This document shows, piece after piece, positions 1-38,415 of a stretch of 38,415 bases of DNA. Position 1 is the first letter of the stretch. Each line of letters starts with the position of its first letter. Source of the stretch: a virus. A model generated the notes under the pieces. That model saw only the letters and a program-made list of their open reading frames with translations, searched no databases and was not told the DNA's origin. The stretch is from IMG/VR virus record IMGVR_UViG_3300022198_001053, positions 1 through 38,415 of that record. The stretch is one strand, 5' to 3'. The position numbers were made by a program, and so were the translations under genes.

Positions 1-195
1 TGCTGCTGACATTGCTGACGTTGAAGCCCTTGGTGGCCGCGCTACGGCTGCGCTGCGTGCGGCTGACCCGATGCAGCAAGCGATTGTTAATCAGCTTAAT
101 GCCCTTGCCGCCCAGCGGTTCGCGGCCTCTGGTCAGCTTTCCCCGCAAGAGATGCGTGGCGCACAGCAAGCCGCTCGTCTCGGTGGACTTTCCCG
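1..195. repeat. Left copy of the 195-bp end overlap (circular junction)
   Basis: These bases match 38221-38415 at 191 of 195 positions. The differences are at 127, 128, 133 and 142. The overlap lies inside one open reading frame that runs through the junction, so the window is a circular or circularly permuted genome of about 38,220 bp opened within a gene. It is unlikely to be a physical terminal repeat, because the copies differ and the sequence is protein-coding. Confidence 0.93.
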
Positions 196-856
196 TGGTC
201 GCGTAGGCGACGTTAGCACAGTTGCTTCTGAGGTTCTTAACCGCGAGCAAGCCCTTGCCGCTCGCCGTCAGGAAGCGTTACAAGCTGCTCAGATGGCGTT
301 TGCCGCTAACCAAGCTACCGCCGCTGACCCCTTCCAAGCTATCCTTGGTCGTCCCGCGCAAGCCCCCGGTATGGGCATGGCTTCTACGCAGTTCGCTGCT
401 GGCCTTGCTGGTCAGCCCCTTGGCCCGAACCTCTTTGACCCGAACGCCGGTATTAACCTCGCGCTTCAGCAAAATGCTAACCTGGCAAATTATCAGTCTA
501 GCCTGTATGGTGCTCAGGCCGGTTACGCTGGTGCTACAAATCAGGGCCGTGGTGCCATGATTGGCGGCATTGTTGGTGGCCTTGGTGCTCTTGGTGGTGG
601 CATTGCTGGTGGCATTGGTGCCGCCGCCGGTTGTTGGGTAGCCCGTGAGGTCTTCGGTAACGAGAATCCGATGTGGCTCTTGTTCCGTCAGTGGCTGTTT
701 GAGAACTCCCCTGACTGGTTCTTTAACCTTTACATTAAACACGGCGAGAAGTTCGCTCAGTTCATTTCGGACAAGCCGCTTATCAAGTGGGCTATCCGCA
801 AGTGGATGACGGGTATCGTTGAGCGTAAGTTCGCCGCTAACCCCGCTTTCATCTAA
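2..856 (+). CDS. Ejection (internal virion) protein, C-terminal part of junction-spanning gene
   Basis: The frame is open from base 2 and continues the gene that begins at 37940, giving about 378 residues across the junction. The visible part starts with an Ala/Gln-rich helical stretch (AADIADVEALGG), followed by a strongly hydrophobic glycine-zipper segment (GAMIGGIVGGLGALGGG and onward) able to insert in a membrane. A Trp-rich C-terminus follows, starting CWVAREVFG with HGEKFAQFI further on, which I recall as a conserved ending of proteins from marine podovirus-like phages. It is the first of three consecutive ejection-type genes and overlaps the next start as TAATG. By analogy with T7 gp14-gp16 it probably leaves the virion with the DNA to form a conduit across the envelope. 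The role is inferred from composition and position. Confidence 0.72.
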   Translation, partial: AADIADVEALGGRATAALRAADPMQQAIVNQLNALAAQRFAASGQLSPQEMRGAQQAARLGGLSRGRVGDVSTVASEVLNREQALAARRQEALQAAQMAFAANQATAADPFQAILGRPAQAPGMGMASTQFAAGLAGQPLGPNLFDPNAGINLALQQNANLANYQSSLYGAQAGYAGATNQGRGAMIGGIVGGLGALGGGIAGGIGAAAGCWVAREVFGNENPMWLLFRQWLFENSPDWFFNLYIKHGEKFAQFISDKPLIKWAIRKWMTGIVERKFAANPAFI

Positions 857-2454
857 TGGCTTACGGATTCGGCACAGGCGTTCAAGCAGGACTTGGCGCA
901 ACAGATTACTCTAACTACCTCCGTGGTGCTCTCTCTGGGGCGCAGATGGAGGCGCAGGGGACTGCCGCTATCGGGCAAGGCATCCAGAACGCCCTTAGTT
1001 CTATCGGCGTTGGCGTGCAGAAATACATGAAGAACAAGGAGGAGAAGCTTCTTAATAAGGAAGCAACTGACATTATTTCTCCGATGATAGATAGTCCCTT
1101 TGTTCGTAAGGCATTAAATATTCCAGAGAATGCAACGCGAGAAGACATTGATAAAATTGTAATGAAACAGGTAAGGGTGTTTGGCGCGGCCAATGCGTTT
1201 AAACTTGTTGATGAGGCAAGGAAGTCTGCTGCGTTTCAAGTTGGCGTTGGTGCTATTCCCCAAACGATTACGGAAACAGTTGAAGAAAAGGTTCCAACAT
1301 TTCTTACTCCAGACGTAAATATTTCTGCGCCAACCTCGTTCTTGATGAACGCTCCCCAGCCGTCCGTTGAGGACTTCATGCAGACGGGAAAGATTACGCC
1401 TCAAGCCCCAGCCATGGCGATTGACATGGTCAGCAAGCAGCCTGCTGCCCCCGCCGCTGCGCCTGAGGCACCAGCGATTAAACCTGTTCCCAAGAACATT
1501 GAGCAATACTTTGCTTTTAACGCGCAAACTGGAAGCCTTGTCCCGACAAGAAGGCTTGAGCAGGATACGCTTGCGGTTACGTCTGACTTTCAAAATCTAG
1601 AGAAAGAAAAGGAGCGGATTAATTCTATACTTAAAAGCGGATATAAGAGCACTAATGTTGGTGTTTCACCAACAGGTTCTCCCAACATCATAACCTCTCA
1701 ACTTAGCGGAGAGGATATTCAGTCGTATAATCAACAACTTTCCAGCATTGAACAGCAACAAGAACCGCTAAAGAATAAGTTAATTGAGTTTGCTAACGTT
1801 CGCCAGTCTGCTGCTGATTTCGGAAAGCAACCTGACAAGAAGCCTAGTATTGAGGAAACGGCGTCTAATGTGATTGACCGCTCGCTACGCTTTGCAGAGG
1901 AGGTTAACCTTGACCCAGTTGACAAGAATCAATGGCTGCAAATGAAGACCGTCCTCAAGGACATCCCGCGCAAGGCTACTGACGGAGAAAAGATTGCGGC
2001 CTTCGTTAAGGCTTACGGAGAGATTGCTCCGATTGACTCTAGCGTTTACTTCAAGATGAAGCAACTGTTCGATACCACTCCGGTGATTACGGACCTCGGT
2101 GGCGGCAATCAGCTTGTTACGGTTGGCAACCAAAGCTTTTTGATTAGGGCCGACGAAGTGAAACCAATGTCAGCTAGTGACCGTAGGCTTAATAACCAAG
2201 AGGGGTATGCGCAACTCTTGATACTTGCAAAAAATATGGGGGTAGACGAATTTATCGCCAAGCATCCTCCGCTTTATAATAAGCTAGAACAGCTGCACGT
2301 TTTATATGGAGATAGAAATTCATTCACTAATAGTATATTTCCACTCCGGCAAGCCATTGCCGCACTCTCCGAACAACCAGCAACAAATGTCACCGCAACG
2401 ACTAGTGGAAACAATGTTCGCGCCGCTGCTAATAGGGTTCTTGAACAACAATAA
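856..2454 (+). CDS. Ejection (internal virion) protein, 532 aa
   Basis: The ATG at 856 shares a base with the preceding stop (TAATG), so translation is coupled. The N-terminus is Gly/Ala-rich (MAYGFGTGVQAGLGATDYSN), followed by a Lys/Glu-rich helical part, an Ala/Pro linker around residues 170-210 (APAAAPEAPAIKPVP) and a long coiled-coil-like part (EKERINSILK, SSIEQQQEPLKNKL). No enzyme motif is visible. Its place between two other ejection-like genes suggests the middle member of an internal core, comparable to T7 gp15. Function is inferred from position and composition only. Confidence 0.62.
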   Translation: MAYGFGTGVQAGLGATDYSNYLRGALSGAQMEAQGTAAIGQGIQNALSSIGVGVQKYMKNKEEKLLNKEATDIISPMIDSPFVRKALNIPENATREDIDKIVMKQVRVFGAANAFKLVDEARKSAAFQVGVGAIPQTITETVEEKVPTFLTPDVNISAPTSFLMNAPQPSVEDFMQTGKITPQAPAMAIDMVSKQPAAPAAAPEAPAIKPVPKNIEQYFAFNAQTGSLVPTRRLEQDTLAVTSDFQNLEKEKERINSILKSGYKSTNVGVSPTGSPNIITSQLSGEDIQSYNQQLSSIEQQQEPLKNKLIEFANVRQSAADFGKQPDKKPSIEETASNVIDRSLRFAEEVNLDPVDKNQWLQMKTVLKDIPRKATDGEKIAAFVKAYGEIAPIDSSVYFKMKQLFDTTPVITDLGGGNQLVTVGNQSFLIRADEVKPMSASDRRLNNQEGYAQLLILAKNMGVDEFIAKHPPLYNKLEQLHVLYGDRNSFTNSIFPLRQAIAALSEQPATNVTATTSGNNVRAAANRVLEQQ

Positions 2455-2462
2455 ACAATACC

Positions 2463-5400
2463 ATGGCAAACGCCGACGCATATGCGGAGTGGATTGTTGC
2501 TAACAAGGACAAAAAAGGCACTCCTGATTTTGAAACCGTAGCCGCTGCTTACAGAGAAGCGGTTGCGGAGGAGCAGGGTCAAATACCAAGCCAAGGACCG
2601 TCCATTGGTCGCATGGCTGCCGATACGGGCATTGAGGTTGGCGGTGCTATTGCCGGTCAGCTTGCAGGTGCCCCATTCGCACCAGCTACGTTTGGACTTT
2701 CTGTGCCTATTGGTGGTGCTGTTGGTGGTGCCACTGCTAACATTGCTGTTCAAAAGGGACAGATTGCTCGCGGAGAACGCGAGAAGTTTTCTTATGGTGA
2801 ACTTGCTGTTGCTACTTTACTAAGCGGAATACCCGGCGGCAAAGCACTTAAGGGTGGAACAACACTTGGTAGAACCATAGCAAAGAGAGCGGTTCAGGGT
2901 GCTGGAATTTCTACTGGCTCCGAACTAGCCAAGACTGTAATTGACGAGGGCCGCATCCCAACACAAGAGGAATTTACTACGGCTCTTGCGCTTGGAACGG
3001 TAACTGGTGGCGCACTTGGTGGCGCAGAAACAGCAGTGTCTAAGTATGCTTCAAAAGCGATTTCTGGTATTAAGGAATACGGCGCGATTAAGGAACTCGT
3101 CCCGACGATTAGAAAGATTGCTGGCGAGAAAAGCCAGCTTGCCGTTGATGGCGAGTTCGCCATCAGAGACATGGACAAGGCACTGCGCTCAATTAAAGAT
3201 AAAGCCCAGCGTGCGGAAGCGGCAGACTTTACTCTTCAGTATCTTCGCGGCGAAACAAATCTTGCTAATGTCCCAGAGGCAATAGCCCCCTCCGTAAAGC
3301 TTGTCAGAAAAGTAATTGATGATACAACGGAAAGAGGCATACAGCTTGGACTCGTTGAGGGTAAGGGCGCACTTGAAAACGCCATGCTTGATAATCTTGG
3401 CGCATACCTTAACCGCTCTTACAAAGTGTTCAACGGGTGGCGTCCAGACATCCCGACAATGCAGCGATGGGTCGAGGGCAATGTAGCAGACCGCGTTGAG
3501 AAACTTACCCAGCGAGCAATCAGGTCGCGTATGTATCGCGCCCAAGCATTGCAGAACATGGGAATCAAGCAGCCAAACCTTCAGCCCCTTAGCGAATTAA
3601 GGGCTGGTGTGTTAAAGCGTGCTGATAAGTTTCGACAAGAATACACGGACATCGCTAACCAATTAGTTGACCGCGAGGGCGCAATGCAGTTTGCCACAAC
3701 GGGCAGGCTTAACGCGAGGAGTGGGGTTTATCGTCGCAAAAAAGACATAGACCCGCTTACAAGGGAACTACTTGGCGAGATTCACGACCCTGTTTATCTT
3801 GCGTCTGAAACGCTTGCGAAGATGACTGCATCCGAAGCCAAGTTTAAGGTTATGCAAGAGGTTGCATCTGTCGGGCAGACGGCTGGCTTGTTCCGAAAGC
3901 AATCTAAGCTTGGCGATGTATTAGTTGTTGAGCCTGAGGACAAGCTTCTTAATCCACTTGCTGGCCTATACACTACTCCAGAGGTTCGTAATGCTTTCAA
4001 TGCTTATACGTCAAACGACCTCGACCCAATCTTACAGCACTTCGGCCTTGTTGCCTCACTATCTTCTATTGCCAAGCTTCCGAAAACGCTTGGTTCGCTA
4101 AAGGGCTGGGCATCTAACATATGGGGCGGCGTGATGGATACCATTGCCCAGGGTCACGGCTTGGAGTTTCTGCGTGCCAAAAACTATGTAACTGCTAAAA
4201 ATAACTTTCTGCTTAACTTAGGTATTGGTAAGCCAGACGGAACGCTGAGAACAAAAGAAACCCTTGAGTTGTTTAAGTTCTTTAGGCGCCAGGGCTTCAT
4301 TCGTGGTAACGTGCAGTTTAACGACTTCAAGCGCGGCTTGCTTGAGTCCGATAAGAGCTTCCTTAACAGGCTACCTACTAAAGCAAAGGAGAAGATTAAG
4401 GGAAGCATTGAAACAGTTGGTAAGCTTTACTCGGCCCCAGAAACAGCAACTAAAGTGTTTAACTTTTATGGGGAACTTTCCGCGCTAAAGAAGGCGTATC
4501 CTGCTGAATCAATGGAAAAACTGATGGAAAGGGCCGCTGAAAAAGTAAGGCTTACTACCCAGGATTCCGATTCGCTACCAAGGTTCATAAGAAACTTTTC
4601 ATCTATTGGATTCCTTGACCCGTTTGTTTCTTACACGGCTGACCGATTCCGTGTCGTTTTTAATACTTACAAACTAGGCTTGCAAGAAATGGCTAGCGGT
4701 AATGCCGTGATGAGAAACCGAGGGGCTAGCCGTATGGCCGCTATGTCAACCCTTCTTGGCGGCGTAGCATACGTTGGCTCTAACCCTTGGCTGAGTCGCG
4801 AGGAAGAGGAAGCGGTAAGAAATCGTATGCCTAGCTGGGATAAGGACGGCCTCGTTACGATTAACAAGAACGACGATGGGACTTACTCATACATTAACCT
4901 TAACTACACGTTCCCGCACTCTATCGCTATTGAGGCAGCATCCCTTGCAGCCCGACAAGCAACGCCAGAAGAAGCGTTCTCTGCTTTGTCTAAGTCGCTA
5001 GGCAAGCAACTCTTCGGTGCTAATCTTTTGCTCGCTCCTGTATCTGAGGTGGTGTCCGGTAAGACTAAGTATGGCACTCCCATTACCAGCGAGAACGCTC
5101 CGATTTACAAGCAGTTCATAGATAACTCTAGTTACTTCTTGGACAATACCCTTAACCCGCTTGTTGTCCGCGAAACGAATAAATTCTTTAAGACACTCAA
5201 ATCTAAGGACTTCAAGGTTGAGACGCCCGGCGGCCAGGTTTACACAATGAATGACCTGCTTGCCGAGAACTTCGGCGGCATCAGAAAGAAGACTTTTAAC
5301 CCTTACTCTAGGCTTAAGACCGATGCGTTTGCTTTAAGCAAAACAATGTCAGACGACAGAATCTCTTATGCCTCTGCTAGAAAGCGTGCGCTTGACGATG

Positions 5401-5945
5401 CGGAAAAGCAGGCTGCATATAAAGAGTATCTTCCTCTACATGGAACTGCTTTTAATAAGGTAAGGCAAATCGTTAATGATTCTAGGGCGCTTGGCCTTAC
5501 TGATGAGGAGATTGCGCTTACGCTAAAAGAGGGGCGCATAGACTCGCAGACAATCCTTGGTGCCCTTACGGACACTTACTTGCCGCCGCCCGTTGAGAAA
5601 GACAGGTCAGCAGAGTTACTTGCTGACGAGGTTATGAATCTTCCTGCGTCCCAGCGTGGGTCTGCTATTTCAAAGATTGCTCGTGAGCAGCCGCAAATTG
5701 CGGCCAGCGTTGCAAACAGGGTTAAGTCCCAGATGCGCGACCTTGCCCTTGGCGTTAATGAAGTGGACCGATTGATTGGTGCGCTTGACGCTAACGATGG
5801 AACACGGGCTAAGTATATTACCCAGCAGCTTGCTAAACTTCGCACCCAGCAAGAGCGGCAAGCTTACATTAACGAGCTACAAAGCAAGAGACTGTTGACG
5901 CCGCTTGTTTACGAACAAGTAAAAGCGTATCTAGTTTCTCAGTGA
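2463..5945 (+). CDS. Large ejection (internal virion core) protein, 1160 aa
   Basis: This is the longest gene of the genome. It starts 8 bp after the previous stop with no Shine-Dalgarno sequence. Residues about 45-110 form a glycine-zipper hydrophobic region (VGGAIAGQLAGAPFAP, VPIGGAVGGATANIAV) and a second Gly-rich patch follows near 120. The rest is long, helical and Lys/Glu/Arg-rich. Size, last position in the virion operon and membrane-active N-terminus resemble the largest T7-like core protein (gp16 class), which enters the host envelope during DNA ejection. I see no lytic transglycosylase or peptidase motif, so the peptidoglycan-cutting activity of some gp16 relatives is not supported. 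The last bases overlap the oppositely oriented gene ending at 5939. Confidence 0.7.
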   Translation: MANADAYAEWIVANKDKKGTPDFETVAAAYREAVAEEQGQIPSQGPSIGRMAADTGIEVGGAIAGQLAGAPFAPATFGLSVPIGGAVGGATANIAVQKGQIARGEREKFSYGELAVATLLSGIPGGKALKGGTTLGRTIAKRAVQGAGISTGSELAKTVIDEGRIPTQEEFTTALALGTVTGGALGGAETAVSKYASKAISGIKEYGAIKELVPTIRKIAGEKSQLAVDGEFAIRDMDKALRSIKDKAQRAEAADFTLQYLRGETNLANVPEAIAPSVKLVRKVIDDTTERGIQLGLVEGKGALENAMLDNLGAYLNRSYKVFNGWRPDIPTMQRWVEGNVADRVEKLTQRAIRSRMYRAQALQNMGIKQPNLQPLSELRAGVLKRADKFRQEYTDIANQLVDREGAMQFATTGRLNARSGVYRRKKDIDPLTRELLGEIHDPVYLASETLAKMTASEAKFKVMQEVASVGQTAGLFRKQSKLGDVLVVEPEDKLLNPLAGLYTTPEVRNAFNAYTSNDLDPILQHFGLVASLSSIAKLPKTLGSLKGWASNIWGGVMDTIAQGHGLEFLRAKNYVTAKNNFLLNLGIGKPDGTLRTKETLELFKFFRRQGFIRGNVQFNDFKRGLLESDKSFLNRLPTKAKEKIKGSIETVGKLYSAPETATKVFNFYGELSALKKAYPAESMEKLMERAAEKVRLTTQDSDSLPRFIRNFSSIGFLDPFVSYTADRFRVVFNTYKLGLQEMASGNAVMRNRGASRMAAMSTLLGGVAYVGSNPWLSREEEEAVRNRMPSWDKDGLVTINKNDDGTYSYINLNYTFPHSIAIEAASLAARQATPEEAFSALSKSLGKQLFGANLLLAPVSEVVSGKTKYGTPITSENAPIYKQFIDNSSYFLDNTLNPLVVRETNKFFKTLKSKDFKVETPGGQVYTMNDLLAENFGGIRKKTFNPYSRLKTDAFALSKTMSDDRISYASARKRALDDAEKQAAYKEYLPLHGTAFNKVRQIVNDSRALGLTDEEIALTLKEGRIDSQTILGALTDTYLPPPVEKDRSAELLADEVMNLPASQRGSAISKIAREQPQIAASVANRVKSQMRDLALGVNEVDRLIGALDANDGTRAKYITQQLAKLRTQQERQAYINELQSKRLLTPLVYEQVKAYLVSQ

Positions 5946-6133
5946 GCAAGCCGCATCCTGGCGGTAGCTTGTAACCTATCCATCCCATTAACCCAAGACT
6001 CGGGGATGATGCCGAGGGGTTTACCGTTCGTGGCCCAGACATACACGTTACCCTCGTGCAAGGTTACGTTGCCTACTTCCCATCGGTGGTTAGCCGCGAT
6101 GCGCTTAATCTTCTCTTTCAGTTCGTCGCTCAT
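5939..6133 (-). CDS. Small hypothetical protein, 64 aa
   Basis: Last gene of the minus-strand arm, meeting the ejection gene tail to tail with a 7-bp overlap. The protein starts MSDELKEKIKRIAANHRWEV and has a beta-like middle (GNVTLHEGNVYVWATNGKPL). I recognise no family. It lies downstream of the terminator at 6243-6278 and the tRNA, so it needs read-through or a separate promoter. The leader between tRNA and ATG is AC-rich without an SD motif. Confidence 0.6.
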   Translation of the reverse strand: MSDELKEKIKRIAANHRWEVGNVTLHEGNVYVWATNGKPLGIIPESWVNGMDRLQATARMRLAH

Positions 6134-6167
6134 AGTATCTAGTTGTTCGTAGTTGTTCTGTTTCGTT

Positions 6168-6242
6168 TGGAGCCTGAGACTGGAATCGAACCAGCAACCG
6201 CCTGTTTACAAAACAGGTGCTCTACCGTTGAGCTACTCAGGC
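6168..6242 (-). tRNA. tRNA-Thr (anticodon UGU), CCA encoded
   Basis: The minus strand folds into a full cloverleaf. The acceptor stem GCCTGAG pairs with CTCAGGC. A D-arm is followed by anticodon stem CCTGT/ACAGG with a 7-base loop TTTGTAA, giving anticodon TGU, which reads ACA. The T-arm contains the canonical GGTTCGATTCC. The discriminator is T and the 3' CCA is encoded, so host CCA-adding enzyme is not needed. In the capsid gene ACA is, by my hand count, the most used Thr codon (about 13 of 35), so the tRNA may help late translation. An intrinsic terminator on the same strand ends directly at its 5' side. Confidence 0.93.
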
Positions 6243-6278
6243 AAAAAAAGTCCCCGGCTTTTATGCGATTACCGGGGA
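6243..6278 (-). terminator. Intrinsic terminator of the minus-strand early operon
   Basis: Read on the minus strand, stem TCCCCGG (6278-6272) pairs with CCGGGGA (6257-6251) around a 14-base loop, followed by C and seven T (6249-6243). It follows the SSB-like gene and should end most early transcription. The T run abuts the first base of the tRNA. Confidence 0.85.
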
Positions 6279-6330
6279 GGTGATGAAAACTAACCAGCGA
6301 AGAGTTACCGCCGTCGCAATACCTAATTGT

Positions 6331-6885
6331 TTAGTAAGGCAAGTCGTCCTCGGGTGCAGGGGTTTCAATCGTGCGCTGACCGAACCACCACAAGGCACCC
6401 CACTCAGGAGCACGGAGTGCAGCGTTATCAGCAATCTCAGGGAGGCCAGCGTCGTTAAACGCCTTGCGCGTAGCCGAGGCTAGGTCGGCCCACGCCTTAG
6501 CCAGTTCAGCCCCATTAAGGGCCGTTTCCGTGGCAGTATGAGCCTGTTTTGCAGGCGTAGCGTAAGCCTGATTGCTTTCGGAGTGGCTGTCCACGGCGTC
6601 TTGCGTAGTCACGATGACGGATTTGCCAAGAGAAATCTGAGGCTTGCCGTTGTAATCATCCTTACGCTTCATGCCTTTCCCGCTGAACGCGACGGTCTTG
6701 TTATTGTTAGGGACGAAGATAGGGGCATCAGACATCGCGCTGACATCTGTTCCATCTACGACGATTACGGCTGTTTCGTAAGGGCCGAACTTGCCAAGGC
6801 GTTGCTTGGCGAACTTCACTGTTCCACTAAAGGAACCGTTAATGTAATTTCCCGGCTGGGTGTTGACGATGGTATCTAGGCTCAT
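6331..6885 (-). CDS. SSB-like single-stranded DNA-binding protein, 184 aa
   Basis: The first 95 residues look like an OB-fold beta barrel (NGSFSGTVKFAKQRLGKFGP, NNKTVAFSGKGMKRKDDYNG) rich in aromatic and basic residues. After an Ala/Thr linker the protein ends in an acidic tail with a terminal aromatic residue (PEDDLPY), resembling the DDIPF tail that SSB proteins use to recruit partners. It is the last protein gene before the terminator and lies in the same operon as a DnaB-type helicase and two nucleases. I infer that it coats single-stranded DNA during replication and recombination. No SD precedes the ATG; the leader is A-rich. The assignment rests on the tail and composition and should be checked by structure prediction. 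Confidence 0.62.
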   Translation of the reverse strand: MSLDTIVNTQPGNYINGSFSGTVKFAKQRLGKFGPYETAVIVVDGTDVSAMSDAPIFVPNNNKTVAFSGKGMKRKDDYNGKPQISLGKSVIVTTQDAVDSHSESNQAYATPAKQAHTATETALNGAELAKAWADLASATRKAFNDAGLPEIADNAALRAPEWGALWWFGQRTIETPAPEDDLPY

Positions 6886-6924
6886 GGTTTTTTTGTTAGT
6901 TATGGTTATGCTGCTGTCAAGAAG

Positions 6925-7797
6925 TTACGAGGTGCCGCGAATGTTGAACTCAATCCGGTCTTCTTTGGTTGCTTTGTTAATGCGGCGGACTGGGGTAATT
7001 TCAAACTCAATCCACCCGAGAGCGCAAGGACTTCTTGCGGCATCTACGTTATAAGACACGCGACCGTTCTCGTAAGCCTTGAGGAATGAACCCGTGCGGC
7101 CAAGCCAAGGCGTCCGCTCGCGGACAGTAAGCTCTGGGTTCTTCCCGCCAGAGACAAGCGTCAGGCGCGGGGACGATGGGATACAACCTTTCTTGTGGTC
7201 GTGGCCCATCAGATAAAAGTCAGCGTCAGCAGATTGCTGCATCTTCTCTAACGTATTAAACGTAGAACCGGGGAGCGTGCCGCCGCCCTTACCGTGATGC
7301 GCGAAAATGTCGAGGGACTGGCGTTGCGTGCGGCCCTTGAACCGAAGGCTAAGACGGATGAACGAGCACACGCCGAGGAACTTGGTTTGCAAGTAAGCCG
7401 CAAGCATATGGTCAGTCGTGTCGCCGTTATCGAAAGCGAAGTAATGATTGCCACCGAGCAGCCCGATGCACCGCCCACGCATGAAGTCTAGCTCGTTAGC
7501 GAGGGTCTTCATCACGCCTTTGTAAACGCCGTCAAGCGTCCGCTTAGTCGTGTCGTGCATCCCAGTATCGCTAAGGATGATGCGCTCCGAGGTAGATACG
7601 CCGTCAGAGTAATCGCCCATGCCGAGGAACACTGCGTTCTTCTGCTGCTTGGCGTAGTCCAGGAACTCGGACCAATGCTCGTCAGCGTGCATATCAGAGT
7701 CGCGGTGAATGTCTCCGAAAGGGATGAGCTTAAACGGCTTCCCTGTTTCTACTTCGATTTCCACGCGATGCGTGGTGAACAGTCCTGTGGTTTTCAC
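6925..7797 (-). CDS. Calcineurin-like metallophosphoesterase, 290 aa
   Basis: All motifs of the binuclear metallophosphoesterase family are present in order: GDIH at about residue 28, GDYSD at 61, GNH at 116, HHG at 167 and GHDH at 198, supplying the Asp/His/Asn metal ligands. The fold is shared by SbcD/Mre11 nucleases and many phosphatases, so the substrate is open. Its place among helicase, SSB and nuclease genes favours a role in DNA processing. The start is GTG at 7797, which overlaps the preceding stop as GTGA, indicating coupled translation. Confidence 0.85.
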   Translation of the reverse strand: MKTTGLFTTHRVEIEVETGKPFKLIPFGDIHRDSDMHADEHWSEFLDYAKQQKNAVFLGMGDYSDGVSTSERIILSDTGMHDTTKRTLDGVYKGVMKTLANELDFMRGRCIGLLGGNHYFAFDNGDTTDHMLAAYLQTKFLGVCSFIRLSLRFKGRTQRQSLDIFAHHGKGGGTLPGSTFNTLEKMQQSADADFYLMGHDHKKGCIPSSPRLTLVSGGKNPELTVRERTPWLGRTGSFLKAYENGRVSYNVDAARSPCALGWIEFEITPVRRINKATKEDRIEFNIRGTS

Positions 7798-8135
7798 TTA
7801 GCTTCCTTTTGCTTGTGGTTATATCTGTGCAAGATTGTCTTACAGGTGCCGATTGGGATACCTAGCTCATTGGACACTTGCCAGTAAGACAGCCCAGAAA
7901 GTCGAAGCCTGATTACGTCTTGTTGCAGGTCAAAAGCCCGCTGGCGGTTAGCCGAGCGAACCGTCTTTTTTTGGGGGTCTGGGAACGTAGCGTGCTTGGC
8001 AACAACGCCGCGAGGTTGAATCAGCGTGCGGTAGTCAACGTGTCGCCCGGTAGAGTCTTCGTCTGTCGGCTTGTATTTCTCCAGCAAATGCTGGATGGCC
8101 CGAGAGGATTCGCAAATGCGGTTGCCTTCAAACAT
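7794..8135 (-). CDS. Helix-turn-helix protein, about 113 aa
   Basis: The C-terminal 45 residues carry a sigma-70-region-4-like helix-turn-helix (LQQDVIRLRLSGLSYWQVSN followed by ELGIPIGTCKTILHRYNHKQ), with a basic tail. The N-terminal half (FEGNRICESSRAIQHLLEKY) has no recognised domain. I chose the ATG at 8135, which overlaps the upstream stop by 8 bp; an in-frame ATG at 8162 would add nine basic residues. It may regulate phage genes or bind DNA for another purpose. With the ribbon-helix-helix candidate at 14218 it is one of two plausible partners for the operators near 19 kb. Confidence 0.68.
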   Translation of the reverse strand: MFEGNRICESSRAIQHLLEKYKPTDEDSTGRHVDYRTLIQPRGVVAKHATFPDPQKKTVRSANRQRAFDLQQDVIRLRLSGLSYWQVSNELGIPIGTCKTILHRYNHKQKEAK

Positions 8136-8313
8136 CGTCGGCTTCTTTCGTGTAGTCCGCAACCTGAGCGAGCAAGACGAGAGCCTCTGCCCCCACCTTC
8201 ATCCGCTCAAGGCTTTTGAAAAAGGCGACCTCATCGCCGTCTCGGTATGCTTCCTCGGCATCCCGAAGCAGCGCGTTAGTCACTTGTTTGATTTGCTCGT
8301 TAGTATCTTTCAT
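8128..8313 (-). CDS. Small helical hypothetical protein, 61 aa
   Basis: Predominantly helical, charged protein (MKDTNEQIKQVTNALLRDAE) without recognisable motifs. It overlaps the end of the HNH gene by 14 bp and the start of the helix-turn-helix gene by 8 bp, typical of the tightly packed minus-strand operon. Function unknown. Confidence 0.6.
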   Translation of the reverse strand: MKDTNEQIKQVTNALLRDAEEAYRDGDEVAFFKSLERMKVGAEALVLLAQVADYTKEADDV

Positions 8314-8605
8314 TTGTAATCCTCAAAATCCAGTTGTTTTCCTCGGCCCAGGCTGGGTTGTTATGAATATAGTTATGGCAAAAGCGGCAGACTGCAACGA
8401 AAATCGTCGTGTCGCATAGCTTCCCGCCGCGCCCCAAGGGGAGACGGTGATGAATGTCTATTGCTTTGTTCGTTTCGCATATCTCACAGATAGGTCTTTT
8501 CTTTATATGGCCGCTCTTGAGCTTGCGGTATTCCTTTAGTTCTTCGGCACGCTTAGACGACACGCGGTTAAGCGGTGTCTTACGTTTCAGCGGTGAGCGT
8601 TTCAT
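8300..8605 (-). CDS. HNH endonuclease, 101 aa
   Basis: The basic N-terminus MKRSPLKRKTPLNRVSSKRA is typical of small phage HNH proteins. The catalytic core follows: a CxxC pair at residues 40-43, IHHR at 51-54, a second CxxC at 73-76, and H77/H81 in CRFCHNYIHNN. The zinc-finger-supported ββα-metal site therefore appears complete. The ATG at 8605 overlaps the methylase stop as ATGA, so I prefer it to the upstream in-frame ATG at 8623. Small phage HNH proteins may support packaging or cut DNA. This one sits next to the methylase and away from the terminase, so it could be a paired nuclease or a homing enzyme. Confidence 0.88.
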   Translation of the reverse strand: MKRSPLKRKTPLNRVSSKRAEELKEYRKLKSGHIKKRPICEICETNKAIDIHHRLPLGRGGKLCDTTIFVAVCRFCHNYIHNNPAWAEENNWILRITNERY

Positions 8606-9461
8606 TTTGATAGAAGTTCCCATGCGAGTGCAGCCACCGCCGGGACTTGTCCGTTTCCAATGGCTTTAAGTCTGTCCACCCTAGCGGCCACCCCATTAGC
8701 CACTCGACCCACACCGGATTTAGGGGCATCGGCCGGGTCGGTTGTCCACCATGCGCCTGACTGGTTAGAGTTGGGGTTTTCCGAGTAAATTCTGCTGGAT
8801 ATGCTGCCTCCTTTGCATTGTGACACGTTGGCGTCGCCCACTCTTTTTTGCGTGATTTCTTTAATTTCGGTCGGGTCGGATACCCGCGAATCCTTGGGTG
8901 ATTGTTGAGTCCCACTTGTCCATAGTTGGCGCAAGCTGGAATCTTTGTTGCCTCGGCTACTGTTGGCGTCGGCCATGGTTCCGACAATCCACATCCTGTC
9001 CCGCTTATGAGGTGCTCCGGCATGGTGCGCTCCGAGCACTCCCCATCGCGCATCATACCCCATTTCGGCAAGGTCTTTGAGAACCGTTGCGAGTCCTCTT
9101 GTTCTGAGCAAAGGACTGTTTTCGATGAAAGCAAATCTTGGTCGAACCTCACCAATAATCCGCGCCATGTGCCGCCACATTCCGCTGCGACTTCCTTCGA
9201 TTCCTGCGCCTTTTCCTGCGGAGCTGATGTCTTGGCAGGGAAATCCTCCAGAAACGACATCAACACGGCCTCGCCATGGTCGTCCATCAAAGGTTTGAAC
9301 GTCATCCCAAATTGGGAAAGGCGGGAGAACGCCTTCATTTTGTCGGGCGCACAATACGCTTGCGGGATAAGGTTCCCACTCGACGGCGCAGACTGTTCTC
9401 CATCCAAGGAGTTTGCCTCCAAGTATTCCTCCACCAGCACCTGCGAATAAAGCCAGCTCAT
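8580..9461 (-). CDS. Overprinted open frame within the methylase gene, 293 aa
   Basis: This frame is shifted by one base relative to the methylase and stays open for 293 codons, longer than the methylase it overlaps. Its ATG lies 4 nt after the methylase ATG (ATGAATGAG), so both could use the same SD (AAGGA). The translation is not random-looking. From memory, SFLEDFPAKTSA, the segment ending in FSKTLPKWGMMRDGE, WPTPTV and LNPVWVEWLMGWPLGWTDL resemble a family of phage proteins found with dcm-like genes, often labelled hypothetical or methylase. FPAKTSA arises by frame shift from the methylase catalytic FPCQDIS, as expected if the family originated by overprinting. I cannot verify homology or expression here; it could also be a passively open frame. 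Confidence 0.5.
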   Translation of the reverse strand: MSWLYSQVLVEEYLEANSLDGEQSAPSSGNLIPQAYCAPDKMKAFSRLSQFGMTFKPLMDDHGEAVLMSFLEDFPAKTSAPQEKAQESKEVAAECGGTWRGLLVRFDQDLLSSKTVLCSEQEDSQRFSKTLPKWGMMRDGECSERTMPEHLISGTGCGLSEPWPTPTVAEATKIPACANYGQVGLNNHPRIRGYPTRPKLKKSRKKEWATPTCHNAKEAAYPAEFTRKTPTLTSQAHGGQPTRPMPLNPVWVEWLMGWPLGWTDLKPLETDKSRRWLHSHGNFYQNETLTAET

Positions 9462-9465
9462 TCAT
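8602..9465 (-). CDS. DNA (cytosine-5-)-methyltransferase, 287 aa
   Basis: Transfers a methyl group from S-adenosylmethionine to C5 of cytosine in DNA, probably protecting the phage genome from restriction. Motif I is FAGAGGG (residues 7-13). The catalytic cysteine is in GGFPCQ (C77). Motif VI is ENS (115-117) where ENV is usual. Motif VIII is near HKRDRMW (153-159). The C-terminal IX/X region is GVGRVANGVAARVDRLKAIG followed by NGQVP. The target-recognition region is short, so the enzyme is small for the family. It is preceded by a clear SD (GAAAGGAAAAATG) and its stop overlaps the HNH start. A second complete reading frame covers almost the whole gene. Confidence 0.9.
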   Translation of the reverse strand: MNELALFAGAGGGILGGKLLGWRTVCAVEWEPYPASVLCARQNEGVLPPFPIWDDVQTFDGRPWRGRVDVVSGGFPCQDISSAGKGAGIEGSRSGMWRHMARIIGEVRPRFAFIENSPLLRTRGLATVLKDLAEMGYDARWGVLGAHHAGAPHKRDRMWIVGTMADANSSRGNKDSSLRQLWTSGTQQSPKDSRVSDPTEIKEITQKRVGDANVSQCKGGSISSRIYSENPNSNQSGAWWTTDPADAPKSGVGRVANGVAARVDRLKAIGNGQVPAVAALAWELLSK

Positions 9466-9478
9466 TTTTCCTTTCTTA

Positions 9479-10744
9479 TTATGTTAGTTCCTCGAAGCAA
9501 GTATGCCTCGCGTTAAAGTTCACCGGGGCGTGGGCCAGGTTACCATCACGCAACTTCAGTTGGTAAAGTTCCGAGTAAAAGTTTGAGCCGTTAATGTCCT
9601 GCTCAATGTTTGTGATTGGGTTATCCTTGGGACGATGGATGGCAATGATGCGATGAGCATCTTCCTCAATCGAACCTGTATCACGGAAGTCCGTTCTGCT
9701 AGGTGGGCGGTTCTCCTTTTCATTACCACGGTTAAGCTGCGCGGCTACTACCATAGCGCAGCCGAGAGTCTTACGCAGCGGAATCATGGCCTTCGAGAGC
9801 GTAGTCATGCGCTCGTAAGCACCATCGCCCTTGGCCTTAATCAAGCCGAGGTAGTCAATGAACACTACGTCAGGCTTGAAGTTAGCCGCGAGCAAGCGGC
9901 ACCGCGCCTCAATGCGGTCAAGCGTGAGGTCGTGGTCGAATACGAGCAAGGGTTTCTCACGCAGCAAGCGCAACCCCTCTTGGAGTTTCTTTACTCGCTC
10001 AGGCATCTCCTCGTTAAGAGCGCGCAGATTAACACCGGCTCGCTGGCCTGCCATTTGCAGCACTACTGACTTAGATGAAGTCTCCAAGGTAAAGATAGCG
10101 ACACGCTTTCCGTTACGCAAGTTATGCCCAGCCATCTGATTGATGAAACTGCTCTTGCCTGTTGAGGTTCGTGCGCCGACGACAACGTATTCGTGCGACT
10201 GAATGCCGCCAGCGAGTCTGTCGAACGAGTCAATCCCAGTAGTAATCAGCCCCTTTGTGGCGTCCTCGCCTGACAGTTGCTCGTTAACGAACGCCACCGC
10301 TGAGTCCAAGATATCGTCAAGTGATTCATCCTGACTTTCGCTAGGCTGCATGAGGAGCTGCACGTTATCTACGGATGCACGGATGTCCTCGTAAGAAGCC
10401 TCGCCATCATCTATCTTGCTAGCGATGTCGTTGATCGCTGGCTTAACCTGGCGCAAGATTCCTGCCTCAATGACGCTCTTTAATGACGGCTTGCCGTAAG
10501 CCGAAGTCGGCGCGGCCTTTTCACACTGAGAGATTTCTTCTAGTGGGAACGAGCTACCCATCGCCAGATACAGCGCGGATACGTCGATGTGCTTGCCCTC
10601 GGTGCGTAACTTGAGAAGCGCGAGCCAGAGTTCACGGCGTTCAGTCGTTGTGAACATGGAGTCCGTCAGGCCGTCCTGAACCGCGAGGTCAATAAGCTGC
10701 GGGTTCAGGAGGCAAGAACCGATGAAGATTTGTTCAGGGTTCAT
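9479..10744 (-). CDS. Replicative DNA helicase, DnaB type, 421 aa
   Basis: Hexameric helicase that unwinds the replication fork. An N-terminal DnaB domain (residues 1-100) is followed by a RecA-like motor. Walker A is GARTSTGKS (190-198), with catalytic Glu in TLETSS (221). Walker B is VVFIDYLG (293-300), followed by AAQLNRG (334-340) and the arginine-finger region RDTGSIEEDAHRI. I chose the ATG at 10744 because it overlaps the preceding stop as ATGA and begins the conserved domain; an ATG at 10780 would add 12 residues. No primase or DNA polymerase gene is visible, so the helicase presumably recruits the host replisome. Confidence 0.93.
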   Translation of the reverse strand: MNPEQIFIGSCLLNPQLIDLAVQDGLTDSMFTTTERRELWLALLKLRTEGKHIDVSALYLAMGSSFPLEEISQCEKAAPTSAYGKPSLKSVIEAGILRQVKPAINDIASKIDDGEASYEDIRASVDNVQLLMQPSESQDESLDDILDSAVAFVNEQLSGEDATKGLITTGIDSFDRLAGGIQSHEYVVVGARTSTGKSSFINQMAGHNLRNGKRVAIFTLETSSKSVVLQMAGQRAGVNLRALNEEMPERVKKLQEGLRLLREKPLLVFDHDLTLDRIEARCRLLAANFKPDVVFIDYLGLIKAKGDGAYERMTTLSKAMIPLRKTLGCAMVVAAQLNRGNEKENRPPSRTDFRDTGSIEEDAHRIIAIHRPKDNPITNIEQDINGSNFYSELYQLKLRDGNLAHAPVNFNARHTCFEELT

Positions 10745-11562
10745 TTGCGGCGAGGGTCGTAGTTCTTCTCCATGATCCACATCTCAATATGATTCACGAA
10801 CGAGAGCCACTTGCTTTGCAAGTCCTCTGCGCTCCACTCGTGAACGTCCACCCTGCCAATCTCGTTAGTCGAGATGTAAAGGTTGTAGCCCCGGCACTTC
10901 GGACCAATCGGGTAGTCGAAGTCACCGCCCCAGACTGCGGCAACGTAGGCGGCAATCTGCATACCGTGGTCGTTGTAAGGCTTCTTGCGCTTACCTTCCT
11001 CGGTCTTGCAGGTCTTGAAGTCTAATACGCCGTAGCTATCAGGAGTCTTGAAGATGATGTCAGCGGTGCCAGCGTAACCGTGAGCGTTATTAACTACGAT
11101 GCTCTCGGAGTGCATGACTTCCAGCCCAAGGCCACTGATAACTTCGGCAACAGGCTTAACAAACTCATCACAGCTAACGGCCTTGTCGTCCACAAGGATG
11201 TCGTAAGGCATGTAAAGCAGCGGCTCTGAGTAATACTTCTCAATGGCTCCGTGAACCGTAGTGCCGAGGTCGCGTGCTGTCTTAGCAGGCGCGTCTGCCA
11301 TGTTCTTGATTGCGACTTTCCAAGCAGCGTATTCCTCGCCGCCAGATGGCGGACAATTAAACGCTGCACGAAGCATACTGTCCTCAATGTAATTCTGAAG
11401 GCCGGGGTTATTCCTGACCCGCAGAAACGCAGAGACTGACGGAAGCAGGTCGAACTTGCGTGCGTCAGCGAGCGTAGTGTCGCGCATCTCTCCGTTAGCT
11501 TTGGCGACTTGGTGCATCGCTTTACCCTCGCGGGTATACCAGTGTCCTGATTCATTACTCAT
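10741..11562 (-). CDS. PD-(D/E)XK nuclease, Cas4/RecB-like, 273 aa
   Basis: The restriction-nuclease fold is recognisable by ordered motifs: GTTVHGAIE (residues 100-108, His 104), the metal-binding Asp in GTADIIF (168), GVLDFKTCK (178-186, with the D-x-K pair) and the helical QxxxY motif MQIAAY (201-206). Phage relatives act as single-strand or double-strand exonucleases in recombination. There is a good SD (AAGGAACATTATG), and the gene overlaps the helicase (ATGA) and the SWIM gene (8 bp). The cysteines of a Cas4 iron-sulfur cluster are not evident, so RecB-like exonuclease is the safer name. Confidence 0.85.
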   Translation of the reverse strand: MSNESGHWYTREGKAMHQVAKANGEMRDTTLADARKFDLLPSVSAFLRVRNNPGLQNYIEDSMLRAAFNCPPSGGEEYAAWKVAIKNMADAPAKTARDLGTTVHGAIEKYYSEPLLYMPYDILVDDKAVSCDEFVKPVAEVISGLGLEVMHSESIVVNNAHGYAGTADIIFKTPDSYGVLDFKTCKTEEGKRKKPYNDHGMQIAAYVAAVWGGDFDYPIGPKCRGYNLYISTNEIGRVDVHEWSAEDLQSKWLSFVNHIEMWIMEKNYDPRRK

Positions 11563-11878
11563 AATGTTCCTTATCTTCTTTCTTTGTGTATTGGTGGAAA
11601 ACGTCGTCCGCTTTTCTGTTAGTAGCAGCGGCCACTACCATACAGCCGCAATAGAATATTGCAGCGTCAACGTGCTTGCAGATTGTGCGGTCACGGTAGA
11701 AGTGTCGAACAATCTTTTGGAAAATGTTCAGCTTAGGTTGGCAGCGGCACCTGTTGTCGTTACAAGTGCAAACAGGGAGTCCTTTGTTCGCCGTGAGATC
11801 CACAAGGTAAGGCTCCCGGTCACTACTAGACTCAACCCAAAACCGATAACCGGCTTCGTTGGTCTTAGTGACTTTCAT
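11555..11878 (-). CDS. SWIM zinc-finger protein, 107 aa
   Basis: The sequence has the SWIM pattern CxC-n-CxH: CTC at residues 37-39 and CKH at 67-69, after a beta-rich start (YRFWVESSSDREPYLVDL) typical of the domain. Two further cysteines (44, 46) lie between them. SWIM domains bind DNA or proteins and occur in ATPases, transposases and recombination factors. The position just upstream of the nuclease and helicase suggests a DNA-repair accessory. Start overlaps the upstream stop as ATGA. Confidence 0.75.
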   Translation of the reverse strand: MKVTKTNEAGYRFWVESSSDREPYLVDLTANKGLPVCTCNDNRCRCQPKLNIFQKIVRHFYRDRTICKHVDAAIFYCGCMVVAAATNRKADDVFHQYTKKEDKEHYE

Positions 11879-12342
11879 TTCCAGAGATTACGGCGGCAGA
11901 GCACGCCAATGATGGCGTAATTAGCGAGGTCGAGCCACGAGTCCTCAATGGATTCGTTCTTCGGTTCGCTATTGTTCTGAAGCAGGTTCTTGAGGCGGCT
12001 CACCTTGTCCCAGGTGCGGACTAGCACGCCGTATTCGCCAAAGGCAGCGATGTTGTTCGAGCCGTAGTCTCTTTGTTTAGAGTCCATCACTTGGATGTTA
12101 TCAACGGCAATACGCAAAGCCTCGCGGCCCATCTCTGTTTCGATGCCGTAAGCATCAGCCAGAGCCTCAAGCGGGTCAATGGTCGTGATGCGAACGAAGT
12201 CGAAGTCCTCGTCGCCGTTCACAATATGCCCCGTGTGCTCCCGTCCTACCGGGATGAAGTCCTCGTCAATGAGGATGTAATCGTTAGCGCGAAGCGTTTC
12301 GCCCACGCCGAGTAACCGAGTATTTTCTAAGGTTGGATTCAT
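11875..12342 (-). CDS. DUF1599-like (nucleotide-modification-associated) protein, 155 aa
   Basis: Residues about 75-155 fit, from memory, the DUF1599 family: VMDSKQRDYGSNNIAAFGEY, a Trp/Arg segment RTWDKVSRLKNLL, then NESIEDSWLDLANYAIIG. The first 50 residues form a separate beta-like part. Members occur in phages, some associated with modified nucleotides, and resemble all-alpha nucleotide pyrophosphohydrolases; catalysis is not demonstrated here. A good SD (AAAGGAATCCAATG) supports the start at 12342, although that start lies inside the preceding 55-codon gene by 59 bp. Confidence 0.72.
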   Translation of the reverse strand: MNPTLENTRLLGVGETLRANDYILIDEDFIPVGREHTGHIVNGDEDFDFVRITTIDPLEALADAYGIETEMGREALRIAVDNIQVMDSKQRDYGSNNIAAFGEYGVLVRTWDKVSRLKNLLQNNSEPKNESIEDSWLDLANYAIIGVLCRRNLWK

Positions 12343-12451
12343 TGGATTCCTTTATTTGTTGTTGTTGCTTACCGAAAATCAAATTCCAGTTCGCCTCGAA
12401 TTGAGCGCGAGGGATGGAGAGTGGTCTAGATTTGTCTCCCTTACCGTTCAT
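12284..12451 (-). CDS. Small conserved-type phage protein, 55 aa
   Basis: The first 28 residues, MNGKGDKSRPLSIPRAQFEA then NWNLIFGK, match a motif I remember from many short phage proteins of unknown function (KGxxxRP, then a WxxIFGK core). After this comes a Gln run and a basic tail (RKYSVTRRGRNASR) that overlaps the DUF1599-like gene by 59 bp. The overlapping tail may be a late extension. Confidence 0.68.
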   Translation of the reverse strand: MNGKGDKSRPLSIPRAQFEANWNLIFGKQQQQIKESNESNLRKYSVTRRGRNASR

Positions 12452-12546
12452 GTTTATCTTTAGGTTTAAATTTTACCGGGTATTTTCGCACCGCCCCGGC
12501 TGGCGTCGTTGGCCCTTCGGCAGATGGCTCTGCTTGAAAGTAATGG

Positions 12547-12726
12547 TTAATTGTAATCGGAACCTTCACCGTCACCGTTACCGAAGCCGGAACCGTGACC
12601 GCTACCGTTACCGTAACCGTCACCGCCACCGTAACCGTAACCGTAACCGTAACCGTCACCGGAACCGGAAGCGTAACCGGAACCATAACCGTAACTGGAA
12701 CCGTAATCGTAAATCACTCCGTCCAT
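12547..12726 (-). CDS. Gly/Tyr-repeat low-complexity protein, 59 aa
   Basis: Starts at the ATG at 12726, inside the last codons of the DUF6948-like gene (13-bp overlap). It reads MDGVIYDYGSSYGYGSGYAS and continues as nearly perfect X-Gly alternation (GYGYGYGYGGGDGYGNGSGH). Every second residue is glycine, and the other is Tyr, Ser, Asp or Asn. At DNA level this is a decayed 6-bp tandem repeat of the type GGTTAC. The frame is preferred over two other long frames in the repeat because it starts at a coupled ATG and gives the GYG pattern I recall from other phage mini-proteins near DUF6948 genes. Function unknown; such sequences can self-associate. Confidence 0.7.
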   Translation of the reverse strand: MDGVIYDYGSSYGYGSGYASGSGDGYGYGYGYGGGDGYGNGSGHGSGFGNGDGEGSDYN

Positions 12727-13085
12727 TCGACAACCTCCGCAATAGACTTTTTGGCCTTTTCGGTTACGGGAATAATTTCACAGATTCCGATAACCTCAAT
12801 CTCGGCAACCTCGCCGGGGAACTTGCACTCTTTAGGATTACTGGTCCCTTTTGTTGCAAGGTCGGTAAGCTCTGCGGCCCCCGCCCATCGCCAGATTCGT
12901 CGGCTATTGACCAGTGTAACGCTAGTCTCTGAATTTCTGGTCTTCAGATAACCGGCGTGACAGCCGGAGTCTCGGCTACGCACAATGACATAAGGAAGGC
13001 CGTCGCTATCGGTCGCTTTAGAAATGGAATCCGCACGAACGTATTCCACGTCGTCAATCTTAATTGAGTTTGGTTTGGTATTCAT
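12714..13085 (-). CDS. DUF6948-like phage protein, 123 aa
   Basis: The sequence YVIVRSRDSGCHAGYL, followed by a Val/Thr stretch, RRIWRWAGAAELTDLATKG, KECKFPGEV, and an ending in EIIPVTEKAKKSI, agrees with the DUF6948 family as I remember it: a small phage protein of unknown role. It overlaps the end of the endonuclease VII gene (26 bp) and contains the start of the Gly/Tyr protein. Confidence 0.75.
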   Translation of the reverse strand: MNTKPNSIKIDDVEYVRADSISKATDSDGLPYVIVRSRDSGCHAGYLKTRNSETSVTLVNSRRIWRWAGAAELTDLATKGTSNPKECKFPGEVAEIEVIGICEIIPVTEKAKKSIAEVVEWTE

Positions 13086-13497
13086 ATTTTTTTTTAACCT
13101 TCTTGGCTCGTTTCCGTTTCAATCGGGCTTTCTTGTTCCTTGCAATCTTTTTTTCTGACAAAGTTTTGTGCATCGGGTGCGTGTCTGATTGTGAGTAATC
13201 CTTGGATACATAATCAGCAAGGCGGCGAAGGCACTCGGCGTAATCGGCTTTAGTCTTAGCCAGTCCGACGCGGACAAACGCATTGCGAACCTTCCCCTCC
13301 CATGCGTTACACTTACGGTCTAAGACTCCGCGAACTTTCCCGGTCTTGTGGTCGTGATCTAGGCACGGAACCTCAATCGGTAATCCTGTAATCGGGTCAA
13401 TCCCTTCTTGTTGTTTAAGGAGAGAAGCCCTTACCGTAGGGATGTCTTTAGTTTTAAGTTTCAATGTTCCCACTCCGACGTAGTTTTTTAGTATCAT
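13060..13497 (-). CDS. Endonuclease VII-like resolvase, 145 aa, zinc site degenerate
   Basis: The ββα-metal core is clear: CLDHDHKTGKVRGVLDRKCN (residues 45-64) followed by AWEGKVRNAFVRVGL, matching T4 endonuclease VII, which cuts branched DNA before packaging. T4 has two CxxC zinc pairs. Here the first (expected before residue 45) is absent and the second is reduced to one cysteine (DRKCN). The catalytic LDHDH and Asn 64 remain. The C-terminus is very basic (ARLKRKRAKKVKKKYEY), suggesting DNA binding. The ATG at 13497 lies directly after a 12-bp stem-loop, leaving no room for an SD. A later start (GTG codon 8 or TTG codon 11) is possible. Confidence 0.86.
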   Translation of the reverse strand: MILKNYVGVGTLKLKTKDIPTVRASLLKQQEGIDPITGLPIEVPCLDHDHKTGKVRGVLDRKCNAWEGKVRNAFVRVGLAKTKADYAECLRRLADYVSKDYSQSDTHPMHKTLSEKKIARNKKARLKRKRAKKVKKKYEYQTKLN

Positions 13498-13530
13498 AAC
13501 GAGCGCGGCCCTTCAATGGGGCCGCTCGTT
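13498..13530 (-). promoter_or_regulatory. Stem-loop abutting the endonuclease VII start codon
   Basis: AACGAGC pairs with GCTCGTT and GGCCC with GGGCC (12 bp with a 2-base bulge, loop 7 bases). On the minus strand the hairpin ends at the base before the ATG. No T run follows, so it is not a standard terminator. It may control translation of the nuclease or stabilise a processed RNA end. Confidence 0.6.
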
Positions 13531-13539
13531 GAGAGGTTT

Positions 13540-13850
13540 AAGGAGATTCGGTTTCCGCTCTAACGTGTTCTAGTTTCATCGACTCCAAAATGGTGGGTTA
13601 GTCAAGGCACAATTCACCCGTTGCCGGATGGACTGTGCCTGTTTCAAAGTCTCCAAAAAGTTCGGAAGCCTAAGACACGACCGGGATACTGCACGGCATC
13701 TGACACTTTTCAGCAGGGTCATCTCTGACCATCCCCGGAATCCCCCCTTGCGGGGCAATTATTAAGCAGGCTTGTGAAACCTGCACCGTTGTCCTCGTCT
13801 ACTACCGAGGCCCATCTGACCCTAACGCTGCGGGGTCTGCGGAGGGCTAA
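13540..13850 (-). ncRNA. Candidate structured non-coding RNA with GNRA-capped hairpins
   Basis: No plausible protein is encoded here, yet the minus strand shows successive hairpins: 13837-13818 (GACCC/GGGTC), 13810-13793 (CCTCG/CGAGG), 13784-13766 (GCAGG/CCTGC), 13755-13744 (CCCC-GCAA-GGGG), 13730-13717 (GGTCA-GAGA-TGACC) and 13639-13606 (GGCACA/TGTGCC enclosing ATCCG-GCAA-CGGGT). Three loops are GNRA tetraloops only when read on the minus strand, which fixes the likely sense strand. I compared it by eye with tmRNA, RNase P, group I intron cores and cobalamin riboswitches and found no convincing match. It lies between the short terminated RNA (13851-13947) and the endonuclease VII gene, so it could also be a long structured leader of that gene. 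Confidence 0.5.
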
Positions 13851-13947
13851 ATAAAAAGCCCCCAGTGGGCAAGTCACTGAGGGCTTCGCCCCTTGCGGGG
13901 GCTTGGGATAAACTCCCAAAAGTCTTCAACGGCTTGCCCACCGTTGC
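13851..13947 (-). ncRNA. Short structured RNA with own promoter and terminator (about 97 nt)
   Basis: A TGTGCTATAAT promoter ends at 13952 and predicts a start near 13947-13945. The RNA begins with hairpin CAACGG-TGGGCAAG-CCGTTG (13946-13927), then TTGGGA-GTTTA-TCCCAA, then a CCCC-GCAA-GGGG hairpin. It ends with a terminator whose arms AGCCCTCAGTG and CACTGGGGGCT (13878-13858) precede TTTTTATTT. The first loop (GGCAAG) is the exact complement of the terminator loop (CTTGCC), allowing a 6-bp kissing or pseudoknot contact, extendable to 8 bp. No open frame of note is present. I recognise no known RNA family. Confidence 0.68.
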
Positions 13948-13951
13948 AAGC

Positions 13952-13962
13952 ATTATAGCACA
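13952..13962 (-). promoter_or_regulatory. Extended -10 promoter of the short RNA
   Basis: The minus strand reads TGTGCTATAAT, a perfect TATAAT with TGn extension. A good -35 box is not visible at 16-18 bp, as expected for extended -10 promoters. It matches the GTGnTAnnAT pattern seen at four plus-strand sites in this genome. Confidence 0.7.
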
Positions 13963-13966
13963 GGTT

Positions 13967-14206
13967 TCAGCTTGAAATAGAACTTTCTTCAGGCACCTTC
14001 CCAAGCTGGTGGCCTTCAAGAATTTCCGTAATTCTTTTTTCCAAGGTAGCCTCGTAACCTGCGTTCATCAGCTCGGCCACCCACTCGGCGGCGGACTCGC
14101 TCCAGAGGGTAGCGATCTGCCAGTTACCTTGCCAGACTGCCCATTGCGGTTCGTTCTCCTCGGCGTTCTTGGCCGGGGCGACGGTGAATTTCTGTGTGTT
14201 TTTCAT
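13967..14206 (-). CDS. Hypothetical protein, 79 aa
   Basis: Starts MKNTQKFTVAPAKNAEENEP, has a Trp-rich centre (QWAVWQGNWQIATLWSES) and a helical end. I do not recognise it. Its start carries the leader element shared with the genes at 16038 and 16636 (TAAACCGAATACATATGAAA) and no SD. Its stop lies next to the promoter of the short RNA. Confidence 0.6.
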   Translation of the reverse strand: MKNTQKFTVAPAKNAEENEPQWAVWQGNWQIATLWSESAAEWVAELMNAGYEATLEKRITEILEGHQLGKVPEESSISS

Positions 14207-14217
14207 ATGTATTCGGT

Positions 14218-14439
14218 TTAATGATACTGCTTCAGTGACGGACGGACTCCAGCCTTTGGAATCCTAAAGTCTTCCCTGTCCTTAACGTATTGAATGGCTG
14301 CGTCAATGCACCTGCCAGTAGGCAAGCCAAAGGTTCGTCGCCATGATTCGATTATCAGCGCAGTCTCGTGGCTCACCCAGGTTTTTCTGAGGCGAGCACG
14401 ACCAACGCCGTTCTCTGGTGGTCTGCCTAGCTTATTCAT
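14218..14439 (-). CDS. Ribbon-helix-helix-like small protein, 73 aa
   Basis: A basic N-terminus (MNKLGRPPENGVGRARLRKT) leads into a short strand (WVSHETALIIESW) and two helices (RRTFGLPTGRCIDAAIQYVK), the layout of ribbon-helix-helix DNA-binding proteins, which bind palindromic operators as dimers. ATGA overlap with the upstream gene. The DNA-binding role is inferred from pattern only. It is one candidate for binding the TGAGAC operators at 18993-19125. Confidence 0.55.
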   Translation of the reverse strand: MNKLGRPPENGVGRARLRKTWVSHETALIIESWRRTFGLPTGRCIDAAIQYVKDREDFRIPKAGVRPSLKQYH

Positions 14440-14603
14440 TTGTTGTCCTCGTTGTTAGTCTTGTCTGATTCTGCAAGCGGTGTTTTGATTAGTATCTGGC
14501 TAAGGTCCGCGAACCGCTCAAATTCTTCGGCGCGGCGGTCATATTCTGCAAGCCGCCTCTCCGACTCCCAGTGTTCTGCATCTCTGTTTTGTGGGTAATA
14601 CAT
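14436..14603 (-). CDS. Small charged helical protein, 55 aa
   Basis: Found by reading between larger genes. ATG at 14603, stop at 14436 overlapping the next start as ATGA. The protein (MYYPQNRDAEHWESERRLAE and on) is Glu/Arg-rich and helical, with an acidic end. The coupled overlap supports it as a real gene; function unknown. Confidence 0.58.
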   Translation of the reverse strand: MYYPQNRDAEHWESERRLAEYDRRAEEFERFADLSQILIKTPLAESDKTNNEDNK

Positions 14604-14607
14604 GGGT

Positions 14608-14796
14608 TTATTTGTTGGATTGAAGTTCCTTGTTTATCTTTCGCTCAATCAGCCAAGCCGTGTGGTATCGCTCAACCTTGCGCTTCAGCCGTTCAATCTC
14701 TGCCTCGGCGTCATTGTATGCCTCGCGAAGTGCAAGAAAGCGTTTGCGTTCGACGCTGTAAGCGTTCCGCGCTTCGGTTAGTTCCTTGCTTTTCAT
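14608..14796 (-). CDS. Small coiled-coil protein, 62 aa
   Basis: Nearly all coiled coil (YNDAEAEIERLKRKVERYHT) with alternating charges. Start overlaps the preceding stop as ATGA. No family recognised; probably a small early protein that binds a partner. Confidence 0.58.
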   Translation of the reverse strand: MKSKELTEARNAYSVERKRFLALREAYNDAEAEIERLKRKVERYHTAWLIERKINKELQSNK

Positions 14797-15041
14797 CGCC
14801 GCGCCTCCATGCGGTCATCATCCTCGTCAGGCGCATTGACAATCTGCACGCCGCCGTTAGGTAGGTCCGTGATGCAATACGACTTACTAGGCGAGCCAGT
14901 AAAGCCCGATTCCTGCCCTTCTACGGGCAAATCTGCACCCGGCAAGGGTGAGGGCGCGGCCCCTTCAAGGAACGCAATGAAAGCGTCCGTGACACGGGCG
15001 ATTGAAGTGAGGGATTGGTCGTCTAAAGTTTCTCCGTTCAT
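14793..15041 (-). CDS. Hypothetical acidic protein, 82 aa
   Basis: From the ATG at 15041 the protein reads MNGETLDDQSLTSIARVTDA, then a Pro/Gly linker, a beta-like part (SYCITDLPNGGVQIVNAP) and an acidic/basic tail. An in-frame ATG at 15071 would overlap the upstream gene by 10 bp and add ten residues. No SD is visible for either start. Function unknown. Confidence 0.52.
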   Translation of the reverse strand: MNGETLDDQSLTSIARVTDAFIAFLEGAAPSPLPGADLPVEGQESGFTGSPSKSYCITDLPNGGVQIVNAPDEDDDRMEARR

Positions 15042-15061
15042 GTGGGAAAGGGATGGGAATG

Positions 15062-15265
15062 TTACAACCATTCTGAAGATTGAAAGCCCCTAGCTTCTGA
15101 TGCGAGGGAATAAAAGTAACCAAGGTTATCTTCTATGTGGCTTTGTAGTAGTTCGAGCGTAGGTTCCTTGCCTTCTTCGGCAAGGTCTTTCCGGGCTATG
15201 TGCTCAATCACGTCGAGCAAATGTTCCATTGCTTTTTCGGCATCTTGTATCGTGTAGTCTTTCAT
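15062..15265 (-). CDS. Hypothetical helical acidic protein, 67 aa
   Basis: MKDYTIQDAEKAMEHLLDVI followed by a second helix and an aromatic C-terminus (NLGYFYSLASEARGFQ). No motif recognised. It has its own 17-bp upstream gap and no clear SD. Confidence 0.55.
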   Translation of the reverse strand: MKDYTIQDAEKAMEHLLDVIEHIARKDLAEEGKEPTLELLQSHIEDNLGYFYSLASEARGFQSSEWL

Positions 15266-15282
15266 AATTATCAGTCGCTTGT

Positions 15283-15417
15283 TTATTTGAATAGCCGCCC
15301 GAGATAGGCGGCAAGTTTAATGATTGGGGAAAGCACGGCGGTTAATAGCTGTGCGATAAGAGGGGCCACCGCCGGGACAACCACGGCGGCGGCGATCAAA
15401 AAGAGGATGGCGGTCAC
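15283..15417 (-). CDS. Small membrane protein, 44 aa
   Basis: A GTG start at 15417 overlaps the upstream stop as GTGA, and the frame runs to 15283. The product is almost entirely hydrophobic (TAILFLIAAAVVVPAVAPLI and a second Leu/Ile-rich half), with a basic end (YLGRLFK), like a one- or two-pass membrane peptide. It could be an early host-membrane factor. The coupled start is the main support. Confidence 0.55.
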   Translation of the reverse strand: MTAILFLIAAAVVVPAVAPLIAQLLTAVLSPIIKLAAYLGRLFK

Positions 15418-15614
15418 CGTTCTCCCTTTGCTTTGGCTAGGGCCGTTTCAATGCGTGCGCGAATCCATTCCGGGGATTCTGCGGCATTTGCGTGGATCAG
15501 TTCCAACCAGGCTATTAGATCATCATGCGCGTTGCGAAGTTGACTGTTCTCATGCCTAAGGCGGGTAACCTCCTTGGCGATAGCCGCCTGCGCCCTTTGG
15601 GTTGATTTATTCAT
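15414..15614 (-). CDS. Small coiled-coil protein, 66 aa
   Basis: A good SD (AAGAAAGGAAATCCCATG) precedes MNKSTQRAQAAIAKEVTRLR, followed by heptad-like sequence and a Trp-containing helix. No family recognised. It is coupled to the small membrane protein downstream. Confidence 0.62.
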   Translation of the reverse strand: MNKSTQRAQAAIAKEVTRLRHENSQLRNAHDDLIAWLELIHANAAESPEWIRARIETALAKAKGER

Positions 15615-15646
15615 GGGATTTCCTTTCTTATTGGTTGATGGTTGTG

Positions 15647-15796
15647 TTAGTCGATTTCATCCCCGAAGTCACTTCGCATCCACGCCACGAGTCGGCGCGG
15701 ATTAGTGACGGCGAGCCAAACGAAGCGGCTTGCTGCAATCAAGACCAGCGCGGCAACGCAAAGTAGGTCGAGGAAGGTTTGGAGTAGCGTTTTCAT
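15647..15796 (-). CDS. Small single-pass membrane protein, 49 aa
   Basis: ATG at 15796. Residues 4-22 (LLQTFLDLLCVAALVLIAA) form one membrane helix, followed by an Arg/Trp-rich segment and an acidic end (RSDFGDEID). Positive charge after the helix suggests a cytoplasmic C-terminus. No recognised family. The leader is a GT-rich variant of the repeated start element. Confidence 0.52.
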   Translation of the reverse strand: MKTLLQTFLDLLCVAALVLIAASRFVWLAVTNPRRLVAWMRSDFGDEID

Positions 15797-15822
15797 GTGT
15801 GTGTGTGGTTTTGTGGTTAGGG

Positions 15823-16038
15823 TTAGAAGCGGGCAATCATGTATCCTGTCGCGTCTGCTATCTCTTTTTTGATGTCGTGAATCTCTTTTTTCAATTCGGA
15901 GATTTTGGCGCTGCCCTCTCGGATTAACGCCCGATCTTCTGGCAGGTTGTCGATGATATACCGAAGCAGATCACTGTTCCGATTGCCTTTGGTTGTAGTG
16001 ATGTTATGGCCGTCGCTGGCCGTTACGATGACTTTCAT
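15823..16038 (-). CDS. Small coiled-coil hypothetical protein, 71 aa
   Basis: I chose the ATG at 16038 (MKVIVTASDGHNITTTKGNR) because it follows the repeated leader and starts a beta-strand-like segment; an upstream in-frame ATG at 16086 would use the previous gene's coding sequence. The middle (KISELKKEIHDIKKEIADAT) is coiled coil. Function unknown. Confidence 0.58.
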   Translation of the reverse strand: MKVIVTASDGHNITTTKGNRNSDLLRYIIDNLPEDRALIREGSAKISELKKEIHDIKKEIADATGYMIARF

Positions 16039-16057
16039 GTGTGTATTTGGTTTATTG

Positions 16058-16636
16058 TTACTCTGTCCATTGTTTAGCCATGGCATCTGCGATGCCTTGG
16101 AAGGTCTTAGAGCGAATCTTCCACCTGTCCTTTGACGGTGGCAGGTAATGCAGCCTCATGTATTCTTTCTTGGGCAGCTTCATCATTGCTTCCTTCACGT
16201 TGTTAGTTTCCGTGAGTTTTGGCAACCCTTTTAACCAAAGGCAAGTCGCTTTTGTTTCGAGATGCCCGAACATCCATGGCTGGATGATTTGATCAGGCTT
16301 GCGTATGTGCGATGAGATGATGCTGATAGGGTTCTCTAGCGCGATCTTCGGAATCGGTGCGTCTAAAAGTCGGCTCACAAATCCCAGGGCGCGTTGCTGT
16401 CGACCATCGGCACGCTTTTCAGCGAACCATTTAGCACCTGACACTGCTAGATCAGTGCAAGGCGGGTGAGCTATCATTAAATCCCAGCCTTGGTCGATGA
16501 TGTCAAAGACATCGCCTTGATAGTGGCTACCACCGGCATCGGATGGCAGCAGGTCACAACTGGTTGCGTCGTGACCGAGTTTGGCAAAGGCGTCTCGCAC
16601 AGTGCCAGAGTATTCGCAAGCTACTAATACTTTCAT
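16058..16636 (-). CDS. Phage cytosine-methylase-like protein, 192 aa
   Basis: The N-terminus MKVLVACEYSGTVRDAFAKL is a methylase motif I variant. HPPCTDLAVSGAKWF (residues 57-71) carries the PPC catalytic-type loop and IALENP (98-103) the ENP motif. The second half (KPDQIIQPWMFG, TKATCLWLKGLP) matches a common phage family, from memory annotated as cytosine methyltransferase. It is much shorter than a standard C5 enzyme and lacks a visible target-recognition domain. It may modify DNA or a nucleotide. The leader repeats that of the gene at 16038. Confidence 0.78.
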   Translation of the reverse strand: MKVLVACEYSGTVRDAFAKLGHDATSCDLLPSDAGGSHYQGDVFDIIDQGWDLMIAHPPCTDLAVSGAKWFAEKRADGRQQRALGFVSRLLDAPIPKIALENPISIISSHIRKPDQIIQPWMFGHLETKATCLWLKGLPKLTETNNVKEAMMKLPKKEYMRLHYLPPSKDRWKIRSKTFQGIADAMAKQWTE

Positions 16637-16664
16637 GTGTATTTAGTTTATTGTTACGTGTGGT

Positions 16665-17273
16665 TTATCTGTTCCAATTATTTTTGATCGCAACCCATAT
16701 GATCGCTTGTAGCTCATAGCCCATTAATCCGTTTGCCTTTGCGATCTGTGCGGTTATCGCCTCAATGCGCCTGTATTGTTTATCGGTGACTTGTTCGGCG
16801 GTTTCGGTGATTCCATCTTTGGGTTTAGTTAAGCACGCTCGGATGTGCCACTTGTCAATAGTCACATGGTCAGGCGATAACAATCCGCAGTTCATTGCAA
16901 AAGCGTGCGTTTTTGGTGCGCTCGCTGCTATGCGTGACCCTTCATTGAGGATGCGGAAAGCCTTCGCCTTGTTACCGTTAAAGGTGCAAACTTTTACGGA
17001 GTCGGCACTCAGGCCAGATTTCCAAGCAACTAATACGGCGCGTGCGTCGATCTTATTTCGCTGCCACTTGTTGTTTGGCGACAGGCAAGAGACTACGCTC
17101 GCGCAAATGTATGGATCGACTTCAAATTCTTTTGCCAATGACTGACAAAAGGTTTGCGCGTCACGATACCACGACTTGCCGATTTCGATCTCTTGCTCAC
17201 TCGCATTAACAAGCCACGCTTTAAGATTTGCACGAATCTTGGCGTCACTCGTTTTAGTGATGGATAGTTTCAT
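16665..17273 (-). CDS. DUF7178-like, helix-hairpin-helix-type protein, 202 aa
   Basis: The segment SWYRDAQTFCQSLAKEFEVD, then ICASVVSCLSPNNKWQRNKI, NGNKAKAFRIL, PKTHAFAMN and DHVTIDKWHIRA fits a phage family I know as DUF7178. Its helical architecture and Lys/Asp pattern recall helix-hairpin-helix DNA glycosylases (the LSPNNKWQRN region and the VTIDKW aspartate). That would mean a base-excision-type activity, for example on host-modified DNA, but no catalytic residue is proven. Confidence 0.65.
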   Translation of the reverse strand: MKLSITKTSDAKIRANLKAWLVNASEQEIEIGKSWYRDAQTFCQSLAKEFEVDPYICASVVSCLSPNNKWQRNKIDARAVLVAWKSGLSADSVKVCTFNGNKAKAFRILNEGSRIAASAPKTHAFAMNCGLLSPDHVTIDKWHIRACLTKPKDGITETAEQVTDKQYRRIEAITAQIAKANGLMGYELQAIIWVAIKNNWNR

Positions 17274-17313
17274 GGTTTTTTAATCTATTGTCTCTCATGT
17301 GTAGTCTTTCGTA

Positions 17314-17703
17314 TTATTTAGCCCTCAGCAAGATGTCTGTAACAGTTTGCATCGAAACCATATACTTTTTCCCGTCACTAAGCTTGGTAATGATTGCGTC
17401 CCTGGTGCGGGCGCGAGGATTATATCCGCTTAACACATAATCTTCACCACCAATCTTAAACGTCTGTTTTAGGTGCTCTTCTGTTAAGCCAAGCATCTTA
17501 CGCATCATGCGAAGATAGGACATGTGCTCATCGACAACTTGACCGTCTTCTGACAGGTTGCTGACGTTTAGCTTAAATGTTGCGAAATGTGAGTTATATT
17601 TGCACGAATCCGCAACCAGTTGCACGTTATACTTCTTTCCAACGCTCTCTAGAGCGGCATTGATTTCGCCACGAAGGGCTTTTAGTGTTTCGTTATTTAT
17701 CAT
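17314..17703 (-). CDS. Conserved-type phage protein of unknown function, 129 aa
   Basis: The start is the ATG at 17703 (MINNETLKALRGEINAALES); the upstream extension of the frame is the shadow of the preceding gene. The pattern ATFKLNV, GLTEEHLKQTFKIGGEDYVL and SGYNPRARTRDAI resembles a widespread small phage protein whose role is unknown. Confidence 0.65.
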   Translation of the reverse strand: MINNETLKALRGEINAALESVGKKYNVQLVADSCKYNSHFATFKLNVSNLSEDGQVVDEHMSYLRMMRKMLGLTEEHLKQTFKIGGEDYVLSGYNPRARTRDAIITKLSDGKKYMVSMQTVTDILLRAK

Positions 17704-17708
17704 TGTTA

Positions 17709-17936
17709 TCAGCGAATAGCGTCTTTCAGTTCTTTTTTGATCCGTCGCGCATCTTCTCCGCGCCACGTTGTGGCATTGCACAGGAAGTAGGTGACGATGG
17801 ATTTTGCGTCGTCCATGCCGTAGCTATCGCTTACTGAGCTAAGGCATGACATTGCGTCTAAGTAAGGACGCGCCCCGAAGTATGGACTGGGCCAGGTTTT
17901 TCTGATCTCCCTGGCGATTTCGTGAATTGCTCTCAT
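17709..17936 (-). CDS. Hypothetical protein, 75 aa
   Basis: Start chosen at 17936 (MRAIHEIAREIRKTWPSPYF), with an A-rich SD-less leader; an in-frame codon further upstream would overlap the next gene. The centre (ARPYLDAMSCLSSVSDSYGM) and C-terminus (RGEDARRIKKELKDAI) appear helical. Function unknown; I recall similar small proteins in phage early operons. Confidence 0.6.
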   Translation of the reverse strand: MRAIHEIAREIRKTWPSPYFGARPYLDAMSCLSSVSDSYGMDDAKSIVTYFLCNATTWRGEDARRIKKELKDAIR

Positions 17937-17955
17937 TGTGTGTCTTTCGTTAGGG

Positions 17956-18324
17956 TTAGGCGGCAACGGCGTTCAACTCCGCCTTGCGGGCGGTGATCTT
18001 CTCAAGCTTGGCGAGGAGTTTCTTTTCCTCATTATCCAACGCCGTGGCTTCATCCTTACGGATAAAAACAGGTGTGAATTTTTCCGATTTCTTCAGGTTC
18101 AGCCGCTTAGTGTCTTGCAACTGAAATCCGTTGCGAATCGCGGCTCGAATCATGTCGAGTTGCTCTTCTTCGTTCAACGAACCAAGCCACTCTTTTTTCT
18201 CTTTCCGCGCCAACTTGATCTCGTCGCGATGTGCGAGCATTTCTTCCTTGCTGAACGAGTTGCCGCCGTTGCGGACTCGGTTATTGATTTGCTCCTTAGT
18301 AAGGAGCGTGATTTGCGTTTCCAT
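17956..18324 (-). CDS. Helical lysine-rich protein, first gene of the minus-strand operon, 122 aa
   Basis: Start is the ATG at 18324 (METQITLLTKEQINNRVRNG); the open frame above it covers the inverted-repeat leader and is not protein-like. Charged helices dominate (HRDEIKLARKEKKEWLGSLN), with a C-terminal coiled coil (ALDNEEKKLLAKLEKITARK). It is probably made earliest in infection, judging from its position after the control region. No family recognised. Confidence 0.65.
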   Translation of the reverse strand: METQITLLTKEQINNRVRNGGNSFSKEEMLAHRDEIKLARKEKKEWLGSLNEEEQLDMIRAAIRNGFQLQDTKRLNLKKSEKFTPVFIRKDEATALDNEEKKLLAKLEKITARKAELNAVAA

Positions 18325-18356
18325 TGTTTTTGTCTTTCTATTTTGCAAAACTTGGC

Positions 18357-18440
18357 CATGACGTTTTGTCATGTTGATCACTTGCGCCACGAAAAGGCGT
18401 TTTGCTTGCAAGTGTGAAATAGGCGTAGCTGCACGCCTAT
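18357..18440. promoter_or_regulatory. Cluster of three inverted repeats before the early operon
   Basis: CATGAC-GTTTT-GTCATG occupies 18357-18373. ACTTGC (18380-18385) pairs with GCAAGT (18408-18413) around a smaller GCC/GGC stem. ATAGGCGT-AGCTGC-ACGCCTAT occupies 18419-18440. All three are perfect in their arms and lie 33-116 bp before the first early start codon. They may be protein-binding sites or hairpins in the 5' leader. Confidence 0.6.
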
Positions 18441-18992
18441 GGGTTTGCTGCACTCTCACTACAGCGTCAACGTGCATGCCGAAATGAACTCTTTTTCGCT
18501 CGCCGCACAAGGTAGGCTAATACAACGTTACCTTGCTTACGCGCCCTTGGGATTGTCTCATCGGGCGGCGGGTTTTGGCCTAATTTGTTTCTCACTTCGT
18601 TGAGCCGCGAGGAATCCCTCACGACATTGCACGTTCCATTTTTGCAGACTTAGCCGCAACTTTCAAAGATCAACTGACTCGTCTCAGGCACTCGGCCTTC
18701 AACGCTCACCACTAAAGGGGATCCATTAATCAATTGCAAGCGCATTTCTTAAACAATCTTTCAAACAGCTCGTAAACCGTTGATGCGCAACGGAATAAAA
18801 TAGTGTATTTTTTTACCTGATACGCAAAAACGCAATGCGCGGCCCACAAATCACCTTCAAGGGAAGAGCGGAAGACAAGAGGGCAATAGAGGACTATAGG
18901 CACCATACGCAGCGCAACGCGCAGAGGGATTCATTGCCCTACCCTCTACCCTACCCTTGCAAACAGATCAGCCCACCATCGACCAGTCTACT

Positions 18993-19007
18993 TGAGACTG
19001 ATTCTCA
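18993..19007. promoter_or_regulatory. Operator-like palindrome 1 (TGAGACTGATTCTCA)
   Basis: 15-bp dyad with arms TGAGA/TCTCA. It is followed by TTAA, as is copy 2. Centre-to-centre distance to copy 2 is 23 bp, about two helical turns, so two dimers could bind the same face. Confidence 0.65.
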
Positions 19008-19015
19008 TTAACTCC

Positions 19016-19030
19016 TGAGACTGATTCTCG
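19016..19030. promoter_or_regulatory. Operator-like palindrome 2 (TGAGACTGATTCTCG)
   Basis: Direct repeat of copy 1 with one arm change (A to G at the last base), also followed by TTAA. Together copies 1 and 2 lie upstream of the candidate TATACT promoter at 19089. Confidence 0.65.
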
Positions 19031-19064
19031 TTAAGTGTTGCAAGTAGATTGCGCTGCAACCCTC

Positions 19065-19094
19065 TTGCGTTTGTGCGCGGCGCGCTTCTATACT
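19065..19094 (+). promoter_or_regulatory. Candidate promoter of the packaging operon
   Basis: TTGCGT, 18 bp, TATACT (19089-19094), predicting a start near 19101. The -35 match is weak. Operators 1 and 2 lie upstream and operator 3 just downstream of the predicted start, consistent with regulated transcription toward the small terminase. Confidence 0.45.
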
Positions 19095-19110
19095 ACAGCG
19101 AGATCCCACT

Positions 19111-19125
19111 TGAGACCGGGTCTCA
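19111..19125. promoter_or_regulatory. Operator-like palindrome 3 (TGAGACCGGGTCTCA)
   Basis: The strongest copy: TGAGAC and GTCTCA are perfectly inverted around CGG. It lies about 10 bp downstream of the predicted plus-strand start and 41-55 bp downstream of the predicted minus-strand start, where a bound repressor could block both. Confidence 0.7.
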
Positions 19126-19137
19126 GTATCACCTGGC

Positions 19138-19257
19138 GGGGGAGGGCGTGCGCGGACCTGGGCGGGGGCGCGATTATGATTGGTTCCATAGGGGGTGTAA
19201 AATTTTCCTAAAGGGGGGCTTAACAGGGGGCTTGACACTAGGGGTAAGCTAAGGGGG
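19138..19257 (+). repeat. G-run block with tandem 12-bp repeat before small terminase
   Basis: Seven runs of four or more G occur at 19138, 19164, 19191, 19213, 19226, 19241 and 19253. GGGGGCTTAACA (19214-19225) is followed directly by GGGGGCTTGACA (19226-19237). The last four runs are separated by 7, 10 and 8 bases, allowing a G-quadruplex. The last run provides the SD-like sequence and merges with the GTG start. It may be a packaging-initiation site, a translational control element, or both. Confidence 0.6.
19173..19201 (-). promoter_or_regulatory. Candidate sigma-70 promoter toward the early operon
   Basis: On the minus strand, TTTACA (19201-19196), 17 bp, CATAAT (19178-19173). Each box has five of six consensus bases at optimal spacing. 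A start near 19166 would give a long leader (about 840 nt) before the first early gene, passing the operators and inverted repeats. Confidence 0.55.
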
Positions 19258-19811
19258 TGGATGACTCTGGTTATATCTCTCCTATTGCGGCTACTTCTGT
19301 AGTTAGTTCTGGGGGTAACGCTAACTTAGTAGAGAACCGTAAGCCGGTAGAGGCGGCACTAGCGTTAGAGTTACTAGCTGAGGGGAAGACTTATGATGAT
19401 GTAGAGGCCGCGACTGGGATAGGGTATACGGCGTTAGTGGGCCTTAAGGCTAGGCACCCGGATACGCTAGAGAAGCGCAGGAAGCAGTTAGCTTACGACG
19501 GGTTCGAGATGGCCGAGGGGCTTAGGCAACTGGCTAAGAAGAAAATGCAAATGCTGGCTGAGGATGAAGACCAGCTTATGAAAGTGAACCTCAAGGACTT
19601 AGTGCTGCCTTATGCGATTGCTCAGGATAAAGGCTTTGCTGCGCTTGAGGGGAATACCGTAAGAGTTGAGCACACGAGTAAGAAACTAAGCATTGAGGAC
19701 GCTAGGAAGCTGATTGAGGAAGCTAGGAACCAGATTCAGCAAGGGGAACTTAACGTAACGGCTAATGAGGTAACCGATGGTAATGAACCGAATGAAACAG
19801 AACTTTCCTGA
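19257..19811 (+). CDS. Small terminase subunit (predicted), 184 aa
   Basis: Begins at GTG within the last G run. Residues about 41-66 (AEGKTYDDVEAATGIGYTAL) are a helix-turn-helix typical of small terminases that recognise the packaging site. A coiled-coil oligomerisation region (MAEGLRQLAKKKMQMLAEDE) and an acidic C-terminus follow. It is first in the operon leading to the large terminase and sits next to a repeat-rich candidate pac/cos site. The name rests on architecture and synteny. Confidence 0.75.
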   Translation: MDDSGYISPIAATSVVSSGGNANLVENRKPVEAALALELLAEGKTYDDVEAATGIGYTALVGLKARHPDTLEKRRKQLAYDGFEMAEGLRQLAKKKMQMLAEDEDQLMKVNLKDLVLPYAIAQDKGFAALEGNTVRVEHTSKKLSIEDARKLIEEARNQIQQGELNVTANEVTDGNEPNETELS

Positions 19812-20058
19812 CGACGACGGCGAGCTACCGGAGGGTATGAGTCTTAATGACTTATTTGCTATGGCCGCGAATCAGGCAGCCCCCAAGTTCAAGATTATGC
19901 AAAAAGTATGGCTCCTTTGCGGGGAGCAAGCGGGTATGGTTATAGGGGTTACTGCTTATGCGGACAGGTTCGCTTACGTTGTGCGCTGGCCTGATGGGAC
20001 TAAGGACGAGTATATGGGCGAGGAGCTTACGAGCACTAAGCTCTGGTCTAATAACTGA
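19777..20058 (+). CDS. Small hypothetical protein between terminase genes, 93 aa
   Basis: Overlaps the end of the small terminase by 35 bp; in-frame ATGs at 19783 and 19792 are alternatives. After an acidic start (DDDGELPEGMSLNDLFAMAA), a beta-rich half (QKVWLLCGEQAGMVIGVTAY, FAYVVRWPDGTKDEYMGEEL) resembles a small SH3- or KOW-like barrel. Its stop overlaps the large terminase start as TGATG. Function unknown; may assist packaging. Confidence 0.62.
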   Translation: MVMNRMKQNFPDDDGELPEGMSLNDLFAMAANQAAPKFKIMQKVWLLCGEQAGMVIGVTAYADRFAYVVRWPDGTKDEYMGEELTSTKLWSNN

Positions 20059-21680
20059 TGGCTCTTAACTGGCGAGAGCATCCTATCTTGAAGCCGCCGA
20101 CTGCGGCTGAGATGGCTAAGATGCAGCCAGAGAAGCTGATACAGCTTTACGAGGCTTACCATCAGGCGATTGAGAACGCCGAGAAAGACCCGTATCGGTA
20201 TGGCTTTAGTCTCCCGCATTGGGATTACGCGGACAGGGCCATTGCTAAGTTCAAGACCTTGCTGCTGTTCGGGGCTAACCGTTCAGGTAAGACGCAGTAT
20301 TGCGCTAGGCTGGTAGTCCGCTCGGCCATTGAGAACGCAGGTAGTTTGATTTACTGCTTTAGCCAGAATAAGGAGATTAGCGTAATCGTGCAGCAGTCAG
20401 CGGTTTATAACTGGCTGCCTGCGGAGTATAAGACTAGGATGCTGTCATCCGTGGGTAACATTAACTACTCGTTCAAGAACGGCTTTACCGATAACGCTCT
20501 AGTCTTACCTAACGGCTCTAAGATTATCTTTAAGTTTTACACGCAGTGGATTCAGGACGACACCATCCTTGAAGGTATGGAGTTAGGGTGCCGCGAGCCT
20601 AAGTCGCATAACGTAGGCGCATGGCTAGACGAGTATCTCTTAGGTATGGACTTGATTGACCGCTTGTATATCCGTCTAGCTACGTTCAAGGCAAAGCTCC
20701 TTATCTCGTTTACGCCAAAGGACGGCGAGACTGAGACGGTTAAATACTTCAGGCAGAAAGCCGTAACCATTGAATCATTAAGCGTTAATGAGGGACTTAC
20801 CTCATCTCAGCGGGTTCCGTATTACCAAGAGAACGAGAGTATGAATACGGGCATTTGTTACTTTCACTCTAAGGACAACCCGTGGTCAGGATACGAGGCG
20901 TTACTTGAGCAATGCCTAGCAAGGGCTGACGATAATTACTCTTTGACTGCGCTTTACGGCGTGCCGACTCGGAACGTATCCACGAAGTTCCCTAAGTTCC
21001 AATCGCACATAAATGTCATTAAGCACGAGGAGCTGCTGAAGCGGATTGCTAAGGCGACTAAGTATATGGTCATTGACCCGGCTGGTAGCAAGCCGTGGTT
21101 CATGTGCTGGATTGCCGTGGACCCCTCTGACACTTGGTATGTGTATCGGGAGTGGCCTGATGCTAGTCACGGCGATTGGGCTATGGAGCGCGGCGGGAAG
21201 TGGGTTCCCGGCGAGGCTTGTAAGCAGAAGCTCGGTTACGGCGTAAAGGATTACGTTGAGCTTATTAAGACGCTTGAGGAAGACGAGGAAATCTTTGAGC
21301 GACTGATTGACCCTCGTATGGGTGCCGCGAAGTATTCTAGCGGCCAAGGCGGTCAAAGCGATTACATCTCTGACCTTAACCGTGAGGAGCTATTAGTCAT
21401 TCCTGCGCCGGGTATTGAGGAGGAGCCGGGTATCCAAGCGATTCAGGACAAGCTCTCGTATAACATGAACAAGCCGATTGACGGGAACAACCGGCCTCAC
21501 TTTTACATTTCGGATAGGTGCGAGAACATTATCCTCGCGCTTCAGGAATACGACGGCAGTAGCCGCGAGCATCCGCTGAAAGACCCGATTGACGTATTAC
21601 GTTACGCGGCGGTGCATCGCTTGGACTACATAGACGAAGACTCTCTGGTGTCTGTTAACAATCGAAAGGGTGGTTACTAA
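20058..21680 (+). CDS. terL: Large terminase subunit, 540 aa
   Basis: ATP-driven motor that cuts and pumps phage DNA into the prohead. Walker A is GANRSGKT (residues 72-79), Walker B with catalytic Glu is VGAWLDE (186-192) and the coupling motif is LLISFTP (214-220). The RNase H-like nuclease begins at YMVIDPAG (first metal Asp at 340), with further acidic residues in RLIDPRMG (418) and DPIDVLRYAA near the end. Length and order are standard. Start by TGATG overlap, no SD. Confidence 0.94.
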   Translation: MALNWREHPILKPPTAAEMAKMQPEKLIQLYEAYHQAIENAEKDPYRYGFSLPHWDYADRAIAKFKTLLLFGANRSGKTQYCARLVVRSAIENAGSLIYCFSQNKEISVIVQQSAVYNWLPAEYKTRMLSSVGNINYSFKNGFTDNALVLPNGSKIIFKFYTQWIQDDTILEGMELGCREPKSHNVGAWLDEYLLGMDLIDRLYIRLATFKAKLLISFTPKDGETETVKYFRQKAVTIESLSVNEGLTSSQRVPYYQENESMNTGICYFHSKDNPWSGYEALLEQCLARADDNYSLTALYGVPTRNVSTKFPKFQSHINVIKHEELLKRIAKATKYMVIDPAGSKPWFMCWIAVDPSDTWYVYREWPDASHGDWAMERGGKWVPGEACKQKLGYGVKDYVELIKTLEEDEEIFERLIDPRMGAAKYSSGQGGQSDYISDLNREELLVIPAPGIEEEPGIQAIQDKLSYNMNKPIDGNNRPHFYISDRCENIILALQEYDGSSREHPLKDPIDVLRYAAVHRLDYIDEDSLVSVNNRKGGY

Positions 21681-22066
21681 TGAAAGTTAAGATTACTGAC
21701 TTGGCCGAGGAACTCGGCGTTAATGTAAACGAGCTGCTTGAAGTTAAAGCAAGCAAGCTGACTGAGGACGACTGGACCGGTCGCGGTAAGAACACTTGGT
21801 TTACCGAGGATGCCGTGGCTAAGATTCGCCTAGCTATGGACATCCCTGAGCTTTCGCCAGATGTCCTTTATGCGACGTTCGTTCACGTTGCCCCTAATGA
21901 CCGCTGGGTTTACGCGAAGATTCAAGGCGTTGATGGTAAGCGTCCTGTGCTTATCCCTCGGAAACTTCGTGGTAAGCTAAAGGATAAGAAGTTTCCAGTT
22001 CATGCCATCACGGACAACAAAGGCACAACTTACCGCCATGCCGCGCTTACAGGATACAACCTGTGA
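21680..22066 (+). CDS. IF2N-like small protein, 128 aa
   Basis: The first 25 residues, VKITDLAEELGVNVNELLEV, fit the IF2N fold found at the N-terminus of translation factor IF-2. A Trp/Thr segment (DDWTGRGKNTWFTEDAVAKI) and a beta-rich C-terminal half (RWVYAKIQGVDGKRPVLIPR) follow. TAATG overlap with the large terminase. In a packaging operon it more likely binds protein or nucleic acid than initiates translation. I recall similar genes in marine phage contigs. Confidence 0.66.
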   Translation: MKVKITDLAEELGVNVNELLEVKASKLTEDDWTGRGKNTWFTEDAVAKIRLAMDIPELSPDVLYATFVHVAPNDRWVYAKIQGVDGKRPVLIPRKLRGKLKDKKFPVHAITDNKGTTYRHAALTGYNL

Positions 22067-22262
22067 CCCAGAGTGGCTATCGCAGCAGACTGACCGTTTG
22101 CTCGGCTTTGAGGTGCTTTACAAGGAAGTGACTGGCTACGCTGATAACATCCAGCCCTCCGCCATTTGCGAAAAGATTGGGGTTCACCCGACATTCACGC
22201 ACGAGGCGGTTCTGTCTTTCGTAACCAAGTTTAGCCAATTCAACTACATCCCTAATGAGTAA
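22038..22262 (+). CDS. Small hypothetical protein, 74 aa
   Basis: Start chosen at 22038 (MPRLQDTTCDPEWLSQQTDR) to limit overlap with the IF2N-like gene (29 bp); an ATG at 22002 is possible. The C-terminus (HPTFTHEAVLSFVTKFSQFN) is helical. It overlaps the portal start by 8 bp. No family recognised. Confidence 0.58.
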   Translation: MPRLQDTTCDPEWLSQQTDRLLGFEVLYKEVTGYADNIQPSAICEKIGVHPTFTHEAVLSFVTKFSQFNYIPNE

Positions 22263-24345
22263 CACGAGCGAGGAGAAGTCTCTTACATTTGCCGCGAAGG
22301 AACCGAACGTAATGGTTCTTCAGAAAGCATACGACGACACGCTGGCGGACCTAGAGCCTTATTTCCAGCAATGCCGCCAGAATTACGATGACCGTAATAA
22401 CATCTGGCCGGGGAAAACCCGTGACCTTCGCAAGCACGGCTCTGACGCTTTCCCGTGGGATGGCGCGTCTGACTCCGAGGCTCATGTTATTGACGAGCGC
22501 ATTAACAGCTACGTCTCCTTGCTCATGTCCTCCATGATGCGTGCGAACATTCGTGCGTATCCCGTGGAGTTCGGTGACATGGCGCGTGCTCGCGTTGTCT
22601 CCTCGTTCCTGAAGTGGATGGTCAGCAGCTACATTCCTCGCTTTAAGAAAGAGATGGAGTCTGCTGCAAATCACTTGCTTGAGCGCGGTATCGCCGTGAC
22701 TTACGTTGGCTGGCAGCGAGAAGACCGCACTTACCTCCAGCGTCTTGACCTTCAGCAGCTTGCTCAGGTTGACCCGCAGCTTGCTCAGGCCGTAATTGAC
22801 GGCTCGGCTGACGACCAGATTATTGCTATGCTTCGTTCGGTGTATCCCTCGGTTACGGATGCCCGTGCTAAGAAAGCCCTGAAGGACTTGCGCAAAAAGG
22901 GCATTGCTGAGATTCCTGTTAGCCGCCGCCAAGTGGACTGCCCCTTGGTTCAGTCCCTTACGCCTGATGGCGACTTCTTCTTCCCGTCTTACGCCACCGA
23001 CCCGCAGCGTGCGCCTTATTGCTTCTGGCGGACTTACTTCACAGCCCAAGAGCTAAAGAACAAAGTCGCCACCGAAGGATGGGATGCCGACTGGGTGGAT
23101 TACGTTATTGAGCATTACCGGGGCGTGAACATTGACACGATTGGTCAGGAGAACAACACCCGGAAGTCTGTCCTTTGGGACGACATGGTTTACGAGGCGG
23201 ACGAGCTGATTGAGATTGTTTACGGCTATCAGCGTCTCGTGGACCCGATTGACAATTCCGAGGGCATTTACTGCACGGTTTTTCATCGGGAGCTTTCATC
23301 GAAGATTAGTGAGATTAAGCCTTACGCCAAGTTCGAGCTTATGAACGGTTACGAGGATTATCCCGTAATTGTAACTCGTCTTAGCGAAGCCTCTAAGCGT
23401 CTGTATGATGTTCAGAGCATGGCCGACGTTCTGCGCGGTATTCAGTGGCAGGTGAAGATTGAGCGCGATAGCCGCATTGACCGTAACTCAATGGCTACGA
23501 TGCCGCCGATTATGCACCCGGTTGGTAACGCTCCGAGTGATTGGGGGCCGGGACGGTTTGTTCCGTATCGCCGTGGTGGCGAGTTCCAGTTCGGTCCTAC
23601 GCCGCAGTATAACCCCGGCTCCGTGGAAATGGAGCGCACGCTTCTTGACGTTGCTGACCGTCTCGTTGGCCTTAGCGCGAATGACCCGGCTTCCGCTACG
23701 AAGCGTCAGTTTATCCTAGATAAGTTCTTGTTGCACGTTCAGGACGTTATCAAGATGGCGTTCAAGTGCTACCAGCGGTTCGGCCCTGACCAAGTGTTCT
23801 TCCGTGTTACCGGCGTCGTTGACCCGATGCGCTTCGACAAGGGGAACCCTGACGAGAATTACGACATTGTTATCGGTTATGATGTCCTTAACTCCGACCC
23901 CGAAACGCAGGAGACAAAGTTGAACCAGCTTGTCAGCCTCATTCAACTGGACCGTAATGGACGTATTAACCCCGACGCTCTCATTGACATTGCGGCTAAC
24001 GCTATCGACCCGATTGCTGCTGACGCGGTGCTGCAACCGATTGAGCAAGCGCAACAGCAAATCGTCCGGTTTGTTACGGATGACCTTACTAAGATTTTTG
24101 CTGGCATCGAAATGCCTGCTCGACCGAATGGCGCACAGATTGCGCTTCAAGTTATTCAGCAGTATGCTTCACAACCAGACGTTGCACAGCGTTTGCAGCA
24201 AGACGAAGCATTTGCGGCACGACTCCAGAAGTATGCAGCGCAATACACCTTCCAAATGCAGCAAGCGCAGAACGCTCAGATTGGTCGTATTGGGACTCAG
24301 CCTGCTGCTATGGGTGACGTTAATACTCAAAGCATGGGGGCTTGA
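22255..24345 (+). CDS. Portal protein, 696 aa
   Basis: Forms the dodecameric ring at the capsid vertex through which DNA enters and leaves. The length, and the sequence DGASDSEAHVIDERINSYVS followed by a long helical stem region, fit portals of large podovirus type. The C-terminal 100 residues are a Gln/Ala-rich helix (QPIEQAQQQIVRF, LQKYAAQYTFQMQQAQNAQI), resembling the barrel extension of P22-like portals. It directly follows the terminase cluster and precedes the endolysin. Confidence 0.88.
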   Translation: MSNTSEEKSLTFAAKEPNVMVLQKAYDDTLADLEPYFQQCRQNYDDRNNIWPGKTRDLRKHGSDAFPWDGASDSEAHVIDERINSYVSLLMSSMMRANIRAYPVEFGDMARARVVSSFLKWMVSSYIPRFKKEMESAANHLLERGIAVTYVGWQREDRTYLQRLDLQQLAQVDPQLAQAVIDGSADDQIIAMLRSVYPSVTDARAKKALKDLRKKGIAEIPVSRRQVDCPLVQSLTPDGDFFFPSYATDPQRAPYCFWRTYFTAQELKNKVATEGWDADWVDYVIEHYRGVNIDTIGQENNTRKSVLWDDMVYEADELIEIVYGYQRLVDPIDNSEGIYCTVFHRELSSKISEIKPYAKFELMNGYEDYPVIVTRLSEASKRLYDVQSMADVLRGIQWQVKIERDSRIDRNSMATMPPIMHPVGNAPSDWGPGRFVPYRRGGEFQFGPTPQYNPGSVEMERTLLDVADRLVGLSANDPASATKRQFILDKFLLHVQDVIKMAFKCYQRFGPDQVFFRVTGVVDPMRFDKGNPDENYDIVIGYDVLNSDPETQETKLNQLVSLIQLDRNGRINPDALIDIAANAIDPIAADAVLQPIEQAQQQIVRFVTDDLTKIFAGIEMPARPNGAQIALQVIQQYASQPDVAQRLQQDEAFAARLQKYAAQYTFQMQQAQNAQIGRIGTQPAAMGDVNTQSMGA

Positions 24346-24346
24346 T

Positions 24347-24883
24347 ATGGCCGAAATTGGCAACTACGACGAAATGGTTGCTCGCTCAAGTGCGGAGCAA
24401 AGAAAGTTCTCTGAAGACCTTTACAATCAGATTGCCGAACACGAAGGCGTTAAGCAGTATGTTTACCTCGACACCGAGGATAAGCCTACTATTGGTGTCG
24501 GCTTTAATTTGACGCAGCCGCATAACCAGCGCATCATTAGGCAAATGGGGTATAACCCGCAAGACCTGATTAGCGGCAAGGTTCGCCTGACGGAATCAGA
24601 AATTAAGCGTCTTTACAATGAGTCTGTTACTCAGGCGTTTAACGACGCTCGTAAGTGGTTGCCTAACTTTGACCAGCAGCCAGCAGACGTAAGGAAGGCT
24701 TTGATTGACATGTCTTTCAATCTCGGCTTTACCAAGCTAAACGAGTTCGAGAAGACCCAAGCTGCATTGATGCAAAAGGATTACAAGACCGCCGCGGCTG
24801 AGATGCTTGACAGCAAGTGGGCGAAGCAAGTAAAAGGACGAGCACAGACCCTTGCTTCAATGGTTCGCAAACACTCTAAGTAA
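24347..24883 (+). CDS. Endolysin, T4-type lysozyme (GH24), 178 aa
   Basis: Hydrolyses peptidoglycan at lysis. The catalytic triad is spaced exactly as in T4 lysozyme (E11-D20-T26): E33 in EHEGVKQYVYLD, D42, and T48 in KPTIGVGFNL. The C-terminal region ADVRKALIDMSFNLGFTKLN is typical of the family. No signal peptide or SAR helix is visible, so a holin is needed. The gene lies 8.7 kb before the holin-like pair, an unusual separation. Confidence 0.93.
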   Translation: MAEIGNYDEMVARSSAEQRKFSEDLYNQIAEHEGVKQYVYLDTEDKPTIGVGFNLTQPHNQRIIRQMGYNPQDLISGKVRLTESEIKRLYNESVTQAFNDARKWLPNFDQQPADVRKALIDMSFNLGFTKLNEFEKTQAALMQKDYKTAAAEMLDSKWAKQVKGRAQTLASMVRKHSK

Positions 24884-25104
24884 TGTCACTCGAAAAATCC
24901 CTCGACCACCTCTCTCACATCACGCAGTTCGCTGACTTCCTTGAGTCAATCAAGGATGAGCGTGAGTCCTGTATCGCGGCTCTCTTTAACGCAGAGCCTC
25001 ATAAGATGCAGCAAATTTCGGGACAGATTCTCGCTTACGACCAAATCCTAAAGATGACTAACGCAGAGGAGATTCTCTTTAGGCATAAGGGCCGCTCGCT
25101 TTAA
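24883..25104 (+). CDS. Small helical protein, 73 aa
   Basis: TAATG overlap with the endolysin gene. MSLEKSLDHLSHITQFADFL followed by an ERESCIAALFN helix and a second amphipathic helix. It resembles small head-associated proteins next to portals in other phages, but I cannot assign it. Confidence 0.62.
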   Translation: MSLEKSLDHLSHITQFADFLESIKDERESCIAALFNAEPHKMQQISGQILAYDQILKMTNAEEILFRHKGRSL

Positions 25105-25135
25105 GCGGCGGCTAAGAAAGAGAATAAGTAAACTG

Positions 25136-25166
25136 AAAATAAAAGAAACCCCTTAAAAGAAAGGGG
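25136..25166 (-). terminator. Intrinsic terminator of the minus-strand island gene
   Basis: Minus strand: CCCCTT-TCTTTT-AAGGGG (25166-25149) followed by TTTCTTTTATTTT. It ends transcription of the gene at 25421-25200. Confidence 0.75.
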
Positions 25167-25199
25167 GAGTGTGAGGGGGATTTTAAAATCTTGTCAAGC

Positions 25200-25421
25200 C
25201 TAAAGTTGGTTCGCTTGTAACATAGCGATTACATGGGCCGGGGGGTTAGCGCGGGAGTAACGAAAGATTTCGTGCTCCTCAATTACTAGCTCTCCAAAGG
25301 GGTGCATTTTGGCGTGTGCCGCGTTGCCCCTGACCTTAACTCGGCGCATTGTTTGCGCAGCCTTCCAGTGCTCTGGAGCTATCCAGTCATAGGAGGTGGG
25401 CTTACGGGGTTTGGGATTCAT
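25200..25421 (-). CDS. Isolated minus-strand gene in the virion operon, 73 aa
   Basis: A basic, Pro-rich start (MNPKPRKPTSYDWIAPEHWK) leads to KVRGNAAHAKMHPFGELVIE and an aromatic end. It opposes all surrounding genes and has its own terminator, the arrangement of a mobile extra gene (moron). No family recognised. Transcription against the late operon would require its own promoter upstream (25422-25470). Confidence 0.62.
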   Translation of the reverse strand: MNPKPRKPTSYDWIAPEHWKAAQTMRRVKVRGNAAHAKMHPFGELVIEEHEIFRYSRANPPAHVIAMLQANQL

Positions 25422-25474
25422 TGAACTTCAAGACTTTGCACATAATAGCAAATAAATGTCAAGCAGCAAAAAAG

Positions 25475-25485
25475 CGTGTTACAAT
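25475..25485 (+). promoter_or_regulatory. Extended -10 promoter of the scaffold-capsid unit
   Basis: CGTGTTACAAT. A weak -35-like ATGTCA (25456-25461) precedes it by 18 bp. Predicted start near 25492 gives a 41-nt leader to the scaffold ATG at 25533. Confidence 0.6.
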
Positions 25486-25532
25486 GACGTTATCGCAAAT
25501 CGCTCAGGCGTTCAAAGAGAGCGTTGATAACT

Positions 25533-26672
25533 ATGTCTAATGAAGTTCTAACACCTAACGCTGCGGGTGAAAAAAGTGCAGTGGAAAGCTCAGACAACCT
25601 TGCGTTCGGGATGTATGCACTCCGACGCCGGGGTGGTAAGACGGAAGTTCAGGGGGAGCCTAAAATCTCCACCGAAGTAATTAACGTCAAGCCAGCAGAA
25701 CCGCAACCAAAGGCGGAGCAGGAGGATAAGCAGGCCGGGGAAGCCCAGCCTGAGTCTCGGAACGACACCCAAGCGGAGGCCGTTACCGAGAACGAACCTG
25801 TAAGCCAAGAGGAAGCAGATGTTCTTTCTAAGAAGGAAATCGACCTAGAGTCCATGTCAGAGGCAGAACTGCGGGAGCTTGCCGACAAGCTCGGTAGCCG
25901 CGCAGTAGCCCGATTCGGTGAGCTTACCGCAAAACGTAAGCAAGCCGAGGAACAGCTTAATGCCCTGAAACAAGAACTAGCGAATCGGGAATCGCAAAAG
26001 AATCCCTTGGAGACTAAGCGGATTGAAAACAATCCGTTTGCCGACATCGACAGCGTTGAGAAATTGCAGGGCAAGGCCCGCGAAATCGACGAGGCTATCG
26101 AATGGGCCGAAGACGTTCTCTGGACTAACGAGCATCTGGCAGCAGATGACATCGTTGCGACAGTGGACGGCAAAGAGATTACCAAGGCTCAGGTGCGTAA
26201 AGTTATGCGCGATGCTCAGAAGGCACGCAAAGACTTTCTCCCGGCGCAGCTCTCTGAACTCCAAGCCCGTCAGCAACGTGCCGCCGCCAAGCAACAGCTT
26301 AGTGAGGCAATTCGGACGGAACTGGATTGGATGCAAGGCGAAGATAACGATACCCGCAGGCAGTTCGAGATTCTGCGCGAAAGCCCGCTTTTGAAGCAGG
26401 CTATCAAAGCAGTCCCGGACCTTGAGCCTTACATGGAATACATGGTGGCTCACGCGGCTAATTCGATTTATGGGCGCAAGCCTGTGAACGAAACCCGGCC
26501 TAGTGCGCGGATTAACCCTCCTTCGATTCAGGTTAGTTCTTCTGCTCAAAGCGAGCAGCCAGAACCCCGAGCGGCTAAGGCCGTGAAAGACATTCAGCAA
26601 CGGTTCTCTACGTCAGGTGCTACGCAGGACTTCATCGCTCTCCGCGCCCTTCAACACTCTAAACGTAAATAA
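25533..26672 (+). CDS. Scaffolding protein (predicted), 379 aa
   Basis: Directly precedes the capsid gene. It is hydrophilic, Glu/Lys/Gln-rich and largely coiled coil (ELTAKRKQAEEQLNALKQEL), after a disordered N-terminal third, and it ends in a basic C-terminus (RALQHSKRK), the segment with which scaffolds commonly contact capsid protein. The start is the ATG at 25533; an in-frame TTG at 25524 is less likely. Assignment by position and composition. Confidence 0.75.
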   Translation: MSNEVLTPNAAGEKSAVESSDNLAFGMYALRRRGGKTEVQGEPKISTEVINVKPAEPQPKAEQEDKQAGEAQPESRNDTQAEAVTENEPVSQEEADVLSKKEIDLESMSEAELRELADKLGSRAVARFGELTAKRKQAEEQLNALKQELANRESQKNPLETKRIENNPFADIDSVEKLQGKAREIDEAIEWAEDVLWTNEHLAADDIVATVDGKEITKAQVRKVMRDAQKARKDFLPAQLSELQARQQRAAAKQQLSEAIRTELDWMQGEDNDTRRQFEILRESPLLKQAIKAVPDLEPYMEYMVAHAANSIYGRKPVNETRPSARINPPSIQVSSSAQSEQPEPRAAKAVKDIQQRFSTSGATQDFIALRALQHSKRK

Positions 26673-26691
26673 CTCTTAACTACCGCCTAAC

Positions 26692-27675
26692 ATGGCTTTT
26701 TCTAACACTTACGACACAACCAATCCGGGTTCGGCTGTCTCCAATCGTGAAGACCTGACCGACATCCTGACCATCCTCGCCCCCGAGGAAACTCCCGTGC
26801 TTTCGTCCGCTCCTAAGAGCAAGGCGACAGGGACATTCGTTGAATGGACCGTTGACTCCCTCGCTTCCCCGGTGACATCCGGCGTGGCCGAAGGTGCCGA
26901 CGTTACATCGTTCACCGACAAATTCAGTGGCCGCGCTCGTATCGGCAACTACGTCCAGAAGTTCCGCCGCGACTTCATGGTGTCTGACCTCCAGAACGCC
27001 GTTGAGTCCGTTGGTCCCGCGAAGATTGCTCAGGCTGAAGCCAAGGCCGTCCGCGAAATCAAGCGCGACGTTGAGGCTACCCTGTGCTCCGCGAATGACC
27101 GCTCGTCTGAAGATGGTGCTGGCACCGTTTATGGCCTCCGTGGTCTGGGCGACTGGATTGACTCGGCTGGTCCGGCTGACGTTCCGTCCGCTTACCGCAC
27201 GCCTGCTGGTTCGATTCACTCGTCCGGTGCGCTGACTGAGAGCGGTTTCAATGACCTGATTACGTCGATTTATCGCGTCACAGGCACAACGAACAACCTG
27301 ACGCTCGTGGCCGACACAGCCCTGCGTCGCGTTATCGCTGACTATGCTCGCACATCGGGCAGCACAAACACGGTTTACCGCCAGATTACTCAGGCGGCTG
27401 ATTCCAAGACCATCAAGCTCTCGGTCGAGATGTATGAGTCCGACCACGGCATGGTGAGCATTGTGAACATGAACCCGGACTGCGCTCCTGACACCACAAA
27501 CAAGGACACTGGCTACCTCGTCAACCCGGATTACTACGGCGTTGCGGAGCTGATTGGCCTTGGCTCGACCCGTCTGCCGAACCTCGGCGGTGGTGAGCGT
27601 GGTTATGTGGACACAACCCTCACGCTGTTGGTCAACCATCCCGGTGCCCACGGCAAAATCACAGCCCTCAGCTAA
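26692..27675 (+). CDS. Major capsid protein, SU10/DUF5309-like, 327 aa
   Basis: The N-terminus TTNPGSAVSNREDLTDILTI followed by LAPEETPVLSS, FVEWTVDSL and EGADVTSF fits, from memory, the SU10-type capsid family (DUF5309) with HK97 fold. REIKRDVEATLC belongs to the long spine helix region. It lies between scaffold and decoration genes. It uses ACA heavily, the codon read by the phage tRNA-Thr. Most codons end in C, unlike neighbouring genes, suggesting selection for high expression. No SD. Confidence 0.88.
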   Translation: MAFSNTYDTTNPGSAVSNREDLTDILTILAPEETPVLSSAPKSKATGTFVEWTVDSLASPVTSGVAEGADVTSFTDKFSGRARIGNYVQKFRRDFMVSDLQNAVESVGPAKIAQAEAKAVREIKRDVEATLCSANDRSSEDGAGTVYGLRGLGDWIDSAGPADVPSAYRTPAGSIHSSGALTESGFNDLITSIYRVTGTTNNLTLVADTALRRVIADYARTSGSTNTVYRQITQAADSKTIKLSVEMYESDHGMVSIVNMNPDCAPDTTNKDTGYLVNPDYYGVAELIGLGSTRLPNLGGGERGYVDTTLTLLVNHPGAHGKITALS

Positions 27676-27684
27676 TAACTAACA

Positions 27685-28137
27685 ATGGCCCAGCTCACAA
27701 TTAACGAATCCGCAGGCACGCTTTTCAACTACGTTGCGAAGCTGTCGTATCTTGACCTTCAGGCTATCGGCAACGGTAATCAGGATGTCTTGTTTACGCT
27801 CCCCGCCGGTTCGGGTGTGCTGTCCTGCGTTGTTCACGAGAAGACAGCCATCGCTGGCTCGACCTCGCTCGTGATTGACGTTGGCACAACACAAGCCGAC
27901 CCTGACGAGTTCATTGACGCTCTGGACGTGGACGCTATGTCTGGCCCCGTGGCTAACACTGGCGACCTTTTCGTTCAGTCCGCTGGCACGACCACCATCG
28001 CTGGTGGCGCGTTGCCCGTGAAGCTGGTTGCTTCCGCCACCCCGGTTTATATCGAGGTGAACGATGCCGCCATTGCGTCGATTACTGCTGGTGAGATTGT
28101 TATCGCGCTTCAAGTGGTGAACTTCTCTCAGTTCTAA
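27685..28137 (+). CDS. Capsid decoration or head-fiber-like protein, 150 aa
   Basis: Small beta-rich protein (MAQLTINESAGTLFNYVAKL, GALPVKLVASATPVYIEVND) starting 9 bp after the capsid stop and ending just before a strong terminator. Pairing with the capsid gene in one transcription unit implies high copy number, as for proteins covering the capsid surface. Function inferred. Confidence 0.68.
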   Translation: MAQLTINESAGTLFNYVAKLSYLDLQAIGNGNQDVLFTLPAGSGVLSCVVHEKTAIAGSTSLVIDVGTTQADPDEFIDALDVDAMSGPVANTGDLFVQSAGTTTIAGGALPVKLVASATPVYIEVNDAAIASITAGEIVIALQVVNFSQF

Positions 28138-28150
28138 CCCACTAGACTAG

Positions 28151-28161
28151 CGTGTTATAAT
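28151..28161 (+). promoter_or_regulatory. Extended -10 promoter overlapping the capsid terminator
   Basis: CGTGTTATAAT, perfect TATAAT with TGn. The predicted start (28167-28168) lies inside the 5' arm of the terminator stem, so its own transcripts cannot form the terminator and would continue into the tail genes. Confidence 0.7.
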
Positions 28162-28191
28162 GGGGCTATCCTTCGGGGTAGCCCCTTTTTT
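28162..28191 (+). terminator. Strong UUCG-capped intrinsic terminator after the capsid unit
   Basis: GGGGCTATCC and GGGTAGCCCC form a 10-bp stem (one G-T pair) around a TTCG tetraloop, followed by six T (28186-28191). The next gene's ATG begins right after the T run. Confidence 0.92.
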
Positions 28192-28500
28192 ATGCAGCTA
28201 ATTACAACCTTCCCGAAATACCATGATGGAGAAATCCACGCCGCGCTAATGCGCGAGCTAAAGACGGGGCTGCAACTAAAGAAAGAGATGGAGCGTGCTA
28301 AAGAAATCGAAGCCGCTCAACAAGCTAAAGAGCTGGTTAATCAACGAGAAGTCCCCGGTTTGGGACGGTGCATCGGGGTAATCCCCGAGTGGGAATTTTA
28401 CCGTATGCAGCAAAAATACGGAGCCAAAGAGGTTCACTCTAAGGAGTTTATGAAATACTTCCAGAAGAAGTTCCCTCACCTTTCCCCTAACAAACTGTGA
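28192..28500 (+). CDS. Hypothetical protein, 102 aa
   Basis: ATG directly after the terminator T run. A helical Lys/Glu/Gln centre (LKKEMERAKEIEAAQQAKEL) is followed by RCIGVIPEWEFYRMQQKYGA and an aromatic-basic end. The C-terminal half resembles small head-completion or virion proteins but I cannot name it. The stop overlaps the adaptor start as GTGA. Confidence 0.65.
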   Translation: MQLITTFPKYHDGEIHAALMRELKTGLQLKKEMERAKEIEAAQQAKELVNQREVPGLGRCIGVIPEWEFYRMQQKYGAKEVHSKEFMKYFQKKFPHLSPNKL

Positions 28501-29354
28501 CTAACCGAACATACAGCGACCTTTATTCACTAATTAGCTCGCTTTCGGGCGTGAGTGACTTCACGACCCAAGAGCAAACGAGCATCCTGAACTTTGTTAA
28601 TCGCCGCATTTATCAGGCGTATCGGCAAAGTCAGACTTGGCCGCGATACATCGTAGGTGCTCAGGCGCGGCCTATGGTAGATGGGGTTATCCCCGTTACC
28701 TTTACGCCGACTACTTACAATGTCGCCTCGGCGTCCCGTAGCGGGACAACCGTGACGTTCGTTTGCACGGCTGGCGTGAACTTTGTGGCCGGTATGTATG
28801 TCACGGTAGCCGCCCTTAGCGGAACCGTGAACGCTAACGGTAACTTCCAAGTTGTCAGCGTGGACACGACCACGACGACTAACGACACCTTTACTTACGA
28901 GCTGACCTCTGGGACGGGCACCGAGACTTACACCGGCTCGGCTACCGTCATCGCTGACGCGGTTCCCGAGATTGACAGCTTTAACCGCATCTGGAGCAGC
29001 AACCCCCTGAACATTAACTCGGCTATCGAATACGAGTTCTGGGTGGATTCTGACGGTGCTCATGTGGTGAACAATTACAGCAACCTAAGCGGGTTCTGGG
29101 TTAGCTTCATCAAGGAGTGGGGCGGCCCTTATACGTCCGCCGCTACTGACATTCCCGGCGAGTTCTTTGAATACGCCGCTCATGCTGCTTACGCCGACTT
29201 CCTTCGGATGGATGGTCAGATTGACAAATCCATTGCCGAGGAAAACGTGGCGCAGCAATACCTTTTGGTAGAATTAGACAAAGCGGAATCGCAACGCAAT
29301 AACAATACGCTTTACCGCCGAATCTCAACATACGTCTCCCGCCAGTCTCGTTAA
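28497..29354 (+). CDS. Head-tail adaptor (collar) protein, 285 aa
   Basis: GTG start overlapping the preceding stop. The first 60 residues (SDLYSLISSLSGVSDFTTQE, then ILNFVNRRIYQAYRQSQTWP) and the helical C-terminus fit gp6/T7 gp11-type adaptors that bind below the portal. Between them (about 65-155) lies a beta-rich insertion (SGTTVTFVCTAGVNFVAGMY, NGNFQVVSVD), similar to domains in the nozzle gene. Function inferred from position and helical pattern. Confidence 0.72.
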   Translation: MTNRTYSDLYSLISSLSGVSDFTTQEQTSILNFVNRRIYQAYRQSQTWPRYIVGAQARPMVDGVIPVTFTPTTYNVASASRSGTTVTFVCTAGVNFVAGMYVTVAALSGTVNANGNFQVVSVDTTTTTNDTFTYELTSGTGTETYTGSATVIADAVPEIDSFNRIWSSNPLNINSAIEYEFWVDSDGAHVVNNYSNLSGFWVSFIKEWGGPYTSAATDIPGEFFEYAAHAAYADFLRMDGQIDKSIAEENVAQQYLLVELDKAESQRNNNTLYRRISTYVSRQSR

Positions 29355-29358
29355 TCTT

Positions 29359-29673
29359 ATGCCTAACACATTCACAGTTAATCTTTACCCGGTTCCGACA
29401 GACGGCGGCACAGACGAACGCCTGACGGTTTCTACGTCCGTTGTGCAGTTTGCTACAACGTGGTATGACGAGGACACTAAGTTCGTTTTCGTTGATGTCC
29501 AAGGTGCCGACATCATGGTTACGTTTGACGGCTCTGACCCCTCGGCTTCTAACGGCCACAAGTTTGCATCTGGCTTCCGTGGCTTCTGGTCTGCTCGTCA
29601 GGCTGATGCGGCTAAGATGATTCGCGCTGGCGGCACCGACGCTGCGGTGCAGGCTTCACCCTTTACAGTTTAA
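29359..29673 (+). CDS. Small virion protein A, 104 aa (paralog of next)
   Basis: MPNTFTVNLYPVPTDGGTDE, then VFVDVQGADIMVTFDGSDPS and a helical end with RAGGTDAAVQ. The core is shared with the next gene, so the two arose by tandem duplication. A small beta-sandwich virion protein near the adaptor is likely; exact role unknown. Confidence 0.65.
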   Translation: MPNTFTVNLYPVPTDGGTDERLTVSTSVVQFATTWYDEDTKFVFVDVQGADIMVTFDGSDPSASNGHKFASGFRGFWSARQADAAKMIRAGGTDAAVQASPFTV

Positions 29674-29677
29674 TCTC

Positions 29678-30004
29678 ATGCCTAACGCACGCATTGTTAA
29701 CACGCCGTCGCAGGCGATTTCGCAGAACAACACGACTCATAAGCAGAACACGATTAGCTCGTCTGCCGAGGCTATCGTGAACTGGAGCTTGAACGCTGGC
29801 ACTACGCACGTTCTGGTGCAAGTTACTGGCGAGCCTATTCGTGTGACTTTCGATGGCGCGACTGACCCGACCGCTTCGCTTGGCTTCCGTATGCCTGCTA
29901 ATAGCTCGGCTTACTGGACACGGGAGATGGCTTCTAAGGCCAAGGCTATCCGCGAAGGTTCCAGCGATGCCGTGGTTGAAATGCAAGAACTGAACTACCT
30001 CTAA
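29678..30004 (+). CDS. Small virion protein B, 108 aa (paralog of previous)
   Basis: Shares MPN start, VQVTGEPIRVTFDGATDPTA, an aromatic turn, AKAIREGSSDAVVEMQ with the preceding protein, at clearly diverged identity. A single base separates its stop from the fiber start. Likely a virion component; role unknown. Confidence 0.65.
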   Translation: MPNARIVNTPSQAISQNNTTHKQNTISSSAEAIVNWSLNAGTTHVLVQVTGEPIRVTFDGATDPTASLGFRMPANSSAYWTREMASKAKAIREGSSDAVVEMQELNYL

Positions 30005-30005
30005 G

Positions 30006-31625
30006 ATGGACGTTTTCAAAACCCTGATTCTGGACACGCCGACAGTAGAAGGCGCGACCGGCACAGTCACTAGCGTTGACCTGGCGGCTGGCACAGGCAT
30101 CAGCGTTAGCGGCGGCCCCATCACAAGCTCGGGTAGCATTACCGTAACAAATACGTCGCCTGACCAAACGGTTGCGCTGACTGGCGGGACAGGTATTTCG
30201 ACCTCGGGGACTTACCCGAATTTTACGATTACTAACGACGCCCCCGACCAGACGGTTAGCATTGCGGCTGGCACAGGAATCTCTACGTCGGGAACGTATC
30301 CCAGCTTCACGGTTACAAATTCGGCCCCTGACCAGACTGTTAGTATAGCCGCTGGAACTGGGATTTCCGTGACTGGAAGTTATCCTAGCTTTACCGTCGC
30401 TGCAACTGGCGGTGCTACTGGTGATGTAGTCGGTCCTGCCTCTGCTACGGATAATGCTGTTGTTCGATTTGATAGCACGACGGGTAAGCTAATTCAGGAC
30501 TCGGGTGTTAGCATCAGCGATGCGAATCTGCTCACGACTACCGCGCTAACGGTTAATGACAACACCACCCTTGGCAGCAGCAATACCGATACCGTTACGT
30601 TTAACGCTCGCTGTGCCTCGGAGTTCACCCCTGCTACGGATAACACTTACGACCTTGGTGGCACAGGACACGAGTGGCGCGACTTGTATATCGACGGCAC
30701 GGCTAACATTGACTCGCTGGTTGCTGACACGGCTGACATTAACGGAGGCACGATTGACGGTGCTACGATTGGCGCAAGCACAGCGTCCTCTGGTGCGTTT
30801 ACGACCGCCTCGGCCAGCACCTCGGTGACGACGCCGCTTGTGACCAATGCTGGCACGCTCGCGCTGACCGCTACTGGCGCAAACGTTATCGCCGCTTCTA
30901 CCGATGGCTCCGAACGCATGCGCATCGACAGCGCAGGCAACGCCCTCGTTGGGACGACGAGTTATTTCTCTGGTGGCTACAACGCCGCTAGAACATACTT
31001 AGAAATCAAGGGAAGCACCAGCACCGGAGTTCTGGGTTTTGCAACTGGTCAAGCTGATGCCGATGGAAACTTGGCTGGCATGACCGAGTTCCATGATTTA
31101 AACTCAACCTCTGGCAGCACTCGTGTCGGATACATTGCTACACGACTGCGCGGCACCACGGCAAACAATCGTGGCTCAGGCATTGCGTTTGCAATTAAGA
31201 CTGACAACTCCGCAACCGTTACTGAACTGCTCCATATTGAAAGCACCGGCGTCGGCATTGGCACGTCGAGTCCTGCTCAAGCATTGCACGTTGTAGGCGA
31301 AATTATTGCCACAGGCAACATCACAGCTTACTACTCCGACGACCGCCTAAAGACCAAGCTCGGTAACATTGAGAACGCTCTCGACAAGGTTTCCAAGCTG
31401 AACGGTTTTTACTACGAGGCGAACGAGACTGCTCAAGCCCTTGGCTACAAGCCGGTGCGCGAGGTTGGTCTGTCCGCGCAGCAAGTCGAAGCGGTCCTTC
31501 CAGAGGTCGTTGCCCCAGCCCCCATCGACAACGAATACAAGACGCTGCATTACGAGCGTGTTATCCCGCTTCTCGTAGAGGCCATCAAAGAACTCAAAGC
31601 TGAAATCGAACTCCTGAAGAAGTAA
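30006..31625 (+). CDS. Tail fiber with S74 intramolecular chaperone, 539 aa
   Basis: Three 28-residue repeats (PDQTV, then GTGISTSGTYPSFTVTN; roughly residues 45-130) form a beta shaft, followed by Ala/Ser/Thr-rich repeats (TADINGGTIDGATIGASTAS). The last 98 residues are a peptidase S74 chaperone domain with the self-cleavage Ser-Lys dyad in SDDRLK (S444, K449) and the conserved EVGLSAQQVEAVLPEVV. It assists trimer folding and is released by cleavage before S444. Likely a host-recognition fiber. Confidence 0.9.
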   Translation: MDVFKTLILDTPTVEGATGTVTSVDLAAGTGISVSGGPITSSGSITVTNTSPDQTVALTGGTGISTSGTYPNFTITNDAPDQTVSIAAGTGISTSGTYPSFTVTNSAPDQTVSIAAGTGISVTGSYPSFTVAATGGATGDVVGPASATDNAVVRFDSTTGKLIQDSGVSISDANLLTTTALTVNDNTTLGSSNTDTVTFNARCASEFTPATDNTYDLGGTGHEWRDLYIDGTANIDSLVADTADINGGTIDGATIGASTASSGAFTTASASTSVTTPLVTNAGTLALTATGANVIAASTDGSERMRIDSAGNALVGTTSYFSGGYNAARTYLEIKGSTSTGVLGFATGQADADGNLAGMTEFHDLNSTSGSTRVGYIATRLRGTTANNRGSGIAFAIKTDNSATVTELLHIESTGVGIGTSSPAQALHVVGEIIATGNITAYYSDDRLKTKLGNIENALDKVSKLNGFYYEANETAQALGYKPVREVGLSAQQVEAVLPEVVAPAPIDNEYKTLHYERVIPLLVEAIKELKAEIELLKK

Positions 31626-32530
31626 TGGCTCTCCCGGCGTCAGGCCAGATTAGCATGAGCCAAGTCAATACGGAGCTTGGCCTTTCTGCTACTGCACAAA
31701 TTTCGCTGAACGATGCAGCGGTGCGAACCCTCGCAGCCGTCCCATCTGGCGCAATCTCGCTGGATGACTTGCATGGTAAGTCAAATACAACAACTACCAC
31801 TTTTAACTATACTGGTTCATCTCAAACATGGACGGTGCCTGCTGGTAAAACAACAGCAACTTTCAAGTGCTGGGGTGCCGGTGGAGGTGCTGGTATCGGC
31901 GTTAATGGAGGTGCTGGTGGTTATGTTGCTACGACAGTAAGCGTAACCGCTGGTCAGACTTATACCGTTATCGTCGGTCGAGGAGGTTCTTATTCATATA
32001 CAGCATATCCCAACGGAGGTGTGCCGTCCGGCATTGGCGGAGGTGGTGGTGGTAGAACTTCGGTCAGTGGAACCGCTGTTACAATCATAGCTGGTGGTGG
32101 CGGCGGAAGCGGCAATGCTGCAAACACCAATGGTTACGGCGGTGCCGGTGGTGGTAACGGTTCTGGTGCAGCTGGTGGCGGTGGCGGTGCTGGCGGAGGC
32201 GGTGGCACCCAAGCCGGGGGTGGGGCTGGTGGCATTGTCCAAGACGGCGGAGGCTATGGCTCTACGAACGGTGGCAGTGGCTCATCCAACCAAGGTGGAG
32301 CCGCAGGAACTGGAAGTTATGCCCCCGGAAGCGGTGGCGATGGTTATTACGGTGGTGGTGGTGGTGCTGGTTGCGGCTCTGCTGCACCATTCGGTGCTGG
32401 TGGCGGTGGTGGCGGGTCTGGATATATCAGCGCAGGAACATCACAAGTCAGCACCCAAGGTGGCGGTAGCGCAGGAGGCGCAGCAAACTTTGGTGCTGGC
32501 GGCGACGGCAAGGTAGAAATTGTTTGTTAA
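31625..32530 (+). CDS. Glycine-rich fiber-tip adhesin, 301 aa
   Basis: The N-terminal 55 residues (SGQISMSQVNTELGLSATAQ, SGAISLDDLHGKS) match a motif common in phage fiber proteins. Next is a short beta domain ending in CWGAGGG. The remaining 190 residues are dominated by glycine runs (GGGGGAGGGGGTQAGGGAGG), like the polyglycine-II sandwich of S16 gp38 adhesins, with variable non-glycine loops that would form the receptor-contact surface. TAATG coupling to the S74 fiber. Confidence 0.8.
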   Translation: MALPASGQISMSQVNTELGLSATAQISLNDAAVRTLAAVPSGAISLDDLHGKSNTTTTTFNYTGSSQTWTVPAGKTTATFKCWGAGGGAGIGVNGGAGGYVATTVSVTAGQTYTVIVGRGGSYSYTAYPNGGVPSGIGGGGGGRTSVSGTAVTIIAGGGGGSGNAANTNGYGGAGGGNGSGAAGGGGGAGGGGGTQAGGGAGGIVQDGGGYGSTNGGSGSSNQGGAAGTGSYAPGSGGDGYYGGGGGAGCGSAAPFGAGGGGGGSGYISAGTSQVSTQGGGSAGGAANFGAGGDGKVEIVC

Positions 32531-32545
32531 CAATTCAGACAAATA

Positions 32546-33085
32546 ATGCCTATCCCGCCTGACGTTAACTGGATTTCTTACTACGGGGATAACCCCGATA
32601 CGGACGGCTTTGAGAACCCGCCTTACCCCAAGGCGTATGACGACATCATTAAGTTTTATCACTGCACTAACGCGCAGCTAAAAGGTAAGACCGTTGATGC
32701 CGGGACAGAGAATAACGTAGATGCCACGGGCTGCACGAACATTGAGTTCTCGGATTGCAGGTTCATCGGCCAAGCTGGAATCTCGGCGTTCACAATTAAG
32801 GGCAAGACTGACGGCTGGCGCATCGTAAGTTGCATGATTAGCCACGGGCGCGAGACTGACGTTGAGCTAGGTCAGTTTGATAACTCGTGGTATTGGGGCC
32901 GTCCCCCGACGCGCAACGGGCTGATTTGGAGCTGCGAGTCCAATGATGGCGGGCCTATCAAGGTCACTTGTTGGGACGCTGTTCCCCCGGAGGTCGTTGA
33001 CAGTAACGTCAAGATTGTCCGCGTCCCTAAGTTTATCTGGCTCCCTTACTTTTGCTGGCGTTGGATTCGTCATCACTGGTTTTGA
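32546..33085 (+). CDS. Virion-associated hypothetical protein, 179 aa
   Basis: MPIPPDVNWISYYGDNPDTD leads to a region with regular short strands (TNIEFSDCRFIGQAGISAFT, DGWRIVSCMISHGRETDVEL) resembling a small right-handed beta-helix. A very aromatic, basic C-terminus (KFIWLPYFCWRWIRHHWF) looks membrane-active. Lies between adhesin and holin genes. Unknown function. Confidence 0.6.
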   Translation: MPIPPDVNWISYYGDNPDTDGFENPPYPKAYDDIIKFYHCTNAQLKGKTVDAGTENNVDATGCTNIEFSDCRFIGQAGISAFTIKGKTDGWRIVSCMISHGRETDVELGQFDNSWYWGRPPTRNGLIWSCESNDGGPIKVTCWDAVPPEVVDSNVKIVRVPKFIWLPYFCWRWIRHHWF

Positions 33086-33087
33086 TT

Positions 33088-33098
33088 CGTGCTAGTAT
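33088..33098 (+). promoter_or_regulatory. Extended -10 promoter 6 nt before the holin ATG
   Basis: CGTGCTAGTAT ends five bases before the ATG at 33104, so transcription would begin at or beside the start codon, giving a leaderless holin message. Confidence 0.58.
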
Positions 33099-33103
33099 AA
33101 GCT

Positions 33104-33547
33104 ATGTTTAGTTTTCTTTCTAGTGCAGTCGGTGGCTCCATCTTGGGCGGCGTCCTTTCTTTGGTTCAAAAGATTGTGGACGTTAAGTCTAAAGCGATGG
33201 AAACCGAGCTTGAGATTAAGAAAATGGAGGCCATGTCCCGGCTGAAGATTACTGAGGCCGAGTTCAAGTCCTTCGATACCAGCCTCAAGAGCGATAACGA
33301 AGCCGTCCAGATTCCTGCAAATGCCCCTATTTGGGTCATTTCTACCCGTATTCTGGTGGACGCCTTTCGTGCTTTTACCCGCCCCGGCCTGACTTGGGCG
33401 ATGGTCTTGTCGCTGATTATGTTCATCGTGGCAGGGTTCGTCGGTGAGGCAGCGGTTGCCGCTATCTTGGCTGACTTCGTTTTTGCTACTTCAACAGCCG
33501 TCATGTGGTGGTTCGGTTCGCGGCCACTACAACGCACAGCCAAATGA
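33104..33547 (+). CDS. Holin-like membrane protein, 147 aa
   Basis: An amphipathic hydrophobic N-terminus (FSFLSSAVGGSILGGVLSLV), a coiled-coil middle, and two membrane helices at about 97-113 and 116-137, with RPGLTWAM and WWFGSRPLQRTAK near the end. This agrees with the three-TM holin family described for gene transfer agents (GTA_holin_3TM), as I remember it. It would permeabilise the membrane so the GH24 endolysin reaches the cell wall. Confidence 0.75.
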   Translation: MFSFLSSAVGGSILGGVLSLVQKIVDVKSKAMETELEIKKMEAMSRLKITEAEFKSFDTSLKSDNEAVQIPANAPIWVISTRILVDAFRAFTRPGLTWAMVLSLIMFIVAGFVGEAAVAAILADFVFATSTAVMWWFGSRPLQRTAK

Positions 33548-33768
33548 ACGATAACCTCCAGCCCATGAAAATGATTAGCCTTAACGCTATTAGCTGGGTG
33601 TCCACCGTTGCTACGCTTCAGATGGCGACTGACGTTTTGCAGGTTCTTGCCATGGCCGGCTCGGTTATTGTTAGCTCCCTTTCCGCTTGGTGGATTATCA
33701 AGCAAGCTAAGAACCTTGACCGTATTAACCGGGAGGCGGAACAGAACCGCCTCAAAGACGCAGAATAA
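33544..33768 (+). CDS. Second lysis-type membrane protein, 74 aa
   Basis: ATGA overlap with the holin-like gene. One membrane helix (about 31-53, VLQVLAMAGSVIVSSLSAWW) is followed by a charged coiled coil (KQAKNLDRINREAEQNRLKD), the layout of an antiholin, pinholin or inner-membrane spanin. No lipoprotein outer spanin is apparent. Role inferred from coupling to the holin-like gene. Confidence 0.65.
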   Translation: MNDNLQPMKMISLNAISWVSTVATLQMATDVLQVLAMAGSVIVSSLSAWWIIKQAKNLDRINREAEQNRLKDAE

Positions 33769-33803
33769 GCCACTTTACGGGCTTTTAACCCTTTACACCT
33801 ACC

Positions 33804-34052
33804 ATGGCCCTCAATCCCCGCAATCTGCCCTGTAATAGCCCTAGACGCGACGTTAAGGGCGGGAAGAAGTTCGTAGTCAAAGCCTGTCAGGGCGGCAAAG
33901 AAAAGGTCGTCCGATTCGGGGACGCGAACATGACCATCAAGAAAAACCAGCCTGCGCGGAAGAAAAGCTACTGCGCTCGGTCTGGTGGAATCAAGGGCAA
34001 GGAGAACAAACTTTCTGCAAACTATTGGAGCCGAAGGGCTTGGAACTGTTAA
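33804..34052 (+). CDS. Small basic cysteine-containing protein, 82 aa
   Basis: Lys/Arg-rich with four Cys (NLPCNSPRRD, VVKACQGG, KKSYCARSGGIKG, RRAWNC). From memory, FGDANMTIKKNQPARKKSYC resembles a conserved protein of uncultured marine phages. First of five small basic genes. May bind DNA or structural RNA. Confidence 0.7.
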   Translation: MALNPRNLPCNSPRRDVKGGKKFVVKACQGGKEKVVRFGDANMTIKKNQPARKKSYCARSGGIKGKENKLSANYWSRRAWNC

Positions 34053-34071
34053 GCATTAACCATTAACTACT

Positions 34072-34182
34072 ATGAGCAAATCAGGTGAACGATACAAGTC
34101 GCGTAAGCAACGGATGAAGCACGAGAAGTCCGAGGGTAAGCGCGAGCGCATGATGGAATACGGCAAGCGGAAGAAGTGCTGA
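34072..34182 (+). CDS. Tiny basic protein, 36 aa
   Basis: MSKSGERYKSRKQRMKHEKS and GKRERMMEYGKRKKC. About half of the residues are Lys, Arg or His. Stop overlaps the next start (TGATG), which supports it being a gene. Confidence 0.62.
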   Translation: MSKSGERYKSRKQRMKHEKSEGKRERMMEYGKRKKC

Positions 34183-34364
34183 TGAAGCGTTCTACGGTTA
34201 ACTCTGCCGGGGTTTACACTAAGCCTACTATGCGTAAGCGGCTCTTTGAGTCGATTAAGGCCGGTGGCAAGGGTGGCAAGCCGGGGCAGTGGTCTGCTCG
34301 TAAAGCGCAGATGCTTGCTAAGAAATACAAGGAAAAGGGCGGCGGTTATAAAACGGCCCGATGA
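34182..34364 (+). CDS. Small basic protein, 60 aa
   Basis: MKRSTVNSAGVYTKPTMRKR, then IKAGGKGGKPGQWSARKAQM and KKYKEKGGGYKTAR. I recall this KPGQWSARKAQ motif from other phage proteins of unknown role. Coupled to both neighbours by overlaps. Confidence 0.7.
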   Translation: MKRSTVNSAGVYTKPTMRKRLFESIKAGGKGGKPGQWSARKAQMLAKKYKEKGGGYKTAR

Positions 34365-34594
34365 AACCGCAGCAAAAGAGCCTTGTGAACTGGACGCGCC
34401 AGAAATGGCGCACTAGCTCTGGTAAGCCTAGCCTAAAGACCGGCGAGCGATACTTGCCCGATGCGGCATGGAAAGCCCTTAGCCCGTCTGAGAAAGCTGC
34501 TACAAATCGGGCCAAGCGCGAGGGGATGAAGAAAGGCAAGCAGTTCGTTAAGCAGCCTAAGTCCATCGCTAAGAAAACCTCAAGATACCGCTAA
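34361..34594 (+). CDS. Small basic protein (DUF5872-like), 77 aa
   Basis: LVNWTRQKWRTSSGKPSLKT, GERYLPDAAWKALSPSEKAA and GKQFVKQPKSIAKKTSRYR match a pattern I associate with DUF5872 in phages and giant viruses. Highly basic; ATGA overlap with the previous gene. Function unknown. Confidence 0.72.
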   Translation: MKPQQKSLVNWTRQKWRTSSGKPSLKTGERYLPDAAWKALSPSEKAATNRAKREGMKKGKQFVKQPKSIAKKTSRYR

Positions 34595-34595
34595 T

Positions 34596-34739
34596 ATGCC
34601 ACTGACCAAAAAAGGCCGTAAGATTAAGGCCGCGATGCAAGCCGAGTATGGCAAGAAGCGTGGCGAGCAAGTCTTTTACGCCAGCCGTAACAAAGGCATC
34701 ATCAAGGGTGTTGACGTTAAACGCCGCAAGGTGAAGTAA
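34596..34739 (+). CDS. Small basic phage protein, 47 aa
   Basis: MPLTKKGRKIKAAMQAEYGK then KRGEQVFYASRNKGIIKGVD. This MPLTKKG / VFYASxNKG pattern is widespread in phages as I recall it and has no established role. Last gene of the basic cluster. Confidence 0.75.
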   Translation: MPLTKKGRKIKAAMQAEYGKKRGEQVFYASRNKGIIKGVDVKRRKVK

Positions 34740-34749
34740 CAACATAAGC

Positions 34750-34755
34750 TATACT
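34750..34755 (+). promoter_or_regulatory. -10 box 7 nt before the nozzle ATG
   Basis: TATACT, with the ATG at 34762, so a leaderless transcript is predicted. It lacks the TG extension of the other late promoters. Confidence 0.48.
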
Positions 34756-34761
34756 AGGTAA

Positions 34762-36939
34762 ATGCCACGGTATAGCAATTACGGCTCCCTTGATAACCTG
34801 ATGGTTGATGAGGGCGATGTCGCGTTCACTAGAGTTAACGCACGCCTTCGCCCAGACCAGCTTCAACCTTCAGAGATTGCCATGTCGTCTAACGGACGCA
34901 TGGATATTAACGGGGCGTGGCAGACCCGCAAGGGCCACCAGAACCTAGGCTCCTCGCTGGCTACGGATGAAGCGTCTTTGACGCTGCCGTTTTACGTTTA
35001 CGCTAACACAACGTCTAGCGGCTCCAGCCGAAGCGGAGACACAATTACGATTACGTTCTCCTCGGCGCACCCATTCATTGACCAGACACTCGGCTACGTC
35101 TCTGGTATTACAGGACTTACACCTGACCCTAATGGCAACCGACTTATCACTGTCGTTGATTCTGTTACAATCCAAATTACTGTCTCGGGCCTCTCGGGAA
35201 CCATCGGCGGAACCGCAGTCGTCGGCGCACCTATCCTTAATGATAACGTCATTAACGCGGTTTACGGCTCGTGCTTGTTCTCTGACCCGGCTTCCCAAAA
35301 CGAGGAATACATCGTAATTGCTACGAACAGTATTGCGTATGCGGTAAACCTGAGAACCGGCGTATCTACTCCAATCGAATACCCGGCTGGTGAGTCGCTG
35401 GAAGCTGATGTTAATATGGTTCAGGCGTTTAATTACGTCTTCATTTTCCGAGATGGTCTGACAGCCTTGGAGTGGGATGGAGACTTTACTGGAACCCCGG
35501 CTTTCCAGCTGGTCGCAAATGGCGACTACACCCAGCCGGTTTACCTTGATAACTCAAATAACACAAACTGCGTGGACGGCGAGGTGACGGTCACTCATTT
35601 AGCGGGTCACGGATTAGTGGTTGGCGATGTAATTTACGTTGTTGATAAAGACGGCACAGACCTGACCGAGAAGACGAAAGGTTACTCAATCGCAACAGTC
35701 TCTGACCCATATACGTTTACGTTTTACGCTGACGTTCACGACCACAGTAACGGCAGCGTTGTTTACGTTAAGAAGCTATCCGTTGGTGCTGGCTTTAGCC
35801 ATATGCCTGCCCCGCCTTGGGCGGTTTACCACCAGCGTCGTCTTTGGATGCCGTTCCTTTACACGACGACCGGCAGCTCTGGCTCGCCTACGATTACTAG
35901 CCGCGACGTATCGGACGAAATCATTGCGTCTGACGTTCTCGACCAAGACACTTACGACCAGATTTACGCTAATTACCGCATCGCTTCAGGTGGCGCGGAT
36001 TACGTCGTAGCCCTTCAGCCGTTCACCGAGGACAACCTCGTGGTGTTTAACCGTAACACGATTCACCTTGTGCGTGGTGTAAGCGGTGCCTTGGAGTCCA
36101 CTACGGTCCAAGAGGTTACCCGCGAAGTGGGCTGTCTGGCTCGTCGCTCGGTGGTTCAGGTCGGCAACCAGATTCTTTTCCTCTCGGATAACGGCGTTTA
36201 TGCCATGACCTTCGAGGACTTGTATAACCTGCGCGGTGCCACAATTCCCCTTTCCGAGCCGATTAACCCCCTTATCAAGCGGATTAACAAGGATTACGCG
36301 AAGAACTGCGTAGCCATTTACCACGATAACCGTTATTACATCGCCGTCCCCCTCGACAAATCGACCGAGAATAATGCCATCTTGGTTTACAACTTCCTGA
36401 ACCAAGGCTGGGAATCCTTGGATACCGTTGACGCTCCCGGCTGGAACATCCGTAACCTTATCCGCGCTGGCGCAGGCTCTCTGAACAAGCTGTATGCCGT
36501 GAATTCTTTCGGCGGCATCCATATCCTTGAGGACCGTGTGGATAATAACGACCGTCTCATTACCCAGATTGGGCAGGCTGCTACGACTTACCAGATTCAG
36601 TCTTACATGACCACGCGGCAATACACCGCTGGGACAATGGACCGAAAGCGATATAACTCCTTCGAGCTTCAGGCCGAAAGCTCTGAGAGTAACGACTCTG
36701 ACATTGACATTTCTTTTGAGTCAGAGAACCCAGACTCGCTTAACCCGCTTGATTCGCTTTCTGACCTTCTAGTTGGTAATTTGAAGAGCGGCGAGGACGC
36801 CTCTGTTCGTGGCCGCATCGGTAACATCCGTGGATACGGTGGCCAGTTCACGCTTACACCAACACTTGGCCGTCCCAAGATTCGGGCGGTCAAAGTAACC
36901 TCTCAACTTACTGACCTTAACATTAGCTCTAAGCAATAA
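34762..36939 (+). CDS. Tail nozzle/hub protein, 725 aa
   Basis: The middle and C-terminal parts have repeated beta-propeller-like blades (NTIHLVRGVSGALESTTVQE, then REVGCLARRSVVQVGNQILF and SDNGVYAMTFEDLYNLRG), typical of podovirus nozzle or P22 gp10-like hub proteins that close the short tail. Two inserted beta domains occur near residues 80-155 (SRSGDTITITFSSAHPFIDQ) and 270-335 (HGLVVGDVIYVVDKDGTDLT). The latter resembles FCCH-like domains in other phage tail proteins. Confidence 0.78.
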   Translation: MPRYSNYGSLDNLMVDEGDVAFTRVNARLRPDQLQPSEIAMSSNGRMDINGAWQTRKGHQNLGSSLATDEASLTLPFYVYANTTSSGSSRSGDTITITFSSAHPFIDQTLGYVSGITGLTPDPNGNRLITVVDSVTIQITVSGLSGTIGGTAVVGAPILNDNVINAVYGSCLFSDPASQNEEYIVIATNSIAYAVNLRTGVSTPIEYPAGESLEADVNMVQAFNYVFIFRDGLTALEWDGDFTGTPAFQLVANGDYTQPVYLDNSNNTNCVDGEVTVTHLAGHGLVVGDVIYVVDKDGTDLTEKTKGYSIATVSDPYTFTFYADVHDHSNGSVVYVKKLSVGAGFSHMPAPPWAVYHQRRLWMPFLYTTTGSSGSPTITSRDVSDEIIASDVLDQDTYDQIYANYRIASGGADYVVALQPFTEDNLVVFNRNTIHLVRGVSGALESTTVQEVTREVGCLARRSVVQVGNQILFLSDNGVYAMTFEDLYNLRGATIPLSEPINPLIKRINKDYAKNCVAIYHDNRYYIAVPLDKSTENNAILVYNFLNQGWESLDTVDAPGWNIRNLIRAGAGSLNKLYAVNSFGGIHILEDRVDNNDRLITQIGQAATTYQIQSYMTTRQYTAGTMDRKRYNSFELQAESSESNDSDIDISFESENPDSLNPLDSLSDLLVGNLKSGEDASVRGRIGNIRGYGGQFTLTPTLGRPKIRAVKVTSQLTDLNISSKQ

Positions 36940-36944
36940 ACCCT

Positions 36945-36955
36945 CGTGGTAGAAT
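36945..36955 (+). promoter_or_regulatory. Extended -10 promoter 7 nt before the next ATG
   Basis: CGTGGTAGAAT ends six bases before the ATG at 36962, again predicting a leaderless or near-leaderless message. Confidence 0.58.
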
Positions 36956-36961
36956 ACTGAT

Positions 36962-37609
36962 ATGGCTATCCTCAGCACAGGTAACACTTACGTCACGAAC
37001 GACCAAGTAACCGCAGCGAATCTTAACGCCGCTATTAACAGCGCGACGTTTGCTTCGGGTGCCGTGGATAATGCAACGACTCAGCTTTCGGGTGGCGCGG
37101 TAATTGTTAAGGACGGAGGCATTACGGCCTCCAAGCTAACGACTGGCTCTAACGGCCAGTTGTTCATCGGTAACGGCACAGGCTTTACCAAGGCCACGCT
37201 TACCGCTGGCTCTAACGTCACGATTACTAACGGTGCCGGTAGCATTACGATTTCGGCTTCCGCTGGCGGTGGCGGCACAATCGGTGGTTCGACTGGCCCC
37301 ACGGATAACGCCATACTTAGGGCAGACGGAACTGGCGGCTCTACGATTCAGGGCGGACCAATGATATGCACGGATGCTGGTGTGCTCACGGGGCTTACTG
37401 TCGTTGACACACTGACTGCATTTAAGGTAAACAATACACAGGTTGTCGGTGCTCAGGGCGCGGCTGTTAGCGACATCTCTACGTCTTACAATTTTGTTGG
37501 CTTTGACAACATTGACGTTGGCGAGGTTACAACCCAAATGACCGACCTGAAGGACAAGGTTAACACAATCCTTGCACGGCTTCGCGCTCATGGTCTTATT
37601 GACACTTAA
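36962..37609 (+). CDS. Fiber-like virion protein, 215 aa
   Basis: Ala/Ser/Thr/Gly-rich beta-shaft sequence (DGGITASKLTTGSNGQLFIG, GSNVTITNGAGSITISASAG) with a C-terminal trimeric coiled coil (TQMTDLKDKVNTILARLRAH). It lies between the nozzle and ejection genes. Probably a short tail fiber or spike; no enzyme domain. Confidence 0.7.
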   Translation: MAILSTGNTYVTNDQVTAANLNAAINSATFASGAVDNATTQLSGGAVIVKDGGITASKLTTGSNGQLFIGNGTGFTKATLTAGSNVTITNGAGSITISASAGGGGTIGGSTGPTDNAILRADGTGGSTIQGGPMICTDAGVLTGLTVVDTLTAFKVNNTQVVGAQGAAVSDISTSYNFVGFDNIDVGEVTTQMTDLKDKVNTILARLRAHGLIDT

Positions 37610-37938
37610 TGTCAGCAATCTCCGAAGCTCTTAACATCTATGGTCCAGATTTCCCACGAGTTCACGGTCTTTATCTGGAGCATGGTTATTGTTACTCAGA
37701 GCCATCCATGCTCGCCTTGGCTCGGCCTTGTGACTCAAGCGATTACAAACGCTGGGTCAGTCCTCACGAAGCTGATGCGTGGTGGGTGGAAATGGTTGTC
37801 GGGGAAAACGCTCTTTCGATTCTTTATTCTCACATCCCCTTCCCCCTTAAACAAATAGGATGGGCAAGGGAATTCAAAGGCAGACCGCAGCCTAGATTTT
37901 ATAATTACTACAAGCTAAAACACTTACTGAAGGTTTAA
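37609..37938 (+). CDS. Hypothetical protein, 109 aa
   Basis: TAATG overlap with the fiber-like gene. It starts MSAISEALNIYGPDFPRVHG, has a Trp/Glu centre (DAWWVEMVVGENALSILYSH) and a basic aromatic end (FKGRPQPRFYNYYKLKHLL). No family is assigned. The slot before the ejection genes corresponds to T7 gene 13, whose product has an acyltransferase-like fold, but I see no acyl-CoA motif here. Confidence 0.6.
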   Translation: MSAISEALNIYGPDFPRVHGLYLEHGYCYSEPSMLALARPCDSSDYKRWVSPHEADAWWVEMVVGENALSILYSHIPFPLKQIGWAREFKGRPQPRFYNYYKLKHLLKV

Positions 37939-37939
37939 C

Positions 37940-38415
37940 ATGGGTTCTAAAGTTTCAATGCCAACGCCGCCACCGGCACCTCGTCCGGTTGACCCCGGCC
38001 AGTCCGCCCTTGAGTTCACGCGAGCGATGGCTGACCCCGTGCTTCAGGGCCAGATTCTTGCATCCGAGCAGATGTATCGTCCGCAATACACGCAGCTTGA
38101 ACTTGCGGATATTAACACCCTCCTTCAAGGTGGTGGCGGGAATATGGGACTCCTTGGCCTGCAAGACTTGGCCTCGCGTCAAGCCGCTGGTATCGGTCAG
38201 GAACTCACAAGCGCACAGCGTGCTGCTGACATTGCTGACGTTGAAGCCCTTGGTGGCCGCGCTACGGCTGCGCTGCGTGCGGCTGACCCGATGCAGCAAG
38301 CGATTGTTAATCAGCTTAATGCCCTTGCCGCCCAGCGGTTCGCGGCTACTGGCCAGCTTTCTCCGCAAGAGATGCGTGGCGCACAGCAAGCCGCTCGTCT
38401 CGGTGGACTTTCCCG
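37940..38415 (+). CDS. Ejection protein, N-terminal part (continues at base 2)
   Basis: Begins MGSKVSMPTPPPAPRPVDPG, followed by a Gln/Leu-rich helical region. The frame is open to the window end and is the same frame as the gene at 2-856. The full protein is about 378 aa when the overlap is merged. The Pro-rich start may keep the protein flexible in the virion core. No SD precedes the ATG. Confidence 0.75.
   Translation, partial: MGSKVSMPTPPPAPRPVDPGQSALEFTRAMADPVLQGQILASEQMYRPQYTQLELADINTLLQGGGGNMGLLGLQDLASRQAAGIGQELTSAQRAADIADVEALGGRATAALRAADPMQQAIVNQLNALAAQRFAATGQLSPQEMRGAQQAARLGGLS
38221..38415. repeat. Right copy of the 195-bp end overlap
   Basis: Matches 1-195 with four substitutions within 16 bp. 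Three are silent and one changes Ser to Thr in the ejection protein. Confidence 0.93.

Follow-up and report, generated by a model that had tools for sequence, protein, structure and literature searches.

Short, mutually complementary hairpin loops join two RNAs in the ColE1 RNA I/RNA II pair and in phi29 pRNA, and complementary stretches of the C4 antisense RNA act on termination or on the expression of genes of the phage itself. The P1-P7 C4 antisense RNA (RF01695) is recorded in table passages of PMC2864571. According to passages of PMC4825925, the CI RNA of phage P4 is released by processing of a longer transcript and has its pairing partners, seqA and seqC, outside itself, and IsrK of prophage Gifsy-1 has a promoter, a short RNA and a terminator, with read-through into downstream phage genes. 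These two cases, as presented there, demonstrate the use by phages of similarly laid-out short RNAs for the control of termination or read-through. Passages of PMC11109978 (Nucleic Acids Res 2024) describe the fhsA motif (WRC-63-1), a weak candidate riboswitch that precedes the metabolic gene fhsA in Leptotrichia and in environmental DNA; its authors suggest that pairing would prevent the terminator.

Here we analyse a 38,415-base virus record, the whole of which is called the window, in which an earlier note had picked out a small minus-strand RNA with complementary loops. Unlike ColE1 RNA I/RNA II and phi29 pRNA, the window RNA carries its complementary loops in one RNA, and one of them is the terminator loop. 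The C4 antisense RNA is comparable in being a short phage RNA with complementary stretches. The P4 CI RNA is likewise a short phage RNA, in which complementary stretches govern termination in, or expression of, the replication genes of the phage itself (passages of PMC4825925), but the window RNA holds both complements within one molecule. IsrK acts in trans on its own read-through RNA, as described in part of the same paper, whereas for the window RNA a duplex scan brought up no such target. The fhsA motif, in the cited passages, shares with the window RNA an arrangement in which the loop of a terminator-like hairpin might base-pair with the hairpin that precedes it; it differs in being a cellular leader, and the word phage is absent from the main text of PMC11109978. 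A literature search, with most subscription papers outside it, found no description of this arrangement in phages.

The earlier note had recognized no known family, and this agrees with Rfam 15, where no family reached its gathering threshold and all hits below threshold were weak. A scan of the window returned the tRNA gene only (Table 1). A permissive scan of 13400-14100 listed, all below threshold (thresholds in brackets), CRISPR-DR57 on the plus strand at 23.1 (39), sX11 at 15.4 (70) and MOSES4 at 14.3 (54.8); the first of these, a CRISPR repeat model (RF01370; scores in bits), lies at 13882-13913 (+), opposite hairpin 3. In the L032 and L034 regions nothing came near threshold, and there were no matches in L041, L042, L044 and L045. 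The C4 model RF01695 had no match in the scans of the window, of 13400-14100 or of L041, L042, L044 and L045.

The predicted RNA and its surroundings

The extended -10, serial hairpins and intrinsic terminator described on the minus strand by the earlier note are all present by sequence and by RNAfold (Table 1). The promoter lacks a good -35 and is absent from a consensus scan that requires one. Transcription is predicted to start at about 13946-13945 (-), giving an RNA from about 13945 to 13852 (-) of ~94 nt, slightly below the roughly 97 nt first estimated. RNAfold returns exactly four hairpins for it, at -50.2 kcal/mol (z = -4.91), and none of 200 shuffles folds as low. Of the 24 terminator-like sites that a scan of 6000-20200 listed, this terminator has the highest number of base pairs. 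The earlier note had matched the loop of hairpin 1 to that of the terminator over six letters (GGCAAG/CTTGCC); this complementarity is exact, and its full extent is 8 nt (TGGGCAAG/CTTGCCCA), the final two letters sitting in the terminator 3′ arm. Two open reading frames with TTG starts, 13719-13919 and 13822-14019, were not taken as genes because they cross the promoter or the hairpins.

Table 1. Positions in the window of the predicted RNA, its parts and neighbouring genes.
Feature	Position	Strand	Basis or remark
Extended -10, perfect, TGCTATAAT (TGC-TATAAT)	13952..13960	-	read from sequence
TGC of extended -10	13960-13958	-	read from sequence
TATAAT of extended -10	13957-13952	-	read from sequence
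Hairpin 1, extreme 5′ end of predicted RNA	13927..13946	-	sequence and RNAfold
Hairpin 1 5′ arm, CAACGG	13946-13941	-	read from sequence
Hairpin 1 loop, TGGGCAAG	13940-13933	-	complementary to 13873-13866
Hairpin 1 3′ arm, CCGTTG	13932-13927	-	read from sequence
Hairpin 2 (TTGGGA/TCCCAA)	13903..13919	-	RNAfold
Hairpin 3 (GCCCC/GGGGC)	13888..13902	-	RNAfold
Intrinsic terminator, 11-bp GC-rich stem and T run	13853..13885	-	RNAfold and terminator scan
Terminator 5′ arm, AGCCCTCAGTG	13885-13875	-	read from sequence
Terminator loop, ACTTGCC	13874-13868	-	read from sequence
Terminator 3′ arm, CACTGGGGGCT	13867-13857	-	followed by T run to 13853
CTTGCCCA, 8-nt complement of hairpin 1 loop, proposed kissing contact	13866..13873	-	sequence and relatives
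Endonuclease VII family gene, first gene downstream of the RNA	13060..13497	-	PHROG 423, E = 7.9e-41
DnaB helicase	9479-10780		DnaB_C domain match
tRNA gene	6171-6242	-	RF00005, 72.1 bits

The endonuclease VII gene heads a replication/recombination block that also includes an exonuclease and the DnaB helicase. The ~350 nt between the RNA terminator and this gene (13498-13850, minus strand) contain no convincing gene; the equivalent gap in the syntenic relative described below (G002) is about 550 nt, with TATAAT immediately after the terminator. The window stretch folds little better than its shuffles (z = -1.7), and a G002 stretch gives z = -1.9. A strong GC-rich hairpin at about 13498-13530 (-) ends just 5′ of the predicted endonuclease VII ATG and may cover the ribosome site of that gene or take its place. 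Cumulative GC skew has a local minimum in the left arm at about 13-15 kb (13001-15000), close to the RNA; it could mark an origin, with gene direction as a confounder of the skew. Elsewhere in the window, a 122-aa protein encoded at 7794-8162 (-) weakly matches a phage family annotated as RNase E (PHROG 645, E = 0.00034), and at about 12547-12726 the sequence is of low complexity, its minus strand coding for a repeat rich in Gly/Tyr/Ser and its plus strand carrying repeat ORFs rich in Arg/Asn.

The locus in a syntenic relative and in a second lineage

A terminase query returned 27 loci, of which only one, followed further, yielded a syntenic locus: G002 (IMGVR_UViG_3300007519_000032, the record behind L009), located without use of any loop letter. 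Its terminase is 65% and its endonuclease VII 52% identical to those of the window phage. Here, the RNA locus closely precedes the endonuclease VII gene on the same (minus) strand, behind a promoter with TTGACA followed by TGTGCTAGGGT, of which the TGTGCTA core is shared with the window. The 5′ hairpin AGACG-GTAACG-CGTTT (arm, loop, arm) faces a terminator with the loop CGTTAC, so that the two 6-nt loops are exactly complementary, and no other terminator in the G002 stretch that was scanned has as many base pairs. The sequence of hairpin 2 is without counterpart at the syntenic locus. The earlier note would have abandoned its proposal had relatives lost the hairpins or their complementarity; in G002 the loop letters differ and the complementarity is exact, and the contact passes.

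Within its own lineage the comparison at the locus consists of the window and G002, the near-identical contigs L003-L006 and L008 ending short of it. Protein queries with neighbouring genes and an exact 28-letter pattern found no close relatives in the viral contigs, and profiles of the exonuclease and DnaB recovered only G002 and three distant helicase loci. Used as a DNA query against 15 related records, the RNA matched none of them, as expected because its letters are not kept. The 'phages' collection contains no close relative of the window phage; the nearest named phage found, Phage C75C1, has a terminase 36% identical and no such RNA, with none of its four strong terminators having a kissing partner.

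A gapped pattern of window letters (TATAATG, GGGCAAG, CTTGCCC) had two matches in the viral contigs, L035 and L034/L043. The first is without such a structure and was set aside. The second, after a promoter, forms a 5′ hairpin and a terminator with the loops GGGCAAG/CTTGCCC, in a phage that has no match to the window terminase; since L043 was picked by those very letters, its loop match is not itself evidence. Two further loci were found by protein homology to the CHC2 zinc-ribbon protein encoded upstream: L044 (75% identical), with loops TGGGCAAG/CTTGCCCA, and L045 (53% identical), with loops GTGGAG/CTCCAC at the corresponding place. In all three the RNA sits between the CHC2 zinc-ribbon primase gene and a DNA helicase gene, which encodes a DUF927 primase/helicase in L043 and L044 and a VapE-type helicase in L045. 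Within this lineage the helicase gene was exchanged and the RNA retained. In L044 (IMGVR_UViG_3300028914_000170), just past 4558, the kissing hairpins are retained with no T run after the second, and the ribosome site of the helicase gene follows that hairpin directly.

In two prophages of class Clostridia with the best-scoring CHC2 homologues (L060 and L061), there is no RNA and the CHC2 gene abuts the next gene; the RNA therefore behaves like an inserted cassette. The CHC2 protein query found nothing in genomes; a CHC2 profile gave ten distant loci and matched 76 of 391 genomes of class Clostridia. Across the 34 loci fetched (L056-L089) there were 23 terminators and a single kissing match, a second copy of L045. 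Further orders yielded one match in nine and one in 95, both already known, and no new genome. By BLAST, the L044 RNA region had one weak 39-nt match in phages and the L045 region none, and in the 391 Clostridia-class genomes the L045 region had matches of only 18-29 nt, in seven genomes. Alignments of three sequences misplaced the 5′ part of L045, and no covariance model was made. In L040, two near-identical CCCCTAGG hairpins near 8429 (+) and 10800 (-), with loops CTAAAGA and CTAAATA, each follow an AT-rich stretch with a 6-7-nt complement; these were left as chance.

Loop complementarity against background

The background was estimated by taking the terminator loop with one base on each side and performing dinucleotide shuffles of the 5′ part of each RNA, counting only complementary runs that fall inside a hairpin loop. 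For the window, 58 of 3000 shuffles reach a 7-nt complement. In G002, by the same test, only three of 3000 reach its 8-nt run, and the corresponding counts are 16 for L044 and two for L045. In a control scan, hairpin loops within 120 nt upstream of 478 terminators were examined in 153 sequences, duplicate loci included. Complementary runs of at least 7 occurred at 13 terminators, five of which belong to the window, G002, L043, L045 and the second copy of L045; among the other 473, eight have a run of at least 7 (mostly AT-rich) and three a run of at least 8. The loop match in the window is thus only modestly unusual by itself, suggestive but not proof, since the shuffles and these background runs make it weak evidence alone.

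The evidence that decides for the contact comes from comparison with relatives. Three loop pairs, GGGCAAG/CTTGCCC, GTAACG/CGTTAC and GTGGAG/CTCCAC, represent joint changes in relatives, as a kissing-loop interaction would predict, and the loops have thus changed together at least twice. We therefore consider a loop-loop contact to be well supported by comparison, and, of the three roles offered by the earlier note (a pseudoknot, a folding switch or dimerization), intramolecular loop-loop pairing is the best supported.

Proposed role and competing readings

In all five phages (the window, G002, L043, L044 and L045) the RNA lies upstream of replication or recombination genes. We infer the synthesis of the RNA, a contact within one molecule and the following role. 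Its own promoter would produce a discrete phage RNA of ~94 nt that ends at its own terminator. On leaving the polymerase, the terminator loop would pair with the loop of the already folded 5′ hairpin, and the two ends of the RNA would be held together as a kissing complex. The kiss would govern the efficiency with which the 3′ hairpin folds and stops transcription, and would protect the short RNA, so that only a fraction of transcripts, or only those made at a certain time, would read through into the replication genes. We tentatively favour this picture of a discrete short RNA with kissing 5′ and 3′ hairpins, acting as a gate at the head of a replication module, and give it slightly less than even odds. 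A likely alternative to the gate is that a stable short RNA is made at this point, and termination cannot be the whole function because L044 keeps the hairpins and loops without a T run.

More doubtful is a trans-acting regulatory or immunity RNA, in which one loop would be the seed for another transcript and the second loop would mask that seed; the target might be the phage's own read-through RNA or that of a co-infecting phage, with the loop letters setting specificity as in the P4 CI RNA. Such a role would suit loop letters that differ between related phages with complementarity kept, and the prophage precedents IsrK and P4 CI RNA (PMC4825925, in part) combine promoter, short RNA, terminator and downstream genes. 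However, a duplex scan, with accessibility left out, of the window (minus strand 19300-6200 and the whole plus strand) and part of the G002 minus strand brought up no outstanding target, the 8-mers recur exactly at only a few other places, about as often as expected by chance, and neither an integrase nor a repressor turned up among those window genes that were scanned.

An antiterminator, in which the 5′ part would pair with arm and loop of the terminator by strand exchange and stop termination, we judge unlikely. A similar idea has been published for the fhsA motif (passages of PMC11109978), and the long-range helix can be imposed for as little as 5.7 kcal/mol in the window and in G002, and for 7.7 kcal/mol in L045; in L043 and L044, however, the cost exceeds 30 kcal/mol. 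When the base pairs of hairpin 1 were permuted, with the loop kept, and duplex energies with the terminator compared, 333, 594 and 793 of 2000 permuted stems were at least as strong as the native ones in the window, G002 and L045, respectively, so that complementarity beyond the loops, which a strand-exchange attenuator or riboswitch would require, is at chance level. Since the excess over chance is confined to the loops, intact hairpins that kiss are favoured over a strand-swapping antiterminator, and a folding switch of the kind raised in the earlier note, if it worked by strand exchange with the terminator, is not supported, the terminator fold itself being favoured in the window by the cost given above. 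RNAfold favours a different 5′ helix in L043, L044 and L045. In these RNAs and that of G002 two mutually exclusive pairings are open to the 5′ strand, one with a near partner (hairpin 1) and one with a more distant partner (an outer helix); a switch by such outer 5′ helices was rejected, as the alternative P1 helices of these four phages are not evident in the window.

Pairing of loops between molecules, which would assemble the RNA into dimers or rings in loose analogy to the phi29 packaging RNA, is less probable still. The exact 6-nt complementary loops at opposite ends of the G002 and L045 RNAs would suit inter- and intramolecular pairing equally, but the RNA adjoins replication or recombination genes in every one of the five phages, not packaging genes. 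We give as little weight to an ordinary promoter and an ordinary terminator whose loop match arose by chance. The shuffle count for the window alone would allow this, and L043 was chosen by a search with these letters, where chance matches are expected and the sister match L035 is without structure; against it, G002 and L045, which were not picked by letters, have different and exactly complementary loops that shuffles rarely equal. A DNA-level element, such as an origin or protein site with the hairpins acting in single-stranded DNA, is highly improbable: it would fit the local GC-skew minimum, the adjacent replication genes and the following stretch without a convincing gene, but in each of the window, G002, L043 and L045 the promoter and T run are oriented to yield a single RNA, and the skew is confounded by gene direction.

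The intramolecular kiss might, with less assurance than for the gate itself, define a scattered and hitherto undescribed class of phage RNAs of about 95-105 nt, placed like cassettes at the heads of replication modules in unrelated phages, each closed where its 5′ hairpin kisses a terminator or terminator-like hairpin, in which the diverged loop letters would serve as a phage-specific key for self-recognition, immunity or copy control. If the contact forms, a terminator hairpin would be held by a tertiary contact to the 5′ end of its own RNA, and the loops making that contact have changed jointly in two lineages of unrelated phages. Such a contact predicts that changing one loop would break it and that changing both would restore it. 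Covariance models fail for RNAs of this kind because the letters are not conserved, and a 5′ hairpin loop complementary to the terminator loop would give a sequence-independent signature for phage genomes.

Follow-up and report, generated by a model that had tools for sequence, protein, structure and literature searches.

Can one short stretch of DNA end the transcript of a capsid gene and, at the same place, start the transcript of the genes that follow, with the new RNA exempt from the very signal that stops the old one? The question is raised by a junction in a viral record from IMG/VR, 38,415 bases long, the whole of which is called the window here. At this junction a perfect extended -10 promoter element lies directly against a strong intrinsic terminator. 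The arrangement is confirmed, and the element is probably a fused terminator-promoter set between the capsid unit and a downstream morphogenesis unit.

A promoter element against a terminator stem

The genes and signals around the junction are as follows.

20058-37609, plus strand: gene block, with TerL, portal (by size and synteny) and scaffold (by synteny) genes ahead of the major capsid gene
25477-25485, plus strand: second extended -10 element (TGTTACAAT), candidate promoter of the scaffold/capsid unit
26692-27675, plus strand: major capsid protein gene (PHROG 1328 major head protein, E 1e-61)
27685-28137, plus strand: small post-capsid gene, 150 aa, decoration-type by position only
28153-28161, plus strand: extended -10 element TGTTATAAT, a perfect match (TG at 28153-28154, hexamer TATAAT at 28156-28161)
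28162-28171, plus strand: terminator 5′ arm GGGGCTATCC, which also serves the promoter as G-rich discriminator and as initial transcribed region
28167-28170, plus strand: predicted transcription start, likeliest A28168, 7 nt past the last T of the -10 by sigma-70 spacing
28172-28175, plus strand: UUCG tetraloop (TTCG), replaced by other loops in relatives
28176-28185, plus strand: terminator 3′ arm GGGTAGCCCC, paired in relatives despite sequence change
28186-28191, plus strand: U-tract, T6, read from the sequence
about 28187-28192, plus strand: predicted 3′ ends of incoming capsid transcripts
28192-28500, plus strand: first gene of the downstream unit, 102 aa, with a start conserved in relatives
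28497-29354, plus strand: second gene of the downstream unit, connector/tail-tube type by synteny

The capsid protein is 64% identical to the major head protein of Phage C75C1. Its neighbours are less easily named: a PHROG search returned no match for the product of 27685-28137, PHROG and Pfam searches returned none for that of 28192-28500, and a family search returned none for 28497-29354, a gene whose position is that of "tail tube A" in phage Venkman and of a "virion structural protein" in UFV-P2. By synteny, the small protein encoded at 28192-28500 would be followed by connector/tail genes. Rfam, at gathering thresholds, had no match at the junction; it does place a tRNA gene at 6171-6242 on the minus strand of the window.

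Read directly from the window, the junction is gtgTTATAATGGGGCTATCCTTCGGGGTAGCCCCTTTTTTATG. An earlier note on this DNA had stated that the TATAAT box ends at the base before the stem of a UUCG terminator, and this is what is found: the last base of the extended -10, 28161, adjoins the first base of the stem, 28162, and the hairpin folds, as a 30-nt RNA, at -20.4 kcal/mol (z = -4.1, with none of 200 shuffles as stable). The 44-bp span that the note gave to the device was essentially correct, the minimal version being 28153-28194. An intrinsic terminator is defined by a stable, G+C-rich hairpin with a U-run immediately behind it, and 28162-28191 has this form. The hairpin at 28162-28185 ranks first in a scan of the plus strand of the whole window and has the most G-C pairs (seven) among the 22 terminator-like sites in its right half. 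The ATG at 28192 stands directly 3′ of the U-tract, 6 nt from the stem.

On the promoter side, the box is, as a sequence feature, an extended -10 element, a type (TGnTATAAT or a close variant) that is able to work without a -35. No -35 hexamer is recognisable upstream of 28153 (the best reaches about 3/6 by eye), which is why a sigma-70 scan does not list the box and why an activator may be needed. It is important to stress that the word itself is no rarer or commoner than it should be, in that the window contains 15 copies of TGNTATAAT when up to one mismatch is allowed, where shuffles lead one to expect 18.5, so the evidence lies in position and conservation and not in the box alone. The only other perfect extended -10 in the window is TGCTATAAT, at 13952-13960 on the minus strand, in a leftward gene block; TGGTAGAAT, at 36947-36955, ends 6 nt ahead of the ATG at 36962, and its transcript would be leaderless.

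The proposed mechanism follows from this geometry. A polymerase arriving from the scaffold, capsid and 27685 genes would transcribe the whole inverted repeat, its RNA would fold the 10-bp hairpin ahead of U6, and most such transcripts would stop at about 28187-28192. A polymerase loading at TGTTATAAT would start near A28168, with six bases of the 5′ arm already behind it, and its RNA would lack GGGGCT, the base of the stem that must sit against the U-run. A start 6 nt into the arm would thus cost the RNA its stem base and let it escape the terminator, to transcribe from 28192 onward behind a leader of about 24 nt. In this way an element of about 40 bp would end one unit and start the next, and capsid output would be set apart from tail/connector output. 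We infer both the start position, A28168, and the efficiency of termination.

The earlier note held, further, that transcripts starting here cannot fold the terminator. This stands as far as the base of the stem next to the U-run is concerned, which is lost, and RNA from the predicted start at 28168 folds at -5.9 kcal/mol versus -20.4 at full length. It does not stand for the rest of the stem, since loop-proximal pairs remain, or else a GGGG-UAG-CCCC hairpin, which RNA from 28168 can still form before U6 and which represents a weak risk of self-termination.

Promoter activity in this uncultured phage would presumably come from a host polymerase of the sigma-70 type; of the open reading frames that were scanned, none was recognised as a single-subunit RNA polymerase, which fits the use of a host enzyme. 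The capsid unit may have a promoter of its own at 25477-25485, where an element (TGTTACAAT or TGTTATAAT) is matched in place in L002, L010, L011, L013-L018 and L082, with no counterpart found in the other subgroups of the family. This candidate agrees with the idea of a capsid unit that has a promoter at one end and the terminator at 28162-28191 at the other.

Conservation among relatives

Loci related to the window (L002-L160, some contigs present twice) were fetched by relatedness to the capsid gene or the 27685 gene, and about 40 of the listed sequences have the same junction, with an extended -10 located 0-2 nt before a hairpin stem. When redundancy is removed by keeping sequences below 85% similarity across the hairpin and the 25 upstream bases, the fused arrangement is present in 15 of the 16 members whose capsids are at least 67% identical, although these members share ancestry and such counts are not independent. 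Only L110 (capsid 74%) departs from this, with a hairpin but no -10, and a more distant group, with capsids below about 61%, likewise has junction hairpins and no -10.

The form of the element was taken from an alignment of 14 diverged relatives, picked among carriers and thus informative about what the element looks like and not about how frequent it is. In these, TGnTAnAnT is invariant, as are one upstream A, the stem positions G27 and G38, two T residues of the U-tract and the ATG. The sequence and loop of the hairpin vary while pairing is kept (e.g., GGGGCUAUCC, GGGGCCACC, GGGGCAUACC, GGGGGCGCAUCC), which is supporting evidence only, since the hairpins of relatives were found by a search for pairing. 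Across the terminators of the family, extended -10 matches cluster next to the stem, with a maximum at 0-2 nt (23 of 44), and are close to absent at other positions. A strong hairpin lies at the junction in nine of ten genome-length records (the window included), and in these ten records no extended -10 stands at the stem of any other strong terminator listed. In the predicted RNA of most relatives, what is left of the stem is its loop-proximal part alone, set off from the U-run by bases that have no partner.

Inheritance from the wider LUZ24-type head-gene group was considered and rejected, the members examined showing no obvious abutting extended -10: none was evident in UFV-P2, Venkman, phiM5, Ss1, HTVC106P, Vibrio 1.262 or phiGT1. 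Within that group, the fusion therefore seems to belong to the clade of the window.

The conservation also brings out a reading in which the promoter is real and the hairpin acts mainly on translation or RNA stability, in the style of T4 gene e, with termination secondary. Read-through RNA would then hide the start region in a hairpin of -18 to -20 kcal/mol placed 6 nt before the AUG, while RNA from the internal start would be freely translated or would keep a protective 5′ stem. Two subgroups lend this some weight. L010, L011, L015 and L016 have an eroded U-tract (CCCTATTATT or CCTTATTATT; TATTATT), and in L037-L057 it is broken (AATTTCGTTTT), though the -10 and the hairpin are kept in both, such that their hairpins are unlikely to be strong intrinsic terminators and may also act in translation or RNA stability. 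In addition, the start codon lies 6-14 nt from the stem across the clade, the residual hairpins of several relatives begin at or near nucleotide 1 of the predicted RNA, and T4 e and I-TevI do hide a ribosome-binding site in this manner (PMC3014915, PMC2988022). However, most members have a good U-tract right after the stem, and in several the AUG is 12-14 nt away. As for what would be hidden, the AUG is 6 nt past the stem in the window and G-runs of the 3′ arm can pair with the anti-Shine-Dalgarno sequence in places, but Shine-Dalgarno pairing is absent (duplex energy near 0) in most of the plus-strand genes checked (e.g., 26692, 27685 and 28497). Because the other genes of the window mostly lack a Shine-Dalgarno sequence, the main role is unlikely to lie in hiding one, and this was rejected. 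Overall, a hairpin devoted chiefly to translation or stability is an unlikely account of the junction, although in the two subgroups with a poor U-tract such a role is a serious alternative.

Recurrence in other phages

Sites outside the family were sought with a loose pattern, TATAATGGGG..CCCCTTTT, and with a control in which the hexamer was permuted to TAATAT. The totals of the two are not comparable, and the informative figure is the placement of TG: among the matches listed, 27 of the 63 distinct TATAAT sites that abut a stem have it in the right position, compared with 2 of the 63 control sites. Many of the control matches listed are themselves TGnTATAAT, displaced by two bases.

A complete scan of IMG/VR was made with a stricter pattern, TGTTATAATGGGGN{6,28}CCCCTTTT. 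TGTTATAAT abutting GGGG..CCCCTTTT was present in 26 stretches; a gap of 8 nt between the two parts reduced this to 1, a gap of 20 nt to 4, and breaking the hairpin through its 3′ arm to 0. By contig name, six of the 26 stretches fall in the family of the window and 20 outside it, although the latter include related groups and do not represent independent events. In bacterial genomes (GTDB set, 257 Gb) the strict pattern matched three times and, by this count, the fused element is not common there.

Many of the non-family sites that were examined look like T4-like cyanophages. By our own reading of the sequences, they lie 3′ of gp32-like, psbD-like and HLI-like genes and 5′ of a clamp-loader-like gene, and one of the contigs (L301) is an 87% match to Synechococcus phage S-SRM01. 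Several of these abutting sites have good -35 hexamers 16-17 nt upstream. One further case is the psbD/gp219 junction of Synechococcus phage Syn9 (NC_008296), where, as in the window, TGATATAAT abuts a hairpin (AAGGGGGTC..GACCCTCTT) and a T-run. The fused site occupies 168314-168349 (8314-8349 of L417), the ATG of gp219 comes right after the T-run, and the stop codon of psbD, TGA, supplies the TG of the extended -10. Unlike the window, this is an unrelated phage with unrelated genes, and a TTGCCA -35 lies inside psbD.

Two further regularities were seen among these loci. In L221, L301, L306, L313, L173, L178 and others, an extended -10 abuts a terminator stem after a gp32-like gene for a single-stranded DNA-binding protein, and at cyanophage-like sites of this type an ATG stands directly 3′ of the U-tract. 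Separately, "acatctag" recurs directly upstream of TGTTATAAT in L180, L181, L199, L233, L244, L266, L447 and L448, which have a hairpin of the GGGGGTGCGACGGCA.CCCC type and several of which follow a small secreted-protein-like gene ("GPYVNVEAN").

These counts bear on another reading, that this is an ordinary post-capsid intrinsic terminator whose TATAAT-like bases are the usual A/T-rich flank. It is true that the window shows no enrichment of TGNTATAAT-like words, and that among the more distant relatives UFV-P2 and Phage C75C1, for example, have a junction terminator without a -10. An A/T-rich flank does not, however, predict a TG before 27 of 63 listed TATAAT sites as against 2 of 63 permuted ones, and TGnTAnAnT is invariant in the 14 diverged relatives, making the ordinary terminator an improbable explanation.

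Less probable still is a recycling relay, in which a polymerase that has terminated stays on the DNA, moves back by 20-30 bp or so and starts again at the -10 next to the stem, thereby coupling initiation of the tail unit to termination of the capsid unit. After intrinsic termination, the polymerase of Escherichia coli does diffuse along the DNA and is able to start anew at promoters close by (PMC6978380), and the fused layout would keep the sliding distance minimal. Yet the abutting geometry is unnecessary for this, since diffusion reaches farther, and a terminating polymerase might block the promoter instead; we regard the relay as very doubtful. Words resembling the extended -10 can, within transcribed DNA, induce sigma-dependent pausing, as in late operons of the lambda type, but that the -10 here is such a pause signal aiding termination, and not a promoter, is scarcely credible, because the pause would sit near the loop, well ahead of the release site, and because a pause signal has no use for the good -35 hexamers that stand at 16-17 nt in several abutting sites elsewhere.

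The fused terminator-promoter thus remains the preferred reading, and the earlier note's proposal of a promoter within a terminator, starting inside the 5′ arm, finds support at the level of sequence in the invariant TGnTAnAnT, the kept pairing and the marked enrichment of the abutting position in unrelated, marine phages. We lean towards the broader view that terminator-promoters with a start in the 5′ arm are a general part of lytic phages, evolved repeatedly in the podovirus-like family of the window and in T4-like cyanophages. If so, a single part of about 40 bp ends one unit and starts the next, sometimes sharing a stop codon or coding bases with its neighbours.

Known systems and what the element would mean

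Both halves of the proposed logic have precedents. In T4, the e and I-TevI genes have a late promoter within the 5′ part of an inhibitory hairpin, and a start there frees the ribosome-binding site (PMC3014915, PMC2988022). As in the window, the start lies deep in the hairpin, the new RNA lacks the 5′ part and the read-through RNA folds; by position, the window's predicted start, 6 nt into the arm, would likewise leave the 5′ strand of the hairpin out of the promoter's transcripts. The difference is that the T4 hairpin hides a ribosome-binding site behind a gp55 late promoter, whereas the window has an intrinsic terminator and an extended -10 of the sigma-70 type.

The other precedent is the post-capsid terminator. 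T7 (Tphi) and LUZ100 have a terminator directly after the major capsid gene (PMC10134795), which, as proposed for the window, separates high capsid expression from the tail genes, but no promoter fused to the hairpin is described and the late genes use the phage's own polymerase. UFV-P2, which is LUZ24-like (PMC3890496; NC_018850), carries, in its annotation, a rho-independent terminator that separates the head gene from its downstream neighbour; the phage shares with the window the head-gene family (PHROG 1328), a similar gene order and the post-head terminator, but no -10 abuts its stem. The succession of head gene, terminator and structural genes seen in LUZ24-like phages (Bruynoghevirus/Vicosavirus) is present in the window, as an arrangement and not as a taxonomic membership, with one extra small gene ahead of the terminator. 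By analogy with the T7, LUZ100 and LUZ24-type cases, the element would affect the ratio of capsid to tail products.

Promoters fused into terminator stems were not found described in the open PMC literature, which leaves most subscription papers outside and is weak evidence of novelty. The start-inside-hairpin logic and the post-capsid terminator are known; what may be new is their union with an intrinsic terminator and a promoter of the sigma-70 type.

As a rule, promoters and terminators are regarded as distinct parts that follow one another in series, and here the start of the promoter would disarm the terminator solely for the transcripts to which it gives rise, no protein factor such as Q or N being needed. 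For annotation, this means that terminator callers would cut operons at such sites and miss the start of the new unit. It also yields a prediction that can be searched for by sequence, namely that transcripts should start 6-8 nt into terminator stems, which is checkable in existing phage RNA-end data, such as those for Syn9. For tightly packed phage genomes, the element would provide a compact insulator and promoter in one, and it would be a ready synthetic part.
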